Shown here one piece after another: positions 1-64,000 of a stretch of 64,000 nt of DNA (position 1 is its first letter; the number at the start of each line of letters is the position of its first letter). The position numbers and the translations under genes are program-made. The notes below the pieces were generated by a model. It was not told where the DNA came from, did no database searches, and was given only the letters and a program-made list of their open reading frames with translations. The stretch spans positions 62,001 to 126,000 of the forward strand of contig AP018698.1 in NCBI GenBank assembly GCA_004001285.1, written 5' to 3'. Source of the DNA: Arthrobacter sp. MN05-02. Its GTDB lineage: Bacteria; Actinomycetota; Actinomycetes; Actinomycetales; Micrococcaceae.

Positions 1-969
1 GGTGTTGGTTCCGGTCAGGAGGGCGCAGCCTTGTTCAACAGTGACGTCTACGCTTCCAAGGCGGTAGTTTCCGTCCTCGGCTCCTGTCGCCGCCATGGCG
101 TCGGTTACGAGGGCTACTCGACCGGGGGCTGCGTCGAATGCCAGTTTTGCGATGGCTGGGTCTAGGTGGACGCCGTCCAGAATAATTTCGAGGGAGGCGC
201 CCGGTTCGTTGAAGGCGGCCATGACAGGGCCGGGCGCACGGTGGTGGATACCGGGCATGGCGTTGAAGGCGTGGGTGAGCAAGGTCGCGCCGCGGGCGAA
301 AGCTTCCCTGGTCAGCTCGTTGTCCGCGTCGGTATGGCCGATTGCCACGGTGACTCCCACGCTTGCGAATTCTTCGATTGCGTCAAGAGCTCCTGGAAGT
401 TCGGGGGCGATAGTGATCTGGCGCAAGGTGCCGCGTGCGGCGTCCAGCAGCTGGGCTATTGCTGCGCGGGTGGGATGTATCAGGTACTTGGGGTCATGTG
501 CCCCGCATCGCGCGGTGGCGAGGAAAGGGCCTTCGAGGTGTGATCCGAGGATGAGCGGATTGGTGTTCGTAAGCTCGGCAATGGTGTTCAAACTGCGGCA
601 GAGGTCCTCGAGAGGGGCTGTGACGAGGCTGAGGACGGAGCGCGTGGTGCCGTGCGCCCTGTGAATTGCCAATGAGTGCAAGATGTCGTTGGGTTCCGAG
701 TCGAAGGACGCTCCGCCCGCGCCGTGGCAATGCAGGTCGATGAACCCCGGCACAAGGGTGAGTCCTTTGCCGTCGAAGACTTCTCGTGCAGAGTAACTGC
801 ACCAGGTGATGCCCGATCCGCTGGCGATAATGTGGCGGCCTCTTACCGCTACCCACCCATCTGCCACTGCTCCGTGTACGTCGAGCAGGTGGGTGCTGTG
901 CACGATGAGGTCGCAGGAAAGGGCCGGTATCTGGTGAGGGGGTTCGTGTGTGAGGGTGCCCGACAGCAT
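1..969 (-). CDS. nagA: N-acetylglucosamine-6-phosphate deacetylase (3' end outside window)
   Basis: Cytoplasmic enzyme that removes the acetyl group from GlcNAc-6-phosphate to give glucosamine-6-phosphate for NagB. The reverse strand reads without a stop from an ATG at 969 to the window edge, so the C-terminus is missing. Visible amidohydrolase motifs are VPGFIDLHCHG (metal-binding HxH), HLEGPF (metal-ligand Glu), GHTDAD, THAFNAMP and LVTDAMAATG (catalytic Asp). The start lies 4 bp after the nagB stop, so the two are co-transcribed, with nagB first. Family assignment is firm. Substrate use is inferred from the family and from the adjacent nagB. Confidence 0.93.
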   Translation of the reverse strand, partial: MLSGTLTHEPPHQIPALSCDLIVHSTHLLDVHGAVADGWVAVRGRHIIASGSGITWCSYSAREVFDGKGLTLVPGFIDLHCHGAGGASFDSEPNDILHSLAIHRAHGTTRSVLSLVTAPLEDLCRSLNTIAELTNTNPLILGSHLEGPFLATARCGAHDPKYLIHPTRAAIAQLLDAARGTLRQITIAPELPGALDAIEEFASVGVTVAIGHTDADNELTREAFARGATLLTHAFNAMPGIHHRAPGPVMAAFNEPGASLEIILDGVHLDPAIAKLAFDAAPGRVALVTDAMAATGAEDGNYRLGSVDVTVEQGCALLTGTNT

Positions 970-973
970 TGGG

Positions 974-1744
974 CTACCTTTGCCACGTGGGGAGGTTATC
1001 GGCTACGTACTTGTAGTAATCAACCCTTTGGAGTTCTGTCGCTGCGTCTTCATCCACGACCACTGTGGCGTGGGGGTGCATCTGCAGGATGGAGCCGGGA
1101 CACATGGCAGTTACCGGACCTTCAATGAGGCCGGCGACGGCCTTTGCTTTCGATCGGCCCTGGGCGATCAGCACGACTTCCTTCGCGTCCATGATGGTGC
1201 CGAGCCCTTGGGTGAGGCAGTGCGTTGGGACTTCGTCGGGGCTCCCGAAGAAGCGGGCGTTGTCTTGACGTGTTTCGGGTGTGAGCGTTTTGATTCGGGT
1301 ACGTGAGCTCAGGGATGAGGTTGGCTCGTTGAAGCCGATGTGTCCTGTGGAGCCGATTCCCAGCAGTTGGAGGTCGATTCCGCCGGATGCTGTTATGCGT
1401 TCCTCGTAGCTTCTGCACGCTTCTTGGAGGTCTGTGGCATATCCGTTCGGCACGTGGACTCGTTCCGGGTCCAGTCCGAGGGGCTTTGTGACTTCGCGGT
1501 CGATGACTGCGTGGTAGCTCTCGGGGTGGTTCGGGCTGATGCCCACGTATTCATCGAGGGCGAAAGCGGACAAGCCTGGCATGTGTTCCGGGCAACGGGC
1601 GGCCAATGCGCGGTAGACGGGCAGCGGGGAGGATCCGGTAGCGACGCCGAGGACCTTGAGGCGGCCGCTTGCGAAGCGATGTTCGATCATGTCTGCGACG
1701 TAGGCGCCAATGTCGGCGGATGTTTCGAGGATGGCGATTTTCAT
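974..1744 (-). CDS. nagB: glucosamine-6-phosphate deaminase
   Basis: Converts glucosamine-6-phosphate to fructose-6-phosphate and ammonia in the cytoplasm. The 256-residue protein starts MKIAILETSADIGAYVADMI, which matches the normal NagB N-terminus; a longer upstream reading has no family support. Motifs include GVATGSSPLPVY (phosphate loop), FALDEYVG (catalytic Asp region) and GIGSTGHIGFNEP (active-site loop). Its ATG overlaps the stop of the preceding ROK kinase gene (ATGA), and nagA follows after 4 bp, so translational coupling is likely. Length is typical of the short NagB type, without the C-terminal extension of the E. coli enzyme. Confidence 0.95.
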   Translation of the reverse strand: MKIAILETSADIGAYVADMIEHRFASGRLKVLGVATGSSPLPVYRALAARCPEHMPGLSAFALDEYVGISPNHPESYHAVIDREVTKPLGLDPERVHVPNGYATDLQEACRSYEERITASGGIDLQLLGIGSTGHIGFNEPTSSLSSRTRIKTLTPETRQDNARFFGSPDEVPTHCLTQGLGTIMDAKEVVLIAQGRSKAKAVAGLIEGPVTAMCPGSILQMHPHATVVVDEDAATELQRVDYYKYVADNLPTWQR

Positions 1745-2802
1745 GAGCGTCCGTGGTGCTCCCTTAAGTCCGGAATCGGTTGTGGGCTTGTGTTTCCTCC
1801 AAGCGCCAGTGGGCTTCCATCGGTGACACTGTCCGGGCTCCAGCGGATGCCGGAGTTTGGGAAGCCAGCAGCCCGGAAGCCGAGGATGGCCGCGCCGAGT
1901 TGTCCCGCCCGAACACCCAGGAATGAGCGTTGCAGTGCCGGCGGACGGCGCCATGCCAGGAGTGATGACATGGTCTGTTCGAGGGGGTGCAGGAGGTTGT
2001 CGCCGGCGTCCGACAGTCCGCCGCCGATGATGATCGTTCCAGGGTCAGTGAGCAGGGTAATGGTGGTCAGTGCGAGGGCGAGGGCATGAATGCCCTCACA
2101 CCAGATGCGCGCGCCGACATCCCCTGCCAGGCCGGAGGCGAGGTCCGCGGCGGTCATGGTCGGGTCTCCTCCCTGACTGCGATATCTGCGGACGAGACCG
2201 GCGCCGGAGAAGTAGGCTTCAAGGCAGCCGCGTTGGCCGCAGGTGCAAGTTTCGCCGCCGGGAATGACCGGGGTGTGGCCCAATCCGCCGGCGGAGTGGG
2301 TTGCCCCGGTCATTACGGTGCCGTCGGTGATGAGCGCTGCGCCGACCCCGGTGCCGATGGCGACGAAGACGGAATTATGGCCTGGCCCCGGTGGCAAAAG
2401 GTGTGCTTCTGCCAGTCCGGCAGCGCGTGCATCGTGGCTTATGAGAACGGGGAGAGCGAGTTGTGCGGTCAGTCGGCTCGCGACGGGCATGGTGGTCCAG
2501 CCCAGCGATGAGGCGTATTCAACAGTGCCGGTTGTGGAGTTCACCACGCCGGGAGTTCCGACGCCGATGCCGACGGGATGCAGGCTGCGTTTGACTGATT
2601 CGGTCTTTAGCGTCTCGAGGATCGCCAGTGCGCGGTGCAATACACCTTCGCCGGGGGGGCCGGTGGGTAAGGTACGGGTGATGAGGGTGCGGCCAGCGGT
2701 GTCAATCGCGGCGCCCTTGAGGGTGGTTCCGCCGATGTCCAGGGCCAGGGCCACCTGCACCGAAGATGTGGGGCTGTTCCATCCTGTGGTCTTTGTGCTC
2801 AT
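1741..2802 (-). CDS. ROK-family sugar kinase
   Basis: A 353-residue ROK protein. An N-terminal ATP-binding motif DIGGTTLKG lies near residue 22, and the ROK zinc/sugar signature CTCGQRGCLEAYFSG lies mid-protein. There is no N-terminal winged helix, so it is a kinase rather than a NagC/XylR-type repressor. Sitting directly before nagB and nagA, its best guess is phosphorylation of imported GlcNAc or a related hexosamine (or glucose) to the 6-phosphate. The sequence alone does not fix the sugar. It overlaps nagB by 4 bp and follows the GH35 gene by 12 bp, consistent with one operon. Confidence 0.9.
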   Translation of the reverse strand: MSTKTTGWNSPTSSVQVALALDIGGTTLKGAAIDTAGRTLITRTLPTGPPGEGVLHRALAILETLKTESVKRSLHPVGIGVGTPGVVNSTTGTVEYASSLGWTTMPVASRLTAQLALPVLISHDARAAGLAEAHLLPPGPGHNSVFVAIGTGVGAALITDGTVMTGATHSAGGLGHTPVIPGGETCTCGQRGCLEAYFSGAGLVRRYRSQGGDPTMTAADLASGLAGDVGARIWCEGIHALALALTTITLLTDPGTIIIGGGLSDAGDNLLHPLEQTMSSLLAWRRPPALQRSFLGVRAGQLGAAILGFRAAGFPNSGIRWSPDSVTDGSPLALGGNTSPQPIPDLREHHGRS

Positions 2803-2814
2803 TGTTGGTCCCGG

Positions 2815-4611
2815 TTACAGTTCCGCGGCGAGGATTTTTCCGGTGCTGGGCGTGCCCAGTTCGGGTTTGGCAAGTAGTTCGATGTGTGGGCCGTGCTTTT
2901 CGAGCTCCAGGATGTGGACGCGGTTAGTCCCTTGGTGCAGGAGGGGTGCGGGTACGTAAAGGGTGACCTGTGGTCCAATCTCCTGGTAGCGCCCTAGGAG
3001 GAAGCCGTTGATCCACACGAATCCTTTGCCGAATCCGGGGAATGCTAAATAGGTATCGGCCGGTGCGTCGATGTCGAGGGTTGCCGAGCTGAGGTGTGCG
3101 AGTTCCTCTGCTCCCCATTCGGTCAGCGGAACAGCAACCTGAGTCCAATTGAAGGTGCGCCGCTGGTTGAGCAGAACGCCGTCCAGGATGCCCTTGCCCT
3201 GGCCGATCAGTGGACCGTAGTTGATCCTGCCCCGATTCTCGACGAGGATTTCCAGCCGCACGGGAGTACCTGTCCCTGTGAGCAAGAGCCCGTCATTGGC
3301 ATTGTGGTCGTCGAGGATTCCGACGAAGCTGCCGTCCACCCAGATGTAGGCGCGGTCCGCGAGGCCCAGGATCCGCAGCGGTGTTTCCGCCGGTTTGTCC
3401 GCCCTGCCGGGAAGGACAGGCTGGGAGGTGTACAGAACGATGCCGGCATCCAGTCCCAGCTGCTCAAAGGTCAGTGGCCGCACACTTGTGACGGGATGGG
3501 CGGTTTCGCGCAGAAGCGGAAGCAGGGGTTTGCCCTCGGCAACCGGTAGGGACTGCGCCGGGAGCACTGGCGCCGGTTCCAGGAGTGCGGACGGGATGGG
3601 CGGCGGATCAGTGATGCCCCGGGCACGGAAGAACTCGGTGCGCAGTGCGTGGTATTTCTCGGTGAGGGCGCCGTTTTCTGCGATGGGGGCGTCCGAGTCG
3701 TAACTGGTGGTGGTCGGCTGCAGTTTCGTGCCGTCGTGGTTCGCTCCGGAGAACAGGCCGAAGTTGGTTCCGCCGTGGGCCATGTACAGGCAGATGGAGC
3801 CACCGAGATCCAGGATCTTGCGGACCTCGTTGCTGGCTTCAGTGATGTCGCGGACGTGATGGTTCTCCTCTCCCCAGTGGTCGAACCAGCCTCCCCAGAA
3901 TTCTGCAGCGAAGAAGGGTTCAGCGGGGCGGCGGCGTTGCCATGTTTCCGCGGCTTCATCTCCGCGGCTGCCCAGGGTGGCGGCCGCCCAGGTTCCGTCC
4001 AGGGCGCCGCCGTCCAGGAAGTAGTCGGTTCCGCCGTCGGCGGTGAACAGCAGTTCGGTGATGCCCCGCTGCTCGAGTACATCCCTGTTCCAGCGCAGGT
4101 AGTGCTGGTCGTCGCCGTAGCTGCCGTATTCGTTTTCGATCTGCACGGCGACGACAGGACCACCGTGGGCGGCCTGCCGCGGAACGATGATGGGTAGGAG
4201 CTGGTCGAACCAGGTCTCGACGGCGCCGGTGAACCCAGGGTCCATGCACCGCAGCCCGATTCCGGGCTGCCCGGTGAGCCAGGCAGGAAGCCCTCCGTTG
4301 TCCCATTCGGCGCAGATGAACGGGCCCGGACGGACAATGACGTCCAGTCCGATGTCGGCTGCGGTGTCGATGAAGGCGGCCAGGTCCCGCCAGCCGCTGA
4401 AGTCAGGTGCGCTGTCCTGCCGGGGCTGGTGGAAGTTCCAGGCCACGTAGGTGTCAACGGTATTGGCGCCCATCGCCTGGAGTTTGAGCAGCCGGTCCCG
4501 CCACTGGTCGGGATGGACCCGGAAGTAGTGGATGGCTCCAGCAAGGATCCTGTGGGGCTGATCGGACCGGAACAATTGGGAGCTTCGATAGCTCAGGATG
4601 GGGTCGGGCAA
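2815..4611 (-). CDS. glycoside hydrolase family 35 (beta-galactosidase or exo-glucosaminidase type)
   Basis: A 598-residue GH35 enzyme with no signal peptide, so it probably acts on imported oligosaccharides. The N-terminus carries the GH35 opening (ILAGAIHYFRVHP, WDNGGLPAWL). VQIENEYGSYGDD carries the proton-donor Glu and FAAEFWGGWFDHWGE the nucleophile Glu. The C-terminal third is beta-sandwich-like (GFVWINGFLLGRY). The start is a TTG with AAGGA about 8 nt upstream; the nearby ATG is out of frame. GH35 is classically beta-galactosidase, but some members are exo-beta-glucosaminidases. The nagA/nagB/ROK neighbourhood makes an amino-sugar substrate plausible; this is inference. Confidence 0.88.
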   Translation of the reverse strand: MPDPILSYRSSQLFRSDQPHRILAGAIHYFRVHPDQWRDRLLKLQAMGANTVDTYVAWNFHQPRQDSAPDFSGWRDLAAFIDTAADIGLDVIVRPGPFICAEWDNGGLPAWLTGQPGIGLRCMDPGFTGAVETWFDQLLPIIVPRQAAHGGPVVAVQIENEYGSYGDDQHYLRWNRDVLEQRGITELLFTADGGTDYFLDGGALDGTWAAATLGSRGDEAAETWQRRRPAEPFFAAEFWGGWFDHWGEENHHVRDITEASNEVRKILDLGGSICLYMAHGGTNFGLFSGANHDGTKLQPTTTSYDSDAPIAENGALTEKYHALRTEFFRARGITDPPPIPSALLEPAPVLPAQSLPVAEGKPLLPLLRETAHPVTSVRPLTFEQLGLDAGIVLYTSQPVLPGRADKPAETPLRILGLADRAYIWVDGSFVGILDDHNANDGLLLTGTGTPVRLEILVENRGRINYGPLIGQGKGILDGVLLNQRRTFNWTQVAVPLTEWGAEELAHLSSATLDIDAPADTYLAFPGFGKGFVWINGFLLGRYQEIGPQVTLYVPAPLLHQGTNRVHILELEKHGPHIELLAKPELGTPSTGKILAAEL

Positions 4612-4673
4612 CGGGCATTTTCCTTCGGCTGATGGGCGCGTTGATGACGCGCTAGCTACTGGCGTGGTGTGCG

Positions 4674-5636
4674 TCAGGCGGTGTGGGACAGGATTTCTGC
4701 TTTGACCCGGCTCAAGAGGGGCCTGCCTGCGATGTACCGGGTGACTTCGCGGTACGCGGCTTCCCCGAGTCTGTGCAACTCGTTGCCCTGGGATCCGGCG
4801 ATGTGAGGGGTGAGCACGAGGTTCGGGGCGTCGAACAGGGGGGATTCCTCCGGCAGCGGGTCCGGGTCGGTGACGTCGATGACGGCGTGCAGCCGACCGG
4901 AGTCAAGCTCGGCTGTCAGCGCCGTTGTGTCCACCAGGGAACCCCGCGCGGTATTGATCAGCGTGGCGCCGTCCCGCATGAGGGACAGTGCGTCCTTGTC
5001 GATCATATGGAAGGTCTCGGGAACCTCAGGTGCGTGGAGGGTGACGACGTCGCAGGTTTCGAGCAAATGTTCCAGGCGGGCGGGCCGCGCGTTGAGGATG
5101 CCGTGTTGCACGAAGGGGTCGTAGAAGACGACGTCGATGTCAAAGGGCGCCAGCAGCTCAATCACTCTGCGACCGATCCGGGAGGCGCCGATGATCCCGA
5201 CTTTCAGGCCGTGGTTGCCCCAATGTACGGGCTCCACCTCGAAGGGGCGGTATTTGCGGCTGCGCACGTACTCACGGGCGATTTCCAGGACACGCTTGCC
5301 GGAGAGCAGAATCATGGCCAGCGTGTATTCGGCCACCGGGAGGGCATTGGTATCTGCACCTGAGGTAACGATGATGCCGCGGTTAAACAGCTCGTCCGTG
5401 GCGAACTCCTTGACCGAACCGGCCGTGTAGATGACGGCTTTCAAGTGGGGCATCCGATCGAGGATCTCCTCATCGAGCCGGGGACAACCCCAGCACCCGA
5501 TGATGAGTTCGATGTCCTGCAGGGGGTAATCCGCTGCGTTGGCTTTGGTGAGCAGGGCCGGTTGCAGGTCCACCAGGGTCGTGAGGTATTGGAGCACCGA
5601 GGGTGTGAAGAGTCTTTCCGGGAGGTCGTTGTCCAT
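4674..5636 (-). CDS. D-isomer-specific 2-hydroxyacid dehydrogenase
   Basis: A 320-residue NAD(P)-dependent dehydrogenase. The Rossmann motif GIIGASRIGRRVIELL lies near residue 170, followed by the conserved INTARGSLVDTTAL and the catalytic-His region LVLTPHIAGSQGNELHRLG. The first 60 residues are more divergent. It sits between the GH35 gene and the ABC permeases on the same strand. Its substrate is unknown; a sugar-acid or keto-acid product of the glycan is possible. No good ribosome-binding site precedes the ATG at 5636. The frame stays open upstream to the permease stop without another ATG or GTG, so the start is uncertain by up to about 15 residues. Confidence 0.85.
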   Translation of the reverse strand: MDNDLPERLFTPSVLQYLTTLVDLQPALLTKANAADYPLQDIELIIGCWGCPRLDEEILDRMPHLKAVIYTAGSVKEFATDELFNRGIIVTSGADTNALPVAEYTLAMILLSGKRVLEIAREYVRSRKYRPFEVEPVHWGNHGLKVGIIGASRIGRRVIELLAPFDIDVVFYDPFVQHGILNARPARLEHLLETCDVVTLHAPEVPETFHMIDKDALSLMRDGATLINTARGSLVDTTALTAELDSGRLHAVIDVTDPDPLPEESPLFDAPNLVLTPHIAGSQGNELHRLGEAAYREVTRYIAGRPLLSRVKAEILSHTA

Positions 5637-5686
5637 TGCGAGGACGGCTTTGGGTCGTCGCTGCTCTGACAGGTGCTGGTTCGTGG

Positions 5687-6616
5687 TTATTTGAGGGCTC
5701 CTGACCCGATGCCGGCTTTCCAGAACCTCTGCAGGGAGATGAAGAGGATGATGACCGGGATGATGGTGACGAGCGACCCGACGACGACGAGCTGGGCGTA
5801 TTCGGGGTCGCCGAGTGTCCTGCCGTGCCAGGAGTAGATGCCCAGTGCTGCCGGGAACAGGTTGGTGTCGCTGAGCATGACCAGGGGGAGGAAGAAGTTG
5901 TTCCAGATGGCGCTGAAGGTCATGAGGAACAAGGTGACGATTCCGGGCTTCATGAGGGGCGCGGCGATGGTGAGGAAGGCACGGAGTTCACTGGCGCCGT
6001 CCAGTCGCGCGGCCTCGATGATTTCCTTGGGCACGTAACTGGCACTGAACATGCGTGCCAGGTAGACCCCGAAGGGGCTGGCGATCTGTGGCAGGAAAAC
6101 TCCCCAGAAGTTGTTGACCAGGCCGAGGTTGGAAGCAAGGAGGTACAGCGGCATGGTGGTCACCGCTGCAGGCACGAGGACACCCACCAGGACGAAGCCG
6201 AACCAGCGTTCCTTGCCGGGAAAATCGAACTTATCGAAGGCGTGGCCGGCGAGGAAGGACACGGCGACCGAGGCGCAGGCGCCGAGGCCGGCGTAGGCGG
6301 CGGTGTTGGCCATCCAGCGCAGGAACGTTCCGTTCTCCCAGGTGAATAGCTGGATGAGGTTCTCAATGAGGTTGAACTCGGCGAAGGCGAACCCCGCGGT
6401 GCCGTAGAGGTCTGAGGTGTTCTTCGTTGCTGCGACGATGAGCCAGGTCAGCGGCAGCAGGGTGTAGAGGCAGAACAGGCCCAGCATGATGTTGACCGCG
6501 AGTTTGGAGGACCAGGCGCTCCTGGTCTGACGCTTCTTGGCTGCGGCTGCAGGGGGCAGGGGTGCGGGCAGGGCAGTGGTGCCGCTTGTTGCCGGTTGTG
6601 TCGTGAGGGGGCTCAT
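5687..6616 (-). CDS. carbohydrate ABC transporter permease (MalG type)
   Basis: A 309-residue inner-membrane permease with six predicted helices after a ~35-residue Ala/Pro-rich cytoplasmic head. The EAA loop reads EIIEAARLDGASELRAF followed by IAAPLMKPG, typical of MalG/CUT1 partners that contact the ATPase. The ATG at 6616 overlaps the stop of the upstream permease (ATGA), which supports this start over a longer frame. No ATP-binding subunit gene is nearby. Actinobacterial CUT1 systems commonly share a general ATPase such as MsiK encoded elsewhere, so the importer probably borrows one. Confidence 0.92.
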   Translation of the reverse strand: MSPLTTQPATSGTTALPAPLPPAAAAKKRQTRSAWSSKLAVNIMLGLFCLYTLLPLTWLIVAATKNTSDLYGTAGFAFAEFNLIENLIQLFTWENGTFLRWMANTAAYAGLGACASVAVSFLAGHAFDKFDFPGKERWFGFVLVGVLVPAAVTTMPLYLLASNLGLVNNFWGVFLPQIASPFGVYLARMFSASYVPKEIIEAARLDGASELRAFLTIAAPLMKPGIVTLFLMTFSAIWNNFFLPLVMLSDTNLFPAALGIYSWHGRTLGDPEYAQLVVVGSLVTIIPVIILFISLQRFWKAGIGSGALK

Positions 6617-7539
6617 GATTCCACCTTTGATCCGAATTTGGTGACGCCCCAGGACAGTGCTCCGATGAAAACAGCGAAGAGCAGCGCTGTTGCTGCCGCG
6701 TAGCCGAAGTCGTGCTTGTCGAAAGCGGTCTGGTAGATGAACATGTTCGGGGTCCACGTGCTGTCGATGGATGTTGCCCGGCTCTTCAGGAGCAGAGGTT
6801 CGGCGAAGAGCTGCATAGCCCCGACGACGGTGAACAGGGTCGCGACGCTCACTGCGCCCATGATCATGCGGGCTTTAATGGCGAAGGCTGTTCGAATGGG
6901 TCCGGCGCCGTCGACGTTGGCGGCCTCCAGGACCTCCTGCGGCACAGCCTGCAGGGCAGCGTAGAAGAGGATCACGTTGTATCCGGTGTGCAGCCAGATG
7001 GTGATGTTGGACAGGGAGAGCAGGGCGGCCAGGTGGCTGCCCATGTCCCAGCCGGCGCCGGTGCTTTCGAAGATGCCCACCAGCGGACTCACGCCGGGGG
7101 TGTAGAGGTAGACCCAGATGACGGCGGCAATCAGGCCCGGGACGATGTTGGGCATGTAGAACGCCAGGCGGAAGAAGGACTTCCCGCGTGCAGCCGCAGA
7201 ATCCAGCAGAAGCGCAACCACGAGGGACAGTCCGATCATGGCCGGGATGTACAGGAGGCAGTAGACGGCGATGTTCACAAAGCCTGCCAGGAAGGCCTGG
7301 TCCTGGAAGGCACGGGTGTAGTTGGCCAGGCCGTTGAAGACCCTGGTTGTCCCGCCCAGACCTAGCCCGCTGGATTTTTCGGTGAAGAGGCTAAGGAATG
7401 CTGAGTATGCGATCGGTGCGATGGTGAACGCCAGGAACAGCACGAAGAACGGAGCCAGGAACAAGAAAGCGTGCCTGCCTGACCGGCGGCGTGAACGGCG
7501 TATGACGGTGGAGCGGGCCGTTGTGGTGGCGCCTGTCAT
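6613..7539 (-). CDS. carbohydrate ABC transporter permease (MalF type)
   Basis: A 308-residue permease with an Arg-rich N-terminus followed by six hydrophobic segments. The EAA loop reads EVLEAANVDGAGPIRTAF, with IKAR in place of the usual I-x-LP, a mild departure from the MalF consensus. It pairs with the MalG-type permease by a 4-bp overlap and follows the solute-binding protein gene by about 90 bp. Together they form a CUT1 importer for the mono- or oligosaccharide released by the locus's lyase and hydrolase. The CUT1 family is clear; the transported sugar is not. Confidence 0.92.
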   Translation of the reverse strand: MTGATTTARSTVIRRSRRRSGRHAFLFLAPFFVLFLAFTIAPIAYSAFLSLFTEKSSGLGLGGTTRVFNGLANYTRAFQDQAFLAGFVNIAVYCLLYIPAMIGLSLVVALLLDSAAARGKSFFRLAFYMPNIVPGLIAAVIWVYLYTPGVSPLVGIFESTGAGWDMGSHLAALLSLSNITIWLHTGYNVILFYAALQAVPQEVLEAANVDGAGPIRTAFAIKARMIMGAVSVATLFTVVGAMQLFAEPLLLKSRATSIDSTWTPNMFIYQTAFDKHDFGYAAATALLFAVFIGALSWGVTKFGSKVES

Positions 7540-7628
7540 GACTTTTCCCTTCGAATGGGTGGCACTGTGTGGGCCTTGGCCAGCCCGCCAACCTTGTGGG
7601 GGACGGTGGCGGGCTGACCAAGGGGTCT

Positions 7629-8951
7629 TTACTTGACGGAGATGCCGCGGTTCTTCAACTCGGAGACCGTTGCTTCCTGGGCCGGCGCAAGGATGTCCGT
7701 AAGCTTCTCGCTCCCGGCTTTCACCTTCGCGCTTTCATCGGTGAGCTTGGCCAGTGTGGTGGCCGTACCCGGCCCCCATACCCAGCCTTCGGGCACTGCC
7801 GTCAAACCCTCGGCGGCTACGTCGTAGATGTTCTGGCCGCCGAAGAAGTCAGGGGTGAAGGCCTCGGATGCTGCCTTGCGGGCTTCTTCGTTGACGGGGA
7901 AGACGGTGGAGGTTCCGCCGGCGATGCGTGCTTTGATTCCTTCGGGGTTGGTGGTCATCCATTCGATGAACTTCACGCCCGCTTCGGCCTTGGTGCTGTT
8001 GTCCGAGATGCCGAAGGTTGAGCCACCGTACAGCGCGGAGGCAGGCTCCCCTGTCGGCGCGGGCACCGGGGCTACGCGCCACTTTCCGGCCTGGTCGGCG
8101 AAGGTGCTCTGCAGACCGGCGCCGTACCATGAGCCGCTGATCACGGAGAGGAGCTGACCGGCTGCCTGCTTTTGCTGCAGCACCGGAGCGTCCTCGGTCC
8201 AGAGGAGATCGGCGTCGACCAGGTCCTGCTGGACTTCCAGTGCTTCCTTGGTTTCCTCGGTGTCAATGTCCACCTTCCAGGAGTCACCATCGAGCGCACC
8301 CCACTTGGCGCCGTTCTGCCAGGCGAGGGCTGCGTACAGGGCGGGGTCGCCCACGGCGCTGGCCCCGATACGGACGTTCGGATCCGCTGCCGCGACCTTT
8401 TCGGCTGCGGCCTTGTATTCGTCCCAGGTCTTCGGTACCGCGATGCCGTACTGCTCGAAAAGGTCGGCGCGGTAGTACATCTGCAGGACGCCTGCGTCCA
8501 GCGGCACCGACCAGGTGGACCCGCCGAAGGTGACCAGGGACTGGGTGGATTCGGAGAAGTTGTCCTTGACGAGGTCACCGGCTTCGTTGCTGATGTCCTT
8601 CAGGACGCCTTGGCTGGCCATTTCGGCGACGCGCGGGTATTCGACGGTGATCACGTCCGGTGCGTTGCCTGCCTGCACCTGGTTTGTCAGCTGAGGGTAG
8701 TTGTCCTTTGAGCTTGCGACTTCACTGAAGGTCACCTTGACGTCGTCCTGGGCGGCGTTGAATGCGTCAACGACCTGCTGTGAACCCTTCAACCATGACG
8801 AGAAGGTGATGTCCACCGTTTCCTGCTCGGTGGCTTCGGTGGCTGCAGGAGATGCGGTGGTACCCGCTCCTGTTCCCGAGCAGCCGGCGAGGAGTGCTGC
8901 TGAGAGCATTCCCGCCGCAACGACGATGCTTGATTTGCGACTGCGTGGCAT
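7629..8951 (-). CDS. extracellular sugar-binding lipoprotein of the ABC importer
   Basis: A 440-residue family-1 solute-binding protein. The start at 8951 gives a basic head, hydrophobic core and lipobox L-A-G-C with the lipidated Cys at residue 24. AGGAGT lies 8 nt upstream of the ATG, so the 10-residue longer reading is rejected. Mature features include a Thr/Ala/Glu linker and the SBP_bac_1 pattern (AGNAPDVITVEY, LYGGSTFGISDNS). It is membrane-anchored outside the cell and delivers sugar to the two permeases downstream. A weak promoter (TTGACG, then AGCATT at about 18 bp) can be read upstream on the minus strand. Confidence 0.92.
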   Translation of the reverse strand: MPRSRKSSIVVAAGMLSAALLAGCSGTGAGTTASPAATEATEQETVDITFSSWLKGSQQVVDAFNAAQDDVKVTFSEVASSKDNYPQLTNQVQAGNAPDVITVEYPRVAEMASQGVLKDISNEAGDLVKDNFSESTQSLVTFGGSTWSVPLDAGVLQMYYRADLFEQYGIAVPKTWDEYKAAAEKVAAADPNVRIGASAVGDPALYAALAWQNGAKWGALDGDSWKVDIDTEETKEALEVQQDLVDADLLWTEDAPVLQQKQAAGQLLSVISGSWYGAGLQSTFADQAGKWRVAPVPAPTGEPASALYGGSTFGISDNSTKAEAGVKFIEWMTTNPEGIKARIAGGTSTVFPVNEEARKAASEAFTPDFFGGQNIYDVAAEGLTAVPEGWVWGPGTATTLAKLTDESAKVKAGSEKLTDILAPAQEATVSELKNRGISVK

Positions 8952-9095
8952 GAAGATGACTCCTAGTAGATGTGGCCCCACTCACAATGCTGAAATACCG
9001 CACCCACTCCGTCAAGCTCAGATGCGCAAAACGATCCTAATTAACTCTCATACGAAACAAACGAAAGATCAGGGCGGACGGAAGGCCGGGCGGGA

Positions 9096-9141
9096 CGTGA
9101 AGAGGCGGGTCGGATTCTGAGATCCGACCCGCCTCTTCACG
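9096..9141. terminator. strong inverted-repeat terminator after the lyase gene
   Basis: Perfect 20-bp arms (9096-9115 and 9122-9141) with a 6-nt loop. It lies just past the stop codon of the minus-strand lyase gene at 9167 and insulates the sugar-binding-protein operon from it. A symmetric GC-rich stem of this size could stop transcription from either side. Confidence 0.85.
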
Positions 9142-9166
9142 CGAACTCTTGCTGCTGGTTCTGGTG

Positions 9167-12100
9167 TCAGACGACGATCCGGAGGTCGTCCGGGGCAGAC
9201 GATGAAACGGAGGTGGAACTGTTCCCCTGGTAGGTCACCACCACGGAGTGGGTTCCTTTGGAAAGAGCGGGCAGGGTTATCGAGGCCCTGCCATTGCTGT
9301 CGAGAGTTCCCGTGACGGTGGCGTCTCCGGCGGTGACTACAACCGGCCCGCCGAGGTCACCGCCGGTGGATGAAACATTGACGGAGACGTCGTACTCCTG
9401 CCAGGAGACGCCGGTCTTGCGCTTTACCGTTGCCGTGGTCACTGTTGCGTAGCGGATGATCACCGGGGATGACGTCGCCGGGGTGCGAAGTCCGTCCTCT
9501 CCTGTTGCCGTGACAAGGACTGTGATTTCCTGGCCCTGATCCTCAGTGACCGGATTGTACGTAGCTGCCGTGGCTCCGGGGATGGCAGCCCCGTTGCGTT
9601 GCCATTGGTAGGAGAAGTTGAGGCCCGTTTCGTTCCAGGTGCCAGAAGTGGCTCTGACTGTCTGGCCGACGTCGGGCTTTCCGGAGATGACAGGGGACGA
9701 GAGGTTCTTCGCGGCTCCGGGCTGGTAGGTGTTGAGGTTTGCCATGTCTATGGTTGCGCCCGACACCGCGATTTTTGACCCTTCGGTAACAGCGGTGGGG
9801 ATGGAGGACCCCTTCCCCACGGCTAGAACGACGTCGAACTCTGCACTGGTGCCGGAGCGGGTGATCCTGAATGAGCCGTTTGTGAAGGCTGCGGTGGCGC
9901 CCTGGGCGTTCTGCAGCCACCCTCGGAGCCAGGATTCGCCCTGACGGAAGGTGAACTGAAGGGTCGTGCCTGTTGTTTCGTAGTTCACCGTGACGCCGGG
10001 TTCTGGTGCCAGTTGCCACGCCCAGGTGTGGCTGGAGGTGTCGGTGAAGCGGTCGTGGAAGGCCAGCAGGGCATCAGCGTCCCCATGGTCCGTCAGGTCG
10101 ACTGCTGCTTCGCGGGTCGCTGAGGCGATCTGGAAGTTGGCGCTGCCATCGAGCGAGACGTAACCGCCGCCCTGGCCCTCGTACGTCCGTGAGGTCAGTG
10201 TCCGGCCATTGCCCTCCGCTTGGGCGGGATTGTTGTCCACGAGAACCCGGGAGTACTTGTTGGCTGCCGTGGACGACTTGCCGGGTTGGGTGGCCCAGTT
10301 TGCATCGTGGCTGATCATCGAGATCCCGAACGTGTCCTCGCCCGCCCAGCCGAGGTGGGAGTGGTTGCGGTTGTTCAGCTGGACCAGGACGTCGTCTGAG
10401 TTCACGATGCGGTTCCGGAAGGAATAGGACCCTGCCTCGTCGTCCAGGATCGCGGGGTACACCTTGGCCGGGTCGTACTCCTGACCAGCCGGGATGGACT
10501 CGGGCCAGTCGATGAGCCCCTGGGTGATGAAGCCGGGGGAGTAGAACTTCGAGGTAGCGCGGTGGCCGTTGACCCTCTCGAATATCTCGAGCATCGGGGC
10601 GAGCTCGCCGGGTTTGGCCTGTCCCAGGTACAGCGGCCAGGCAGTGGAATTGTTGGCGCCGGCAACCCCCCACTGGAGCCGGTTGTTGGGCTCTCGCAGG
10701 GACACCGTGTGCAGTAGAAGATTCGCGGTGTCCGGCGCCATCCATGCGTGCTCCAGGGCATCGATTCCAACATCCAGGCTGCCGCGGATGCCAGGCATGG
10801 ACATCATCTGGGTGTAGTCAAGGTACTCCAGGCCTTCCTGGAACCAGCCGTGCTCGGTGTGGGCGGCTTCCAGGTGCTGGCGAAGCTGGTCCAGGAGTGT
10901 CCCGATCCGGGTCTCCCTCATGCCGTAGCCAGCATCGCCACGGACTGCCAGGTGCTGGGCTAGCTCAGCACCGCGTACCACTCCGACCCAGTTACTGGCC
11001 TTGTCCGGCAGGATGATGTTCGGATGCTTGGCGAACTCGAAGAACACCGCCGTTCTCTGGAAGTATTCGACGGCGGAGGCCCTTTGGACTTCCGTCCAGC
11101 CGTTATAGGCCCAGTCATAGGTGAGCGCCAGCTGCGAAACGGTGTTGGCGGTGTCCAGTTCCTGCTTGGCCGTGAAGGGTGTGGCGGCGGCGGAAGCGGC
11201 GAAGGCATCGTAGGCAATGGCAGCGTAGCGAGCGTCGCCCGTAACCTGGTACACGAACGCTGCTTCGCGGGCATACCGATCAGCGGAAGAGCCAAAGGCG
11301 GCCATGCCGGCGTCGACGCGCGTCTTGATGGTATTCCATGCATCCTGTGGAGTGCCGGGCACACCGATAAGACGGTTGATCTTGGCAAGCACCTGCGGGT
11401 TGAGTCCGATGCGAGGGTGCATTGACCCGGCCCGGGAAGCGGTAGCCAGAAGTGCCCCGTTGGCGTCGACAAGAGCGAAGTGGCTGGCTGCCTCCTGCAT
11501 GGTGGTTCCGCCGAAACGGACCAGATCAGTAGCTGCGGTGTGGGCGGAGGAAACATTGGCCGCGGTGATGGCTTCGGTGTGGGCAACGACCCTGAGCGGT
11601 AGCGCGGCATTGCCGGCCGCACGCCAGCCGAGGTGGGAGGCGGTGTCCTCGGACGTGACACTGAGATAGCTTGTGGCTGTTGTGTCAGCGGTAGGGGAGA
11701 GGATGCTGCTTTCGTTTGTACGGGCTACTTCCGTTCCCGCGGCGTCCCTAGCGATGACGACGTACTTGTACTCCGTCGAAGGAACCCATTCACCATCTGT
11801 GGCCTGCAGGAGACTCGCCGGTACAGTGCGGATCCTGGTGGACGCGTCGGTGGTCAGGACAGACCCAGCCGCTGCGCGGTGGATGTCGAAGCTTGCAGGA
11901 GTGCCTGTCGGGGCAGCGACGGTCCAATTGAGGCCGATGTCACCAGCCTCGGTGGTGGCCGTTGAGAGTCCTGCGGTCACGGTTGACGGTGAAATCTGAA
12001 TCTCGTCGATGTCCATCGTCCCTTGCACGGCATCGTTGAAGGCATGCACTCGAATCCTGCTGGCAGCAGGCGGGACGGTGAAGAGACCTGTTGACTTCTG

Positions 12101-12982
12101 CCAACCCGACGTTGGCGTGTTCCTACCGATGAAGCTTGAACCGCCGCCTCCATCCAACACATCAATGCGCAGGCCGGCCCTGCCGGTGCCGGACATCGAG
12201 GCAATCCGGCTGAAGAATTCAGCTTTGAATGTGCCCCCGCCCGGGGGGAAGGTAATGTCCTGGGTCAGTGCCAGCCGGCTGGAAGCGGTGTCAGTGCTGA
12301 TGCGCAACGCGTTGGTGCCTGCGTAACCGTCGGTCCTGCTGACGGTGCCAGTTCCGGCCGCGTTCCATCGACTCCAGGCATCCGGAGTGGTTGCAGCGAA
12401 AGCTTCGAACCCGCCGTTGGAGGTCAGGTTGGAGGCTCCGTCGTAGACGCTGAGATCGACGTCATCGAGCTGCATGGAGCCCTGCATGGTGTCCACCATC
12501 GGCTCGACACGGACCGTGGTGGCCCCAGCGGGGACATCCACATGAGCGGTGACCTCACGCCAGGAGGGTGCTGCATCTATCCCGTAGAACTGGGTAGGCG
12601 CACCAGGGAAGGTCACGCGGATGCCCGCCTTACCCGCGCCTGTCAGGCCTTCCTTCTTCTGCCAGAACGTCAGGCGAAGCTTCTTCGCGGCAGCGGGCAG
12701 CGCGGTGTCCTGCGTCAGAAAGGCACGGCTGGTGCTGGTAGCGGTAGCGATCTGGACAGCGCCGCTGCCGTCCCGACCCGGAACCTTGGTGTAGGTGGCG
12801 GTGCCTGACGGAGTCCACGTTCCCCATGAGGTGGGCCCGGAGGGTCCGAACACCTCAAAGGATGCGTTGGTGATCAGATTGGGATTAGCTGCCATGGCCG
12901 ACGGACTTGCCAGGCTGGCACTTAGGGCGACAACGGTCAGCGCCGCGACGAGTCGCCGCAATCTCTTGAGAGGAGGTTTCAT
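9167..12982 (-). CDS. secreted multidomain polysaccharide lyase, heparinase II/III-like
   Basis: A 1271-residue exported protein. Residues 1-32 form a Sec signal peptide ending SPSAMAA. Two tandem carbohydrate-binding-like jelly rolls (about 33-185 and 186-335; each starts with an N-L-T/I-x-N-x-x-F-E motif and ends with a D-x-D-D/E-I/V) are followed by an FN3-like segment (about 336-440). The catalytic part (about 530-1080) has an (alpha/alpha) toroid-like stretch (YDWAYNGW, EGLEYLDYTQMM) and a beta-sandwich, as in heparinase II/III lyases. Two Ig-like domains end the protein, with no sortase motif. GGAAG precedes the ATG. Its role is probably extracellular depolymerisation of an acidic or amino-sugar glycan. 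The lyase assignment is by pattern and the exact polysaccharide is unknown. Confidence 0.72.
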   Translation of the reverse strand: MKPPLKRLRRLVAALTVVALSASLASPSAMAANPNLITNASFEVFGPSGPTSWGTWTPSGTATYTKVPGRDGSGAVQIATATSTSRAFLTQDTALPAAAKKLRLTFWQKKEGLTGAGKAGIRVTFPGAPTQFYGIDAAPSWREVTAHVDVPAGATTVRVEPMVDTMQGSMQLDDVDLSVYDGASNLTSNGGFEAFAATTPDAWSRWNAAGTGTVSRTDGYAGTNALRISTDTASSRLALTQDITFPPGGGTFKAEFFSRIASMSGTGRAGLRIDVLDGGGGSSFIGRNTPTSGWQKSTGLFTVPPAASRIRVHAFNDAVQGTMDIDEIQISPSTVTAGLSTATTEAGDIGLNWTVAAPTGTPASFDIHRAAAGSVLTTDASTRIRTVPASLLQATDGEWVPSTEYKYVVIARDAAGTEVARTNESSILSPTADTTATSYLSVTSEDTASHLGWRAAGNAALPLRVVAHTEAITAANVSSAHTAATDLVRFGGTTMQEAASHFALVDANGALLATASRAGSMHPRIGLNPQVLAKINRLIGVPGTPQDAWNTIKTRVDAGMAAFGSSADRYAREAAFVYQVTGDARYAAIAYDAFAASAAATPFTAKQELDTANTVSQLALTYDWAYNGWTEVQRASAVEYFQRTAVFFEFAKHPNIILPDKASNWVGVVRGAELAQHLAVRGDAGYGMRETRIGTLLDQLRQHLEAAHTEHGWFQEGLEYLDYTQMMSMPGIRGSLDVGIDALEHAWMAPDTANLLLHTVSLREPNNRLQWGVAGANNSTAWPLYLGQAKPGELAPMLEIFERVNGHRATSKFYSPGFITQGLIDWPESIPAGQEYDPAKVYPAILDDEAGSYSFRNRIVNSDDVLVQLNNRNHSHLGWAGEDTFGISMISHDANWATQPGKSSTAANKYSRVLVDNNPAQAEGNGRTLTSRTYEGQGGGYVSLDGSANFQIASATREAAVDLTDHGDADALLAFHDRFTDTSSHTWAWQLAPEPGVTVNYETTGTTLQFTFRQGESWLRGWLQNAQGATAAFTNGSFRITRSGTSAEFDVVLAVGKGSSIPTAVTEGSKIAVSGATIDMANLNTYQPGAAKNLSSPVISGKPDVGQTVRATSGTWNETGLNFSYQWQRNGAAIPGATAATYNPVTEDQGQEITVLVTATGEDGLRTPATSSPVIIRYATVTTATVKRKTGVSWQEYDVSVNVSSTGGDLGGPVVVTAGDATVTGTLDSNGRASITLPALSKGTHSVVVTYQGNSSTSVSSSAPDDLRIVV

Positions 12983-13170
12983 ATTCTTCCTGCGGTTGGC
13001 CCGCCACGCGGGCAGGGTGCGGTCCCCAAGGAGGAACACCGGCATGAGGCCCAGTCCATGCCATGGGGGCCGGATAGGCACGGAAAACAAGGTGATCCTG
13101 CATGTGGTGTACGTCACGACGTGGGGATTCGGCGATGCTACAGGGACACTCAGCAAAGGATCAACGAACC

Positions 13171-13184
13171 TGATCATATGATCA
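13171..13184. promoter_or_regulatory. candidate operator 1 (TGATCA palindrome)
   Basis: A perfect 14-bp palindrome, TGATCATATGATCA, in the 336-bp divergent region between the lyase gene (start 12982, minus) and the regulator gene (start 13319, plus). It shares TGATCA half-sites with a second site 112 bp away. It is likely bound by the adjacent DeoR/LacI-type regulator; this is inference from position and symmetry. Confidence 0.5.
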
Positions 13185-13282
13185 CTTTTTCTATAGTCCG
13201 CACCCGCAAAGTGGCGATCTACTCAGGGTTCGCGTCACTTCAATGCCGACATGAAGAGGCAGATACGAAAATGATAGGAGTA

Positions 13283-13297
13283 TGATCACATTGATCA
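13283..13297. promoter_or_regulatory. candidate operator 2 (TGATCA repeat)
   Basis: TGATCA-CAT-TGATCA lies 22 bp upstream of the regulator's ATG, so a bound protein would cover its promoter. It pairs with the site at 13171-13184. The arrangement suggests autoregulation together with control of the divergent lyase gene. Confidence 0.45.
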
Positions 13298-13318
13298 ATT
13301 ACTCAATTGAAGGGACTC

Positions 13319-14431
13319 ATGTTGGCGCGGAGTGTGACGGAGAGACGACAAGCAATTCTCGACATCGTCCAGCGGGAAGGCTCACAAGTCGTGCAGGAGC
13401 TGGCCCAACGATTGAAAATCTCCGCTGTGACGATCCGCCGGGACCTGGAGGAACTTGCCGCCCAGGGGCTGGTCCACCGAACGCACGGTTCAGTTTCTCC
13501 CGCCACTGAGCCTGCGTCGATGGCGCCGGACGGGCCGAAAACGATTGGTGTTGTCGTTCCCCACAGCAACTACTACTTCGACGGAGTCATCGCCGGGGCC
13601 AAGACCGCGGCAGCATCAGCAGGAGCAAGACTGGTGCTAGGCGTCTCGGACTATGACAAGGCCACGGAGATGCATCAGGTTGCCCGCCTCATGAACAAGG
13701 GCGTGGACGGGCTCCTCATCGCCCCGACCCCCGATTTCATCACGGGTGAACTCGACGCCGACCAGCAGCAATGGCTGGTCTCCCTTTCCGTTCCGGTCGT
13801 CCTGGTTGAACGCCCGGTCGCATCCACGGGTGTAGCGTCGATTCTCGACTCCGTTAGCTCCTCCCACTCGGCGGGAGCCGCCCTCGCGATCCGGCATCTT
13901 GCCGAACTAGGTCACCGAAAATTCGTCAGTGTGATGATCTCCGGACCCAACACGCCGCAAGTCCGGCAGGGGTACCTGTCGGCCGTGGAATCGCTGGGCC
14001 TGGAATCCCTGGGAGTCATTGATGAAGGAGGCGCAGGCTCCGAGGACGCAGCGGAGCTGCTGCTACAGTCCGTCCGCGACGGCGCCACAGGAATCTTTGT
14101 CCACAATGACCAGCTCGCCGTGCGCTGCATGATGTGGCTGGAGGACGCGGGCATCGACGTCCCCGCACAGGTTTCCCTGGCTGGCTACGACGACGTTATC
14201 GCCGGAGTCGCCCACGTCCCACTGACCGCAGTAGCACCTTGGAAAAGCGTGGTCGGTCACCGGGCGGTCCAGCGGCTTCTCAGCCGTATCGCCGAAAGTG
14301 ACCCGGCAGGAACTTCCAATCGCCCCCATGAATCTCTGGCCACCGAACATCTCGAATTCGTGCCGCGGCTGCATGTACGCCAATCGACGACGGAGCCGGC
14401 ACTTGAAAGCAGTGCCGCGGTCCGTGGCTAG
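13319..14431 (+). CDS. hybrid transcription regulator: DeoR-type HTH with LacI-type ligand domain
   Basis: A 370-residue regulator. Residues 1-60 are a DeoR/GlpR winged helix (ERRQAILDIVQREG, then ISAVTIRRDLEELAAQGLVHRTHG). From about residue 75 it is a periplasmic-binding-protein fold as in LacI/GalR (IGVVVPHSNYYFDGVIAGAK, GIFVHNDQLAVRCMMWLEDAGI, SLAGYDDV). The ATG at 13319 has AAGGGA about 4 nt upstream; an in-frame TTG four codons earlier lacks a site. A sugar from the lyase or ABC pathway is the likely effector. Two TGATCA-type palindromes in front of the gene are probable binding sites. Confidence 0.88.
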   Translation: MLARSVTERRQAILDIVQREGSQVVQELAQRLKISAVTIRRDLEELAAQGLVHRTHGSVSPATEPASMAPDGPKTIGVVVPHSNYYFDGVIAGAKTAAASAGARLVLGVSDYDKATEMHQVARLMNKGVDGLLIAPTPDFITGELDADQQQWLVSLSVPVVLVERPVASTGVASILDSVSSSHSAGAALAIRHLAELGHRKFVSVMISGPNTPQVRQGYLSAVESLGLESLGVIDEGGAGSEDAAELLLQSVRDGATGIFVHNDQLAVRCMMWLEDAGIDVPAQVSLAGYDDVIAGVAHVPLTAVAPWKSVVGHRAVQRLLSRIAESDPAGTSNRPHESLATEHLEFVPRLHVRQSTTEPALESSAAVRG

Positions 14432-14461
14432 GATGATCGGAACCGGTGCAGGACCGTACAC

Positions 14462-15277
14462 ATGAAGCTCGCGCTTTCCTCCCTCGGCATGCCCGGAGCG
14501 GACATCGACGATCTCATCCGCTGCGCCGAAGAAGGAAAAGCAGACGGTCTGGAACTACGAATCGGTGACGGTGAGGCCATCACCACAAACATGCCCGCTA
14601 CGACTCGGCAAGTAGTAAGGCGGCGTATCGAGGACGCCGGCCTCACGCTGATCGCCATTTCCAGTTACATCAAAATCTGCTCGCCCGAACCGGATGCTGA
14701 AGTGATCTCCGCCCTTCACGACACGCTCGAACTTGCCGCCGCCGTCGGAGCTGGCGGTGTCCGGATTTTCCCCGGCGCTTCTGGCCCTGGAAGGGCCAAG
14801 GACTGGGACCACCTTGCCGCGGTGCGGCTTTCCGCCGCAGCAGAGGTTGCATCATCACTAGGCATCAAAGTGCTGCTCGAAACCCATGACTCCCACCCCA
14901 CCGGTGCAGACATCGCCCGGATCCTGCACCTCCTCGAACCCTCCGGAACCACCATGGCCATCTGGGACGTCCTGCACCCCTGGCGCCATGGAGAAAGCCC
15001 CGAGGACACCTCCAACGCCCTGCGCGGATACCTCGCCTACTGCCAGTTCAAGGACGCCACCATCGAACCCGACGGTGTCACTCTCACGCTTCCTGGCCAA
15101 GGCACCATCCCGATCACCGAAATCGCAGCCAGGGCCGAGATGATCAGTAAAGACCAGGGCGATAAAACGTTTTGGGCCTGCCTCGAATGGGAGAAGGCCT
15201 GGCACCCCCATCTGACGGAACTACCAGAGGCACTCGCGGCCCTCCGCGCCATCCTCATACCCGAGACAACCTCATAA
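14462..15277 (+). CDS. sugar phosphate isomerase/epimerase family TIM-barrel protein
   Basis: A 271-residue xylose-isomerase-like TIM barrel (AP endonuclease 2 superfamily). The pattern is clear: LALSSLGMPGADIDDLIRCA at the start, GVRIFPGAS mid-barrel, KVLLETHDSHPTGADIA (metal-ligand Glu and His), AIWDVLHPW and the late WACLEWEKAWHP. It follows the regulator by 30 bp on the same strand and is probably in its operon. It may isomerise or epimerise a sugar or sugar acid from the glycan, but the superfamily is too broad to name a substrate. Confidence 0.82.
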   Translation: MKLALSSLGMPGADIDDLIRCAEEGKADGLELRIGDGEAITTNMPATTRQVVRRRIEDAGLTLIAISSYIKICSPEPDAEVISALHDTLELAAAVGAGGVRIFPGASGPGRAKDWDHLAAVRLSAAAEVASSLGIKVLLETHDSHPTGADIARILHLLEPSGTTMAIWDVLHPWRHGESPEDTSNALRGYLAYCQFKDATIEPDGVTLTLPGQGTIPITEIAARAEMISKDQGDKTFWACLEWEKAWHPHLTELPEALAALRAILIPETTS

Positions 15278-15432
15278 ACACTTCTCTGTTGTGCAAGTTC
15301 GATTTCGACTACCTTCGCTGGCACGGAGGGCATGCCCGGCAGAGGAAGCACTAAACTACGAATCGCTACTGATAGCCAAGCGATAACAGAGCAGAATTCT
15401 TCTGAGGCTCCCGCTGACCCCTAACTTCAGGA

Positions 15433-15540
15433 ACAATCGCCGATAACCTACCTTCTGTTGAGTGGGTCGAGTGTAAGGATGACCTAGGCGGGTGTAGGGC
15501 CCCATGGCGGGACTGGCGGAGTGGCTAATAGGTTATCGGC
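15433..15540. repeat. short inverted repeat GCCGATAACCTA / TAGGTTATCGGC
   Basis: The 12-bp motif GCCGATAACCTA at about 15437-15448 recurs inverted at 15529-15540. A related ATCGCCGATAACC lies at about 22454-22466, on the far side of the ubiquitin-like/ATPase island. The 285-bp gap (15278-15562) otherwise shows no gene. It may be a transposon end or insertion boundary; no transposase is present beside it. Confidence 0.35.
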
Positions 15541-15562
15541 CGTCGCAGAGCAATCCGACTTC

Positions 15563-16669
15563 CTACCGGGGGTTCGCGTGAAGGAACGCTTCTGCCGGTG
15601 CTTGTCGGTGCGAGTGCTTGGCAGCTGCGACATCGTGCTCGGCCTTATTGATCGCCTTGGATACCGCTAGCGTCGCGGGTATTCTCACCCACGTTCCGGG
15701 TACCCAGGACGGCACCCACCAGGTCGTCTTGTTGGTGGCCGTAATCATGCTCGCGATGAAGATAGCACACGGGACGCCGACCCAGGTTAGGGCGTGTGCA
15801 GCACCGTAGTTGGGGTGAAGAGACAGAGCCGCAAGCGCGCTGGCTGAGGAGAGGCAGAAAAACAGGAACCCGGTAAACCATTGCTCCGTTTTATCCAACC
15901 GAGTCCGGGCCCATACAAACGCGGCGAAAGAGCAGAAAAAGACTCCTTGAACTGCGACGACAACAAGATAATGCCCCGCCCATGCCGAAACAGGAGGCAC
16001 TTCGGAGAATGTAGCGTCCACGACCAGAACCAGCACGGACAGCAGGAGGACCTGGGCCAATCCCGCCGATGAGACCCTAGCTTTGCTCCATGGGGCCAAC
16101 CATGGGAGGCGCTTCCGGCGGAAATGGCCGAGGGTTTTCTGGGCCATGGCAAGTCTTAGGACCGGGTTGTGCTTATCCATCCGGAGTAGCCGGTCCACAG
16201 CGTCAGAGGCGATGAAGCAGTTCCCCCCGGCTAGGGCCATGGTCACAACGAGGTATGGCAGCATCGCTGGAACGTGAGTTTCACGATCAAGCAGGACGAA
16301 GATCGCCAGCATGCAACTTGTAGCAGGACTGAGCAGTGCCAGCATGGCCATTGTCTGCCGACGATTTGACTCTGCGAGGGTCCTTGAAGGTTCAAGGTGC
16401 GCTGTCTGTGCCATGACTTGTAGGGCGATCGTTACCGCGGTAATCGCTGCTAAGGCCGCGAAGACATCGGCCGCCGAGAAAGGCATGACATCAATCTCCT
16501 GCCACGCCGCTCCTTTTGAGAGCTGCGAGGAACAGGTCGCCAGAAGGATGCAGCCTGTGATCAGCGTGCCTATGAAAAGGGACTGCCTGAAGGAAAACTC
16601 GCCAGCGCCGGGTCGGCGCAGACGGAGCCAAGCCTTAATTTTTGATCGCAGTTGGAACACCTCATTCAT
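15563..16669 (-). CDS. multi-pass membrane protein of unknown function in the ubiquitin-like operon
   Basis: A 368-residue protein I do not recognise. A ~28-residue basic N-terminus is followed by about eight or nine hydrophobic segments (for example QSLFIGTLITGCILLAT, ADVFAALAAITAVTIALQVM, MLPYLVVTMALAGG, LLLSVLVLVVDA). The middle loop is basic (MDKHNPVLRLAMAQKTLGHF), and the tail is His/Ala-rich. It begins 54 bp after the DUF6527 gene on the same strand, so it may be the last gene of the ubiquitin-like operon. It could be a target, sensor or membrane-damaging effector. That role is inference from position only. Confidence 0.65.
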   Translation of the reverse strand: MNEVFQLRSKIKAWLRLRRPGAGEFSFRQSLFIGTLITGCILLATCSSQLSKGAAWQEIDVMPFSAADVFAALAAITAVTIALQVMAQTAHLEPSRTLAESNRRQTMAMLALLSPATSCMLAIFVLLDRETHVPAMLPYLVVTMALAGGNCFIASDAVDRLLRMDKHNPVLRLAMAQKTLGHFRRKRLPWLAPWSKARVSSAGLAQVLLLSVLVLVVDATFSEVPPVSAWAGHYLVVVAVQGVFFCSFAAFVWARTRLDKTEQWFTGFLFFCLSSASALAALSLHPNYGAAHALTWVGVPCAIFIASMITATNKTTWWVPSWVPGTWVRIPATLAVSKAINKAEHDVAAAKHSHRQAPAEAFLHANPR

Positions 16670-16723
16670 GAGTTGGGTCGTGTAGGAACAGCTTCAGCTA
16701 ACTATCCCTGTTGCTAATCTCAA

Positions 16724-17125
16724 TCAATCGCCATTTAGGAGGTGCCGAACCCGCTGCCATAGCGTGCGCTGCCTGGGCTCGGGAGTGTCGAAGTTTTCGA
16801 TTGCAACCTGATCCCGGTCTTGGTTGAGGCGGATTTCTGCCATCGTGAACTGTCGACTCCACTGGACGCTGCCGTTCCGGATCCAGTAGTGGGACTTGCA
16901 TCCGATTTCCCAGCTTCCAATGGAAGGGGTGAGCGAGACGTCCTGCCCGTTGTAGGTGATGCTCCACTGTGCGGGGGAGAGCGGAGTAATGACTTCTCGC
17001 TCACAACCACAGCAGCACAGATGCCCACAGCTGTTGAACATCAGCGATACGTAGAGTGCCCCTTCTGTCATCGGCTGAGGAAAGCTCTCGACGAACTCAG
17101 GGGAGAGGTAGTCGATTCTGGTCAC
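16724..17125 (-). CDS. DUF6527 family protein of a bacterial ubiquitin-like operon
   Basis: A 133-residue protein starting at a GTG that overlaps the E1-like gene's stop (GTGA), which fixes the start; a longer upstream reading is rejected. It has a Cys cluster, NSCGHLCCCGCE, around residues 32-43, then WSITYNGQDVSLTPSIGSW and CKSHYWIRNGSVQW, the usual DUF6527 pattern (C-G-C-G, then SL-x-PSIG, H-Y-x-I). The Cys/His set suggests a metal site. DUF6527 genes habitually sit beside multiubiquitin and ThiF genes. Its biochemical role (possibly E2-like or accessory) cannot be fixed from sequence. Confidence 0.78.
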   Translation of the reverse strand: MTRIDYLSPEFVESFPQPMTEGALYVSLMFNSCGHLCCCGCEREVITPLSPAQWSITYNGQDVSLTPSIGSWEIGCKSHYWIRNGSVQWSRQFTMAEIRLNQDRDQVAIENFDTPEPRQRTLWQRVRHLLNGD

Positions 17126-18297
17126 CGGGTGTCCTCGTTGGCCAGTTCGTTTGTCGCCACCGAGTAGGTGGAGAAGCCTTCGTTCGTGAGGTCCGCGTAC
17201 AGGCCGAGGTATCGTTTCCACCGCGTGATGGCCAGTTGTGCGTTGAGTGCATTCAGGTCTGCTATCTGGATGTTGCGTGCGTAGTCATCCCGCTCCGGGG
17301 CGGGGCCCGGTATCCGGCCCTTGGTCTGCACATGGCTGCTATGCCCCGGAAGGCTAGAGGTCACGCGCAGCAGCCCGGTGAGTTTGCCCCCGACTTCCTC
17401 GATACCCATACCGACGTCAACGAAGGGGGTACCTCGTTGCTCGAGGTAGCTGACGATACTCATTTTGGTGTCGGCGTCGTCGGTTGCGATGAAGACGAAC
17501 GTCGAGTCGTCGAGCAGGTGCAGAGTGTCCTCGTCGACGAACTGAGGCACTGGCACCACACCTCGGTGCATGTGGGAGTAGATGTCGGCGAAGTACTGCG
17601 CCTTCGAGGGCCGTTCCCTCAGGAGTTCCAGGGTCGGGGCTCCGGGAGCCCTGAACGCGTTGTGGTTCTCAAAGGTGTCTCCATCGAGCAGGATGATCCT
17701 CTGTACGGGTGTCTTGGCGACCTGGTCCAAGATGTAGCTGCCTGTGCCGCCCAGACCGACGATGGCAATGGTCTGGCCGTGGAAACAGGCGCTGAGCGTG
17801 GTGAGGCCGGCACGCGTGGTGGCGGTGTCGAGGTAGTTGAACGGGCTATGATCCTCCACTTCCTGCCAGGCGGCTCCCGGAGTTGATGTCGCGGACGGGT
17901 CGAGAGCCTCTGCTGGATGGCTCACTATTTGCGTATAGGCCATGACTTTTGCACGATCATCCGTATAGGCCCCTGAAGCCGGCTTGCTGGAGAGCATGTA
18001 GCTAGCCCGCAGCTCGGCAGACACCACTCGATCCTCCGGCGTGGCGATGAAAAGAGGGGTGCCGCTCTCATCGCACGGAACTCCTCCTCCGAACCAGATG
18101 CGATGGTCACTCGAGTAGACGATTGCATCACCCGTCACGGTGACCGGGTAGGCAAGAAAGCCGAGCTGAACCTGCCGGTGCTCATTGACGAAGGGAATCC
18201 GGCGAACGACCAAATGTCCGGCGTCTACGACGACGTCGTAGCCCTCATGGATGAGTTGATCCAGCTGGGCGTTACGAACGAGAGGTACGGACGACAT
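17122..18297 (-). CDS. E1-like ThiF adenylyltransferase with N-terminal DUF6791-type domain
   Basis: A 391-residue protein. Residues 1-150 match the DUF6791/E2-like region that precedes ThiF in these operons (SDHRIWFGGGVPCDESG around 63-79; Cys75). Residues 170-320 form the E1 Rossmann fold: GLGGTGS at 181-187, LLDGDTFENHNAFR (Asp205, Asp207, Asn211, Arg216) and FIATDDAD. The only cysteines are Cys75 and Cys171, so no catalytic Cys follows the adenylation domain as in canonical E1s. It should adenylate the C-terminus of the ubiquitin-like protein encoded just upstream. The genes overlap by 26 bp at the 5' end and 4 bp at the 3' end. Confidence 0.88.
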   Translation of the reverse strand: MSSVPLVRNAQLDQLIHEGYDVVVDAGHLVVRRIPFVNEHRQVQLGFLAYPVTVTGDAIVYSSDHRIWFGGGVPCDESGTPLFIATPEDRVVSAELRASYMLSSKPASGAYTDDRAKVMAYTQIVSHPAEALDPSATSTPGAAWQEVEDHSPFNYLDTATTRAGLTTLSACFHGQTIAIVGLGGTGSYILDQVAKTPVQRIILLDGDTFENHNAFRAPGAPTLELLRERPSKAQYFADIYSHMHRGVVPVPQFVDEDTLHLLDDSTFVFIATDDADTKMSIVSYLEQRGTPFVDVGMGIEEVGGKLTGLLRVTSSLPGHSSHVQTKGRIPGPAPERDDYARNIQIADLNALNAQLAITRWKRYLGLYADLTNEGFSTYSVATNELANEDTR

Positions 18298-18562
18298 CGA
18301 AGACCATGCCCTTCTTCACGTTGACGCTATGCCCGGCCGTCAGCGAACCGGCGCCGTTTCCGTCCTTGCCGCGGCTGAAGCGCACGGTCACGGTGTCCTC
18401 GCCGCTGACTGTTTCCCCGGGGTAGGCAAGTGCCAGAAGATCCGCGTAAGAGATCTCGCGGCCCTCCCACGCGGCCGGTCGCGTATTCACGTAGATGTCG
18501 GTGGTCCGATCGTCCTTCTTGCCGTCGTCCTTCTTGCTGTCGGTCTTATCGTCCTGGGCCAC
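18272..18562 (-). CDS. prokaryotic ubiquitin-like protein (single multiubiquitin-type domain)
   Basis: A 96-residue protein. A ~22-residue Asp/Lys-rich, probably disordered head precedes one beta-grasp domain (DIYVNTRPAAWEGREISYAD, then TVTVRFSRGKDGNG, AGHSVNVKKGMVFDV). It ends R-T-S-R-S with no diglycine, as in multiubiquitin-domain proteins of such operons. The GTG start has GGAAGGAG 6 nt upstream; an in-frame ATG seven codons earlier lies inside that site's context and is less likely. It is the presumed modifier that the overlapping E1-like gene activates. It is first in the operon, just downstream of two operator-like palindromes. Confidence 0.83.
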   Translation of the reverse strand: MAQDDKTDSKKDDGKKDDRTTDIYVNTRPAAWEGREISYADLLALAYPGETVSGEDTVTVRFSRGKDGNGAGSLTAGHSVNVKKGMVFDVVRTSRS

Positions 18563-18609
18563 GGAGGGCTCCTTCCCAAGCATCGAGTCAACGCTTGACT
18601 TGTAGTCCA

Positions 18610-18629
18610 GTGCTCGAAGTTTCGAACAC
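18610..18629. promoter_or_regulatory. operator-like palindrome O1
   Basis: GTGCTCGAAGTTTCGAACAC, a near-perfect 20-bp palindrome. It lies between the ubiquitin-like operon (minus) and the XRE gene (plus). It matches O2 at 18652-18671 in the outer eight bases of each arm. Centre-to-centre spacing is 42 bp, about four helical turns. It probably binds the XRE protein. Confidence 0.7.
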
Positions 18630-18651
18630 TTCTGAGAGATACACTAGCACG

Positions 18652-18671
18652 GTGCTCGACATGTCGAACAC
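18652..18671. promoter_or_regulatory. operator-like palindrome O2
   Basis: GTGCTCGACATGTCGAACAC, with the same outer half-sites as O1 (GTGYTCGA). A TACACT -10-like element on the plus strand and its overlapping minus-strand counterpart TAGTGT lie between O1 and O2. Repressor bound to both sites would shut both divergent promoters. It ends 17 bp before the XRE start codon. Confidence 0.7.
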
Positions 18672-18688
18672 TATGAAAAGGAGTAACA

Positions 18689-19063
18689 GTGGAGAACACC
18701 CCTGGAGTGGACGTCAAAGTGCTGTACGCAGCGTTGGATGCTGCTCGGCTTGAGCGAGTGCTGTCGTGGCGCCAGTTAGCGAAGGAGCTTGAGGTCAGCC
18801 CATCGACGCTGTCTCGCCTAGCAAACGGCCTCAAGCCAGATTTGTCCGCGTTCGCCAAGATGACGATGTGGCTGCGGATGCCAGCCGAGAGTTTTTATAT
18901 ACGACAGGGCGAGCAATCGTCCGAAGAGCCCGAGCTCGTAGCGGCGCTAGCTCCTCTTTTGCGGGCTAGACGCGACCTCAAAAGTGAGGATGTCGCGATG
19001 TTGGAGGAGCTCATCGGCGCTGCAGCGAAGCGCTTCCAGTCTGAAGGGTCCTCACGAGGCTGA
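18689..19063 (+). CDS. XRE-family helix-turn-helix repressor
   Basis: A 124-residue protein with a GTG start and AAGGAG at good spacing. Residues 22-65 form an XRE HTH (LSWRQLAKELEVSPSTLSRL then ANGLKPDLSAFAKM). The tail is an acidic helical region (LKSEDVAMLEELIGAAAKRF), which may dimerise or be the peptidase-sensitive part. It is divergent from the ubiquitin-like operon and 2 bp ahead of an ImmA/IrrE peptidase gene. That pairing is used widely for derepression by repressor cleavage (ImmR/ImmA, CapH/CapP, DdrO/IrrE). Two matching palindromes upstream are its likely sites. Confidence 0.88.
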   Translation: MENTPGVDVKVLYAALDAARLERVLSWRQLAKELEVSPSTLSRLANGLKPDLSAFAKMTMWLRMPAESFYIRQGEQSSEEPELVAALAPLLRARRDLKSEDVAMLEELIGAAAKRFQSEGSSRG

Positions 19064-19065
19064 GC

Positions 19066-19641
19066 ATGCGCGTTACTCAGAACTACATGTGCGACCTCGC
19101 GTCCGAGGAGCGGCTGAACCTTGGCGTGGGGATGCGCCAGGAACTGGATCCCTATGCGTTATGTGCAGAACACGGAATTGAGGTCTACACGGTAGAGTCT
19201 CTGCAGTCCTTCGGGGCTACCTCCCACGCCATAAATCACTTCACTACGCTCAACCCCAGAGCTTGGTCGGCGGCCCTCGTCCCTATTGGCTCCGCCCGAG
19301 TCATCCTCGAGAACGAAGCTCACGCCCGAGTTCGCCGACGATCGAGTATCGCCCACGAGTTGGGACACTTCCTCCTCGAACACGCCTTTGACGGCGTTCT
19401 TTTGGGGGAGGACCACAAGCGGCAGTTCGACGAAGCTCAGGAGAAGCAGGCAACGTTTCTCTCAGGAGAACTCCTCATCCCACGCAAGGCCGCGCAACAA
19501 GCGGCCTACGATGGTTGGTCCAACGCACGTGTCGCAGCGGTCTTCAACGTGAGCGAGCAGTTCGCGCAGATGCAGATGAAGGGTCCCCGGGTCCGCGCTC
19601 AACGGGCAACACGGAAGTACGGCGAGAGATCACAGGCGTGA
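19066..19641 (+). CDS. ImmA/IrrE-type metallopeptidase
   Basis: A 191-residue M78-type zinc peptidase. HELGH lies at residues 97-101, followed by FLLEH and EKQATFLSGELLIP, where the third ligand region and the specificity helix fall in ImmA/IrrE proteins. It starts 2 bp after the XRE stop, so the pair is translated together. Relatives cleave their partner repressor when a cellular signal such as DNA damage or single-stranded DNA is present. The likely substrate here is the XRE protein, which would release the ubiquitin-like operon. That regulatory link is inference. Confidence 0.87.
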   Translation: MRVTQNYMCDLASEERLNLGVGMRQELDPYALCAEHGIEVYTVESLQSFGATSHAINHFTTLNPRAWSAALVPIGSARVILENEAHARVRRRSSIAHELGHFLLEHAFDGVLLGEDHKRQFDEAQEKQATFLSGELLIPRKAAQQAAYDGWSNARVAAVFNVSEQFAQMQMKGPRVRAQRATRKYGERSQA

Positions 19642-19707
19642 GCAACCGGCACGTCCGAAAAAGGGACGTCTCCCACCAGCACCCCGCGCTCCCATCTCGA
19701 TGACAGC

Positions 19708-20586
19708 ATGACTTACCAGGTACGGCACCTCAGAGCCTACGACCGGGACGCCTTCGCTGGGCGTGCGGCGCCGAGGATCCTCGAACCCACCCCGGTCTGC
19801 TGGATGTGTTCCAGGACCTCGGGCAGGAGCACCAAAGAGCACGTTTTCGCTCGAACACTGCTTGAGGAATTTCCGTCGGAACAGAAACAGTTCTCTCCGG
19901 CGAGGTTCAACTCCGCCCTGTACACACCGGACCCTCTCGGTATGACCCATCTGCGAGGACCCATGCCAGGTTCGGCGCTTGTCGCCGGCGGAATCTGCGC
20001 AACATGTAACAACCTGTGGATGTCGAACCTGGAAGTGGCCACGAAACCACTTCTGGTCTCACCTCCAGAACGGACGCTCTCCGCAGTCGAAGCGCGGACG
20101 CTTGCCCACTGGTTCGTCAAGACTGCGATCGTCATCAACGTGTCGAATCCTCACCGGCTCTTGTGGCCGGCAGAACGCCGCCACGCCGTCGCTGGACGGC
20201 GGATGCCCAACGTTGCTATCTGGTTATTCCGCGTGCCAGAGTCCGACCTGAACTGGATTCAGGCACGCCCTGGAGGGCTATCCTTGCTCACCAACCCGCT
20301 TGAAAGCGTGGATACGGAGACGGCTTCGTTCCTTGGAGGGGTCATTCATAGTTGCGCGATCCAAGTAGGCACTCTGGTTGGGGACGTCGTCGCATACCCA
20401 GGCGAGATCTCAGCGAGCGAGTTTGAGCATGACGGCACGCTGCTGTGGAAGAACGGGCGGATAGGCGAGGTTAACCTGTCCGATCTCGCTGTAGGCAAAG
20501 ATTTATGGGACCACGGAGCACACATTAAGTTGAGGACTTCCTCGTTCTGGTCCGGAGGCGTGCCTGCTGGGTACTGGTCGAAGTAG
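19708..20586 (+). CDS. HNH-like zinc nuclease candidate
   Basis: A 292-residue protein. C-W-M-C, then KEHVFARTLLEEF, then ICATCNNLWMSNLE form a C-x2-C ... E-H-V ... C-x2-C-N-N pattern of HNH-type treble-clef nucleases, all within residues 31-115. The remaining 175 residues are a mixed alpha/beta region I do not recognise (SAVEARTLAHWFVKTAIV, IWLFRVPESDLNW). It sits 66 bp after the ImmA/IrrE gene on the same strand, so it may be co-expressed. It could be a DNA-cutting effector or sensor for the island. Function is unproven. Confidence 0.65.
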   Translation: MTYQVRHLRAYDRDAFAGRAAPRILEPTPVCWMCSRTSGRSTKEHVFARTLLEEFPSEQKQFSPARFNSALYTPDPLGMTHLRGPMPGSALVAGGICATCNNLWMSNLEVATKPLLVSPPERTLSAVEARTLAHWFVKTAIVINVSNPHRLLWPAERRHAVAGRRMPNVAIWLFRVPESDLNWIQARPGGLSLLTNPLESVDTETASFLGGVIHSCAIQVGTLVGDVVAYPGEISASEFEHDGTLLWKNGRIGEVNLSDLAVGKDLWDHGAHIKLRTSSFWSGGVPAGYWSK

Positions 20587-20906
20587 CCATCTCGCATCCC
20601 AGTCCTGAACTCACCCGTCTCTGTTCCGGGTAAGTTGCCGATAGCCGGCGTTATGCCAAGCAACGGATCGGGACGGGTGCACTGAACTGCGACGGTGTAG
20701 CAACCTCACTGAGGCACCGCGATTGTCCAACAGCTTGTTGGACATTTGTGCCCCCGCCTCGCCATAACTCGCCCAATGGCTAGTCAACTGGCAGATCAAG
20801 GACCAAAGAACGGACGAGCCCTCTTGCGGCGGCATTGCGGGATCACGACAAGTCTCCGACTGCGAGAGTGCCGTACTTACAGAGTTAGTGGCGCTCCGAG
20901 CGGCTC
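20587..20906. other. intergenic stretch without recognisable gene
   Basis: A 320-bp convergent gap between the HNH-like gene and the ATPase gene. It contains a GCCGATAGCCGGC-like motif near 20638-20650 that recalls the GCCGATAACC repeats elsewhere in the island. No convincing coding frame, terminator or RNA was seen. Confidence 0.4.
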
Positions 20907-22088
20907 TTAGGCAGGTAGGTCCGGGGCCGGGTAGGCGCCCCAACCCCCGTCGTTGCCGCCTTCGCGGGCTTCAGCGGCAAGTTGGCGTCGGATGTAAGCG
21001 CCGAGGTACGGCAGGGAGAATTGGACGTAGCCGTGGCCAGCGGGTTGGACGTAGCCGGAGTCGACAAGACGCTTCTTGTAGACCTGAACGTAAGCGTCGG
21101 ATACGTTCATCCGATTGACGATGTCTGCAACCCTAGAGCGGTCTTCGTCCTCCGCCATGGCGTTGAGGAATTTTTGGTCTACATCGGAGAGATCGCCGTA
21201 GACGCGGCTGATAACGCGGCTTTCGATCGCACGAATCGCCCGGTCGTGCGCGACGGTGGCGTCAACGAGGGTGATGCATGGGGCAGTGCTGTTGTTACGC
21301 CAGGCGTAGTCCCCCGCGAGTTGTACGAGGTAGGGGTAGCCCTGAGCAAGGGAGACAAGCTTGTCTAGTGCCTTTTCGTCGATGGCGCGTCCGCCGATAC
21401 CAGCAGTTTCGACGAACACGCGTCGCGTTTCGGGAGCCGAGAGGCGTTCAAACTCGAGCTCGCGTGAGCGCCGAAGAAACGTAGTGTGCTCCTCAGCGAG
21501 CAGCGCATCCAAGCTGACCTTCACGCCCGCAAAAACGACCATGATCTGCGCACCGTCTTCGAGCGCGTGGGAAACTTGCAGGGCAAACTTGCTCAGCTCG
21601 CGCAGGCGCACCTTTCCGGCGGACACTTCATCGATGGTGATGAGGATGCCGCCGTCCGCGCCCATCGCGGAGGACAAAGCGACCAGGTCGGTGCGCAACT
21701 GCGGCTTTACAACACGGTGCCGGTCAACATACTCAATGTCGGCGCTGAATTCCCAGATGCCGAGGCTGGTGAGACGGGCGCGAGTTTCTGGTGTCATCTC
21801 GTTGATGAGGGTGGGTATGGTCGAGTCCATCACCCGTCCCATGAGTCCGGCACTGGCGTCATCGCTTATGACGAGCCATCCGGCTTCGCGCGCGGCGTCC
21901 TGGAGAGTAGTGAGGAACGAGGTTTTACCGACTCCGCGAAGTCCTGAGACGAGGACGGAGTGGTTCTCGCCGAAATCGAGGGTTTCGAAGACGGCCTTGA
22001 GTTCGTTGAGGTCTTCCCCGTGACCACCGAAGATGGCAGGCTTCTTGCCATAGCCCGGGGTGAACGGGCTTGGTGCTGTCTCAACCAT
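20907..22088 (-). CDS. AAA-type ATPase with C-terminal winged helix
   Basis: A 393-residue P-loop ATPase of the archaeal-ATPase/AAA_16 (ORC-like) kind. Walker A GLRGVGKT is at residues 49-56, Walker B ILITIDE near 155, sensor-like VVFAGV near 195, and a lid with GYPYLVQLAGDYAW. The C-terminal 90 residues look like a winged helix (LSDVDQKFLNAMAEDEDRSR, VYKKRLVDSGYVQPAG). GGAG lies 6 nt before the ATG at 22088; a TTG four codons upstream is less likely. Such stand-alone ATPases occur in mobile and defence islands, where the HTH part may bind nucleic acid or a partner. The specific role is unknown. Confidence 0.82.
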   Translation of the reverse strand: MVETAPSPFTPGYGKKPAIFGGHGEDLNELKAVFETLDFGENHSVLVSGLRGVGKTSFLTTLQDAAREAGWLVISDDASAGLMGRVMDSTIPTLINEMTPETRARLTSLGIWEFSADIEYVDRHRVVKPQLRTDLVALSSAMGADGGILITIDEVSAGKVRLRELSKFALQVSHALEDGAQIMVVFAGVKVSLDALLAEEHTTFLRRSRELEFERLSAPETRRVFVETAGIGGRAIDEKALDKLVSLAQGYPYLVQLAGDYAWRNNSTAPCITLVDATVAHDRAIRAIESRVISRVYGDLSDVDQKFLNAMAEDEDRSRVADIVNRMNVSDAYVQVYKKRLVDSGYVQPAGHGYVQFSLPYLGAYIRRQLAAEAREGGNDGGWGAYPAPDLPA

Positions 22089-22198
22089 TACGGCCTCCAA
22101 ATCATATTTACTTTATTCTATTACAGTGGTTGCAGACTGTCCGGGTGCGCTATGGCGCGGCACCACGGGTAGAGGCTTGTGCTCCGTCGCTGTGCCCC

Positions 22199-22430
22199 CC
22201 TGAACGGGCCTGTATCAGAAAAGAGGGTGGCCATGGTGGGGTCCGCGTGTATCAGCGGCCCGTTGTGTCTCATGAACGTGCGGAGTCCATCTGGTGCGCA
22301 AGCTGGTAGCGGCACAAGGAAGCCGTTAACCGGCTCAACGCGCTCGGGCGCGCCCGGGAAGCACTGCGCACGGACCCGATGGCAGGACTCGCGAGCTGGT
22401 GAAACAGCTACCCCGACCCACCATGGCAAA
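22199..22430 (+). pseudogene. possible DUF4913 gene remnants
   Basis: The plus frame from 22268 reads SHERAESIWCASW, stop, RHKEAVNRLNALGRAREAL, DPMAGLASW, stop, NSYPDPPW. This resembles the W-W ... HPEAVxRLxALWRAWE ... SxWWRDHxDPH pattern of DUF4913 proteins from actinobacterial plasmids. Both stops replace the second Trp of a WW pair (TGG to TAG or TGA). On the minus strand at about 22199-22262, HADPTMATLFSDTGPFRG looks like the missing C-terminus in the opposite orientation. Two broken copies or an inversion would explain this. Recognition is by motif memory only. Confidence 0.35.
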
Positions 22431-22974
22431 CTCTGCGGCCTTCAGCGGCAAGATCTATATCGCCGATAACCAAGCTTATGTCAACCTATGTTGACGCAGT
22501 GCCTTGGTACCGAGCACCTTACTCCCCCGCGGCTCAGCCTGTTGCTGCTGCAGGATCGTTAGGCCGATATTCAAATAGAACTCGATCATCGAGGCATTCA
22601 CCATAGGCTGAGCTCTCGCCTGCGCGGCTCGTACTGCACTGATCAGTTACGCCAACGTCTCTGCGTAGCTTGGGGGAAGATTAGGTTCGAGGTCAGTCAC
22701 GTCCCACACATTCGTAGAACGGCGCGCTTCAGACTACGAGTACGTTGATGCAACCCTCTCATCACTCGCACTTGTTGCCCCCTAATCGCCCTGACCGCTC
22801 CAAGACGATCGCGTGAGGAACCAAAATGCGGATAGCGCGCTGCTTCACCAGCGGCAACTGCCTGACCTGGCGCAACTACCTCACCGGTCAGTCTGACCAA
22901 CCGACTCGCCGCCGATCTGAAAGAATGCGGGAAGGAATCGACGATTCCCTAGGACTACGCTGAGGGGACACTGC
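22431..22974. other. intergenic stretch, no gene recognised
   Basis: About 540 bp of lower coding quality. It holds an ATCGCCGATAACC repeat near 22454 and the interrupted dyad GTCAACCTATGTTGAC at about 22478-22493. Short frames on both strands lack ribosome-binding sites and family patterns. It lies between the ATPase gene and a less GC-rich gene, so it may mark an insertion junction. Confidence 0.35.
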
Positions 22975-24993
22975 TTGGAAACGCCTGCTAGCGCACTGGT
23001 TGGATACGCTGTACTTCGAGCGAACTACAACGCTGATGCCCCAAGTTATCTGGACAATTTCCAGCCATTCATCTTGAGCGTACTCGCACGCTCTGACAGA
23101 TCATTCCTTGAACGAGATGCTATCTCTGAGACCATCCTCAGTGACTTTGGAATCTTGATACCCAGTCTTGTAGTAGGGAAGCTAGTCAAGCGCACTACAC
23201 GGGCAGGGCTCACAACCAGTACCGGAAATGATGCTGTCGCTATCACAACTGATGGACTGAAAAGCGCCCCCGCGATCAATGAAGAAGTTACTCTTTACGA
23301 ACGCAAGCAGCAAGAACTCGTAGAACACTTTCGAATGTTTGTTGAAGACAGCTACCCGAATCACCTTGACTTACTGAAAGAGGACCTCGGCCAATCTCTA
23401 GCCGAGTACTTCGATCGCCATGCAGTTCCGCTTCTCAATGAGGGCCTCAGAGGGCAGGAAAGATCAACCAATTCAACACATGGTCTCGATTTTCTTGTCT
23501 CCGCCTTTGTGTCGCGGTTAGCAGAGTCGGACCAAGCACGATTCTCATATGTTGTTGAGGCGGCTAAGGGTGCCATGTTGGCTTCCGTCTTAGTGCTCGA
23601 CACATCAAGTCTTTCGGAATCTCTCAACCAACTGAATCTTGTTCTCGACACTCCCGTTCTAATGGATGCTCTAGGCTTTCATGGCCCCATCCCAGAAAAG
23701 GCTGCCGAACAGACCTTAAGCCTCGCACGCAATCAGGGTGCCCATTTACTCACTTTTGAACACTGCATCGGAGAAGTCCAAGGCATTCTGGAATCCATCG
23801 AACATTCACTTAAAAGAGGATCATCGAGGTCTACAGCTGCAGGGTACCTTCACTTCGCAGAGACCGGTCAAACTCCTGCGGATCTGGCGGTGCTCAAAGG
23901 TAGAATCGGTGCATTGCTTGACGACCTCGGCGTTAAGGTCATAGCTCGGCCCGAAAACTATTTTGAATACGGGCTTGATGAAGCAAAGCTAGAAGACCTC
24001 ATCCAAGAGAAGGTTCGGTACTTCCAGGACTCAGCACGCATAAATGATGTCAGGTCGCTATCGTCCGTTCATCGTCTTCGACGCGGGGTCCGCGATAAAT
24101 CGCTTGAGCGCTGCAGCGCCGTAATGGTGACTTCCAACTCAGCCCTCGTATCAGCCGCTGTGCAGTTTGACCGAGATCGAGCAGGGTTTCCTCTGGCAAT
24201 GACCGTTGAGGCACTAGCAAGCATTCTTTGGGTACGCTCCCCCGCTGCAGCTTCTGATGTTCCCAGACAAGTCCTTCTCGCATCTGCTTACGCAGGCATG
24301 CAGCCAAGTCTACATCTCTGGTCTCGTTACCTAGAGGAGGTGGAAAAACTAGAAAATAGTTCTGCCGTTACCGCCGACGAGGCAATTATTTTACGCTCCA
24401 GTTCTGTTAGCCGAGAGACTCTCATGGATGAGACGTTGGGCGACCCAGAAGCGTTAACGGCCGAATCGCCGAAAGAGGTTCTCAATCGGATAAAAAGCGA
24501 AGCGACTGCTCCACTCGAAAGCCAGGTGGAAATTCTAACTCAACGTACCAGCGAGATATCGCAGGTGGCTGATCACGCCTCTGAGGATTGGCTGGTTCAA
24601 GTGAAGGCCCGTGAGAAAGCTGAAAAACAAGTGCTAGAACTTGAAAATGAAAAAACGTCCTTGGAAACGAGTGTTCAGACACTAAAGAACCTAGATCAAG
24701 CGAGACGCACGAGCATCGCGAATCACGCCCAAGAACTCGCCAAGAAGCAACGTAAGCGGATCGCATTTGTTGGACGAATTGTCTGTATCGCGGTTGTCCT
24801 GGCAGCCCTCGGCTATTTCCTAAGTTTACCTGATCCAGCAGGTAAAACGGGAGCCACTATTGTAGGCGCGTGCGCGTTCTTAAGCATCGTCATTTCCTTC
24901 CTTCCCAAGAACATGAACGTGCTGAATCGCTTGGAAGAACACCGGTCGGGACGTCTTAAGCGGGATTTGCTGAGGAACGCAGGTTTTGAGTGA
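22975..24993 (+). CDS. PIN-like, coiled-coil, C-terminally membrane-anchored protein of unknown function
   Basis: A 672-residue protein from a TTG start with GAGGGGA upstream. Residues 220-400 look PIN-like: LVLDTPVLMDALG (Asp225), LLTFEHCIGEVQ (Glu267), INDVRSLSSVHRLR, then VTSNSALVSA where PIN proteins usually have a T-x-D; here the Asp is Asn. Residues about 500-590 form a long coiled coil. Two hydrophobic helices follow (about 597-618 and 625-644), then a basic tail. Codon use is visibly less GC-rich than in the neighbours, a sign of transfer. It could be a membrane-tethered RNase-type defence or toxin protein. I do not recognise a named family. Confidence 0.75.
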   Translation: METPASALVGYAVLRANYNADAPSYLDNFQPFILSVLARSDRSFLERDAISETILSDFGILIPSLVVGKLVKRTTRAGLTTSTGNDAVAITTDGLKSAPAINEEVTLYERKQQELVEHFRMFVEDSYPNHLDLLKEDLGQSLAEYFDRHAVPLLNEGLRGQERSTNSTHGLDFLVSAFVSRLAESDQARFSYVVEAAKGAMLASVLVLDTSSLSESLNQLNLVLDTPVLMDALGFHGPIPEKAAEQTLSLARNQGAHLLTFEHCIGEVQGILESIEHSLKRGSSRSTAAGYLHFAETGQTPADLAVLKGRIGALLDDLGVKVIARPENYFEYGLDEAKLEDLIQEKVRYFQDSARINDVRSLSSVHRLRRGVRDKSLERCSAVMVTSNSALVSAAVQFDRDRAGFPLAMTVEALASILWVRSPAAASDVPRQVLLASAYAGMQPSLHLWSRYLEEVEKLENSSAVTADEAIILRSSSVSRETLMDETLGDPEALTAESPKEVLNRIKSEATAPLESQVEILTQRTSEISQVADHASEDWLVQVKAREKAEKQVLELENEKTSLETSVQTLKNLDQARRTSIANHAQELAKKQRKRIAFVGRIVCIAVVLAALGYFLSLPDPAGKTGATIVGACAFLSIVISFLPKNMNVLNRLEEHRSGRLKRDLLRNAGFE

Positions 24994-25049
24994 CGGTTCC
25001 GTCAAGATGAGTGCATCGAGGTGGCCATTCACGGGGTCCGGCACTACCT

Positions 25050-25105
25050 CCACTCCTCCGGTCCACGAACTCAGCACGATACTCAGTTCGTGGACCGAGG
25101 AGTGG
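25050..25105. terminator. bidirectional terminator between convergent genes
   Basis: Arms 25050-25071 and 25085-25105 pair over 21 bp with one bulge and a 13-nt loop. It lies between the PIN-like gene (plus) and the relaxase gene (minus), so it can end both transcripts. Confidence 0.85.
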
Positions 25106-25147
25106 AATGAGAGGCCGCTTATAGAGCCAGTGAGGGTGGCCGTGCGT

Positions 25148-28100
25148 TTATAGGGAGCGACCGTTGTCCTTCTTCGCCTGGTCTGCTCGACGGCTTGCTG
25201 CTGCTGCGTCGTTCTTTGACGATGCCGCTTCGCGCGCCTGACGCGTGGTGGCAGTGGCTTTCCGACTCTCGATGAGCTCGGCCTGCCGCTGGTTGAATCC
25301 TCTACCAGGATTGCTACGAGGTGCAGCAGTGCTGTTCTTCTCACTCACGGTTGTCTCCTTTTGACCCTGGTCCTTCACATCCGTCGCCGGTTCGCCTGCA
25401 GCCGCTGCTGCCTGTGCGCGGTGCCTGGCGAGCACACGGGCGACGGCGGCCGACATATCGTCGCCCTGCTGCGGTGCCGGTTCGGCTTGTACTGCGTCAA
25501 CGATGCGTGCCTCGCGCTGCTGCGGTGCCGGCAGGGGGTCACTGGCGGCGGCGCGTTCTGCGCGCATCCGGTCGATGACGCGGCGGGCGGCGGCCTGCTC
25601 GGTCGCCATGCGGTCGACGATGGCGGCCTCGTCCGTCCCCTGCTGGATCTGCTCAGTCGTCCGCGGGGCAACGGTCGTGAGTTCGCTGTGCTTGTGCAGG
25701 GCTGTGGCGCGTTGAATGAGGCGCTGCGCGGTCGGGTCGTCCCGGTACTGCTTGGGGATCAGCGCGGTCTCGTGGGTACCGATGTTGTACCGGTTCCGGT
25801 ACGCCTCGGTTTCGGCCGCGATGCGGTGCCACTCGGCGGCCTTCGTGTCCTTCCCGGGCACGGGCCCGAGCGCGTTCGTCCACGTCGGCTTCTCTTCCGC
25901 GAGCTGCGCGCCCCGGACGAGGACCCTGTGCCCGAGGTGCGTCCTGAAACGGTCAAGTTCGGTCCGGTAGGACGCCGGCACCAGCTCGTCGCGTAGGAGC
26001 ACGGACGGCGCGAGGTCATCGCTGACCGTCGTGGTGGCCGCTGGTCGCGTGCCCGTGTTGCTGGTCGGGCTGGCCTGTGGCAGTGCGACGGAGCGGAGTT
26101 GCTGCTCGTTCCGGATGGCGTCGGCGATGGTGAGCTGGTGGGCGGTGCGGGGATCCTCCCCGCGTGCGGTGCGCTCGATTGCGGCCTGTGTCGGAGAGAG
26201 GTTCTGGCGGCGTTCCAGCTCGACCGTCATCGCCTGCACAGTCCACTGTGCCTTCCTCGTCGAGGCGTCGACGGGCTGGGTCGGGTCGATGGCCTGCACC
26301 CTCTGCAAGGCGTCGGTGCGGGCGTCGGTGAGCTTGTCGGTGCGCATGAGCGCGAAGGGACGTGCCGCCCATTCCCTGTCGAGCGCGGTGTCCATCGGTA
26401 CTTCTCCGGGTGAGCGGCGCGGCAGCTCGTTTCCTGCTGCGTGCTTCGTGGCCTGGTCTGCGAGGCGGGCCAGGTGGTCGTCGGACACTGCGCCGAGGGG
26501 ACGCTGGTCGGAGTTGGCGAGGAGGTTGTGCGCGGCGTCGATGCGTTGCTCGAGCCGGTACGCGAGGACGGCTGCCGGGTCCTGAGCACTGTCGAACTCG
26601 CGCAGGTGCCCGGTGTCGGCGTGCTGTCCGCGCCCGGTGCTGTCGAGGCTGACGCCGGCGGCCTGGGCGAGGAGTGCTGCGGGGTCAAGTCCCTGGGCCT
26701 CTGCTGCGCGCAGGTGGGTTGCGACTGCTCCCCATGCTTCGTGCGAGGTGAACTGAGCGGCGGTCCGCGGCCCGAACACGAAAGCTGCGATGGTCCTGGT
26801 CTTGGCTTCCCATGCGGCGTTCTCGACCTCGTTGTAGACGCCGGCGAGGGTGGCGACGTCGCCTGTACGGATAGCCTCTAGCCGTACTGCTTCGTGAGCG
26901 GACAAAGTGCGGTCGTAGTTTGCGGTGATCGTGGACAGAACGCTGTCGCGGGTCACGGCCTGGTCGTTGTCGTCGCCGAGTGCAACGTAGAGCCGGTTCG
27001 TCTCGCGTCCTCGGGTAGCAGCGACGTAGGCACCGGCCCGGTCGGTTTGCTCGTCCAGAATCGCGTGCGCGGTGTCCACGGTCGCGCCCTGCGCGCGGTG
27101 CACGGTCGCGGCGTAGCCGAGCTGTCCGTGCTCGTGGAGGTAGTCGGCGTCGACGGTGATCCGTCCGCGGTGGCCTGCGTGCCGGAGGGTGATGCGCTGA
27201 CTCTCCTCACCTGCAGCTGCATCAGTAGTCGTGCTGGTGGAGCGGTCCGCGGTGACCTTCTCGACGATCCAGACGTCGTTGTTCTTCACGAAGTCCTTGC
27301 CCTGGTTGAGCTGCAGGGTGCGGTCGTTCTTGCGGGTGACGACGGTGTCGCCGGCGTAGGCGCGGAGTCCATCGCGGAGGACGACGGACGGTGTTGCCTC
27401 GGTGATTGGGCCGGTGCCGTCTACCAGGTCGCCGGTGGCGATGCGGGCGGCCTGTGCGCGGGCGTTGAGGTCGGTGACGGTGGCGTTGTCGGTGGCGATG
27501 AGCAGCGAGGTCTTGGCGGCCTGGGTGTCGGCCATCCACGCTGCGAGGGCGTCCTGCGTCATGGCCTGAAGGGTGCCCGCGGTGACGCGCTTGTTCTCGA
27601 GGTACCAGTGGAACGGGGTGTCAACACCGGCGGCGGGCGGCTCACGAAGTGCCAGGGATGCCCTTGACTCGCCTTCCGTGCGGAAGCGGTGGACCTCCTC
27701 GAGGCGGACCGCTCCGACTTCGTTGCCCAGCAGGCGCAGCGCGCCGCCGGAGCCGATGGCGCCGAGCTGGCGGTCATCTCCGATGGCCCTGACCACCGCG
27801 CCGTTGCGGGCGGCGACGGCGACGACGTCGGCGAGCTTCGGAGTGGTGACCATGCCGGCTTCGTCGACGATGATCACGTCCCCGGCTCGGAGCATGAAGG
27901 CCGGATTGATGAAGTTCGAGTGTGCGCCGTTGTCCTGCTGGTGCTGCTGCTGGTTTCGGTGGGTGGCCAGGAACGCGTCGATGGTCGTGGCGTCGGCTCC
28001 GAGGTCCCCGCTCATGACGGCCGCCGCAGCGGCGGTGGGGGCGAGTCCGATGACCCGTCCTCCGGCATCGCGGATGGCGTCGGCGGCAAGGGAGAGGCTG

Positions 28101-29929
28101 GTGGTCTTGCCGGTTCCTGCCGGTCCGATGCCGAGGGTGAGCAGCTTCTCGTCGGTGGCGAACGCGCGCGCGAGGTCGATTTGTCCCTGGGACAGGGACG
28201 GCTTGCCGCTCTCGGCCGCGGCTTCGGTGTACTTCGCCAGCACTTTCTCGAAGCGCTCCCTGGACACCGCCGGGATGACGGTCTTCTGTCCGGCGGCGAG
28301 GATCCTGTGCTCGGCGTTCAGCACCTCGTGGGAGGTGAACAGGGCGCTGTCGGCTCGGCTGAACTGGCTCGATCCGTCGGCCCGCTGGAACTCGCGCAGG
28401 CTTGGGGTGATGGCAACAGGCGTGACCTGGAGACTGCAGGTGCCGGTGACGGAACGGGTGACCTTATCCACGGTCTCGTCGGTCACGGTCTGCCCAGGGA
28501 AAGCCTCTTTGAGGTGTCGGCGGGTCTGGGCAATAACGTGATTCCGGCCCCATGAAGCGCGCTTGGCTGACAGTTCGTGGACGATCTGGCGGGCGTGCTC
28601 GTGCATGTTGAGGTCGGCGATGCTGGGGCCGGTGGCAGCACCCCTACCTGCTGTGATGCTGGCGCTACGGACGTGCTCGAGGAGGGCAGGTCCGACTGAC
28701 ATCCCCATCTCGGAGCTGTAGTCCTTCTGCCATTCGTCGACCAGCTCGGAGAGCCGGCGGGCACTCTTCTTCTCCGGTCGGGTCTCCAATGTGGCCTGCT
28801 GCGCCAGGGCGATCTTCTGCTTATCGCTGGGCGCATACCCGTGCTTGTCGGTGAACTCGCCTTCGAGCCGGTTGATCGCTCCGGCGATGTTGGTGCGCCT
28901 TGAGGAGGCCCGGTGGATGCTGTCGAGGTCGATGCCGGCGACCTCGTAGACGGGCTCACCGCCACCGGTTGTCCGGGCGACGGTGCTGACGCCAAGGGAT
29001 GCGCAGACCTTCTCGATGACCTTCGCGTTGTATGTCTCGGATGCGGCGACGCCCATCTTGTAGAGGGTGCGCCCGTCGACGGACGACCATTTCCCGTCGC
29101 TGCCCATTACCTTGTTCGCAATGACGACGTGGTCGTGCAGCTGGGGGTCCCCGGCGCGGGAATCGTAGTGCCGGAACTGGGTAGCGACCACGCCACCGTC
29201 GACGTCGATCTGACGGACACCGTTCTTTCCGCGGCGGGTGTAGAGGGCATTTTTCTCGAGGAAGGTGATTGTCTCTTTGATCGCTTCGTTGTGTGCAGCC
29301 TCGACTGCTTTCCGTGCTTCATCTCCGCCGAGCGCCCACAGGAGGGAGACCGATTTGGCGGGCGAGAACACCAGGTCATACCCTGCGACGGTCTGCTTCG
29401 ACGGCGTCGTTTGCGCGGTGACGTAGCGGGCGAGTTCTTCGTTGCTGCGGGCGTTCCGGCCGTGAGACTCCCGGAACAACTCGCCGCCGACGCGGAACCG
29501 GATCTCGTGCATAACCTCTGTCGGCAGCGCCTTCTCGGCGTTCTCAGGGCCGCTCCAGGCGGCACCGCTGGTGCGCCGGAACCGGGCCACTTCATCGTCG
29601 ATCCGGCGGGTCATTTCTGTATTGGCGGCTCCGTACTGGTGGTACTTCTGACCCAGCTTGATCTGCTCAGCCGTACCGCCGGCGGCAAGGATGCTCGCCG
29701 CCTCCGGGTGCAGGCCCTCACCGAACAGTGCTTTCATCTGCGCTTCGGTGACCTCACCGGAGACCCCCAGCAGCTGCTCCGAGTGCCCGACCCACTGGCC
29801 TGGAGGCATGCCGTCGACGGTGTAATAGTCCCCCAGCTCCCGGTCGCCTGCGCGCAGCTCGTCGCCGCTGGCTACCTCGGAGGTGTAGTAGGCGTAGCCG
29901 TCCCCAGCACTGAGCTTATGGACGGTCAT
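25148..29929 (-). CDS. MobF-family conjugative relaxase/helicase
   Basis: A 1593-residue TrwC/TraI-type relaxase. The start MTVHKLSAGDGYAYYTSEVA matches the MobF N-terminus, where the catalytic Tyr pair lies (YY at 14-15, another at 35-36). Residues upstream of it in the frame are not family-like. The metal-binding region holds FRHYDSR (His254) and LHDHVVIAN (His265, His267). The helicase part has Walker A GPAGTGKTTS, VIIVDEAGM (Walker B) and a UvrD-like C-terminal lobe (YAATVHRAQGATVDTAH, YVAATRGRETN). The tail is Ala/Arg/Gln-rich and probably disordered. It nicks oriT and leads the strand in transfer. No coupling protein or secretion genes are in this window. Confidence 0.93.
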   Translation of the reverse strand: MTVHKLSAGDGYAYYTSEVASGDELRAGDRELGDYYTVDGMPPGQWVGHSEQLLGVSGEVTEAQMKALFGEGLHPEAASILAAGGTAEQIKLGQKYHQYGAANTEMTRRIDDEVARFRRTSGAAWSGPENAEKALPTEVMHEIRFRVGGELFRESHGRNARSNEELARYVTAQTTPSKQTVAGYDLVFSPAKSVSLLWALGGDEARKAVEAAHNEAIKETITFLEKNALYTRRGKNGVRQIDVDGGVVATQFRHYDSRAGDPQLHDHVVIANKVMGSDGKWSSVDGRTLYKMGVAASETYNAKVIEKVCASLGVSTVARTTGGGEPVYEVAGIDLDSIHRASSRRTNIAGAINRLEGEFTDKHGYAPSDKQKIALAQQATLETRPEKKSARRLSELVDEWQKDYSSEMGMSVGPALLEHVRSASITAGRGAATGPSIADLNMHEHARQIVHELSAKRASWGRNHVIAQTRRHLKEAFPGQTVTDETVDKVTRSVTGTCSLQVTPVAITPSLREFQRADGSSQFSRADSALFTSHEVLNAEHRILAAGQKTVIPAVSRERFEKVLAKYTEAAAESGKPSLSQGQIDLARAFATDEKLLTLGIGPAGTGKTTSLSLAADAIRDAGGRVIGLAPTAAAAAVMSGDLGADATTIDAFLATHRNQQQHQQDNGAHSNFINPAFMLRAGDVIIVDEAGMVTTPKLADVVAVAARNGAVVRAIGDDRQLGAIGSGGALRLLGNEVGAVRLEEVHRFRTEGESRASLALREPPAAGVDTPFHWYLENKRVTAGTLQAMTQDALAAWMADTQAAKTSLLIATDNATVTDLNARAQAARIATGDLVDGTGPITEATPSVVLRDGLRAYAGDTVVTRKNDRTLQLNQGKDFVKNNDVWIVEKVTADRSTSTTTDAAAGEESQRITLRHAGHRGRITVDADYLHEHGQLGYAATVHRAQGATVDTAHAILDEQTDRAGAYVAATRGRETNRLYVALGDDNDQAVTRDSVLSTITANYDRTLSAHEAVRLEAIRTGDVATLAGVYNEVENAAWEAKTRTIAAFVFGPRTAAQFTSHEAWGAVATHLRAAEAQGLDPAALLAQAAGVSLDSTGRGQHADTGHLREFDSAQDPAAVLAYRLEQRIDAAHNLLANSDQRPLGAVSDDHLARLADQATKHAAGNELPRRSPGEVPMDTALDREWAARPFALMRTDKLTDARTDALQRVQAIDPTQPVDASTRKAQWTVQAMTVELERRQNLSPTQAAIERTARGEDPRTAHQLTIADAIRNEQQLRSVALPQASPTSNTGTRPAATTTVSDDLAPSVLLRDELVPASYRTELDRFRTHLGHRVLVRGAQLAEEKPTWTNALGPVPGKDTKAAEWHRIAAETEAYRNRYNIGTHETALIPKQYRDDPTAQRLIQRATALHKHSELTTVAPRTTEQIQQGTDEAAIVDRMATEQAAARRVIDRMRAERAAASDPLPAPQQREARIVDAVQAEPAPQQGDDMSAAVARVLARHRAQAAAAAGEPATDVKDQGQKETTVSEKNSTAAPRSNPGRGFNQRQAELIESRKATATTRQAREAASSKNDAAAASRRADQAKKDNGRSL

Positions 29930-30147
29930 CACGGGCCCATTCTCGCGCAGAATTGGCGTACGGTCGACCTCACTCATTGGGATGCAAGAGGTGTGACAGA
30001 TTGTGCTGGTTGGAGGGGTGTGAAATCGCTGGGTGACGACGGAGGAGGAAACGCGATGGGAGCACCGTGGAGACCAGTACGATTGGTCCATCGAATTCTC
30101 GATGCGGTTGTGCACATGAGAATGGGCGGTGAGTAACACGGTTTTCG

Positions 30148-30262
30148 TTATCCACGGGTCGTTCGATTGTGTGGAACCGCTGACGGACGTTATCCACCAG
30201 GTGGGCAGCGCAGAGACGCAACGGTTATCTCGGAGCTATCCACGTGTGGGCAACGTCCGTCA
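30148..30262. other. candidate oriT or origin: inverted repeats and DnaA-box-like sites
   Basis: In the region 5' of the relaxase gene, TGACGGACGTT (30181-30191) and its exact complement (30252-30262) flank 60 bp. Within and beside it, TTATCCAC occurs at 30148-30155 and 30190-30197, and CTATCCAC at 30236-30243, spaced 42 and 46 bp. TTATCCAC is one base short of the DnaA box TTATCCACA. Position next to a MobF gene favours oriT; the boxes could instead mark a replication origin. No nic site was identified. Confidence 0.45.
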
Positions 30263-30486
30263 CATCCAGCCCGAGTGCCAGCAAGGTCCGCATCGGCAGC
30301 CCGTGGGCGCCGGCGGTGACGTCGGGCATGGTCGAGGATCGGTCGGTGGTCGGTTGGGTTCGCCCCCTGGTCGGTGGGCGCTGACCGTTAGGTTTGGCAG
30401 GGAAAGTGCGTCGGATCGCAAATCGCGGCCGGGACAGCATCAGGTACAGGTTTTGAACGCAGGATGAGTGAAGGGGACGAGTCATC

Positions 30487-30915
30487 ATGGCAGCACCGAG
30501 GAAGTCAGCGCACCAGGTCGCGGCACGGGAAAAGGCGCGGGCGAAAGCCCAGGAACTGACCGAGCGGCACGAGCGGTTGATCGACCTGGCGGCGGAGTTC
30601 TTCGAGCAGGAGCAGCAGGCCGAGCAGATCCGCGCCGAGGCGCGGGAGCGGGCCGATGCGATCCTGGCGAAAGCCGAGCAGGACGCCGAGGCGGCCGCGA
30701 AGGAAGCCGGCGCGAAGGTGCAGCAGATGCTCGACACCGGCGAGAGCAGGGCGGCGGTAGCGGCCCGGCTCGGGCTCAGTACCGCCGAGATGAAGCGGGT
30801 ATTGGACGGTGCCGGCACCAGTTCATCGTCCGGCGAGGCGCGGACCGAGCCGACGCTGGCGGAGACAGCGGACGACGTCGCGGAGCAGGTTGCCGCCGAA
30901 ACGAAGGCCGCCTGA
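30487..30915 (+). CDS. small coiled-coil protein divergent from the relaxase gene
   Basis: A 142-residue, very Ala/Glu/Arg-rich protein. Residues 8-90 form an uninterrupted amphipathic helix (KARAKAQELTERHERLI, EQIRAEARERADAILAKAE). A short HTH-like segment follows (SRAAVAARLGLSTAEMKRVL), then an acidic tail. It has no named family that I recognise. Divergent from the relaxase across the candidate oriT, it is a plausible relaxosome accessory or DNA-binding protein. An overlapping Arg/Gly-rich frame on the same strand is its shadow. Confidence 0.7.
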   Translation: MAAPRKSAHQVAAREKARAKAQELTERHERLIDLAAEFFEQEQQAEQIRAEARERADAILAKAEQDAEAAAKEAGAKVQQMLDTGESRAAVAARLGLSTAEMKRVLDGAGTSSSSGEARTEPTLAETADDVAEQVAAETKAA

Positions 30916-30945
30916 CGGGTGACGCTTTAGCAGGCAGCACGATGT

Positions 30946-30973
30946 GAGGGGACAGGCTGCCGTCTGTCCCCTC
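30946..30973 (+). terminator. terminator after the small coiled-coil gene
   Basis: Perfect 10-bp arms GAGGGGACAG and CTGTCCCCTC around an 8-nt loop, followed by TTCTGTT. It lies 31 bp after the stop codon. Confidence 0.8.
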
Positions 30974-31215
30974 TTCTGTTGGCAACGCAGCTGCGTGGCT
31001 CTTGCACCTGGTCGTGTCGGTGTGCAGCGCGGCCGGTGCGTGCGTACCTGGTGCGCGGCACCGGAACCGGAGTGAGCGTGAGTGCGAGGACGGCGGTTCG
31101 TCGCCGGCGACCACAGCTCGAGGTTCCCGTAGCGGCGGCGAACCGCCCCGCCCACCAGCGGCGAGCCGACCAGCTCCCCTCCCTTGCACTGCGTTGTTCG
31201 GCCCGGGAAGGGGCT
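30974..31215. other. intergenic stretch without recognisable gene
   Basis: GC-rich sequence between two convergent terminators. Overlapping frames on both strands have no family pattern and no ribosome-binding site. I see nothing functional in it. Confidence 0.4.
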
Positions 31216-31247
31216 GGTGGTGCAGGGCTATTGCTCCCTGCACCACC
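31216..31247 (-). terminator. terminator after the ParB-like gene
   Basis: Perfect 12-bp arms GGTGGTGCAGGG and CCCTGCACCACC with an 8-nt loop, just past the minus-strand stop at 31258. Confidence 0.8.
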
Positions 31248-31257
31248 GGTGCCCGTG

Positions 31258-32745
31258 CTACTCGGCGGCGTACTCTTCCGCGATCATCTCCTCTTCGTCG
31301 GCGTGGACTTCCTCGAACGTCTCGCCGCGCTCGGTGTCCTCGGTGCCCTTCGTGTCTTCGATATCCTCGCCGGGTTCGGTGGTCTGGTTCGCGCTGTCGA
31401 GGATGATCTGCTCGACCTCGCTCGGCGTGTACCCCCACGTGACCAACTGGGTGAGGTAGGTCAGGTGGCTTGCGCTCGGTGAGCGCCACGAGTCCTTGGT
31501 GATCGTCTTCTCAAATCCAGCGCAGACCAGCGCGATCAGGGGCACCTCGGGGCGGGTGGTGGTCTTCGCGACGTGGTCGCGGAGCGGGTTCCATCCCCAC
31601 GATTCCTTGCCCTCGATCTTCGCTCCGGCCATGTCAGCAGCCACGGCTGACTCGTAGCCGCTGGCGACCTGAGAGTGGTGGGTCAGGGCGTGGACGGTGA
31701 AGTACTGCCAGCCCTTCGGTGCCTGCTTCTTCGCCAGCAGGGACCGAACGAAATCGCGCCGGACGACCGTCGCCGATTCCATGGCCTTGTTGTTGGCGAT
31801 CAGAGTCTTTCGCTCGGCCTTCTGCTCATCGTTCATTGGTCCCTTCGGGGCCGCTGTGCTCGTGGCGTGCCGGAGCGTGAAACCCAGTTCCTTCCATCCG
31901 GTGACGACCGGGATGGTGCTGTACTCGCCGTGGTAGTTGTTGGCGATGCAGAAGGCGTTCGCGTCCTCGTCCGTGGCTCGCTCTCCGTCGGCTCGAAGCA
32001 GACCGGTGACGACCACGTTCTCGTCCGTCGGGTAGTAGCCGTAGCTCACATCTTTAACGACGACGGTCCCGGCGGCTTCCAGTTCGGCCACCAGTGCGGC
32101 GCGGGCTTCCTCGCGTGCGCGCTTGTCGCGCATCTGCTGGGCGACGTGCGCGAGCATGTCCGGCTCGTCCGCGATGACCGATTCCAGTTCCTCGGTGGCG
32201 TCCTCGTCGCCCTCGAACTCAGCCAGCACGAGAGCTTCCTCGATGGTGCGGCCCTTGGACAATGCGGCCTCACCTGCGGCGCTCTTCTTGGCCTTCAACG
32301 CTCCCTCAACGGTGGTTTTGGCGCGTCCGGTCTTCTTCGCGATCTGCGCCGCGCTCACGCCGAGCAGGGACAGCTGGTGGAAAGCGTCGGCTTCGTCCGC
32401 GTCGGTCAACGCGGACCGTTGAACGTTTTCCACGACCTGCGTGGTGATCCGCTCGGCTTCCTCGGGGCCAGCGACGACCATGACCGGGATCAGGGGTGTC
32501 TCGGCTTCGACCGCGCCGCAGGTGCGGCGCTGTCCCATCAGGACATGCACGGTGGTGGTTTCGTCGCCGTTGTCCCGGCGGTGCGCGATCACGGGTTCGA
32601 TCACGCCGTGCTCCTTGATGCTCGCGACGAACTGGGGCGTCAGGGCGGCGTCCTTGCGCACGTTCACGTCGACGGTGAGCGTGCGCGGGTCGATCATTTC
32701 CAGCGTCGGGGCGGAGGTCGGCTGAGTAGTCAGCTGAGCGTTCAT
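31258..32745 (-). CDS. ParB/RepB/Spo0J-family nuclease-domain protein
   Basis: A 495-residue protein. Residues 15-110 form a ParB N-terminal domain (IDPRTLTVDVNVRKD, HGVIEPVIAHRR, VLMGQRRTCGAVEA, VVENVQRSALTDADEADAF). The HTH segment follows (LGVSAAQIAKKTGRAKTTVE). The C-terminal 300 residues are a separate region seen in actinobacterial plasmid ParB-like proteins, ending in an acidic tail. Here the usual G-E-R-R becomes G-Q-R-R. It may act in plasmid partition or as a CTP-binding DNA-binding protein. No ParA is adjacent. Translation is preceded by the first copy of the repeated leader, with AAGGAGC 8 nt before the ATG. Confidence 0.88.
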   Translation of the reverse strand: MNAQLTTQPTSAPTLEMIDPRTLTVDVNVRKDAALTPQFVASIKEHGVIEPVIAHRRDNGDETTTVHVLMGQRRTCGAVEAETPLIPVMVVAGPEEAERITTQVVENVQRSALTDADEADAFHQLSLLGVSAAQIAKKTGRAKTTVEGALKAKKSAAGEAALSKGRTIEEALVLAEFEGDEDATEELESVIADEPDMLAHVAQQMRDKRAREEARAALVAELEAAGTVVVKDVSYGYYPTDENVVVTGLLRADGERATDEDANAFCIANNYHGEYSTIPVVTGWKELGFTLRHATSTAAPKGPMNDEQKAERKTLIANNKAMESATVVRRDFVRSLLAKKQAPKGWQYFTVHALTHHSQVASGYESAVAADMAGAKIEGKESWGWNPLRDHVAKTTTRPEVPLIALVCAGFEKTITKDSWRSPSASHLTYLTQLVTWGYTPSEVEQIILDSANQTTEPGEDIEDTKGTEDTERGETFEEVHADEEEMIAEEYAAE

Positions 32746-33113
32746 GGGGTTGTGCTCCTTGGTTGCAGTGGTGAGGTCGGGGCCCTTGGTGACCAGCAGT
32801 GGACCCTTCCCCCCGTTGTTTTTGCCTGCTGGCGAGCTCGCTCGCTCGTCCCCGACGGAGCACCGTCAACCCGCAGGGCGGGGCCGGCTAGGAAACCTCG
32901 AAGGAAATAAGCGACGCAGGAGCGCCGCAGAGGTTTTTGGCCGGCTACGTCGCGTCAGCGATTGACGGTGTGGAGCGGGGGCGCATAATCCGCAGGACAG
33001 CAGCAAAAAACATATGGACGGGATGCGACGAAGGAGCAGCCTGGCCGAACAGGCCGGAGCGAAGCGAGAGGACCATTGCCCTGGTTGGAGCGCCAGCGAC
33101 AATCCTGGGAAGC
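32746..33113 (-). repeat. repeated ~370-bp 5' leader, copy A
   Basis: One of three similar leaders (others at 40391 and 43621), each ending directly at a start codon. Reading toward the gene it has a perfect 9-bp outer stem (32962-32970 with 32861-32869), an inner two-part stem (32930-32945 with 32883-32899), a GCGGG hairpin, and repeated loop sequence GCTCCTKCGTCGC. The 3' end is AAGGAGC plus ATG. Copies B and C have different bases in the same stems that still pair. It is probably a structured RNA leader; a DNA-level role is not excluded. Confidence 0.75.
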
Positions 33114-33187
33114 ACTAGAACCGCCGGGCACCCACAAGCGCCAGCACTATTCTTGTGGCTTCCGATGTTTCGGGCTTGAATCGTTCG

Positions 33188-33340
33188 ATGGTTCCCACGC
33201 GATTGAATACGAGCGCATTACCTGACACTTTCGTGCTGATCATTACTGGGATTGCCCTGGCGTCGATCGCCTTGATCGTGGTGTGGGCAGTGGTGATGGA
33301 CCGCGTGGATAAAGCAAAGGGTCCGCGATCGAAGAAGTAA
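33188..33340 (+). CDS. small single-pass membrane protein (tentative)
   Basis: A 50-residue frame with one strong hydrophobic helix (TFVLIITGIALASIALIVVW) and a charged tail ending GPRSKK. No Shine-Dalgarno site is obvious. The start could also be at 33155. The hydrophobic helix followed by a basic end is protein-like, but expression is uncertain. Confidence 0.35.
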   Translation: MVPTRLNTSALPDTFVLIITGIALASIALIVVWAVVMDRVDKAKGPRSKK

Positions 33341-33377
33341 GGCAGGACTAGATCGTGCACGCAGCTCCGATCTTCGG

Positions 33378-33563
33378 TCAGGCCTTATAGGCGTGGTCGG
33401 GGCAGTAGTAGCGGCCGGCGTCGACGGTGATCATCCGGTACAGCCAGCCCTCGGGTAGGGGGCGGCCCTCGTCGAGGAGTTTCGTGGTGGCGCGGCAGAT
33501 GCAGCACTGCGCCAGGGATGGGGTCCCCAGTGGCTGCGGCGTCCGTGGTGTCTTTGGTGTCAC
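33378..33563 (-). CDS. small zinc-ribbon-like protein
   Basis: A 61-residue protein with C-C-I-C near residue 20, then EGWLYRMITVDAGRYYCPDHA at the end. The C-x2-C ... GW ... CPxH layout is shared with the 90-residue protein at 41128-41400, so the two are likely distant paralogues with a zinc site. GTG start. Function is unknown. Confidence 0.55.
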   Translation of the reverse strand: MTPKTPRTPQPLGTPSLAQCCICRATTKLLDEGRPLPEGWLYRMITVDAGRYYCPDHAYKA

Positions 33564-33572
33564 TGTGGCGGG

Positions 33573-33800
33573 TTAGTCCTCGAAGAAGCGGCGTGCCTCG
33601 TCGGACGCTTCGGCGACGTCGACGGGCCCGAAGCCGCTCGTTCCGCTCGTCAACGTGCTGTCAGCCTCGAGCCGGTCCTCGAGGAGGTTCTCGAGCGTGG
33701 GCGCCTGCAGCTCGGGCAGGTGCAGCTGCAGGTTCTCTCTGAGGTCAGGGCTCAGAGCAACGGGCAGGTCGGGGTGCTCGATGTAGTCCACGGGTCCCAT
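33573..33800 (-). CDS. small acidic hypothetical protein
   Basis: A 75-residue acidic protein (ALSPDLRENLQLHLPELQAP, then ENLLEDRLEADS). AGGAAGAG sits at a good distance before the ATG. It has no recognised domain. It precedes the zinc-ribbon-like gene by 9 bp on the same strand, so the two may form a unit. Confidence 0.55.
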   Translation of the reverse strand: MGPVDYIEHPDLPVALSPDLRENLQLHLPELQAPTLENLLEDRLEADSTLTSGTSGFGPVDVAEASDEARRFFED

Positions 33801-34112
33801 GATCGTCTCTTCCTGGTTGATGAATTGGTGTCACTGTACGTGCCGGCCCTGTCACTTCACCTGCCAGTTCTCGGGGCGCTGTCCCCTGCTTGTCGCCTGG
33901 TGGTCCTGCGCGGTACGTGCAGCTCGGGGCTGGTCCTGGTGGTCGCGCCAGCGTGTATGGCGGCGGCCGGGGGAGATGTTCCTATAGACAAGCCTGCATT
34001 CAAAGCAACATGAGAACGCACCTCGAGGCTTCAGGGGACACCGACTTCTTCGCGCCACATAGATACACCTCGTTCATCAAGTGCAATCAACTATTGTTGC
34101 TCCCTTCTTGGG
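33801..34112. other. intergenic stretch between divergent units
   Basis: About 310 bp between the small acidic gene (minus) and the TetR gene (plus). It carries their promoters and the TetR palindrome at its right edge. Short frames here have no family support. Confidence 0.4.
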
Positions 34113-34134
34113 CTAGGTAGACTGGTCTACCTAG
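34113..34134. promoter_or_regulatory. TetR-type operator
   Basis: Perfect 10-bp inverted arms CTAGGTAGAC and GTCTACCTAG with a 2-bp centre, 17 bp before the TetR start codon. Position and perfect symmetry suggest autoregulation by the TetR protein. Confidence 0.8.
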
Positions 34135-34150
34135 TCCAAGAAAGGTCGCA

Positions 34151-34723
34151 ATGCGAAGTGGTGTGGGATCGGCGCGGGAGCGGTTGCTAGGTGCGGCGTC
34201 GCGGTTGTTTTACGCCGATGGTATGGCAGCGACGGGTATTGACGCGATCACGGCGGAGGCGGGGGTGGCGAAGATGAGCCTGTACAACAACTTTTCCTCG
34301 AAAGAGGAGCTTGTGTTGGCGTATATCGATGCCCGCCACGAGGAGTGGTTGGAGCTGTACCGTCATCGGGCTGCGAATGCTACCTCGCCCGTGGACGGGG
34401 TGATGGCGGTGTTTGACGCCTACATCGATCACGCGTCGGTCGCCTATCTGCATGGCTTCCGAGGGTGTGGGCTGCTAAATGCGGCCGCGGAGCTTCCCGT
34501 GGGAGCCCCTGGCAGGGATGCGGTGCGCCGCCATAAGGAGCAGGTTGAGTCGATCCTGGTCGGGCACCTTGCCGGGATCGTGTCCCAGTCCGAGGCCGAG
34601 GAAACAGCGGAGCATCTGACGTTTCTGCTCGAAGGGGCGATGAGCCGGGCGGGCCTCGAAGGCCAGCCCGACCGACTCGAGCGCGCCAAGGCCATCGGCC
34701 GTGAACTGGTCGGTTCCCTGTGA
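34151..34723 (+). CDS. TetR-family transcription regulator
   Basis: A 190-residue TetR protein. The N-terminal HTH reads RERLLGAASRLFYADGMA, then IDAITAEAGVAKMSLYNNFSS and KEELVLAYI. The ligand-binding half contains FRGCGLLNAAAELP, where many TetR_C members have a conserved G-C. AAAGG precedes the ATG. Its stop overlaps the start of a frameshifted EamA transporter gene (TGTGAA context, 4-bp overlap), so the pair was probably a regulator/efflux unit. The perfect palindrome upstream is its likely operator. Confidence 0.9.
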   Translation: MRSGVGSARERLLGAASRLFYADGMAATGIDAITAEAGVAKMSLYNNFSSKEELVLAYIDARHEEWLELYRHRAANATSPVDGVMAVFDAYIDHASVAYLHGFRGCGLLNAAAELPVGAPGRDAVRRHKEQVESILVGHLAGIVSQSEAEETAEHLTFLLEGAMSRAGLEGQPDRLERAKAIGRELVGSL

Positions 34724-35669
34724 ACCGGCACCGCCTCGTCGGCCTCGGTGCGGTCAGTGTCACGTCCCTGCTCTGGGGGACGACGGGAACCGCCGCGACC
34801 TTCGCCCCGGGCGCCGGCCCGCTGGCGATCGGTGCGGCCGCCCTGGGTGTCGGCGGCCTGTTGCAGGCCCTCATCGCCCTCCCCGCGCTGAGGGCCGCAG
34901 GCCCGGCGCTGCGCGCGAACCTGTCAACAGTCCTCCTGGGCGCGGTGGCGGTCGGGATCTATCCCCTCGCGTTCTACAGCTCCATGCACTACGCCGGCGT
35001 CGCCGTCGGCTCGGTGGTGTCCCTGGCCTCCGCGCCCCTGGCCTCCGGAGTCCTCGAGCGGCTCATCGACCGACACCCGCTGAGCCGGTGGTGGATGCTG
35101 GCCGCGGGACTCGGCGTCCTGGGCAGCGCGCTGCTGTGCCTGTCGAAGATGCAGGGCCCGGCCGGGACGCCGCCGGAACCGTCATCGGCACGGGACTGGG
35201 CCTGGTCGCAGGCGGCACCTACGCCACCTACTCGTGGGCGGTCCATCGCCTCATGACCCGCCGGATCAGCCGGGCCGCCTCGATGGGTGCCGTCTTCGGC
35301 GGGGGAGGGCTCCTGCTGATGCCGGTCCTCCTCATCACCGGCGCCCCGCTCATCGCCACCACGGAGGCGTTCCTGGTAGCCGCCTACATGGCACTGGTGC
35401 CGATGTTCCTCGGCTACCTGCTGTTCGGGTTCGGCCTCACCCGCATCTCCGCGAGTACCGCCACCACCGTGACCCTCACGGAACCGGCGATCGCGGCGAT
35501 CCTCGCCGTCGTCATCGTCGGGGAACGGCTCGCCGCCGCAGGCTGGATCGGCCTGGGCATCATCGGCGGAGCGCTGCTGATCCTCGCCTTCGCCCCAACC
35601 AACGCGGAGCAGCCTGCGAACCGTCTCCGGGTGCGTGAACGCCAGCCGACGCTCGACGCGACAACCTAG
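34720..35669 (+). pseudogene. EamA/DMT-family transporter, frameshifted
   Basis: The first ~150 residues (LLWGTTGTAATFAPG, VVSLASAPLASGVLERLIDR) read in one frame and the remaining ~165 (GTGLGLVAGGTYATYSWAVH, TLTEPAIAAILAVVIVGERL) in another. Together they make a normal ten-helix EamA exporter. The switch lies at 35163-35166, where restoring one G to the GGG run joins the frames (AGDAAGTVIGTG). It is either a recent inactivation or a sequence error. The GTG start overlaps the TetR gene. Confidence 0.8.
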
Positions 35670-35741
35670 AGTGCACCCGTCATTTCATTGCGCTGCCCTT
35701 CCCTTATGTCCCCCGCTTGAAGAGAACGGATTGACCACGTC

Positions 35742-36803
35742 ATGGCCCCTGATACTCAGCCAACTATCGGCCGCCCGTCATCGATTCATCCTGTCGTGGA
35801 GACGGTCGACTATCATACCGCCGGTGAGCCGTTCCGTATCGTGCCAGCTCCTCCGGTAGCGATCCCCGGTCGGACTGTCGCTGAACGGCGCGCGAACGCA
35901 ATCATGGACTCGGACATCGACGGCCTGCGTCGGCTGCTGTGTTTCGAGCCACGCGGCCACGCGGACATGTATGGGGGCTTCATTACCGCGCCCGATGACG
36001 CCGGCGCACATTTCGGTGTTCTGTTCTGGCACAAAGATGGCTTCTCGACCGCCTGCGGGCACGGCACCATCGCACTGGGCGTGTGGGCCGTCGCTTCGGG
36101 CCTGGTGGCCGTCGATCCCAGCGGGTTAACAGATGTTGTCATTGATGTTCCTTCAGGCAGGGTCACAGCCCGCGTACACACAACCACCGATGGTCGCGTG
36201 ACGGAGGTCGACTTCGTGAACGTACCAAGCTCCCTAGTCGCCGCCGGTCTGCCACTATCGACCAGCCGCGGAGAAACTTTAGTAGACCTGGGATGGGGCG
36301 GAGCCCTTTATGCCTGCGTCGACGCAGCGTCCCTCGGCCTACAGGTCACCCCGAAGAACCTGACCGATCTCATCAGCCTCGGTCGCGAGATCAAAGCGGC
36401 CCTGGCTACTGATCCCCGCATCGAACACCCGACGGACCCCCGACTCAGCGGCGTCTACGGGACCATCATCTTCGAGGATCTGGGCACCCTTCCTACCGGA
36501 GAACTGCACCAACGCAACGTGACGATTTTCGCCGACGGGCAGGTCGACCGGTCTCCTTGCGGATCAGGTTCGGCAGCACGCGTCGCAGTACTAACCGCTA
36601 CGGGCCGACTCACCAACGGTCAGACCCTGGTCCATGACTCGATCGTCGGATCCCGTTTCACCGCCCTCGCACGCACCCGCACCACCGAGCACGGCAGGGA
36701 CGCTGTCATACCCGTCGTGACCGGAACCGCGCACCGCGTCGGTACTTCAAGCTTCGAGGTCGACCCGCACGACACCCTCGTTCCAGGATTCGTGCTGCGA
36801 TGA
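35742..36803 (+). CDS. proline racemase / 4-hydroxyproline epimerase family enzyme
   Basis: A 353-residue member. HTAGEPFRIV is near residue 25, FSTACGHGTIALG carries the first catalytic Cys, and DRSPCGSGSAARVAVL the second. Both Cys are present, so racemase/epimerase chemistry is favoured over the trans-3-hydroxyproline dehydratase, which has Thr at one position. It overlaps an ornithine cyclodeaminase-like gene by 4 bp (ATGA). Epimerase and cyclic-imine reductase pairs of this type are typical of hydroxyproline or D-proline catabolism. The exact substrate is not fixed. Confidence 0.88.
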   Translation: MAPDTQPTIGRPSSIHPVVETVDYHTAGEPFRIVPAPPVAIPGRTVAERRANAIMDSDIDGLRRLLCFEPRGHADMYGGFITAPDDAGAHFGVLFWHKDGFSTACGHGTIALGVWAVASGLVAVDPSGLTDVVIDVPSGRVTARVHTTTDGRVTEVDFVNVPSSLVAAGLPLSTSRGETLVDLGWGGALYACVDAASLGLQVTPKNLTDLISLGREIKAALATDPRIEHPTDPRLSGVYGTIIFEDLGTLPTGELHQRNVTIFADGQVDRSPCGSGSAARVAVLTATGRLTNGQTLVHDSIVGSRFTALARTRTTEHGRDAVIPVVTGTAHRVGTSSFEVDPHDTLVPGFVLR

Positions 36804-37747
36804 CAACCCTCCGCTATCTGGACGAGAATGCCGTCACCGCGGCCCTGGCGCCAGCTGCAGCAGTGGACGCCATAACCGCAGCCCTCACCCACGGGTATGA
36901 CCCCGCAGCCGATACCGCACGAACATCAGCTGCCACGCGAAAGGGACATTTCCTCCTGATGCCCTCCGAAGTCGGTGACCATGTCGGCGTGAAAGTAGCC
37001 ACCGTCGCACCGGACAACCCTGCCATCGGCCAGCCGCGCATTCAGGCCGTTTACCTCGCGTTCAATGCCGCAACCCTCACCCTGCAAGCCCTACTAGATG
37101 GAACCGCGCTGACAACACTGCGCACGCCCGCTGTGTCCATCGCCGCAATCCGTCCGGCCCTTCAGCGCTTCACCCGAGCTTTGCGAGTTGTCGTATTCGG
37201 TGCCGGCCCTCAAGCAATCGGGCACGTCCGCACCCTTGCCGCAGTAACCAAGGAACCTCTCGCGTCAGTCACGTTCATCGTGCGCACCCCCGCCACAGCT
37301 ACCGCCGCACACCCATACGGTCAGGTCGTCAGAGCCGACACGCCTGCAGCCAACACGGCGTTAAGCTCTGCGCACGTGGTGATTTGCGCGACCAGCGCCC
37401 GCACGCCCCTCTTCCCGGCAGACGCGATCTCCGCCCAGACAATCGTGATCGCCGTCGGATCCCACCAGCCCGACGCCCGGGAACTGGACAGCGCCCTGCT
37501 CGCCAAGGCCACCGTCATCGTCGAGGACATCGACACCGCGCTCCGAGAAGCAGGCGACATCATTCTCGCCCACGCCGAAGGCGCCCTTCACGTAGAGAAC
37601 CTCATCCCCATGAAGGGTGTCATCGACCACTCCACGACGATTCCCGAGGACAGACCAGTGGTTTTCAAGAGCGTCGGCATGTCATGGCAGGACCTGGTCA
37701 TCGCTACCGCAGTCCTCGAATCCCATACCCCTGCTATGAAGTCATGA
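36800..37747 (+). CDS. ornithine cyclodeaminase/mu-crystallin family reductase
   Basis: A 315-residue protein. The N-terminal part ends GVKVATVAPDN and AVYLAFNAATLTLQALLDGT, then comes the Rossmann motif VVFGAGPQAIGHV (about residue 130) and VICATSARTPLFPAD. In this setting it most likely reduces a cyclic imine such as 1-pyrroline-2-carboxylate to proline rather than deaminating ornithine. It is co-translated with the racemase-family gene. It ends 38 bp from the IS110 transposase gene, which may have cut off further pathway genes. Confidence 0.85.
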   Translation: MTTLRYLDENAVTAALAPAAAVDAITAALTHGYDPAADTARTSAATRKGHFLLMPSEVGDHVGVKVATVAPDNPAIGQPRIQAVYLAFNAATLTLQALLDGTALTTLRTPAVSIAAIRPALQRFTRALRVVVFGAGPQAIGHVRTLAAVTKEPLASVTFIVRTPATATAAHPYGQVVRADTPAANTALSSAHVVICATSARTPLFPADAISAQTIVIAVGSHQPDARELDSALLAKATVIVEDIDTALREAGDIILAHAEGALHVENLIPMKGVIDHSTTIPEDRPVVFKSVGMSWQDLVIATAVLESHTPAMKS

Positions 37748-37784
37748 CATCCTCAAGCACTGCCCCGCCGAACACACTGATTCT

Positions 37785-38888
37785 TTAGATGTCGGGACTA
37801 ATTGGTACGAACTTCTTGGGTTCTAGGTCCTTCCTAAGTGCGTGATACAGCTCGCGTGCAACGTAGCGCTTGAGGCTCCGAATGGCATCGGCGGTGGAAT
37901 GGCCAAGCGCCTTTTTCCGGTCACGGTAAGCCTGAGATCGAACGTCGTAACGGAGCCGGCAAATAACGATGAGGTAGATGATCTTGTTGGCTTGTCTGTT
38001 GCCGCCACGATGCAGACGCATACGGCTCGTTTTCCCTGATGCCACCGGGATTGGTGCGACGCCGCAGAGCCTGGCGAATGCTGCTTCGCTAGGGAACCGT
38101 TCGATGTTCTGACCAGCTGTTACCAGCAGCTGGGCGGCGCTCACTGGACCCACCTGAGGCAGCGCCATGAGCGTCGGTGCGACGTCATTCGCGAGTCTGG
38201 TGAGGTGCTTGTCCGTCGCGTTGATCTCGGCCGTCAGGTCGAAGATCCGGCGGCCGAGGTCCCTCAGTGCGTACTTCACCGCCTGCTCCGGCTCGTGTAA
38301 CCGCGCCATATCCGGGCGAAGCGACTTCGCCTGCATGGCCTTGGCCTGCAGGGTTCTAGCTGTCAGCCGGTGACGCAGTTCCTCCGGCGCTGTTATAAGG
38401 ACATCGCGCAGCTGGACTAGTGCGGCTGTCCTAGACTTCACGGCAGAATCCCGCACGAGGTGCAGATTTCGGATGGCTTCCACCGCGCCGGAGGTGTCTT
38501 TCGCAGGGGATGAGCACTCCCCTGACATAACTTTCCGGGCTGCAGCCTCGGCATCGATTGCGTCGCTCTTACCGGACCGGCTACGTACGAGGGCGTGGCC
38601 GCGGTTGACCTCTACGACGTCGACTCCGGCCACCAGAAGGTGGCGGGTGAGGCCGGCACCATAGGACCCAGTGCATTCAACGCCGACGGCGTTGATGATC
38701 CCAAAGCTTGCCGCCCAGTCCAGCAACTCCTGATAGCCCCGGGCGTCTGTAGTGAAGCGCCGCGCCCCGAGCATCACCCCGCGCTCATCGAGCACTGCGG
38801 CGTGGTGCACCTTCGAGTGGGTGTCTACGCCGACGGTAATTGTCCTGACTGACTGTTCCATCGCTGCTGTGGTTGCTGTTGTCGTCAT
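37785..38888 (-). mobile_element. IS110-family transposase (insertion sequence core)
   Basis: A 367-residue DEDD transposase with AGGAGCAGGA before its ATG. The RuvC-like N-terminus has VGVDTHSKVHHAAVLDERG, then VGVECTGSYG, NRGHALVRSRSGKSDAIDAE (catalytic acidic residues). The C-terminal transposase_20 region has LMALPQVGPVSAAQLLV, AFARLCGVAPIPVASGKTSR, the conserved Ser region and RSQAYRDRKKALG. IS110 elements lack clear terminal inverted repeats, so exact ends are not called. The non-coding part lies upstream of the gene (about 38889-39060). The frame looks intact and potentially active. Confidence 0.93.
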
Positions 38889-38899
38889 TCCTGCTCCTA

Positions 38900-39060
38900 A
38901 CGGTTACTCATGAGCGAAGGGCGACCACGGTTGACCGGGCCGGGCGGACAAAGCACTGAACAGCGAAGGCGCACGTTCCTATCAAGTCACAACCCCGTCC
39001 GGCCCGGTCGCCCACGGTAAGCGGCAGGAGACGAAACACCGACAGATCTCCCCGTGGACC
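38900..39060 (-). ncRNA. candidate IS110 bridge RNA
   Basis: IS110 elements encode a structured RNA in the non-coding end before the transposase. On the minus strand here, GACCGGGCCGG and CCGGCCCGGTC form a perfect 11-bp stem. GGGCGACC and GGTCGCCC give an alternative outer pairing, and the segment between is 60-70 nt of loop sequence. Position and structure fit; guide loops and element ends were not assigned. Confidence 0.5.
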
Positions 39061-39211
39061 GAACCAGCTACTGCTGGCCGTCAGCTAGCGGCCAAGTCAG
39101 GAATCCCCTCCCCTGCCGTGGCCTATTCTCCTCAGTGCGTGCGACGGAGGCCGCCGCCATACACCCAAGGAAACGCTGGGGGCTCCTGACCTGGGTGGCT
39201 GGGTACGACAA

Positions 39212-39249
39212 GAGGGCCGGACTCCCGTGGGGGTGAGTGTCCGGCCCTC
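39212..39249 (-). terminator. terminator after the DUF4192 gene
   Basis: Perfect 11-bp arms GAGGGCCGGAC and GTCCGGCCCTC, with a 16-nt loop, about 40 bp past the minus-strand stop at 39290. Confidence 0.75.
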
Positions 39250-39289
39250 GGCCTGTGGGTCTAGCTGGTCCCGTTACCAGGCTTGCCTG

Positions 39290-40390
39290 TTAGTGGTGAT
39301 CGCGCTGGTGGTACGCGGTGCGTTCGTTTTGCGCGGCCAGCGGGAGGATTCCGCGGCCGACCATTTCCCGCATCAGCCGTGAGAGTCGGTGCTGGGAGTC
39401 GGTCTCGATGGCCTTGTCGAAGTAGGCGGCGGCGACAGAGGACGATCCGCGGTACCAGCGTAGCCAGCCGAGGAAGCAGAACAGCGGGGCGCGGTCCTCG
39501 AGGGGCGTGTACGCGAGGACCTTGACTAGCAGCTCCTCGGTCGCTTCCACGCGGGACCAGTCGAGCTGTCCCTCGTACCTGCCGGTCATGACCTGCTGGT
39601 AGGTGGTTTCGTCGTCGGCGCCGCTGATGGCGTCGGCCATGATCCGGTCCCGGATGGTCTTGATCAGCAGGTAGCCGGTCAGCTCACAGGCCGCCTGCTC
39701 GGTGGTGTCCTCGCCGATGGCCTCATTCCAGAGTGCGCGGGCGGCGCACATTGCGTGGTGTCCGAAGTCCAGCGCGGCGGGTGCTCCGAGCCGATCCACC
39801 CAGTAAGCGGCGTCGGAGATCGTGTTGTGTGCATCGTCGCTGCCGATGAACGCGGGGTCGGCGGTCATGTTCGCGGGGTGTTCCTGCGTGCTGTAGCCGC
39901 GATAGACCAGCTCGGCGTTCATGGCGCTGTCGCGGATCTCGTCGGTGGGGTTGAGCTCACAGCACCCGCTCTCTTCGCAGAAGTAGGGCGTCCATCCCCT
40001 GTCGGTGACAAGCCATCCGTTGCGGATGCTCATGCCGACGTGCTCCAGCTCGGCCTCGATGGCCTGCGCGTAGGCCATGTAGGGCTTGGCGTCGGGGTTC
40101 TCACCCGACTGGGCGGCTTCGGCTACCTCGTTCGTGTAGATGAACAGCAGGACGCCGTCGGCGGCGGTGTCCGCGAGCAGGTAGTGCATGACGCCCTGCG
40201 CGAAGTCTGCCGGGCGGGTCAGGTCGGCGGGGGCGTCGAGCCTCAGGGTGGCGCCGGTGGTGTTGCCGCGCATGGTGACGAAGGCGAAGGATTCGCGCGG
40301 CTGGAAGCCGAGTGCGCTGGGGACGAATGCGAGCAGGTCAGCGGCCGTCGTGGCGGTCAGCTGGTGGTTGTGCTGGGTGTTCTCGTTCAT
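39290..40390 (-). CDS. DUF4192 domain protein
   Basis: A 366-residue protein typical of actinobacterial chromosomes and plasmids. The N-terminus TTAADLLAFVPSALGFQPRES followed by FAFVTMRGNTTGATLRLD is the DUF4192 signature. The C-terminal half (YLLIKTIRDRIMADAIS, LLVKVLAYTPLEDRAPLF, WLRWYRGSSSVAAAYFDKAI) is a TPR-like helical region. The ATG follows the repeated leader copy B, with AAGGAGC 7 nt upstream. The frame is open 80 codons further upstream through the leader, but that part is treated as untranslated. DUF4192 has no established biochemical function. Confidence 0.88.
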   Translation of the reverse strand: MNENTQHNHQLTATTAADLLAFVPSALGFQPRESFAFVTMRGNTTGATLRLDAPADLTRPADFAQGVMHYLLADTAADGVLLFIYTNEVAEAAQSGENPDAKPYMAYAQAIEAELEHVGMSIRNGWLVTDRGWTPYFCEESGCCELNPTDEIRDSAMNAELVYRGYSTQEHPANMTADPAFIGSDDAHNTISDAAYWVDRLGAPAALDFGHHAMCAARALWNEAIGEDTTEQAACELTGYLLIKTIRDRIMADAISGADDETTYQQVMTGRYEGQLDWSRVEATEELLVKVLAYTPLEDRAPLFCFLGWLRWYRGSSSVAAAYFDKAIETDSQHRLSRLMREMVGRGILPLAAQNERTAYHQRDHH

Positions 40391-40758
40391 GGTGTTGCTC
40401 CTTGGTTGCAGTAGTGGTGTCGGGCCCCTTGGTGACCAGCAGTGGACCCTTCCCCCGTTGTTTTTTGCCTGCTGTCGAGCTCGCTCGCTCGTCCCCGACG
40501 GAGCCGTGTCCAACCCGAAGGGCGGAGGGCCCGGCAAATAAGGGAGGAAATAAGCGACGCAGGAGCGCCGGACGCATTTGGTGGGCCCGGCGTCGGCGCA
40601 GCCGATTGACGCGGTGGAGCGGGGACGCATAATCCGCAGGACAGCAGCAAAAAGACCCGGACGGGATGCGACGAAGGAGCAGCCTGGCCGGAACAGGCCG
40701 GAGCGAAGCGAGAGGACCGTTTCCCTGGTTGGAGCGCCAGCGACAATCCTGGGGAAGC
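40391..40758 (-). repeat. repeated ~370-bp 5' leader, copy B
   Basis: Nearly identical to copy C and clearly related to copy A. Inner stem: 40527-40532 pairs with 40583-40588 (GGGCCC with GGGCCC) and 40535-40539 with 40576-40580 (CAAAT with ATTTG), with a 2x2 internal loop. Outer stem: 40504-40513 with 40606-40614, with one mismatch and one bulge. A UUCG-type hairpin sits in the 3' part. It ends at the DUF4192 start codon. Confidence 0.78.
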
Positions 40759-40808
40759 CTGCAAACCAGAGGGACCAACACCCGCCGGCCCGGGGTGGTT
40801 AAAGAGGT

Positions 40809-40842
40809 GGGAGTGGCAGCTGCACCACCAGCTACCACTCCC
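40809..40842. terminator. bidirectional hairpin after the small ParB-like gene
   Basis: Arms 40809-40822 and 40829-40842 pair over 14 bp with one mismatch and a 6-nt loop. GTTTTCTT follows on the plus strand. It lies past the minus-strand stop at 40874 and before leader copy B. Confidence 0.78.
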
Positions 40843-40873
40843 GTTTTCTTGCGTTTCCCTGCAACAAGGAAAT

Positions 40874-41131
40874 CTAGTGGGCCCGGTTCTTCTCTTCCTC
40901 GAGAGTCCGTCGGCCTGGCCGGAGGGCCCCCGGTGCTACCGGTTCCCACTTCCTGCCCTGGTTGTGCTTGCGCTGCAGGCGCTTCACCTCGCGCATCACA
41001 GCTGCTTCGATCAAGTCTGTCACAGACCGGTACCCCTCGGCCTGCCCTGCGGCGAGGAACGCAGCCCGCACCTGGTCCGCGTCGGTCTGTGTGAAGTACG
41101 GCGTGAAAGACGCCGGCTTGCGCTTACTCAC
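40874..41131 (-). CDS. small ParB/centromere-binding-like protein
   Basis: An 85-residue protein. The central AGQAEGYRSVTDLIEAAVMR has the spacing of a ribbon-helix-helix DNA-binding protein, followed by LQRKHNQGRKWEPVAPGALRPGR. That tail is characteristic of the short ParB-type proteins of actinobacterial plasmids (H-N-x-G-x-x-x-x-P-V-x-x-G-x-L-x-x-G-R). Such proteins usually follow a ParA gene, but none is adjacent here. Its start overlaps the preceding gene (ATGA). Confidence 0.75.
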   Translation of the reverse strand: MSKRKPASFTPYFTQTDADQVRAAFLAAGQAEGYRSVTDLIEAAVMREVKRLQRKHNQGRKWEPVAPGALRPGRRTLEEEKNRAH

Positions 41132-41400
41132 CTGCTACTCCTCGTTGTCGGATGCTCCTGGCCGTGATGGCGGTTGATGCCGCTGCCCTGTTCGCCTAGC
41201 TCGCCCCACTTGTAGATCCTGATGATGTCCTGCCAGCCCTCCGGCAGCCGGTTCCGGTGTGCCGGGCAGAGGATGATCTGCTCATCGGCGATGTAGTCCC
41301 AGCCCTTCGGCGTCCCATCCCCCGTGAGCGCCAGTGGGGAGGTTCGTCCGCATTCGGCGCACTCGGCCACCTGGTCACTTGCTGGTCGATTCGCGGGCAT
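41128..41400 (-). CDS. small zinc-ribbon-like protein
   Basis: A 90-residue protein. AECAECGRTSPLALTG supplies C-x2-C, and GWDYIADEQIILCPAHRNRL supplies C-x2-H, a likely treble-clef or ribbon zinc site. It resembles the 61-residue protein at 33378-33563. It overlaps the small ParB-like gene by 4 bp and is probably co-expressed. The function is unknown. Confidence 0.65.
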   Translation of the reverse strand: MPANRPASDQVAECAECGRTSPLALTGDGTPKGWDYIADEQIILCPAHRNRLPEGWQDIIRIYKWGELGEQGSGINRHHGQEHPTTRSSR

Positions 41401-41528
41401 CCGTCCAGTGTGTCAGGGAACCTGTCAGCGCTACGTTCTACGCTTCGTTGTGGAGCCCTGTCCTCAGGTGTCCGTCGTAGTCCATCTACCGTGTGCCCTG
41501 GGCAGGACTTCATGCGTGCTCCCCTAGT

Positions 41529-41906
41529 TCACCGGTAGCCCTGCCGGTTGATGGCGTTCTGTGCCTGTGCCAGTTCGGCTCCGAGCTGCTTGGCGAGGGC
41601 AGCGGCACGGGTCAGGTGATCGGTCGCTGTGGCGATCGACTGGACCGGGTCCCGGCCGTCGTCCTCGTAGACGTCGTGGGTGTCCAGAGACTTCCCGAGG
41701 CCGGCGGCGAGCTGGTTGAGCGCCTGCGGCAGCATGTACTCGACGCCTTTGAGGTTCCCCAGCACCCTGTAAGCGACCGGGGCCGGAATGGACCTGCCGG
41801 GCAAGCTCTCATGGCAGAGGATGCGCAGCTCCTCATAGATCGTGTCAGCGGCCTCTACAATCACAGGTGTTTCGTCATCCGTCATAGACGTTTCCTCGTC
41901 TGACAT
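41529..41906 (-). CDS. hypothetical plasmid protein
   Basis: A 125-residue acidic, helical protein (AADTIYEELRILCHESLPG, PAPVAYRVLGNLKGVEYMLP, HLTRAAALAKQLGAELAQAQ). AAAGGAT precedes the ATG at 41906; the longer frame upstream has no support. No domain is recognised, though similar small helical proteins sit beside ssb genes on actinobacterial plasmids. It lies between the zinc-ribbon gene and ssb on the same strand. Confidence 0.65.
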   Translation of the reverse strand: MSDEETSMTDDETPVIVEAADTIYEELRILCHESLPGRSIPAPVAYRVLGNLKGVEYMLPQALNQLAAGLGKSLDTHDVYEDDGRDPVQSIATATDHLTRAAALAKQLGAELAQAQNAINRQGYR

Positions 41907-42020
41907 GGTGATCCTTTCGCTCTGATGCATCGAACGTACTCGGTCAATGGTTCTGATCGGTGTATTGGCGGCCACCGTAGGGCTGGCCACTGACGCCTGA
42001 TGGTGCCGAGGTGCAGGATG

Positions 42021-42050
42021 CGGGGTGGCCGGACTCGACCGGCCACCCCG
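42021..42050 (-). terminator. terminator after ssb
   Basis: Perfect 12-bp arms CGGGGTGGCCGG and CCGGCCACCCCG with a 6-nt loop, 9 bp past the ssb stop at 42059. Confidence 0.85.
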
Positions 42051-42058
42051 TCACACGC

Positions 42059-42589
42059 TTAGAACGGCGGTTCGCTCTCGGGGCCGTTGCCCCACCCGCC
42101 GGCACCTGTTGCTGCGGGGGCTCCCCACGGATCATCGGCCGGCTGCTGCTGCCACGCGGCATTGCCCTGGTTGCTGTGTCCGCCGTGCTGCGCTCCCCCA
42201 CCCTGGCCGTTACCGGAGCTGGCCCGCTGGGTGCGGGTGACTTTCGCGGAGGCGTAGCGCAGGCTCGGTCCGACCTCGTCGACCTCGAGTTCCATGACGG
42301 TGCGCTTCTCGCCTTCCTTGGTGTCGTAGCTGCGGGACTTCAACCGGCCCTGGGCGATGACGCGGGTTCCCTTGGTCAGTGTCTCGGCGACGTTCTCGGC
42401 CGATTCGCGCCAGACATTGCAGCGCATGAATAGGGTTTCGCCGTCCTTCCAGTCGTTGCTCTGCCGGTCGAACGTGCGCGGGGTGGAGGCGATGGTGAAG
42501 TTGGCGACCGCTGACCCGCTGGGGGTGAAGCGGAGTTCGGGATCCGCGGTGAGGTTGCCGATGACGGTGATGATGGTTTCTCCGGCCAT
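42059..42589 (-). CDS. ssb: single-stranded DNA-binding protein
   Basis: A 176-residue SSB. The OB fold spans residues 1-110 ([79 protein letters not shown]). A Gly/Gln/Trp-rich linker follows, and the acidic tip ESEPPF corresponds to the usual D-D-x-P-F partner-binding tail. It is probably the plasmid's own SSB, used in replication or conjugation. The start at the ATG (MAGETI) is preferred over a TTG three codons upstream. Confidence 0.95.
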
Positions 42590-42703
42590 GATGCTCAACT
42601 GCCTTATCTATGGATGCTGGTGGTGTCGTTGATTTCAGTGCTTCTGTGTCTCCGTACTCACGTACTTACAGAGTCCGGTACTCCCGCATGTGCACGCGGG
42701 TCA

Positions 42704-42961
42704 TTACTGCGTGGAGTCGAGGGCAATGACCTGGCTGATCTTGCTGGGGTTCAGGCCGGACCAGTGGTCCTCGCTGCCGTCCTTTTCGTACACGACGACC
42801 GGTGCCTGGCTGTAGCCGAGCTCGTCGGTGATGTAGGCCAGCGCCTGGTCGTTGGTGGTGATGTCCACGGTGGTGAACTGGACGCCAGCGGCGTCGAACA
42901 GTTCCTTCGTCTTCTTGCATCCGAAACAGCCCGATGGCTTCTCGTAGATGGTGATGGTCAT
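42704..42961 (-). CDS. glutaredoxin-like NrdH-type redoxin
   Basis: An 85-residue thioredoxin-fold protein with the redox motif C-F-G-C at residues 12-15, the cis-Pro region SQAPVVVY, and a late DHWSGLNPSKI helix. It resembles NrdH, the electron donor of class Ib ribonucleotide reductase, although NrdH usually has C-x-Q-C. No nrdIEF genes are nearby. It lies upstream of ssb and may be a stand-alone plasmid-borne redoxin. Confidence 0.85.
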   Translation of the reverse strand: MTITIYEKPSGCFGCKKTKELFDAAGVQFTTVDITTNDQALAYITDELGYSQAPVVVYEKDGSEDHWSGLNPSKISQVIALDSTQ

Positions 42962-43137
42962 GGCGCTCAGTCCTTGGTTACGTATCGGTATTAGTGAGAG
43001 TCGACTGCTTGTGCTGCTGGTACTAATTTTATCGTTTATTCATCTGAATAAACAGCACTTTTCGCGCTATTGTGTATCTTCCGGGGTCTGATGCATGCCG
43101 TTGGCGTCGGTGATCCCGGCCGGGCAGAAGGGCTGGG

Positions 43138-43166
43138 CCGCACCCCGCCCGGTGGGCGGGGTGCGG
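43138..43166 (-). terminator. terminator after the 145-residue unknown gene
   Basis: Perfect 13-bp arms CCGCACCCCGCCC and GGGCGGGGTGCGG with a 3-nt loop, 17 bp past the stop at 43183. Confidence 0.85.
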
Positions 43167-43182
43167 CTGTGGTCAGCGACTT

Positions 43183-43620
43183 CTAGCACCGGTGGATGCA
43201 TCCGTAGGGCTTGGTCAACTCGTCGTCCAGCTCCTCGGCCGTGGCGGGCAGGTGAGCCGGCCGGTCAGCTTGTCCGTGCTTCCAGTACCAGAAAACCTCG
43301 GCGGTGATCGCCTTGTGGCAGGCGTCCTCAGCGCGGTACCAGTGCGTGTAGGTGTCACCCTCGATGTAAGTCCCGTACCCGTACAGGGTGCCCGTCTCGT
43401 CGTGGTGGGTGGCGGTGGCGAAGAAGACGTAGGGCCAGGATCCGGCGTCCCATCCGTCGGTCCCCCACGCGCCCATGACCTTCCACGGACTGCCGGTGAG
43501 GGTGTCGAGCCAGTCGTACCCGTCGCCGGTGCGGTCATCCACGGGCAGGACCGGGGCGTTGACGGTTTCCTCGGTGTCCTTCGTGGTGGTGCTGACCAGA
43601 ACTGCGGTATCGGTGTTCAC
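43183..43620 (-). CDS. hypothetical protein downstream of leader copy C
   Basis: A 145-residue protein from a GTG start with AAGGAGC 8 nt upstream. It is rich in Trp, Tyr, Asp and His (DDRTGDGYDWLDTLTGSPW, FFATATHHDETGTLYGYG, THWYRAEDACHKAITAEVFW) and ends YGCIHRC. No domain is recognised. Its only clear context is the repeated leader it shares with the ParB-like and DUF4192 genes, which suggests common regulation. Confidence 0.7.
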   Translation of the reverse strand: MNTDTAVLVSTTTKDTEETVNAPVLPVDDRTGDGYDWLDTLTGSPWKVMGAWGTDGWDAGSWPYVFFATATHHDETGTLYGYGTYIEGDTYTHWYRAEDACHKAITAEVFWYWKHGQADRPAHLPATAEELDDELTKPYGCIHRC

Positions 43621-43994
43621 AGTGTTGCTCCTTGGTTGCAGTAGTGGTGTCGGGCCCCTTGGTGACCAGCAGTGGACCCTTCCCCCCGTTGTTTTTGCCT
43701 GCTGGCGAGCTCGCTCGCTCGTCCCCGACGGAGCCGTGTCCAACCCGAAGGGCGGAGGGCCCGGCAAATAAGGGAGGAAATAAGCGACGCAGGAGCGCCG
43801 GACGCATTTGGTGGGCCCGGCGTCGGCGCAGCCGATTGACGCGGTGGAGCGGGGACGCATAATCCGAAGGACAGCAGCAAAAACGTCGTAGACACGTCAG
43901 GGTCGGGTGCGACGAAGGAGCGCCCGACCCTCATCAGGCCGAAGCGAAGCGCAGGACCTTTGCCTGGTCGGAGCGCCAGCGGAACCCCGGGAAG
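43621..43994 (-). repeat. repeated ~370-bp 5' leader, copy C
   Basis: Nearly identical to copy B over the ~240 bp next to the gene. It diverges in the distal third, where it forms a perfect 9-bp hairpin (43899-43907 with 43923-43931) whose loop holds TGCGACGAAGGAGC. Copies A and B keep that loop sequence but have different flanks. It ends at the GTG of the 145-residue protein gene. Confidence 0.78.
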
Positions 43995-44056
43995 TTTGCG
44001 AAGGAGCGTCGCTTTCGAGTTCAGCGGTTGTCTGTCACGGGCGGTAGCTTGAAATC

Positions 44057-44986
44057 ATGCATACAGACCTCTTGAAAGCCTCCGCAACAGAACGCCGGCG
44101 CCTACTAACCGCGTTGGCCATCTCGCGTGCTTCAGAGCATCCGACGTCGATAGCTGTTACTACTGATCAGGTTGCCGCCGAGCTGGTGAAACTGGGCGAG
44201 GATCCGTCATCACTCGAGGGTGACTTTTTGATCATGAGCAACAACTACGGGTGGCTGCAGCCGCTAGAACACGCTCTCAGCGGTGGGAGTGAAGTGTGGA
44301 TGCGCCAGGAAGGCATTGACGCGGCCAGGGAGGTTGCGGAGCAGATTGCTAACAAGCGCACGAGAAGGAAAGTTCTTCGCGACGAGCTATTGGCGTGGCT
44401 GTACGAGCAGCAGTATGACGAGCAAGTTCCCGACCCAATGCCAGCCGACTTTGCGGAAACCGAGAACCACTATTTCGGTGATTCATACACTGCAGAGGAA
44501 GTGGATACAGCTGGTGGAGAGCTCCTCGAGAGGGGCTTGATTGAAGGCGACATGGCGGGTGGCTATCGGAGTCCTCAGCGTGCAGTGCTCACGGAGAAGG
44601 GCCGTCAGATGATCGACAACGATCCACCACAGGAACAGTCAACATCGGGCGGAGACAACTACTACATCAATGCGCCGTCGAACTTTGCTGTTCGTAGCTC
44701 AAATACTCAGCAGAATCTAGGCGCCTCACAACCATGGGTCCGCAAACTCTCAGACGTAGTGGAGGTAGCTCCAGCATGGTTGAGTGCGCAGGGTGCCAAC
44801 GCGCCGGAAGCACGACAGGTGATTATCGAGCTGCAAGCGGTTGCGGAGGCTCCTCAACCAGACGCTTCCCGGGCACGGAAGCTGCTGATCAGATTAGGCG
44901 AGCTAATTCAGGACGCCGGCGCAGGAGCTTTGGGTGGCGTCCTGCTGTCGGCCATTGAGTCCACTCTTGGCATCATGCCCGGTTAA
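44057..44986 (+). CDS. winged-helix-like protein of unknown function
   Basis: A 309-residue protein. Residues 1-80 look like a helical wHTH-type region (SATERRRLLTALAISRASEH). Residues 110-185 form a second wHTH-like part (RKVLRDELLAWLYEQQ, GGELLERGLIEGDMAGG, LTEKGRQMIDND). A short Asn/Tyr/Ser-rich spacer (DNYYINAPSNFAVRSSN) follows, then a C-terminal helical domain (APEARQVIIELQAVAEAPQ). Spacer-plus-helical-tail layouts of this type are seen in uncharacterised, often defence-associated proteins. It is less GC-rich than the genes to its left. Confidence 0.65.
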   Translation: MHTDLLKASATERRRLLTALAISRASEHPTSIAVTTDQVAAELVKLGEDPSSLEGDFLIMSNNYGWLQPLEHALSGGSEVWMRQEGIDAAREVAEQIANKRTRRKVLRDELLAWLYEQQYDEQVPDPMPADFAETENHYFGDSYTAEEVDTAGGELLERGLIEGDMAGGYRSPQRAVLTEKGRQMIDNDPPQEQSTSGGDNYYINAPSNFAVRSSNTQQNLGASQPWVRKLSDVVEVAPAWLSAQGANAPEARQVIIELQAVAEAPQPDASRARKLLIRLGELIQDAGAGALGGVLLSAIESTLGIMPG

Positions 44987-44993
44987 CCCTCAT

Positions 44994-45120
44994 TCAGAAG
45001 AAGGTTGACGCGTCAGGGACAACACCGGGGAGCGGGACTGGATGGTCTGTTTGTTCCATCTGTGATCGAGGAGAGCTGTGGGCAGCTGAAGGTACTTGGC
45101 TCGGACCTGGGCACGGCCGA
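44994..45120 (-). pseudogene. HNH gene C-terminal fragment 1
   Basis: The minus frame reads LGRAQVRAKYLQLPTALLDH then RWNKQTIQSR, stop. This matches VGRAQFRARSVELRTALLEH then GWNEPIIRP in the frameshifted HNH gene at 48282-48768, after which it degenerates. It ends next to the DUF2236 gene. It is a decayed duplicate. Confidence 0.65.
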
Positions 45121-45123
45121 GGC

Positions 45124-46068
45124 TCAGTCGAGCCAGTCCGGGGGGCCGGCGAGGCCGATCCGGTAGCGCGCCGCGTCCTCAGAAGGGCTATGCGGCCCGA
45201 GGGCCAGCTGAAAGGTCCGCAACTGCAGGCGGGTGCGCTGCAAGCGGAGGCGGGCTACGGGCGAGCGGTCGCCACGGCCGGACACCCCGGCGAGGGGTGC
45301 CACGGACGGGGAGAGCACCAGCGCCCCGGCGCTGGCAAGGCCGTTGTAGAAGATCCGCTCGGCCCGGTTCAACCCGCCCGGGGCGGAGAGGAAGGCGAGG
45401 AGTTCGGCGGGGACGGGTTCGAGGTCGGGCCCCACCGCGCGCAGGGCCTCGGCAAGCTCCCGGCGACTGGCTGGCAGGTCCTCGGCCCCGAGGGCACGGG
45501 CGCTGCGGGACCAGTCAGCGATGTAGGTGTCGGCCCAGTCACGGCCGAACCGCGGGGCCAGGTCGTGGCCGACGGCCTCCTGGGCCCCGAGGAAGGCGTC
45601 CGTGAAGGCCAGGTGAACCCAGCGCAGCAGGGCGGGGTCGGAGGCGGAGTAGGCGCGGCCGTCGTCGGTGGTACCGCGGACCCGCCCGTGCATGCCGCGA
45701 ACCCGCGCCGACTCCCGCTCGGCGAGCTCCGCGGAGCCGAAGGTGCTCACGGTGAGCCAGCGCGCTGTCCCGGCGAGGCGGGCCCACGGGTCGGTGCGGT
45801 AGGAGGAATGCCGCGCCACCCCGGCCATCGCCAGCGGGTGTGCGCCCTGCCCGAGGAGGGCCGCGACCCCGCCGACAAGGGTGGACAGGTCGCCGTGCAC
45901 CCGCCAGACGACGCCGTCGGGCTCGAACCAGCCCGGTCCCTCCCCCACCAGGGCGATATCGCGCACCCACTCCGGCGCCCCGGTGGGATCGCCGGAAACC
46001 CGGGCACGGAAGGCACGGCGGACGCGGTGGGCCAGCTCGGCAGGGTGCGGTATCGAGCGATCGGGCAT
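45124..46068 (-). CDS. DUF2236 oxygenase (MpaB/latex-clearing-protein family)
   Basis: A 314-residue protein, probably a heme b oxygenase-like enzyme. The signature includes REVALVGEG-like IALVGEGPGWFEP, MAGVARHSSYRTDPWARLAG then TARWLTVSTFG, VRGMHGRVRG (the conserved His), and LLRWVHLAFTDAFL. All match the ER-bound oxygenase MpaB'/DUF2236 family. The start at 46068 (MPDRSI) fits the family; upstream residues do not. The gene lies between two fragments of an HNH gene, suggesting insertion or rearrangement. The substrate is unknown. Confidence 0.87.
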   Translation of the reverse strand: MPDRSIPHPAELAHRVRRAFRARVSGDPTGAPEWVRDIALVGEGPGWFEPDGVVWRVHGDLSTLVGGVAALLGQGAHPLAMAGVARHSSYRTDPWARLAGTARWLTVSTFGSAELAERESARVRGMHGRVRGTTDDGRAYSASDPALLRWVHLAFTDAFLGAQEAVGHDLAPRFGRDWADTYIADWSRSARALGAEDLPASRRELAEALRAVGPDLEPVPAELLAFLSAPGGLNRAERIFYNGLASAGALVLSPSVAPLAGVSGRGDRSPVARLRLQRTRLQLRTFQLALGPHSPSEDAARYRIGLAGPPDWLD

Positions 46069-46178
46069 GATGCTCCAACGACGGTAGGTCGGGTACGACG
46101 GACACCCAGGACAGGACTCCACTACGAAGCGTAGAACACAGCCCTGACACGGCGATGGCCGAGGGTGCCCTTCCATGG

Positions 46179-46262
46179 TCAGAAGAGCATCGGTGCTTTG
46201 GGGTCGATGCCGCGAAGCAGGGGTCGGATGATCGGTTCATCCAGGGCTTGGAAGGCCCATAT
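46179..46262 (-). pseudogene. HNH gene C-terminal fragment 2
   Basis: The minus frame reads LDEPIIRPLLRGIDPKAPML then F and stop, nearly the same as the last residues of the HNH gene at 48282-48768. DNA similarity extends over about 75 bp (GGTCAGAAGAGC at both stops). The rest of the gene is absent. Confidence 0.7.
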
Positions 46263-46337
46263 CTCGCGCTACTTCATAGTTCAAGATAGACACGAACATG
46301 TATTGGCATCGGGTGAAGTCCCGAGAAGGAGGCTTTC

Positions 46338-48260
46338 ATGATGATCGAGTACAACGTCAGTGATCATTGGTCAGCTGATGATCCGGACTGGCCTAAATCT
46401 CTAGTCTCGTCACTGGACCGGCGACGCGGGCTGAGCGCCAATCCTCCTTTAACGACCGTTATGAGTGAGATATCTGCATGGGTCCAGCTGGCCAGTGGCA
46501 TCGAAGCCTGGAAGCCGCGCCCGAATCGAGCTTCATTGAAGCTTGACCTGACGGAGTCCATTGGAGCAGTGGGCCCGTCACTCAAGGCTCACATTGCCGC
46601 TCCTCTCGTGTCATTCCAAAAAGCTTTTGAACGTCTGACCGAGAGCCCGAATGCAGTCCTTGTGCAACCCCCTGGTACTCGTACCCGCTCAGAATGGGCT
46701 GCTGTAGAGAGCACTGCGAAGGACCTTCAGGATGCGCTCCTCGAAGATGATGCAGTGCGCGCTAGCTGGGACGATCTTGTTGCGGCCTCTCAGGACCGCA
46801 CCTTAGTGCGACGGGAGTATCGCCCGATTGCCGAACTCCTTTTTGACCAAGTACAACGACGCGGCATGCCCGCGGAGCAAGCCGCTAGCGCCCTCGTTTC
46901 AATCGTCGCGTTTGGGCGTGATCCTGATGATTTCCCCTTGGTCGAGAACAGCACTCCCTTCAACGAACGAGTCTCGAAGGCGCGCGTCTATGTGGGGACG
47001 CCAGTCGATGTTGAACCCACCGTGGTTTGGTTGGGTTACAAGGGACGCATGCACATCCAGCTATCAGCTGGCCGAGTCTCGTTTTACGAGGCCCAGTGGG
47101 CAATCCCAAATGCTGAGCCAGCCCCACACAGGTACGACTTCGCGGACAAAGAAGAGCTTTGGAATCTGGTACAGCACAGTCACATCTTTCGCATATCGGA
47201 GCGGGCGGACGAGGAAGACAACGTTGACACCATCGTGCGCGTTGACCTTGGCACGACCACGGGCGCCGACGCACTGGAACGTGCTATTGAGATGATCGAC
47301 ATTATCCTCAGTGTCTCGATCCACCGTTCTGGAGGGATTCGCCCGCAACTCGCGGAGTACGCAGTGCTTCGCTCAGGACGGAGCAGCACTGCCGGACATC
47401 AGGCTGTCCGCGACCGCACAGGGTTTGCTAATGACACCTGGGGAGCGAGCATGACTGCTGAGGCCATCACGGCGCACGGCCCACGGATTGCGGAGGCTCT
47501 CGCTCGCGAAGATTTGCCCCGATTTCTGGCTGCAGCGATTCAGGTACAGACCGCCGCTGATCATCCGTTCAGTCGAGATATGGCGCTACGGAAGCCGTCG
47601 GAGGCGGACATCAGCAGCGTGATCCCGCTTTCGGACCGCGTAGTGCAGCACGTGGCGGCCCATGCCGCGATGAATCCAAACAAATTGTTCGCGCTACTCG
47701 GTGAGCGGTGGGCTCACGCTCGATGGCTCACTGACCTTCGGCGAGCTGTTGGCATGTGCTTACTCGGTCTGAGCGGGAATCAGGACTTGCTCAATGAGCT
47801 GACCCGCAAGTGGATGTCTGATCGTTCAGAGCAGCCCTGGGTCCTACTTATCGCCGATCGGTCTGAAGACTTTCTATCTCTCTGCCGCCTCGAGCACGAA
47901 CGTGCTTGGATACAACGCATGTTCGCCAGCGTTAGTGATCACGCAAGCTACGCACTCCTCATCGAGGACTACACCCGCGAGGGAGAGGTACTGGAAGCTC
48001 GTCGGCGCCGCGTCCGTAATGCATTGGTTCATGGAAACCCTGCAAGCTTCGACGTCGTGCAATCTGTTCGTGAGTACGCCGAGTTCTTGAGCGGCAGCGC
48101 ATTGCACCTGGCGCTGGAGGCCTACGTTGACGGCTTGGATCCAGCGACCGCTCTGGCGACCAAAACGGATGAACTTATTGCAATGCAAGGCGGAGAAGAT
48201 GCAGCGAGCTTTTGGCGTGGAAAAGCTCAACCAGACGATGGACTTCATCCGCTCCAATGA
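46338..48260 (+). CDS. Apea-like HEPN-domain protein
   Basis: A 640-residue protein with GAAGGAGG before the start. The C-terminus carries the HEPN motif R-x4-H as R560-N-A-L-V-H565 (RRRVRNALVHGNP), followed by the second HEPN helix (VREYAEFLSGSALHLALEAY). This is typical of Apea-like HEPN RNases. The first ~500 residues are a large helical/beta region I do not recognise. HEPN proteins of this size are often RNA-cutting effectors in phage defence or toxin systems. No antitoxin or nucleotidyltransferase gene is adjacent. The nuclease role is inferred from the motif. Confidence 0.75.
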   Translation: MMIEYNVSDHWSADDPDWPKSLVSSLDRRRGLSANPPLTTVMSEISAWVQLASGIEAWKPRPNRASLKLDLTESIGAVGPSLKAHIAAPLVSFQKAFERLTESPNAVLVQPPGTRTRSEWAAVESTAKDLQDALLEDDAVRASWDDLVAASQDRTLVRREYRPIAELLFDQVQRRGMPAEQAASALVSIVAFGRDPDDFPLVENSTPFNERVSKARVYVGTPVDVEPTVVWLGYKGRMHIQLSAGRVSFYEAQWAIPNAEPAPHRYDFADKEELWNLVQHSHIFRISERADEEDNVDTIVRVDLGTTTGADALERAIEMIDIILSVSIHRSGGIRPQLAEYAVLRSGRSSTAGHQAVRDRTGFANDTWGASMTAEAITAHGPRIAEALAREDLPRFLAAAIQVQTAADHPFSRDMALRKPSEADISSVIPLSDRVVQHVAAHAAMNPNKLFALLGERWAHARWLTDLRRAVGMCLLGLSGNQDLLNELTRKWMSDRSEQPWVLLIADRSEDFLSLCRLEHERAWIQRMFASVSDHASYALLIEDYTREGEVLEARRRRVRNALVHGNPASFDVVQSVREYAEFLSGSALHLALEAYVDGLDPATALATKTDELIAMQGGEDAASFWRGKAQPDDGLHPLQ

Positions 48261-48281
48261 GAACGAACCCGTTCATATGGG

Positions 48282-48768
48282 TCAGAAGAGCGTTGGTGCT
48301 TCGGGGTCGATGCCGGTGAGCAGGGGCCGGATGATCGGTTCGTTCCATCCGTGTTCGAGGAGGGCTGTGCGCAGCTCGACGGACCGGGCGCGGAACTGGG
48401 CGCGGCCGACGCCGCGCCAGCGGAAGGTTGAGGCGTTCGCGTGCCGGCCCTTTTTGGGACCGGTCGAGCATGTTCAACGCCTGGGTGCCGGGCAGCAGGT
48501 GAGTTTCTGTCCCGGTGCTCGCATGGACGCATAGCGGCACGTCGCACACATGCATGAGCGCGATTCCGGGGTGCAGGGTCTTTCCGGTGAGGTGTTCGTA
48601 GGCGTAGCGTTGCGGCCGCAGGGCGCGTTGCTCGCCGTCCCTGGTGACCCAGAACCGCCCGTAGCCGTCATCGGCCACGGCGCCAGTCCAGATCCAGCAG
48701 TCATGCGGCCGCGGGCCCTTGACGACCTTCTCCCAGAACCGGTCAGCCTCTCCCCTGCGCGTCCTCAT
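48282..48768 (-). pseudogene. HNH endonuclease gene, frameshifted
   Basis: The N-terminal frame reads RGEADRFWEKVVKG, HDCWIWTGAVADDGYGRFWV, RYAYEHLTGK, then HVCDVPLCVHASTG and LLPGTQALNMLDRSQKG, the pattern of phage/plasmid HNH_3 nucleases. The C-terminus (RHANASTF, VGRAQFRARSVELRTALLEH, GWNEPIIRPLLTGIDPEAPT) continues in another frame. Removing one G from the run opposite 48448-48450 joins them. It is a complete gene apart from this. Two fragments of relatives lie at 44994 and 46179. Confidence 0.75.
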
Positions 48769-48790
48769 CGGCGGCTACCCCGCCATGACG

Positions 48791-49090
48791 TCATCGGACC
48801 CTCGCTGGCCGGCGGACGATCGGCCGGCGACCCTCCATCCGCACCACGCCGACGATGACCAGTGCAGCCGCGCCAATGACCAACCACTCGGCCCACCACG
48901 GGGAGTCGGAGACGGCGACCGGAACGAGCAGCAGGAAAAACCAGAAGGCGATCGCCAAGGCGCCGGCGACCTGGTTACAGACCCGTGGCGGGATGGGCAG
49001 CAGCAGCAGAGGCAGCCGGAGGATGGCGCGGACGAACCGGTAGCTGTACCGGATGCTCGAGGTGAGCAACCAACGGATGAGTCGAATCAT
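48791..49090 (-). CDS. small two-helix membrane protein
   Basis: A 99-residue protein. A basic N-terminus (MIRLIRWLLTSSIRYSYRFV) leads to two hydrophobic helices (GALAIAFWFFLLLVPVAV and EWLVIGAAALVIVGVV) and a basic tail. No family is recognised. It lies 13 bp downstream of the broken recombinase gene. The longer frame upstream is recombinase DNA in another phase and is rejected. Confidence 0.6.
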   Translation of the reverse strand: MIRLIRWLLTSSIRYSYRFVRAILRLPLLLLPIPPRVCNQVAGALAIAFWFFLLLVPVAVSDSPWWAEWLVIGAAALVIVGVVRMEGRRPIVRRPARVR

Positions 49091-49103
49091 CGTGTTGTGC
49101 TGA

Positions 49104-49767
49104 TCATCGAGAGACCTCTGGTGCGAGCCTGGCCTGGAGTGCTTCGACCTCGGCCGCTGATTCCGCCGGCGATTTCGATCTCGGCTTTCGCCCCTTTGCA
49201 GGAGCCGCCTGGTCGCGCTTGAGCGTTCGGTAAATAGTGGTCCTGCTGACTCCAAGGACCTGACCGATCTGTTCGACGGTCATGTCCTGCTGCTCATACA
49301 TTCGCCTCGCGGCCGTGGCCTGTTGAGGACTGAGTCGCGGTGGGCGGCCTCCGGTGCGGCCTCGAGCTCGGGCTGCCGCGAGACCGGCGTTCGTGCGCTC
49401 CTTAATAAGGTCACGTTCGAACTCGGCGAGAGCGGCGAAGACGTGGAAGACGAGCCGACCGCCAGGTGAGGTTGTGTCGATCGTTTCCTGAAGTGACTTG
49501 AACCCAATGCCCTTGTCCTGGAGCGCTGTGAGCTGGTCGATGAGGTTGCGGATGGAGCGGCCGAGCCGGTCGAGCCGCCACACGACGAGCGTGTCCCCCG
49601 GGCCGGAGCTGATCCAACAGCTTCGTGAGCTCCGGCCTCTGATCGAAGGATCCCGAAATGGTGTCGACGAAGACTCGATAGCAGCCGGCAGCAGTCAGCG
49701 CGTCGACCTGCAACGCGGCGTCCTGGTCGGTCGTCGACACTCGCGCATATCCGAGGAGGTATCCCAT
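49104..49767 (-). pseudogene. serine recombinase (resolvase/invertase), frameshifted
   Basis: The first ~57 residues read GYLLGYARVSTTDQDAALQV (catalytic Ser) through LLDQLRPG. The rest reads VWRLDRLGRSIRNLIDQLTA, RLVFHVFAALAEFERDLIKE, then the HTH (MTVEQIGQVLGVSRTTIYRTL) in the next frame. Removing one base from the CCCCC run at 49595-49599 (plus strand) restores DTLVVWRLDRLGRS. All catalytic motifs of a Tn3-type resolvase/invertase are present, so this is a recent break or a sequence error. A transposase partner is not present. Confidence 0.85.
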
Positions 49768-50195
49768 GCCTTCAATGTAACGGAACTCATCACCGAGGAG
49801 CAGAAGTGAGACATAGATTGTGGTACTGAGTATTGCTACACGAAGCGAGCTTCTACGAGCCTGTTCGCGGTGTCGCAGCCGCATGTAGCGAATACGTTCG
49901 TATTCGCCACTCTGCGTGGGGACCACCGGACCTCCAGAACCGGCGAGGCTTGTCCCATTTCGGACACCATCACCGGTTAGAGCGACAAGCATTCACCGAA
50001 GGACTTTAGATGGCCCCCAATTGGCATCCTTTGCTGGGTCGCGGCCTACCGCCCCTTCTGGGGTGAGCTGATGAAGTGCTGGGAATCCTGTTGCGTTCGA
50101 GTAACAGCGGCGTCGCTGCCATTCAGTGGTCCGTACGGTGGAAGAAACGGTCGGCCCGCAGTGCACTACCGGCCTGTCTCGCCGGAGGAGGACCT
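49768..50195. other. intergenic stretch without recognisable gene
   Basis: About 430 bp between the recombinase and a lipoprotein gene. GGAGGA for the lipoprotein lies at its right end. Frames crossing it on either strand show no family pattern. Confidence 0.4.
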
Positions 50196-50676
50196 GTGAC
50201 TGATACGAGCAATACAAGGCTTCATAGGGTACGGGCGGACCGGCTGCGTGCGTTGAGCATGTGCTCACTGCTCGCCACTGGCTTGGCCCTGGTAGCGGGT
50301 TGCGCGACAGGCGGGCAGGACAACTGGAACTCCACCGCAGTCGGTGACGACAAGAGCGTGGGCGCTCGACCTGCGCAGTGTCCTCCTGGTCACCGATGAG
50401 GAGGACAGCCCGGCCAGGCTCCTGGGTACCTTCGAGAACAACGGGGATCAGCCCGTGGAAGTAAGGATCAGCGACGAGGACGAGGACGTCACCGTGATGG
50501 TCCCAGCACAGGGTTCCGTCGGTCTCGACACCGTTGAGACCCTCTTGCGAACGGCCGGCGATGCTCCGGGCGCCCGCACCACCTTGACGGCCACCACCGA
50601 CGCCGGCGACGTCGACCTGCTCGTTCCCGTCGTCGATGGGACCCTCGACCCCTACAAGCCCTACCTTCCCGACTAA
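50196..50676 (+). pseudogene. small lipoprotein gene, frameshifted
   Basis: From a GTG with GGAGGA upstream, the first frame gives a signal peptide with lipobox (LLATGLALVAGC) and runs to DNWNSTAVGDDKSV. The second frame continues ALDLRSVLLVTDEEDSPARL through VDLLVPVVDGTLDPYKPYLP. Dropping one G from the run at 50360-50362 joins them into a ~160-residue lipoprotein of the actinobacterial DUF461/copper-chaperone-like beta-sandwich kind (LLGTFENNGDQPVEVRI). It is either broken or a sequence error. Confidence 0.65.
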
Positions 50677-50819
50677 CGTGGCTTGGCGATGGGTTAGATG
50701 ACTGTTCGCACGATCCTGTAGGACGGGCTCGGTTCTCACGCTTCCCTCATCTTCCGCGCCTACAGTGAAGAACCCGGGACAAGGCATCTGCCTTTCCCCT
50801 CACGAAGAAGGAGTTTCTT

Positions 50820-51083
50820 ATGGGATTGTTTGGCAGCCGAAGTAAGGCGGGACGACTCGCGTCCAAGGCACTGGACTTCATCAGCAGCAACCCTGACAAG
50901 GTCAACAACGGTGTCGCGAAAGCTAGCGACTTCGTGAACAAGCGGACTCACAGCAAGTACTCGCGACACATCACTGGGGCCCAAACGAAAGCCACGGACG
51001 CTGTCGCGAAGCTCAACCGGAAAAACGGTCGCGGTGGTCTCAATGGTCGTGGTGGCGGGCCGGGATCCGGGCCCGTCAGATAG
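50820..51083 (+). CDS. Rv0909-like (MT0933) antitoxin family protein
   Basis: An 87-residue protein. DFISSNPDKVNNGVAKASDF followed by VNKRTHSKYSRHI matches the D-K-V-x-x-x-I-D-K-A-G-D-F-I-D-E-K-T-G-x-K-Y core of MT0933-like antitoxins. A Gly/Arg-rich tail follows. AAGGAG lies at good spacing before the ATG. No toxin gene of the usual SRPBCC type is next to it, so it may be a solitary member. Many actinobacteria have such orphans. Confidence 0.72.
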   Translation: MGLFGSRSKAGRLASKALDFISSNPDKVNNGVAKASDFVNKRTHSKYSRHITGAQTKATDAVAKLNRKNGRGGLNGRGGGPGSGPVR

Positions 51084-51326
51084 CGGTCTGTCACCCGCGT
51101 GGCTTTCCTCACCCGCGACGACCAGGACATGGCGGACTTCGAACGCATCAGCACCACAATTGTCGATGAGCTTCATACACCGCAGTGAGGTAGGACGCCC
51201 AACACATTCACGCCAACGAGGATTCAGTCGACCAGGACGCGGGGCACGCCCACGCCGTCATGACCTGGCAGGCTGCCCGCGAGATGCCGCTTGGTTTTAC
51301 TAGGGCCGGTGATGCCGCTGACTTGC

Positions 51327-51548
51327 TTACAGACCTTGGTTGCGAAAGGACGTCCAGTATTGAGCAGCCGCAGCCAGGCATAGACACACCCCGCTGAGGT
51401 GAAGGAAGAAGGATGGTCCGGCTATTCCGTCGCTGACGATCGCAGTCCACAACCACGCCCCTCCAAGGACGAACCACACCAACACGCCCAGCAGAGAACG
51501 CCCTCCTGCACTACCGCCGGCACGAGCCTCGCTCTCCTTCTCACCCAT
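51327..51548 (-). CDS. small membrane protein (tentative)
   Basis: A 73-residue frame with two hydrophobic helices (LLGVLVWFVLGGAWLWTAIV and FFLHLSGVCLCLAAAAQYW) after a charged Gly/Ser-rich head. The layout is protein-like, but no clear ribosome-binding site precedes the ATG. Confidence 0.45.
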   Translation of the reverse strand: MGEKESEARAGGSAGGRSLLGVLVWFVLGGAWLWTAIVSDGIAGPSFFLHLSGVCLCLAAAAQYWTSFRNQGL

Positions 51549-51885
51549 ACACCAAGCCTGTACACCCCTGCAGGATCATGCAAATCCTCCACCTGGGGCT
51601 ACTTGATGCTGTTCTGCGGATGTCTCTAGCAATTCAGATAGGGGCTCGTCGCGCGCTTCTCGTGATTCTTGGCGGGGGTCAGAGATGGAAGTGGTGGTCC
51701 CGGTGGTCCCGGTGGTCGAGTTCGTCGGTGATGTCCTCGAGCCTGGACTGAGTTTCGGGATCGAGGGCGCCGTGGAGCGCGTCGAACGCATCCTCTCCCT
51801 CGACGACATCCAGTCGGGTTCACGCGTCCCTAGGTGTCGAGGGAACTGTTCCGGCCTTCACCATTTACCTCTTCCGGAACGCTTA
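51549..51885. other. intergenic stretch with a possible gene fragment
   Basis: On the minus strand at about 51679-51810, LDVVEGEDAFDALHGALDPE then TQSRLEDITDELDHR reads like the C-terminal end of a protein. It has an upstream stop and no start codon, so it is probably a fragment. The rest shows nothing recognisable. Confidence 0.35.
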
Positions 51886-51900
51886 TGTTGACTGTCAACA
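51886..51900. promoter_or_regulatory. GntR-type operator, site 1
   Basis: TGTTGACTGTCAACA, a perfect 15-bp palindrome about 48 bp before the TIM-barrel gene. Two close variants lie before the MFS gene. The symmetric TGT...ACA form fits FadR-subfamily GntR regulators, one of which is encoded at the end of this cluster. Confidence 0.75.
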
Positions 51901-51947
51901 ATGATCTGCGTAACGTGCCATAGGTCACGTTTAGAACGGTGAGGTCA

Positions 51948-52862
51948 ATGTCGATGTTCAGTCCCCTGGTCGTGTGTTCGTCCATCAGCTTCCGCCATCA
52001 GAACCTTCCGTTGGCTCTGAGCACGATGCAGAACCTCGGGTTTATGGCTATTGATCTAGGTGCTCTTCCAGGAGTATGCGATCACGTCCCCTTCGTTCTG
52101 GATCGCAGAGCAGTGGTCCAGGTAAGTTCTGAGGTGCGCTCCTCGGGCATGAGCGTGCTGTCGGTCAACGGTGACATCGGTGACCTCAATACAGCTCTGA
52201 GTCCACTTGAGTCAGTTGACCGGAATCAGCACCTCGAGATGCTTTTAGCCCTGACTGCCGACCTTGGAGCGACTGCGCTGGTGCTTCCCTGCGGGGCCCT
52301 GTCTCATGACCCTGTCCGAACTCTCGATGAAGACCTGGATCTCATAGCGGCCACCCTGACCGCGGCGTCAACAAGCGCAGCTGATGCAGGTGTCGAGATC
52401 TGGGTTGAGGCGCCTCACTTCTTCCGACTCTGCTGGGATATGGATCGGGCGGTGGATCTTCTGTCGCGACTGCCTCCAGCAGTGGGAGTGGTCATGGATT
52501 TCAGTCATCTCGTCGCCTCCGGAGCAGACCCGGTGGAGTTCGTAACCATCTTTCATAACCGCATCCGCCATGTGCACATCCGTGACGCAGTACCTGGCAA
52601 CATCAATCTCAGCGTCGGAAACGGACAGGTTGACTTTGCCTCGGGCATCGATGCCCTCATCGCATGTGGCTACACCGGGCACTTCGCACTGGAGCTGGAG
52701 ACCCGGGACGTAACCGCTGATCAGCGGCCCCAGGCAACAGCATCGGCTGCCGCCTACATCTCCCAACTCATCGAGAGGAGCGCCGCACAAGCGCCCTCCA
52801 ACGCCCCCACGGCCACCTCTACAACCAAGAACCCCAAACCAGCACAGGAGCATCATGACTAG
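51948..52862 (+). CDS. sugar phosphate isomerase/epimerase family TIM-barrel protein
   Basis: A ~304-residue xylose-isomerase-like TIM barrel. Visible elements are FMAIDLGALPGV, MLLALTADLGATALVLPCGA, GVEIWVEAPHFFRLCWDMDR (metal-ligand Glu), VGVVMDFSHLVASG (metal-ligand Asp, His), RIRHVHIRDA and HFALELETRDV (last ligand Glu). GAGG lies just upstream of the chosen ATG; starts at 51939 (GTG) and 51954 (ATG) are also possible. It is first in a cluster with an SDR, transporter and split transketolase, so it likely isomerises the imported sugar or its keto form. Confidence 0.85.
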   Translation: MSMFSPLVVCSSISFRHQNLPLALSTMQNLGFMAIDLGALPGVCDHVPFVLDRRAVVQVSSEVRSSGMSVLSVNGDIGDLNTALSPLESVDRNQHLEMLLALTADLGATALVLPCGALSHDPVRTLDEDLDLIAATLTAASTSAADAGVEIWVEAPHFFRLCWDMDRAVDLLSRLPPAVGVVMDFSHLVASGADPVEFVTIFHNRIRHVHIRDAVPGNINLSVGNGQVDFASGIDALIACGYTGHFALELETRDVTADQRPQATASAAAYISQLIERSAAQAPSNAPTATSTTKNPKPAQEHHD

Positions 52863-53628
52863 CATCCAGCGAACCGCCGTCATCACCGGAGCCACCTCCC
52901 CCCGAGGCATCGGCGTCACCACCGCACGCCGTTATGCCAAAGATGGCTGGGCCATCGTCGTCCTCGACCTCAACGGTGAGACCTCGGCAAAAGTTGCCAC
53001 CGAGATCAGCAGCGAATTCGGCGTCCCCGGCTTCGGCTACGCAGTAGACGTCACCAGCGAAGCCTCTGTTATCGCAGCCCACGAAGCGGTAGCTGCGGAG
53101 GTCACCGCCGGCAATTTGCCTCCGATTGGGGCGCTTGCCAACATCGCGGGTATCACCTCTCCCGTCCCGTTCTTGGAGACAACCTTGGATCTTTGGAACA
53201 AGGTCATGGCCGTCAACGCCACCGGCACCTATCTGGTGACCAAAGCCTTCCTGCCGGCGATGCTCGAGAACAAGTGGGGCCGTATCGTCAATATGTCCTC
53301 CGTTTCCGCACAGCGCGGCGGCGGCGTTTTCGGCAAGGTCCCCTACTCGGCCGCCAAAGCAGCGATCCTTGGATTCACCAAGGCTCTGGCCCGGGAACTG
53401 GCCGACAGCGGCGTCACCGTCAACGCCGTCACCCCCGGTGCCGTCGACACCAACATCAGGGTCGGCAGCACTCCGGAGCAGGAGGCGGCCCTCGCCCGGG
53501 ACATTCCCCTGGGCCGCACGGCGACGACGGACGAGGTCGCAGGAGTCATCGCCTTTCTGTCCTCGGATGACTCCTCCTACCTCACCGGAACCACGATTGA
53601 CATCAACGGTGGAAGCCACATCCACTAA
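52855..53628 (+). CDS. short-chain dehydrogenase/reductase
   Basis: A 257-residue classical SDR. The cofactor motif ITGATSPRGIGVTTARRYA replaces the usual G-x3-G-x-G with a longer loop. N-I-A-G, then the Ser at NMSSVSAQ, and Y-S-A-A-K (VPYSAAKAAILGF) form the catalytic set. The C-terminus ends YLTGTTIDINGG. It overlaps the TIM-barrel gene by 8 bp and so is co-translated. It probably oxidises a polyol or sugar in the same pathway. Confidence 0.9.
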   Translation: MTSIQRTAVITGATSPRGIGVTTARRYAKDGWAIVVLDLNGETSAKVATEISSEFGVPGFGYAVDVTSEASVIAAHEAVAAEVTAGNLPPIGALANIAGITSPVPFLETTLDLWNKVMAVNATGTYLVTKAFLPAMLENKWGRIVNMSSVSAQRGGGVFGKVPYSAAKAAILGFTKALARELADSGVTVNAVTPGAVDTNIRVGSTPEQEAALARDIPLGRTATTDEVAGVIAFLSSDDSSYLTGTTIDINGGSHIH

Positions 53629-53633
53629 GTAAG

Positions 53634-53657
53634 CCCTCCTGCCAGGAATGGCGGGGG
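53634..53657 (+). terminator. hairpin after the SDR gene
   Basis: CCCTCCTGCCA and TGGCGGGGG pair over about 9 bp around a 4-nt loop, followed by TTTG. It is a moderate stem that may partly end the first transcript. Confidence 0.5.
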
Positions 53658-53744
53658 TTTGAAGCGGTCGGAAACTTACCGGCACCCGTGTCTTCACGTC
53701 ATTTGTGAATGCAATCCGCAGGGGAAGCTTCCCGCTCCCTTATC

Positions 53745-53759
53745 TGTCGACTGTTGACA
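53745..53759. promoter_or_regulatory. GntR-type operator, site 2
   Basis: TGTCGACTGTTGACA matches the 51886 palindrome with one changed base in each arm. It is 52 bp from site 3 (five helical turns), both upstream of the MFS gene. Confidence 0.65.
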
Positions 53760-53796
53760 ATGCATGTGCCTCAAGTCACACTTGCAGGAAACGCAG

Positions 53797-53811
53797 TGTT
53801 AACAGTCAACA
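53797..53811. promoter_or_regulatory. GntR-type operator, site 3
   Basis: TGTTAACAGTCAACA lies 20 bp before the MFS start codon. It has the same TGTTRAC-N-GTCAACA form as the other two sites, suggesting direct repression of the transporter/transketolase genes. Confidence 0.65.
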
Positions 53812-53831
53812 CAACTTCCAGTAAAGGACCC

Positions 53832-55172
53832 ATGATGAGCAATGAAGCTCTGCAGATGCGAGGCCATGTCCATGGGACGAAGGATGCCCGCAAGGTAGCC
53901 GTCGGATCCGGGGTCGGTGCAGTCATCGAGACCTACGACTTCATCGGCTTCGGAACGGCTGCAGCTCTCTACTTCGGGCCGGCCTTCTTCCCTGGGGCGG
54001 ATCCCGTCACTGCAACCCTGGCCTCGTTCGCCACCCTGGGCGTCGGCTTCGCGGCCCGCCCTCTCGGTGGCATCATCGGCGGCCACCTCGGAGACAAGGT
54101 AGGCCGCAAGCCTGTCCTTGTGGCATCACTGATCATCATGGGGCTCGCGACCTTCGCTATCGGCCTGCTCCCCACCTACGCAACCGTGGGCATTCTCGCC
54201 CCCATCCTGCTGGTGATCGTGCGCATCATTCAGGGGCTGGCCTTCGGCGCCGAATGGGGAGGCGCGATTCTGATGAGCTACGAGCACGCCCCATGGAAGT
54301 CCAAGGGAAAGTACACCGGCATCGTTCAGGCAGGGTTCCCCGTCGGACTTCTCCTGGCGAACCTCGTCTTCCTCGCCAGCGCCAACCTGATCGGTGACTG
54401 GGCCTGGCGGATACCGTTCCTCGCCAGCATCGTCCTCGTCGCCGTCGGCCTGATCATCCGCTCCAAGGTCCCCGAGTCGCCGGTCTTCGAGGACGTCAAG
54501 GACCAGGGCAACATCGTCAAAAATCCGATCGTGCAGGTCATCCGCCAGGACTGGCGCAGCATCGTCCGCGGCATCTGCCTCCGCGTCGCCGAAACCGCCG
54601 GGTACGCCGTCGCGGTCACCTACATGATTTCCTACCTCAACACGACCGAGCTTGCGACACGAACCGAGACCCTGACGTCCCTGTGCGTTGCATCATTCAT
54701 CGGCATCTTCGCCACCATGGGCTGGGCCCGCCTGACAGACCGTGTAGGACGGCGCCCTGTTTACATCTGGTCCTGCGCCTTCGCCGTCCTCTTCGGCATC
54801 CCGATGTTCCTGCTCGCCAACACCGGCCTGTTCATCTGCGTGATGATTACCATCGTCATCTCCTACGCCGTCTGCCAGAACTCCCTGGCCGGCGCCCAGG
54901 GTGCGTGGTTCCCCGAGCTGTTCCAGGCCAAGACCCGGGCCTCCGGAGCCTCCCTGGCCTACCAGATCTCCGCGATGGTGTCCGGCTTCACTCCCTTCAT
55001 CACCACCCTGCTGTACATCCAGCTCGACTGGCTCGGCCCGGCCCTGCTGTTCTCCACCTACGCACTCATCGGCCTCATTGCGGCAATCATGACCCGCGAA
55101 ACCTGGGGGCGCAGGGAACGACAGCTCGCCGAGGAAGCCGGCAAGTCCACCCCCCTGCCCCAGCACGTCTGA
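53832..55172 (+). CDS. MFS transporter, metabolite:H+ symporter (MHS) type
   Basis: A 446-residue membrane protein with twelve predicted helices. MHS-family marks are GAVIETYDFIGFGTAAALYF near the start, FAARPLGGIIGGHLGDKVGR in loop 2-3, IIQGLAFGAEWGGAILMSYE, and AWRIPFLASIVLVAVG. AAAGGA precedes the ATG pair at 53832/53835. Relatives carry organic acids, betaine or shikimate with protons. In this cluster it likely imports the substrate of the SDR/transketolase pathway. Two operator-like palindromes lie in its promoter. Confidence 0.9.
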   Translation: MMSNEALQMRGHVHGTKDARKVAVGSGVGAVIETYDFIGFGTAAALYFGPAFFPGADPVTATLASFATLGVGFAARPLGGIIGGHLGDKVGRKPVLVASLIIMGLATFAIGLLPTYATVGILAPILLVIVRIIQGLAFGAEWGGAILMSYEHAPWKSKGKYTGIVQAGFPVGLLLANLVFLASANLIGDWAWRIPFLASIVLVAVGLIIRSKVPESPVFEDVKDQGNIVKNPIVQVIRQDWRSIVRGICLRVAETAGYAVAVTYMISYLNTTELATRTETLTSLCVASFIGIFATMGWARLTDRVGRRPVYIWSCAFAVLFGIPMFLLANTGLFICVMITIVISYAVCQNSLAGAQGAWFPELFQAKTRASGASLAYQISAMVSGFTPFITTLLYIQLDWLGPALLFSTYALIGLIAAIMTRETWGRRERQLAEEAGKSTPLPQHV

Positions 55173-55208
55173 CCCACACCTCGTTTCCGGGAACCAGAAA
55201 GAGCACCC

Positions 55209-56117
55209 ATGACTCTGACACCAACACCCACCACTACGCCGGACCGCGGCACTCAACCAGCTGATTTCGGCGCGCGGGTCACCAATGTCGAAGCAGCTGC
55301 CTACCGGGCCCGTCACTATGCCCTGAACATGGGCGAGGTACAGGGACAGGGCTACGTCGGCCAGGCGCTTGGCTCCGCGGACATGTTCGCCGCCGTCTAC
55401 GCGGACCAGCTCCGGCACCGTCCCGAAGACCCGCACTGGGAGGACCGCGACCGGTTCCTGCTCTCCACAGGCCACTACGCCATCGGCCACTACGCCGCCC
55501 TCGCAGAAGCCGGCATCATCCCCATCGACGAACTGGACACCTACGGATCCGACGACTCCCGGCTCCCCATGTCGGGCATGGCGTCCTACACGCCCGGCAT
55601 GGAGATTTCCGGCGGCTCCCTGGGCCACGGCCTGGGCGTCGCCGTAGGGATGGCACTGGGCCTGCGGATGAGGGGCTCGGACTCGAGAATCTTCAACTTC
55701 CTCTCCGACGGCGAATTGGACGAAGGATCGACCTGGGAAGCCGCCATGGGAGCCCACCACCATCAGCTGGGTAACCTCACCGCCCTGGTGGATATGAACG
55801 CGTTGCAGGCCGACGGCGCCACCAAGACAGTGCTGAGCATCGAACCCGCCACCGACAAGTGGGCGTCCTTTGGCTGGTATACCCAGCGCGTGGATGGGAA
55901 CGACGCCGCAGCCCTGTTGGAAGCGCTCGATAACATCGCCCGCGAGGCAACTCCGACCGGCCGGCCCTCGGTCATCCTGTGCGACACGAAGGTCGGCAAG
56001 GCCGTTCCTCTGCTGGAAGAACGGGAGAAGGCCCACTTCATGCGCATCGAAGAAGACGAATGGCAGATCTGCCGCGAGCAGCTGACCACCGGACACGACG
56101 GAAAGGCAGCCCGATGA
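55209..56117 (+). CDS. transketolase, N-terminal (thiamine-diphosphate-binding) subunit
   Basis: A 302-residue half-transketolase. QGQGYVGQALGSADMFAAVY, DRFLLSTGHYAIGHYAALAE, PGMEISGGSLGHGLGVAVGM, and the ThDP motif FLSDGELDEGSTWEAAM through LVDMNALQADG are all present. Split transketolases act as heteromers with the gene that overlaps it. Some split pairs act on branched or short sugars such as apulose-4-phosphate rather than in the pentose phosphate pathway. The dedicated cluster here favours a specialised substrate. It starts 36 bp after the MFS gene. Confidence 0.9.
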   Translation: MTLTPTPTTTPDRGTQPADFGARVTNVEAAAYRARHYALNMGEVQGQGYVGQALGSADMFAAVYADQLRHRPEDPHWEDRDRFLLSTGHYAIGHYAALAEAGIIPIDELDTYGSDDSRLPMSGMASYTPGMEISGGSLGHGLGVAVGMALGLRMRGSDSRIFNFLSDGELDEGSTWEAAMGAHHHQLGNLTALVDMNALQADGATKTVLSIEPATDKWASFGWYTQRVDGNDAAALLEALDNIAREATPTGRPSVILCDTKVGKAVPLLEEREKAHFMRIEEDEWQICREQLTTGHDGKAAR

Positions 56118-57139
56118 GCGCCAGCACCACCACCGAGGCCCCCGACACGACGGCAGCCGTCAAGCCGAAGCTGAAGACTTCGGCGATGATTGCCTCCTTC
56201 GCGGATCCCGGCCAGAAGACCGCACCCGCTCCTTTCGGTCACGCATTGGTCCGGGCAGCCGAGGAGAACGCGAGAATCGTCGGTCTCACAGCCGACCTCG
56301 GCAAGTACACCGACATGCACATCTTTGCCAAAGCCTTCCCCGACAGGTTCTTCCAGATGGGCATGGCTGAGCAGCTCCTCTTCGGAGCAGCCGCCGGCAT
56401 GGCCGAAACAGGGCTCGTACCCTTCGCCTCCACGTACGCGGTCTTCGCGGCCCGACGCGCCTACGACTTCCTGTGCCTGGATATCGCCGAACCGAACCTC
56501 AACGTCAACATCGTCGGCGGGCTTCCCGGCCTGACGACCGGGTACGGACCGAGCCACCAGGCGACGGAGGACATCGCCATCTTCCGCGGCATGCCGAACC
56601 TCACCATCGTGGACCCCTGTGACTCGCTGGACATCGAGCAGGCCGTACCCCAGCTCGCCGCGTCAGAAGGACCGACCTACCTTCGTCTGCTCAGGGGTAA
56701 CGTTCCCACCGTCCTGGACGAATACGACTACACGTTCGAGCTCGGCAAGGCCAAGGAACTCCGCCCCGGACGGGACGTCCTGTTCATCTCCAGCGGCCTC
56801 ATGACCATGAGGGCGCTGCAGGCCGCCGAGGAACTCGGAAGCCACAACGTCGACGTCGCCGTCATCCACTCCCCCACCATCAAACCCTTTGACAACGAAA
56901 CTATCCTTCGCGAGTTGGGCAAGGACCGCCTTGTCGTCACCCTCGAGAACCACACCGAGATCGGCGGTCTGTTTGAAACTGTCGCCGGCGTGGCGGTACG
57001 CCACGGAGTGGGTGCAAAGGTGACACCCATCGCCCTCCCTGATCTGTTCCTAGATGCCGGCGCGTTGCCCACCCTGCACGAGAAGTACGGGCTGTCCCGC
57101 GACCGCATCGTGCAGAAAGTCCTCGCCGAACTGTCCTAG
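56114..57139 (+). CDS. transketolase, C-terminal (pyrimidine-binding and lid) subunit
   Basis: A 341-residue partner subunit. VGLTADLGKYTDMHIFAKAF is near residue 55, FFQMGMAEQLLFGAAAGMAE carries the Glu that activates thiamine diphosphate, and GGLPGLTTGYGPSHQATEDI and the C-terminal domain (DVLFISSGLMTMRALQAAEE, VTLENHTEIGGLFETVA) follow. Its ATG overlaps the first subunit's stop (ATGA), as expected for a two-subunit enzyme. The longer frame upstream lies inside the first subunit and is rejected. Confidence 0.9.
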   Translation: MSASTTTEAPDTTAAVKPKLKTSAMIASFADPGQKTAPAPFGHALVRAAEENARIVGLTADLGKYTDMHIFAKAFPDRFFQMGMAEQLLFGAAAGMAETGLVPFASTYAVFAARRAYDFLCLDIAEPNLNVNIVGGLPGLTTGYGPSHQATEDIAIFRGMPNLTIVDPCDSLDIEQAVPQLAASEGPTYLRLLRGNVPTVLDEYDYTFELGKAKELRPGRDVLFISSGLMTMRALQAAEELGSHNVDVAVIHSPTIKPFDNETILRELGKDRLVVTLENHTEIGGLFETVAGVAVRHGVGAKVTPIALPDLFLDAGALPTLHEKYGLSRDRIVQKVLAELS

Positions 57140-57264
57140 GACAGCACAAGGGACCTCACAGCTAGATGATGCAGGAACTAACCTCCATGAAGGACTTGTC
57201 GGTCCGTAAGATCAATGTCAACGAACAAATGTCGACACTCAGCACCGGCGGAGAAGGATTCATC

Positions 57265-57936
57265 ATGACGGCAGCACCACCATCACTTCTGGGAGGACTC
57301 GAAAAGAACAACCTCCGCCAATTGGCTCTGACCGCCCTCCGTCGCGCGATTACGACCGGTGAGCTCGCCCCTGGGACGCATCTGGTGGAGACGGAATTGT
57401 CGGAGAAGCTGCAGATCAGCCGGGGCACCCTGCGGGAGGCCATGCGGCAGCTGCAGCAGGAAGGACTGATTTCGGCCGGCGCCCGGGGGCGGCTTGCGGT
57501 GCGACACCTGGGCAGTGCCGATGTTCGCGACATTTTCCAGGTTAGAGCAGCTTTGGAGGGACTGGCTGCTCGGATGCTGTCCGAGCAGAACGACCGGGAT
57601 GCTGTCATAAAGGAGCTTGAGGAGGGGATCCTGCGGATGGAGGAATCGGCGGATGGCACGTTGGATGAGCGCATCGAGGCCGACCTGAACTTCCACCAGA
57701 TGCTCTGCTCACTCACTGGCAATCGGACGCTACTTCATTCCTGGAAGTCCCTTGAGGGGTCCATCCGGATGAGCGTCATGTACGCAGGAGTGGATCAGGC
57801 ACTGAGCAACATGAGCCCCCACCGCCACGCGGGCATCGTCGAAGCAATCAAGACCGGTGATTCTCTGGGAGCAGCCCGCGCCGTCGAAGACCACATGCAT
57901 GAAACAGCACAAATCCTCACCGGCAACGGCGCCTGA
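57265..57936 (+). CDS. GntR-family regulator, FadR subfamily (FCD domain)
   Basis: A 223-residue regulator. The winged helix reads LRQLALTALRRAITTGELAP through LVETELSEKLQISRGTLREA, MRQLQQEGLI. The FCD ligand domain has DIFQVRAALEGLAARML, DLNFHQMLCSLTGNRTLLH and HAGIVEAIKTGDSLGAARAV, including the usual Asp/His metal positions. AGAAGGA precedes the ATG at 57265. TGTCAAC and TGTCGACA half-sites lie at about 57216-57237, so it may also control itself. It likely represses the cluster until a pathway sugar or acid binds. Confidence 0.9.
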   Translation: MTAAPPSLLGGLEKNNLRQLALTALRRAITTGELAPGTHLVETELSEKLQISRGTLREAMRQLQQEGLISAGARGRLAVRHLGSADVRDIFQVRAALEGLAARMLSEQNDRDAVIKELEEGILRMEESADGTLDERIEADLNFHQMLCSLTGNRTLLHSWKSLEGSIRMSVMYAGVDQALSNMSPHRHAGIVEAIKTGDSLGAARAVEDHMHETAQILTGNGA

Positions 57937-57996
57937 CTCCGCCCATACCGGTCACACCTGACCTGCCGCGACCGGCGTGCAGTGAAGGCGCCCTCA

Positions 57997-58047
57997 GTGC
58001 TTACGAAGATTCTAGTGGGCAATTGTGGAGAGATTGCGATCCGATGA
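57997..58047 (+). pseudogene. biotin carboxylase N-terminal fragment
   Basis: The frame GTG...TGA reads LTKILVGNCGEIAIR, stop. This is the start of an acyl-CoA or pyruvate carboxylase biotin-carboxylase subunit (K-I-L-V-A-N-R-G-E-I-A-I-R) with A-to-G and R-to-C changes. It stops after 16 codons. The rest of 57937-58340 shows no gene. It is a relic, on the opposite strand to the broken pyruvate carboxylase gene. Confidence 0.6.
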
Positions 58048-58340
58048 CCGCCACCCAAGCCACGAAAAAGGCCGCCACCGCCACAACTCACACTTCTTAG
58101 CGTCGCAAGACTTCTCAGTGCGCAACCGGTCAAAACTGACGGACTGACGCTGAAGGGCTGGCGCGCCTGTTGCCCGCCGGCATGGCCCCGAACAACGACG
58201 AGCTGGTCGCCCCGGGGAACGATCACTTATAGGGGCACGGTGGTCTGTGGGAAGGGGGTCGGCTGTACCTGCCATCCTGGTCATCCGCTTGCGGTGGGTG
58301 GATTTCAAAGCCGTCCACCTATGTAGCTTTGGGCCAGGAC

Positions 58341-58395
58341 CGCCACCACCGAAGGGGTGGTGAATATCGTGTTGGCGACCCCTTTGGTGGTGGCG
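58341..58395 (-). terminator. terminator after the second SDR gene
   Basis: Arms 58341-58358 and 58378-58395 pair over 18 bp (one G-T type mismatch) with a 19-nt loop, about 24 bp past the minus-strand stop at 58419. Confidence 0.7.
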
Positions 58396-58418
58396 CGTGT
58401 GGTGCGAGGGGGCGTTAG

Positions 58419-59102
58419 TCAGGTTGTGGTGGACGTTCCGTTGTAGATAATTTCGGTGTCGGTGACGGTGCCGTCGTGCAGTTTGATGAACTCGGGTGCA
58501 ATGACTTCCGGGTCGAAGTCGGTGCCACGGGCGGTCGGGCCGTTGACGGTAAGGAGCCCGACCCGTACGCCGCTGCCGGCGAGGTCCTCTGCCAGGGTTA
58601 GGGCGATTGAGCGCATGGCGGATTTGCCAGCGCTCAAGGTACCGAAGCCGTAGCCCCTGGGTGTGAGCGCGAATCCATTGCCGGTGAAAAGCAGTGAGCC
58701 CTCGCCTGCTGCCACGAGTGCGGGTGCGAAACGGTGGACGAGGTGTTGTGCCGCGCCCGCGTTGACGATGAGGCTGTGTGCAAAGGCTGCCGGGTCGACC
58801 TGATGTGTGAAGCCTGCGGGCTGGGACGTGAACGCGTTGAACAGGATGACGCTGGGGTCGCCCCCTGCCCATGTGCGGATGTCGCGGACGGCGGCGTCGA
58901 TGGAGTCGCCATTCGCGCCGTCGGCGAGGAATGCTTTTGCGGTCGCCCCGGTCGCTTCGAACTGATTGACGAGCCAATCAAGTTTCGCTCTGGTGCGGGC
59001 GACGAGAGCGAGCTGGTAGCCGAGCGCGGCGAACTCGCGGGCGGCCGCCGCGCCGATACCGGGACCCGCGCCGAAGATGACAGCGGTTCTGGTCAGTGCC
59101 AT
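58419..59102 (-). CDS. short-chain dehydrogenase family protein
   Basis: A 227-residue SDR-like protein. The cofactor motif GAGPGIGAAAAREFAALGY is at residues 11-29, but the usual Y-x3-K is not clear: GFGTLSAGKSAMRSIALTLA has a Lys without the Tyr four residues before. It may therefore be an atypical or non-catalytic SDR. It ends with a normal-looking C-terminus, so truncation is not obvious. A flavin-oxidoreductase remnant and an ArsR gene lie upstream, a common arrangement with redox enzymes for xenobiotic compounds. Confidence 0.82.
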   Translation of the reverse strand: MALTRTAVIFGAGPGIGAAAAREFAALGYQLALVARTRAKLDWLVNQFEATGATAKAFLADGANGDSIDAAVRDIRTWAGGDPSVILFNAFTSQPAGFTHQVDPAAFAHSLIVNAGAAQHLVHRFAPALVAAGEGSLLFTGNGFALTPRGYGFGTLSAGKSAMRSIALTLAEDLAGSGVRVGLLTVNGPTARGTDFDPEVIAPEFIKLHDGTVTDTEIIYNGTSTTT

Positions 59103-59161
59103 GGGAATCTCCTTGAAGTTAAGTGAGCGCTACTGAAGGAAGCGGTTAGTGGAGCGCGGGC

Positions 59162-59247
59162 TTAGTGATCGAGCGTGGGGTAGTTGATGTAGCCCTCAGC
59201 GGTAGGGGCGTAGAACAGTTCGGGCCGCGTGAAAAGACACGCTACAT
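59162..59247 (-). pseudogene. old yellow enzyme (alkene reductase) C-terminal remnant
   Basis: The minus frame ends LFTRPELFYAPTAEGYINYP then TLDH and stop. This is the conserved C-terminus of NADH:flavin oxidoreductases (F-Y-x-x-x-x-x-G-Y-x-D-Y-P-x-L). A stop lies just upstream and the rest of the gene is gone. Confidence 0.65.
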
Positions 59248-59297
59248 GATCTACGCATAAACACGTACATCCCTCGAATGGCAGTAGGCTTCAGGTC

Positions 59298-59582
59298 ATG
59301 GCCAGCCGCACATCGTCCCCCCTTGCTCACCCGGAGGTCGACACCTTTGATCTGCTCAAGATCTTTGGTGCACTCTCCGACCCCGTGCGCCTGGGCATTA
59401 TCGTTCGGCTCCACGGTGAGCCGGGCTTGAGCTGCGGCGGGTTCTACCCTCACCTGACCCCGTCAGTACTTACCCGCCATTTCAAGGTCCTACGGGAAGC
59501 CGGGATCATCCACCAACAGGACTCAGGCGCCCGTCGCGAGAATCTCCTGCGCAAGGACGAACTCGATCAGCGCTTCCCTTGA
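59298..59582 (+). CDS. ArsR-type helix-turn-helix regulator
   Basis: A 94-residue winged helix. FDLLKIFGALSDPVRLGIIV, then LTPSVLTRHFKVLREAGIIH and RRENLLRKDELDQRFP are an ArsR fold with the usual S-D-P-x-R and S-x-x-x-x-H-x-x-x-L-x-x-A-G. No vicinal Cys metal site is seen (one lone Cys in SCGGF). It is divergent from the flavin-oxidoreductase remnant and SDR, which it probably regulated. Confidence 0.87.
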   Translation: MASRTSSPLAHPEVDTFDLLKIFGALSDPVRLGIIVRLHGEPGLSCGGFYPHLTPSVLTRHFKVLREAGIIHQQDSGARRENLLRKDELDQRFP

Positions 59583-59764
59583 CTTATCGACCTCATCGTT
59601 AGTGAAGCCTCCGATAGCAAAATCGCAGGGCTCCCAGGCAAGTGATCCCCTGACCGCGTGAGAGATGTGCACCGGAAGTGTCGCCGCCTTGGGAACTGAT
59701 CATCCGTCAGACAAAGGTGCGTCATGGAACAGGAATCGCAGCTCGAGATCGTGCTGATCGTCGT

Positions 59765-60034
59765 TCACTGTCGTATTTCTTTTTTGATGTCCACGTCATC
59801 GCTGTAGTGGAATGCGCGTCGGCTACCGGAGCGCACGGGCAGCACCCAGATCACTGTGGCGTCATGGGTGAGGACGTCAACGACCGCTTCGTAGGGAGTC
59901 TCCTTCCCTTCCTGCACCGTGACCCGGTCGTAGGGCAGCAAATCGGCCCAGTCTTTCCGCCCGGTGCGGACGGAAAGACTGGTGGGGAAGGGGGATATGT
60001 ACGGCCTCATCCGCCGCCGGAAGGGTTGTGCCAT
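59765..60034 (-). CDS. small conserved-looking hypothetical protein
   Basis: An 89-residue protein starting MAQPFRRRMRPYISPFPTSL. It continues DLLPYDRVTVQEGKETPYEA, THDATVIWVLPVRSGSRRAF and ends in a charged tail (DDVDIKKEIRQ). GGGAAAGG is upstream. The composition is coding-like, but the family is not recognised. It lies 62 bp after the broken pyruvate carboxylase gene. Confidence 0.55.
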   Translation of the reverse strand: MAQPFRRRMRPYISPFPTSLSVRTGRKDWADLLPYDRVTVQEGKETPYEAVVDVLTHDATVIWVLPVRSGSRRAFHYSDDVDIKKEIRQ

Positions 60035-60096
60035 GATCGTGTGTTGCCTTTCCCACGGGGTCGCGCTGTGGGGTGGTTCTGTGGCTGGGTTTGGCC

Positions 60097-63000
60097 CTAG
60101 GCGGGGGTGATGGTGAGGAGGAGGTCTCCGCCCTGTGCGGGCCGGGTGCCGGTGAAGGTGGTGCGGCTGATGGTGCCGGTGACGGGCGTGGTGATGTTGG
60201 CTTCCATCTTCATGGCCTCGATGGTGGCGACGGTATCGCCCGCCTGGACTGTCTGGCCTTCGGTGAGGGTGATGGTGACGGATCCGGCGAAGGGTGCGGG
60301 GATGTGGCCGGGGGTTGCGGGGTCGGCTTTCTCGGCGGCCTTCACGTCGCTGGTGGCGTTCTTGTCGCGGATGGCTACGGGGCGCATCTGACCGTTGAGG
60401 GTGCACATGACGGTGCGCATGCCTTTTTCGTCGGGGTCGGACACGGCTTCGAGGGTCGCGATGAGCCGGACCCCCCGATCGAGTTCGATGACGTGCTCGG
60501 TGCCCGGTTGCAGCCCGTAGAGGTAGTCCGCGGTGCCGAGCACGGATACGTCCCCGTACGTGTCCCTCGTGGTCTGGAAGTCCTTGGTGGGTCCGGCGAA
60601 GAGCAGGCGGTTCAGGGCCTGCCGGCGTTCCGTCGAGGAACCCTTGAGTCGTGTTTCGTCGTCGGCGGTGATGTGTGCGTCGCGGGGTTTGAGTTCGCGT
60701 CCGGTCAGGGCCTTGGTGCGGAAGGGTTCGGGCCAGCCGCCGGGTGGGTTTCGAGGTCCCCGTTGAGGAACCCGATGACCGAGTCGGGGATGTCGTAGTC
60801 CTGCGGGTCCTGCTCGAACGCGGCCGGGTCGGCGTCGGAGCCGACCAGGGCCAGGGCGAGGTCGCCGACGACCTTGGAGGACGGGGTGACTTTCACCAAG
60901 CGTCCGAGGATCTTGTCCGCTGCGGTGTACATGTCCTCGATGGCCTCGAAGCGTTCCCCGAGTCCGAGGGCGATGGCCTGCTGCTTGAGGTTGGAGAGCT
61001 GGCCTCCCGGGATCTCGTGCCGGTAGACCCGTCCCGTGGGGCCGGGCAGCCCGGACTCGAACGGGGCATAGATGCGCCGCACGGCCTCCCAGTACGGCTC
61101 CAGCGCGCATACGGCATCCAGGTCCAGGCCGGTGTCGCGGGGTGTGTGGGCCAGGGCCGCGACGAGGCCGAGGCAGAGGGTTGGCTGGTGGTCCCGGCCA
61201 GGGGCGCGCTGGCCACGTCCACGGCGTCCACTCCGGCGTCGACCGCGGCCAGCAGCGTGGCGAGCTGGCCTCCGGCGGTGTCGTGGGTGTGCAGGTGCAC
61301 CGGCAGATCGAAGCGTTCCCGCAGCGCGGCCACCAGTTCCGCGGCCGCGGCGGGTCGGAGGAGCCCGGCCATGTCCTTGATGGCCAGGATGTGCGCGCCC
61401 GCGTCCACGATGCGCTGGGCGAGGTCGAGGTAGTAGTCCAGGGTGTAGAGGGTCTCGGCCGGATCGAGCATGTCCGCCGTGTAGCAGAGGGCGACTTCGG
61501 CGACAGCGGTGCCGGTGTCCCGGACCGCGCGGATCGCCGGTTCCATCTGGGACACGTCGTTCAGGGCGTCGAAGATCCGGAAGATGTCGATGCCCGACGC
61601 CGCCGCCTCGGTCACGAAGGCGGTGGTGACGGCTTCGGGGTAGGGGGTGTAGCCGACGGTGTTCCGGCCCCGCAGCAGCATCTGCAGGCAGATGTCCGGG
61701 ATCTGGCGGCGCAGCGCGTCCAGGCGCTCCCACGGGTCCTCCCCCAGGAACCGCAGCGTCACGTCGTACGTGGCGCCTCCCCAGGCCTCGACCGAGAGGA
61801 GCTCCGGGGTCAGGGCCGACACCGACGCACCGGCCGCGACCAGGTCCCGGGTCCGTACCCGGGTGGCGAGCAGCGACTGGTGCGCGTCGCGGAACGTCGT
61901 GTCCGTGACGGCGACCGCGGTCTGCTCCCGCAACGCCCGCGCGAAACCTTCCGGCCCCAGCTCCAGCAACCGCCGCCGGCTCCCCACCACACCAGAACCA
62001 CCAGCAGCACCCGCGACGCCGCTGGACGTGGCGTCGGCGCTGGTCGTGCTGGTGTCGGGCAGGGCAGATGATCCAGGCAGTTCGGGAGTTTCTCCCGCGG
62101 GTCGAGGTGCGCGGGGCCGGCACCGTTGGGCTGGTTCACGGTGACGTCCGCGAGCCAGGTCAGCAGTTTCGTGCCGCGGTCCGCCGGGATGCGGGCGGTA
62201 AGCAGTTCGGGGCGTTCGTCGATGAACGACGTCGCGACGTTCCCGGCGAGGAAGTCCGGTCATCCAGGACCGCCTGCAGGAAGGAGATGTTCGTGGAGAC
62301 ACCGCGGACCCGGAACTCGGCCAACGCACGCCTGGCCCGGGTGACCGCTGCCGGGTAGTCCCGACCCCGGCAGGTGAGCTTCACGAGCATCGAGTCGAAG
62401 TGCGGGCTGATCTCCGCCCCCGCGTACACCGTCCCGCCGTCCAGGCGTACCCCGGCGCCGCCGGCGGACCGGTACGCGGAGATCCGTCCCACGTCGGGGC
62501 GGAACCCGTTCGCGGGATCCTCCGTGGTGATCCGGGACTGCAGGGCAGCCCCGCGCAGGCTCACCGTGTCCTGGCTCAAGCCCAGGTCCGCCAGGGTTTC
62601 CCCGGCCGCGATCCGCAGCTGGGACTGGACCAGGTCCACGTCCGTGACCTCCTCGGTGACCGTGTGCTCGACCTGGATGCGCGGGTTCATCTCGATGAAC
62701 ACGTGCTGGCCCGCCCGTTCCCCGACCGTGTCCACCAGGAACTCCACCGTGCCCGCGTTGACATAGCCCAGCGCGGTCGCGAACTTCACCGCATCCCGGT
62801 GCAGGGCCTGCCGGATCCCCTCGTCCAGGTTCGGGGCAGGGGCGATCTCGATGACCTTCTGATGCCGGCGCTGCAGCGAACAGTCCCGCTCGAACAGGTG
62901 CATCACGTTGCCCTGCGCGTCCGCGAGGATCTGCACCTCGATGTGCCGGGGCCGCAGCACCGCCTGCTCCAGGAACATGGTCGGATCCCCGAACGCCGAC

Positions 63001-63566
63001 TGCGCCTCGCGCATCGCGGCCTCCAGCGCTTCCGGCAGCGCCTCCCGCGTATCGACCCGCCGCATCCCGCGCCCGCCACCGCCGGCCACGGCCTTCGCGA
63101 ACACGGGGAACCCGATCTCATCGGCCGCCCGAATCAGCTCGTCCACATCAGCACTCGGCCGCGAGGACGCCAGCACCGGGATCCCCGCCGCCCGGGCAGC
63201 GTCCAACGCCTTGACCTTGTTCCCGGCCAGTTCCAGCACATCAGCCGGCGGGCCCACGAACGTGATCCCCGCCTCCGCCGCCGCCCGGGCCAGGCCCGGA
63301 TTCTCCGACAGGAACCCGTAGCCCGGGTAGATCGCATCACAGCCGGCCTCCTCGGCGACCCGGATGATCTCCTCGATATCCAGATACGCCCGCACCGGGT
63401 GGCCTTCCTCACCGATCAGATACGCCTCATCGGCCTTCTGCCGGTGGATCGAATTCCGGTCCTCATGCGGGAACACCGCCACCGTCTTCGCACCCACCTC
63501 ATGACCGGCCCGAAAAGCACGGATGGCGATCTCGCCACGATTAGCTACCAGAATCTTCGAAAACAT
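60097..63566 (-). pseudogene. pyc: pyruvate carboxylase, broken by four frameshifts
   Basis: All domains of the ~1150-residue enzyme are present in order. The biotin carboxylase opens FSKILVANRGEIAIRAFRAG and has EMNPRIQVEHTVTEEVTD. The carboxyltransferase has AVTDTTFRDAHQSLLATR and ASAPLAGTTSQ. The biotin carrier has IEAMKMEANI. The reading frame changes at about 62257, 62085, 61183 and 60752. Each change fits a net one-base loss: single C or G deletions, and a 4-bp repeat contraction at the TTSQ site. Without them it would convert pyruvate and bicarbonate to oxaloacetate. It is either a decaying extra copy or affected by sequence errors. Confidence 0.85.
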
Positions 63567-64000
63567 CGATGTCCTTTAGAAGTGATGGTACGGACATTCG
63601 CCTCCCTGCTCTTGGTACTGGCAGAGAGGCGAACGGGGAGTGGGTGGTCTGCGTAGTCGGTGAGGCTTGGGGCGCGGTTGCTTTGACGCCGTCGCGGATG
63701 TCTCGCTACATCCCGTGGGGCAAGCGATGTGTGAAGGGTTTCGGCCTTCTGCCATTCATTGACGCGCTTGAACCGAGTGGAACAATCTGCGGTGAGGGCC
63801 CTCCCACGGTGAGTGTTTCAGCTGCCCGGCGTTTGAGGCTGCCGGGATCCGGAGATATAGGGGAACCTTGGTACGGGGCCTCGAGTTGGTCCTATGAGCG
63901 ATCATGGTGAAGATCTGGCTGTGCCCGATAGAGATCGACACTGACTTTTTCCTCCCTTTTCTGTCGGCCCTAGAACGACTGCGTAACCAGATCTGGATAC
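63567..64000. other. region upstream of pyc, with a possible gene start at the edge
   Basis: The pyc promoter should lie here on the minus strand. From an ATG at 63904 the plus frame reads VKIWLCPIEIDTDFFLPFLS and stays open to the window end, so a gene may start there; 32 codons are too few to judge. Other frames look like noise. Confidence 0.25.

Follow-up and report, generated by a model that had tools for sequence, protein, structure and literature searches.

The DNA analysed here is a 64,000-nt stretch of Arthrobacter sp. MN05-02 (contig AP018698.1, positions 62,001 to 126,000; the window), in which three related elements each end directly before the start codon of a different gene. Copy A (32746-33113) precedes a ParB-like gene, copy B (40391-40758) a DUF4192 gene, and copy C (43621-43994) a gene of 145 codons. 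A first-pass annotation had described these as three structured leaders, and both coordinates and blastn comparison confirm their places. It also had every copy end in AAGGAGC plus the start codon; the motif is present in all three, and the start codon follows at a distance of 6-8 nt (8 nt in A, 6 nt in B and in C). The three genes lie on the same strand as a MOBF relaxase gene situated 2.6 kb beyond element A. The features, by position in the window, are:

25148..30139, - strand: MOBF relaxase gene (TrwC domain and helicase-type AAA domains)
30130..30200, + strand: candidate origin of transfer, on the upstream side of the relaxase gene; an imperfect inverted repeat is followed by ATTGTGT/GGAACC (30166-30178)
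31258..32745, - strand: ParB-like gene (Pfam ParB_N)
32746..32818, - strand: leader A, from hairpin to ParB-like start codon; carries an AAGGAG site
32819..33013, + strand (the would-be transferred strand, or T-strand): hairpin A (covariance model, alignment, folding)
32819-32831 with 32998-33009, + strand: base stem of A
32832-32844, + strand: mini-hairpin of A, facing the -10
32902-32927, + strand: conserved apical loop of A
32962..32989, + strand: putative promoter boxes A, TTGACG (32962-32967), 16 nt, CATAAT (32984-32989) (box scan, alignment)
39290..40390, - strand: DUF4192 gene
40391..40461, - strand: leader B, from hairpin to DUF4192 start codon
40462..40657, + strand: hairpin B (covariance model, alignment, folding)
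40606..40633, + strand: putative promoter boxes B, TTGACG (40606-40611) and CATAAT (40628-40633) (box scan, alignment)
43183..43620, - strand: 145-codon gene with GTG start; no Pfam match
43621..43691, - strand: leader C, from hairpin to the GTG start of the 145-codon gene
43692..43887, + strand: hairpin C (covariance model, alignment)
43836..43863, + strand: putative promoter boxes C, TTGACG (43836-43841) and CATAAT (43858-43863) (alignment)

With copy B as blastn query against the window, copy A matches at 86% over 383 columns (E 1.7e-117) and copy C at 91% over 371 columns (E 1.9e-142). Hairpins B and C are identical at 191 of 196 positions, so compensatory change can be read from A against B/C alone; hairpins A and B align with 168 identities, 14 mismatches and 27 gap columns, and the stem letters quoted for these two copies in the first-pass annotation are present in the sequence. 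Folded as single-stranded DNA on the strand opposite the gene, A has a z-score of -5.3 (0/200 shuffles as low) and B of -2.35 (4/200). Whole-genome searches, including one with a covariance model, bring the total for this genome to the same three copies. No described RNA family in Rfam matched at the elements, and they are not assigned to any cis-regulatory RNA family there.

The element family spans actinobacterial plasmids and integrative elements. It is present on 49-54 actinobacterial plasmid records, in 43 of the 149 genomes of the bacterial family searched with the covariance model, and also in another order of Actinomycetota, a distribution that rules out recent duplication within one plasmid. 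As the first-pass annotation had described, the element precedes several different plasmid genes. We found no element in phage records and no viral contig with the exact loop pattern, and thus no sign of a phage feature in these two sources. A scan for the loop gave at least 170 matches. The hexamer count left out 20 of the 170 listed, which lie at locus edges, as well as 38 of the remaining 150, which lack the GGACAGC anchor. From the alignment we dropped the copies from L035, L063, L039 and L049, whose species label looked like contamination, and kept L024, labelled Rhodococcus; two of 32 sequences were also removed (a double copy in L005 and a tandem loop in L092), leaving 30.

The hairpin shows covariation among these 30 non-redundant copies, with a score of 0.284 compared with 0.130 in shuffles (0/500 as high) and at most 0.080 when pairing partners are slid; both sides change in 29 of 64 pairs. 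This supports a structure under selection, as had been proposed from the three copies. The base stem consists of 13 pairs, two of which are mismatched in 12 of the 30 copies. Four of the six -35 bases lie inside a covarying helix (helix 4), and the -10 opens a stretch that is unpaired to the other arm (14 nt in 21/30 copies, 15 nt in 9/30), about the size of a transcription bubble.

The boxes are TTGAC-like and AnnAT-like, and they occur on the strand opposite the gene, in the arm where a single-stranded DNA promoter needs them. All 30 copies carry (T/C/G)AnnAT there, and the 16-nt spacing is ungapped in every one. The box site scores 9.03/12, where mononucleotide shuffles reach 7.32 at best; it is the top site on its strand in 29/30 copies and reaches at least 9/12 in 26/30. 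Distant copies carry weaker boxes: those of variant F2 are TTGCGT-16-GATGAT (7/12, scored by hand), and of 18 copies examined beyond the main set, 5 do not pass a TTG-N16-nAnn(A/G)T test. In predicted folds the T-strand forms a stem that would rebuild a -35/-10 pair in the right arm and direction.

On the gene strand no sigma70-like site stands out, either in the hairpin (best 6.87/12, shuffles 7.32) or in the leader (best 6.73, shuffles 6.90), where one exception among 30 reaches 9/12. Nor does one stand out in the 200 nt before the hairpin (best 6.72, shuffles 7.07), where 0/29 reach 9/12. These results bear on the earlier proposal that what folds is an RNA leader belonging to the gene itself, with a duplex promoter upstream and an RNA copy of the hairpin regulating the genes. 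Such a leader would be expected to have a covarying structure adjoining start codons, as observed, and the gene strand also folds well (mean z -3.8 in F1 and -2.9 in F2). However, no sigma70-like site stands out where it calls for an upstream promoter, and it leaves unexplained both the opposite-strand boxes inside the hairpin and the link to relaxase orientation described below. We therefore depart from the first-pass annotation on this point and regard a cis-acting RNA leader as unlikely.

Folding itself separates the two strands somewhat. The T-strand folds better in 30/30 and 25/25 sequences before composition is controlled for, and in 22/30 and 20/25 after dinucleotide shuffles, the latter counts speaking against an RNA leader. 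Most of the raw bias is base composition, and we keep it as weak support for DNA over RNA rather than as proof. A comparison of G-T with A-C counts was not taken as proof: all pairs of a structure predicted without wobble pairs give 64 against 25, and covarying pairs give 41 against 20, compared with 66 and 48 expected from column shuffles.

We consider it likely that the elements are single-strand promoters in the leading (establishment) region of a conjugative plasmid, and the functional molecule is most likely the transferred DNA strand in an Frpo-like fold rather than an RNA leader. In duplex DNA the elements would be silent in the direction of the genes. On entry of the plasmid into a recipient as a single strand, presumably the + strand, which serves the - strand genes as template, each element would fold back on itself. 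The stem towards the loop would then provide a mostly double-stranded -35 region (TTGACG), and the -10 (CATAAT), 16 bases on, would begin the stretch of 14-15 nt that extends roughly from -12 to +2/+3. Since this stretch is unpaired to the other arm, the promoter would already be open, with the base stem acting as the downstream duplex. RNA polymerase of the recipient would initiate near the base and leave the hairpin along the single-stranded template, and the mRNA would comprise the conserved leader (about 85 nt here), the ribosome site and the first genes. Once the strand has become duplex DNA, the hairpin would be lost and the promoter turned off. A folded transferred strand would account jointly for the boxes, the hairpin and the orientation of the elements.

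That orientation is consistent with respect to the relaxase, whose genes are described as typically sitting in the lagging region (PMC11541004). The elements fit a leading-region position, near oriT on the other side from the relaxase gene, and they precede putative early genes. Among the matches listed, 39 of the 54 plasmid records with an element also have a relaxase. In all 39 (best copy of each; six are probably one plasmid) the two are on one gene strand, and in 33 the element is upstream of the relaxase and no more than 20 kb away, compared with 7.0 expected. Taking for each genome contig the first relaxase listed and its nearest element, the strand is shared in 40/41 and the element is upstream in 31/41. 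Contigs with several copies have them on a common strand in 29 of 31 cases. The exceptions are G276:C36, where relaxase and element are on opposite strands, and two contigs whose paired copies differ in strand: in G119:C13 they are separated by 19 kb, and in G024:C1, a chromosome, by 2.5 Mb.

Nick-like motifs give a hint as to which strand would be transferred. The ATTGTGT/GGAACC of the candidate origin of transfer resembles the nick site of R388, ATTGTCT, and suggests that the + strand would enter first and serve as template. An ATTGTGT or ACTGTGT block is found on the template strand in 7/16 MOBF regions, and 9/16 are without one. For MOBP relaxases the published nick motif is (C/T)ATCCTG(C/T). 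The MOBP plasmids have an inverted repeat followed by AGCTTGC on the template strand in 5/5 cases, and one genome of the other order has ATCTTGC on that strand. An exact ATCCTG upstream of mobC is absent from four of the five regions, and the fifth has one away from the inverted repeat. AGCTTGC was spotted solely after alignment and is thus a post-hoc reading. The nicked strand, assigned after the fact, is probably the template.

Single-strand promoters are documented in F and ColIb-P9, and have been proposed for Frpo-like sequences in other conjugative elements. In Frpo1 and Frpo2 of F and in ssi of ColIb-P9, the folded T-strand is reported to rebuild a -35/-10 pair and drive early genes (PMC9849209, PMC11541004). 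The elements described here resemble them in leading-region position and in a predicted T-strand fold with -35/-10. In plasmid F, ssb, a ParB-like gene and psiB are read toward oriT/traM, the same orientation as that of the elements. However, the elements occur in Actinomycetota and precede a different gene set (DUF4192, DprA, glutaredoxin). They do not belong to the Frpo sequence family: against the F leading region the best E-value is 0.46 with covariance model R1 and 0.048 in blastn of the 30 copies. The architecture of the boxes may also differ: the -10 of the elements lies in an unpaired loop that faces a mini-hairpin of the template strand. The Frpo boxes were not located by our scan. 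This consensus scan of the F Frpo regions gave no clear boxes (T-strand best 8/12, gene strand 8 and 7), a failed control that leaves the box scan without validation on a known case.

The same fold and promoter anatomy would be expected of a single-strand origin or primer site, at which the hairpin recruits RNA polymerase to prime the complementary strand only and expression is secondary. Masai and Arai (1997) name primer RNA synthesis together with transcription in their title, and Frpo is reported to do both. Priming needs neither a ribosome site and start codon at the end of each copy nor recurrence ahead of the same few gene families, and we find this reading highly improbable.

The leaders of the Bacillus plasmid pLS20 offer another comparison. 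They too are conserved and structured and stand before establishment genes, on a conjugative plasmid of Gram-positive bacteria, and their place, the order of their size and their presence in several copies per plasmid are alike (PMC8708921). In that report a single-stranded DNA promoter was rejected on strand grounds, because the transferred strand is the non-template one, and no boxes were found (PMC8708921). An EGeRS1-type establishment leader of this kind, an inverted-repeat region with a non-template transferred strand, would have to be reconciled with two features of the actinobacterial elements: boxes conserved at a fixed place, where the pLS20 leaders are said to have no recognisable promoter in the fold, and nick-like motifs that point to the template strand. 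We give it very little credence.

The elements seem to have been published before, described as DNA repeats located 5' of Duf4192, DprA and ParB. Such repeats were reported on 12 related plasmids by Mihasan and Brandsch (2016), as cited (PMC10494377, PMC6305408), and these repeats of Arthrobacter/Paenarthrobacter plasmids would, judged by their description, be the same objects. They were treated there as a marker of common descent, and were grouped with partitioning and conjugation (PMC10494377). The grouping with partitioning would suit parS-like repeats bound by the ParB-like protein, and IS110 transposase genes after some copies would suit a mobile repeat. Neither requires a start-codon position, a fixed -35/-10 spacing or a bias to the relaxase strand, and we set both aside as having only the slightest chance of being correct.

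Returning to single-strand promoters, we lean, by a little, towards the broader view that Actinomycetota own an independently evolved class of them, without sequence kinship to Frpo and common to MOBF and MOBP plasmids as well as integrative elements, across two orders or more. Such promoters would be pre-opened, with the -35 and the downstream DNA as duplex, the region from -10 to about +2/+3 open, and the template side in a mini-hairpin. A second, unrelated class would suggest that transcription of the incoming strand evolved more than once, and the open-bubble architecture offers a model, open to direct testing, for initiation by RNA polymerase on a folded single strand. The elements would also be a sequence tag marking establishment genes across many uncharacterised actinobacterial plasmids.

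Among the matches listed, 133 have a downstream gene; it encodes DUF4192 in 40, a ParB-like protein in 37, a relative of the 145-codon gene in 25 and DprA in 11. Further types are glutaredoxin and, in the other order, the anti-restriction protein ArdC. When 22 matches in other genomes were inspected, 7 preceded an unrecognised reading frame and 3 none. It is plausible that ParB-like proteins, DprA and ArdC serve establishment, for which they are known or plausible types. Should the elements act as single-strand promoters, the establishment proteins expressed first, possibly with anti-defence roles, would include DUF4192, the 145-residue protein and glutaredoxin, and the DUF4192 and 145-residue families would be candidates for early anti-defence or handling of single-stranded DNA. 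IS110 transposase genes are found downstream of some copies.

Three homologous elements lie in the window, each upstream of a different gene on the - strand, and sequence comparison agrees with the first-pass annotation on their positions and the genes behind them. The features considered here, each element stopping a few bases short of its gene's start codon, are:

32746-33113: element A, in front of a ParB-like gene (- strand)
40391-40758: element B, in front of a DUF4192 gene (- strand)
43621-43994: element C, in front of a 145-codon gene (- strand)
25148-30139, same strand as these three genes: MOBF (TrwC-type) relaxase, about 2.6 kb beyond element A
30166, template strand: candidate MOBF-type origin-of-transfer block

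The hairpins of B and C are nearly identical (191/196) and that of A has diverged. Elements are classed as F1 or F2 by the 3' arm of the hairpin. Searching the genome, also with a covariance model built from 30 F1 copies (model R1), yielded no copies besides A, B and C. The 145-codon gene has no Pfam match. Between A and B are + strand cargo genes (34701-37747: EamA transporter, proline racemase, ornithine cyclodeaminase) and an IS110 transposase (37785-38888, - strand).

The structure was analyzed in 30 non-redundant copies (<90% identity; two of 32 were dropped). Both sides have changed in 29 of the 64 pairs, and the covariation score is 0.284 compared with 0.130 for shuffles, none of 500 scoring as high; with the partners slid, it is 0.052-0.080. 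Across the copies 90.2% of cells pair, a value flattered by the derivation of the consensus structure from the same 30 sequences. The structure is under selection, and the compensatory changes first noticed between A and B extend to the larger set. Individual copies also have lower folding energies than shuffled versions of themselves (A, z -5.3; B, z -2.35), with mean z of -4.4 in F1 and -4.6 in F2. The folding advantage of the strand opposite to the downstream gene is mostly due to composition, the excess being 1.3 kcal in F1 and 3.0 in F2.

This opposite strand carries promoter-like boxes. The 3' arm contains a -35-like hexamer (TAGACG in 12 of the 30 copies, TTGACG in 5, and nine other forms), followed by an ungapped 16-nt spacer and [T/C/G]AnnAT at the -10 place in 30/30. 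Scored out of 12 against the reference consensus TTGACA/TATAAT, the site averages 9.03, reaches at least 9 in 26/30 and is the top site of its strand in 29/30, compared with best sites of 7.32 in mononucleotide shuffles and 6.87 on the gene strand. Wider, redundant sets show TAnnAT in 84/84 copies by a stricter pattern and [T/C]AnnAT in 108/112 copies with a GGACAGC anchor. The boxes are weaker in F2 and in the other order described below (TTGCGT-16-GATGAT or GATCAT), and the pattern fails in 5/18 copies outside the main set. The same scan recovered no clear boxes in Frpo, the single-stranded DNA promoter of plasmid F.

Four of the six -35 bases are inside a covarying helix (helix 4), and the -10 box starts where helix 3 ends. 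From the -10 box to the base stem, 14 nt (21/30) or 15 nt (9/30) are unpaired to the other arm; only a 3-bp local hairpin (helix 11), taking in the last T of the -10 box, is predicted there. Counting the -10 box as -12 to -7, this stretch spans -12 to +2 or +3, close to the extent of the transcription bubble in bacterial open complexes. The template side of the loop, 15-17 nt long, can form a mini-hairpin of its own (helix 2). Thirteen pairs make up the base stem, and in 12/30 copies two of these are mismatched.

Based on this anatomy, it is likely that the element is a single-strand promoter that switches on establishment genes early and transiently in recipient cells. In this model, the opposite strand would enter the cell alone; its 5' arm would run on into the gene's template, and its 3' arm, in the loop-to-base direction, would serve as the non-template strand. 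Strand polarity would then require the -35 box nearer the loop and the -10 box nearer the base of the 3' arm, which is the arrangement seen. The base stem would act as the downstream duplex that the polymerase faces; from the predicted start, transcription would exit this stem toward the leader and ribosome site, with presumed later shut-off.

The first-pass annotation had read the conserved pairing as that of cis-acting RNA leaders co-regulating three plasmid genes. However, an RNA leader has no need for boxes and hairpin to be one object, nor does a duplex promoter. The boxes are within the hairpin on the opposite strand, while the gene strand has no comparable site in the 200 nt before the hairpin (0/29 at ≥9) and one at ≥9 within the leader in a single copy of 30. 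An RNA leader is therefore unlikely.

The single-strand promoter reading also concerns orientation. In 39/39 plasmids with both located, the best copy and the relaxase gene have the same strand; six of these plasmids have a common spacing of 5542-5543 bp and probably represent a single plasmid. In 33/39, compared with 7.0 expected, the copy lies upstream of the relaxase start by no more than 20 kb. Genes in the region overall do not all share one strand: ~57% of them (55/97, feature-table count in stretches of two of these plasmids) are on the relaxase strand. On genome contigs the strands agree in 40/41 (the exception is contig G276:C36), with the element upstream in 31/41, and several copies per contig share a strand in 29/31 (exceptions: contig G119:C13 and chromosome G024:C1). 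Relaxosome genes are typically in the region entering last (passage in PMC11541004), which would place the elements on the first-entering side, pointing toward the origin. Similarly, ssb, a ParB-like gene and psiB of plasmid F point toward the origin.

Upstream of mobC in MOBP plasmids, an inverted repeat followed by conserved AGCTTGC is found on the template strand (5/5), with ATCTTGC as counterpart in one other-order genome; (C/T)ATCCTG(C/T) beside an inverted repeat has been published as the nick motif of MOBP systems (excerpt of PMC3772185). Upstream of MOBF relaxases, 7/16 regions contain an imperfect inverted repeat with ATTGTGT or ACTGTGT on the template strand and 9/16 are without this block, the R388 counterpart being GGTGCGTATTGTCT/ATAG (excerpt of PMC4814116). 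Judged post hoc from these sequences, both motifs suggest that the template strand is transferred. A conserved oriT-like block in MOBP elements (L007:18124, L148:2257), read on the non-relaxase strand, comprises an inverted repeat and either AGCTTGCTCC or ATCTTGCTCC.

Using blastn, we identified the element in 123 places in 49 plasmid records (135 places in 54 records at E 0.01), all named Arthrobacter, Pseudarthrobacter, Paenarthrobacter or Citricoccus; phage records gave no match at E 1e-5. Model R1 matches 43/149 genomes of the family (16/32 genera), 14/297 of the order (6 outside the family) and 9/394 of the class (3 in one genus of another order, where 7/49 genomes match). Recent duplication within one plasmid, the caveat attached to the first-pass annotation, does not account for this distribution.

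An apical loop scan with one genome per species gave at least 117 stretches. Among 170 loop matches listed, 134 are F1, 26 F2 and 10 neither. A downstream gene was located for 133 of these and none for 37; the genes are DUF4192 (40), ParB-like (37), relatives of the 145-codon gene (25), DprA (11), IS110 transposase (9) and others (11). Twenty-two R1 matches inspected with their surroundings precede DUF4192-like (4), glutaredoxin-like (4), ArdC-like (3) and ParB-like (1) genes, an unrecognised reading frame (7) or none (3). Pfam confirms examples of ArdcN (PF08401), ParB_N, DUF4192, Glutaredoxin and DprA (PF02481). All three ArdC cases, labelled anti-restriction factor by Pfam, are in the other order.

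DNA repeats 5' of Duf4192, DprA and ParB on 12 plasmids were described by Mihasan and Brandsch (2016), as cited in passages of PMC10494377 and PMC6305408, and from that description our elements are probably the same repeats. Single-strand promoters have been documented in F and ColIb-P9 (section of PMC9849209), and Frpo homologues or candidates appear in passages of PMC11541004 and PMC12826799, those of the latter lacking the words Actinobacteria, Actinomycetota and Arthrobacter. By term, PMC9024699, PMC12614216, PMC11730352 and PMC12715929 yield at most F's Frpo or entries in reference lists. Titles and abstract openings in the open-licence literature show no such promoter for plasmids of Actinobacteria or Arthrobacter, which is weak evidence of absence. 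Since the repeats were apparently reported, such promoters are known and the elements have no sequence match to Frpo, what is new is the mechanism proposed for repeats probably seen before. Counting against this mechanism, a comparable leader class in pLS20 was judged not to consist of single-strand promoters, because the transferred strand there is the non-template (passage in PMC8708921).

In nine loci (L014, L022, L031, L051, L052, L086, L093, L097, L107) an F1 hairpin is directly followed by an IS110-family transposase gene. The 3' base arm is swapped for GGAATCTC(A/T)ATGATGTTGTCAACGG in 11 listed rows, 4 of them in IS110 loci; the hairpin may be a target of the insertion sequence or be carried by it. 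F2 hairpins are retained before DUF4192 genes for which nothing beyond a C-terminal remnant was detected (L070, L073, L084, L094, L111). F2 elements in L077, L049 and L112 precede a MobF-type relaxase-like gene by ~5-6 kb on the same strand and so may mark integrative elements. Copies in L024, L035, L039, L049 and L063 are on contigs labelled Rhodococcus, Vibrio cholerae, Spirosoma and Sporosarcina, possibly Arthrobacter-type DNA contaminating those assemblies. The 26-nt apical loop is doubled in tandem at L092:3903-3955, and the hairpin at L005:20979-21531 seemingly has part of a second copy nested inside.
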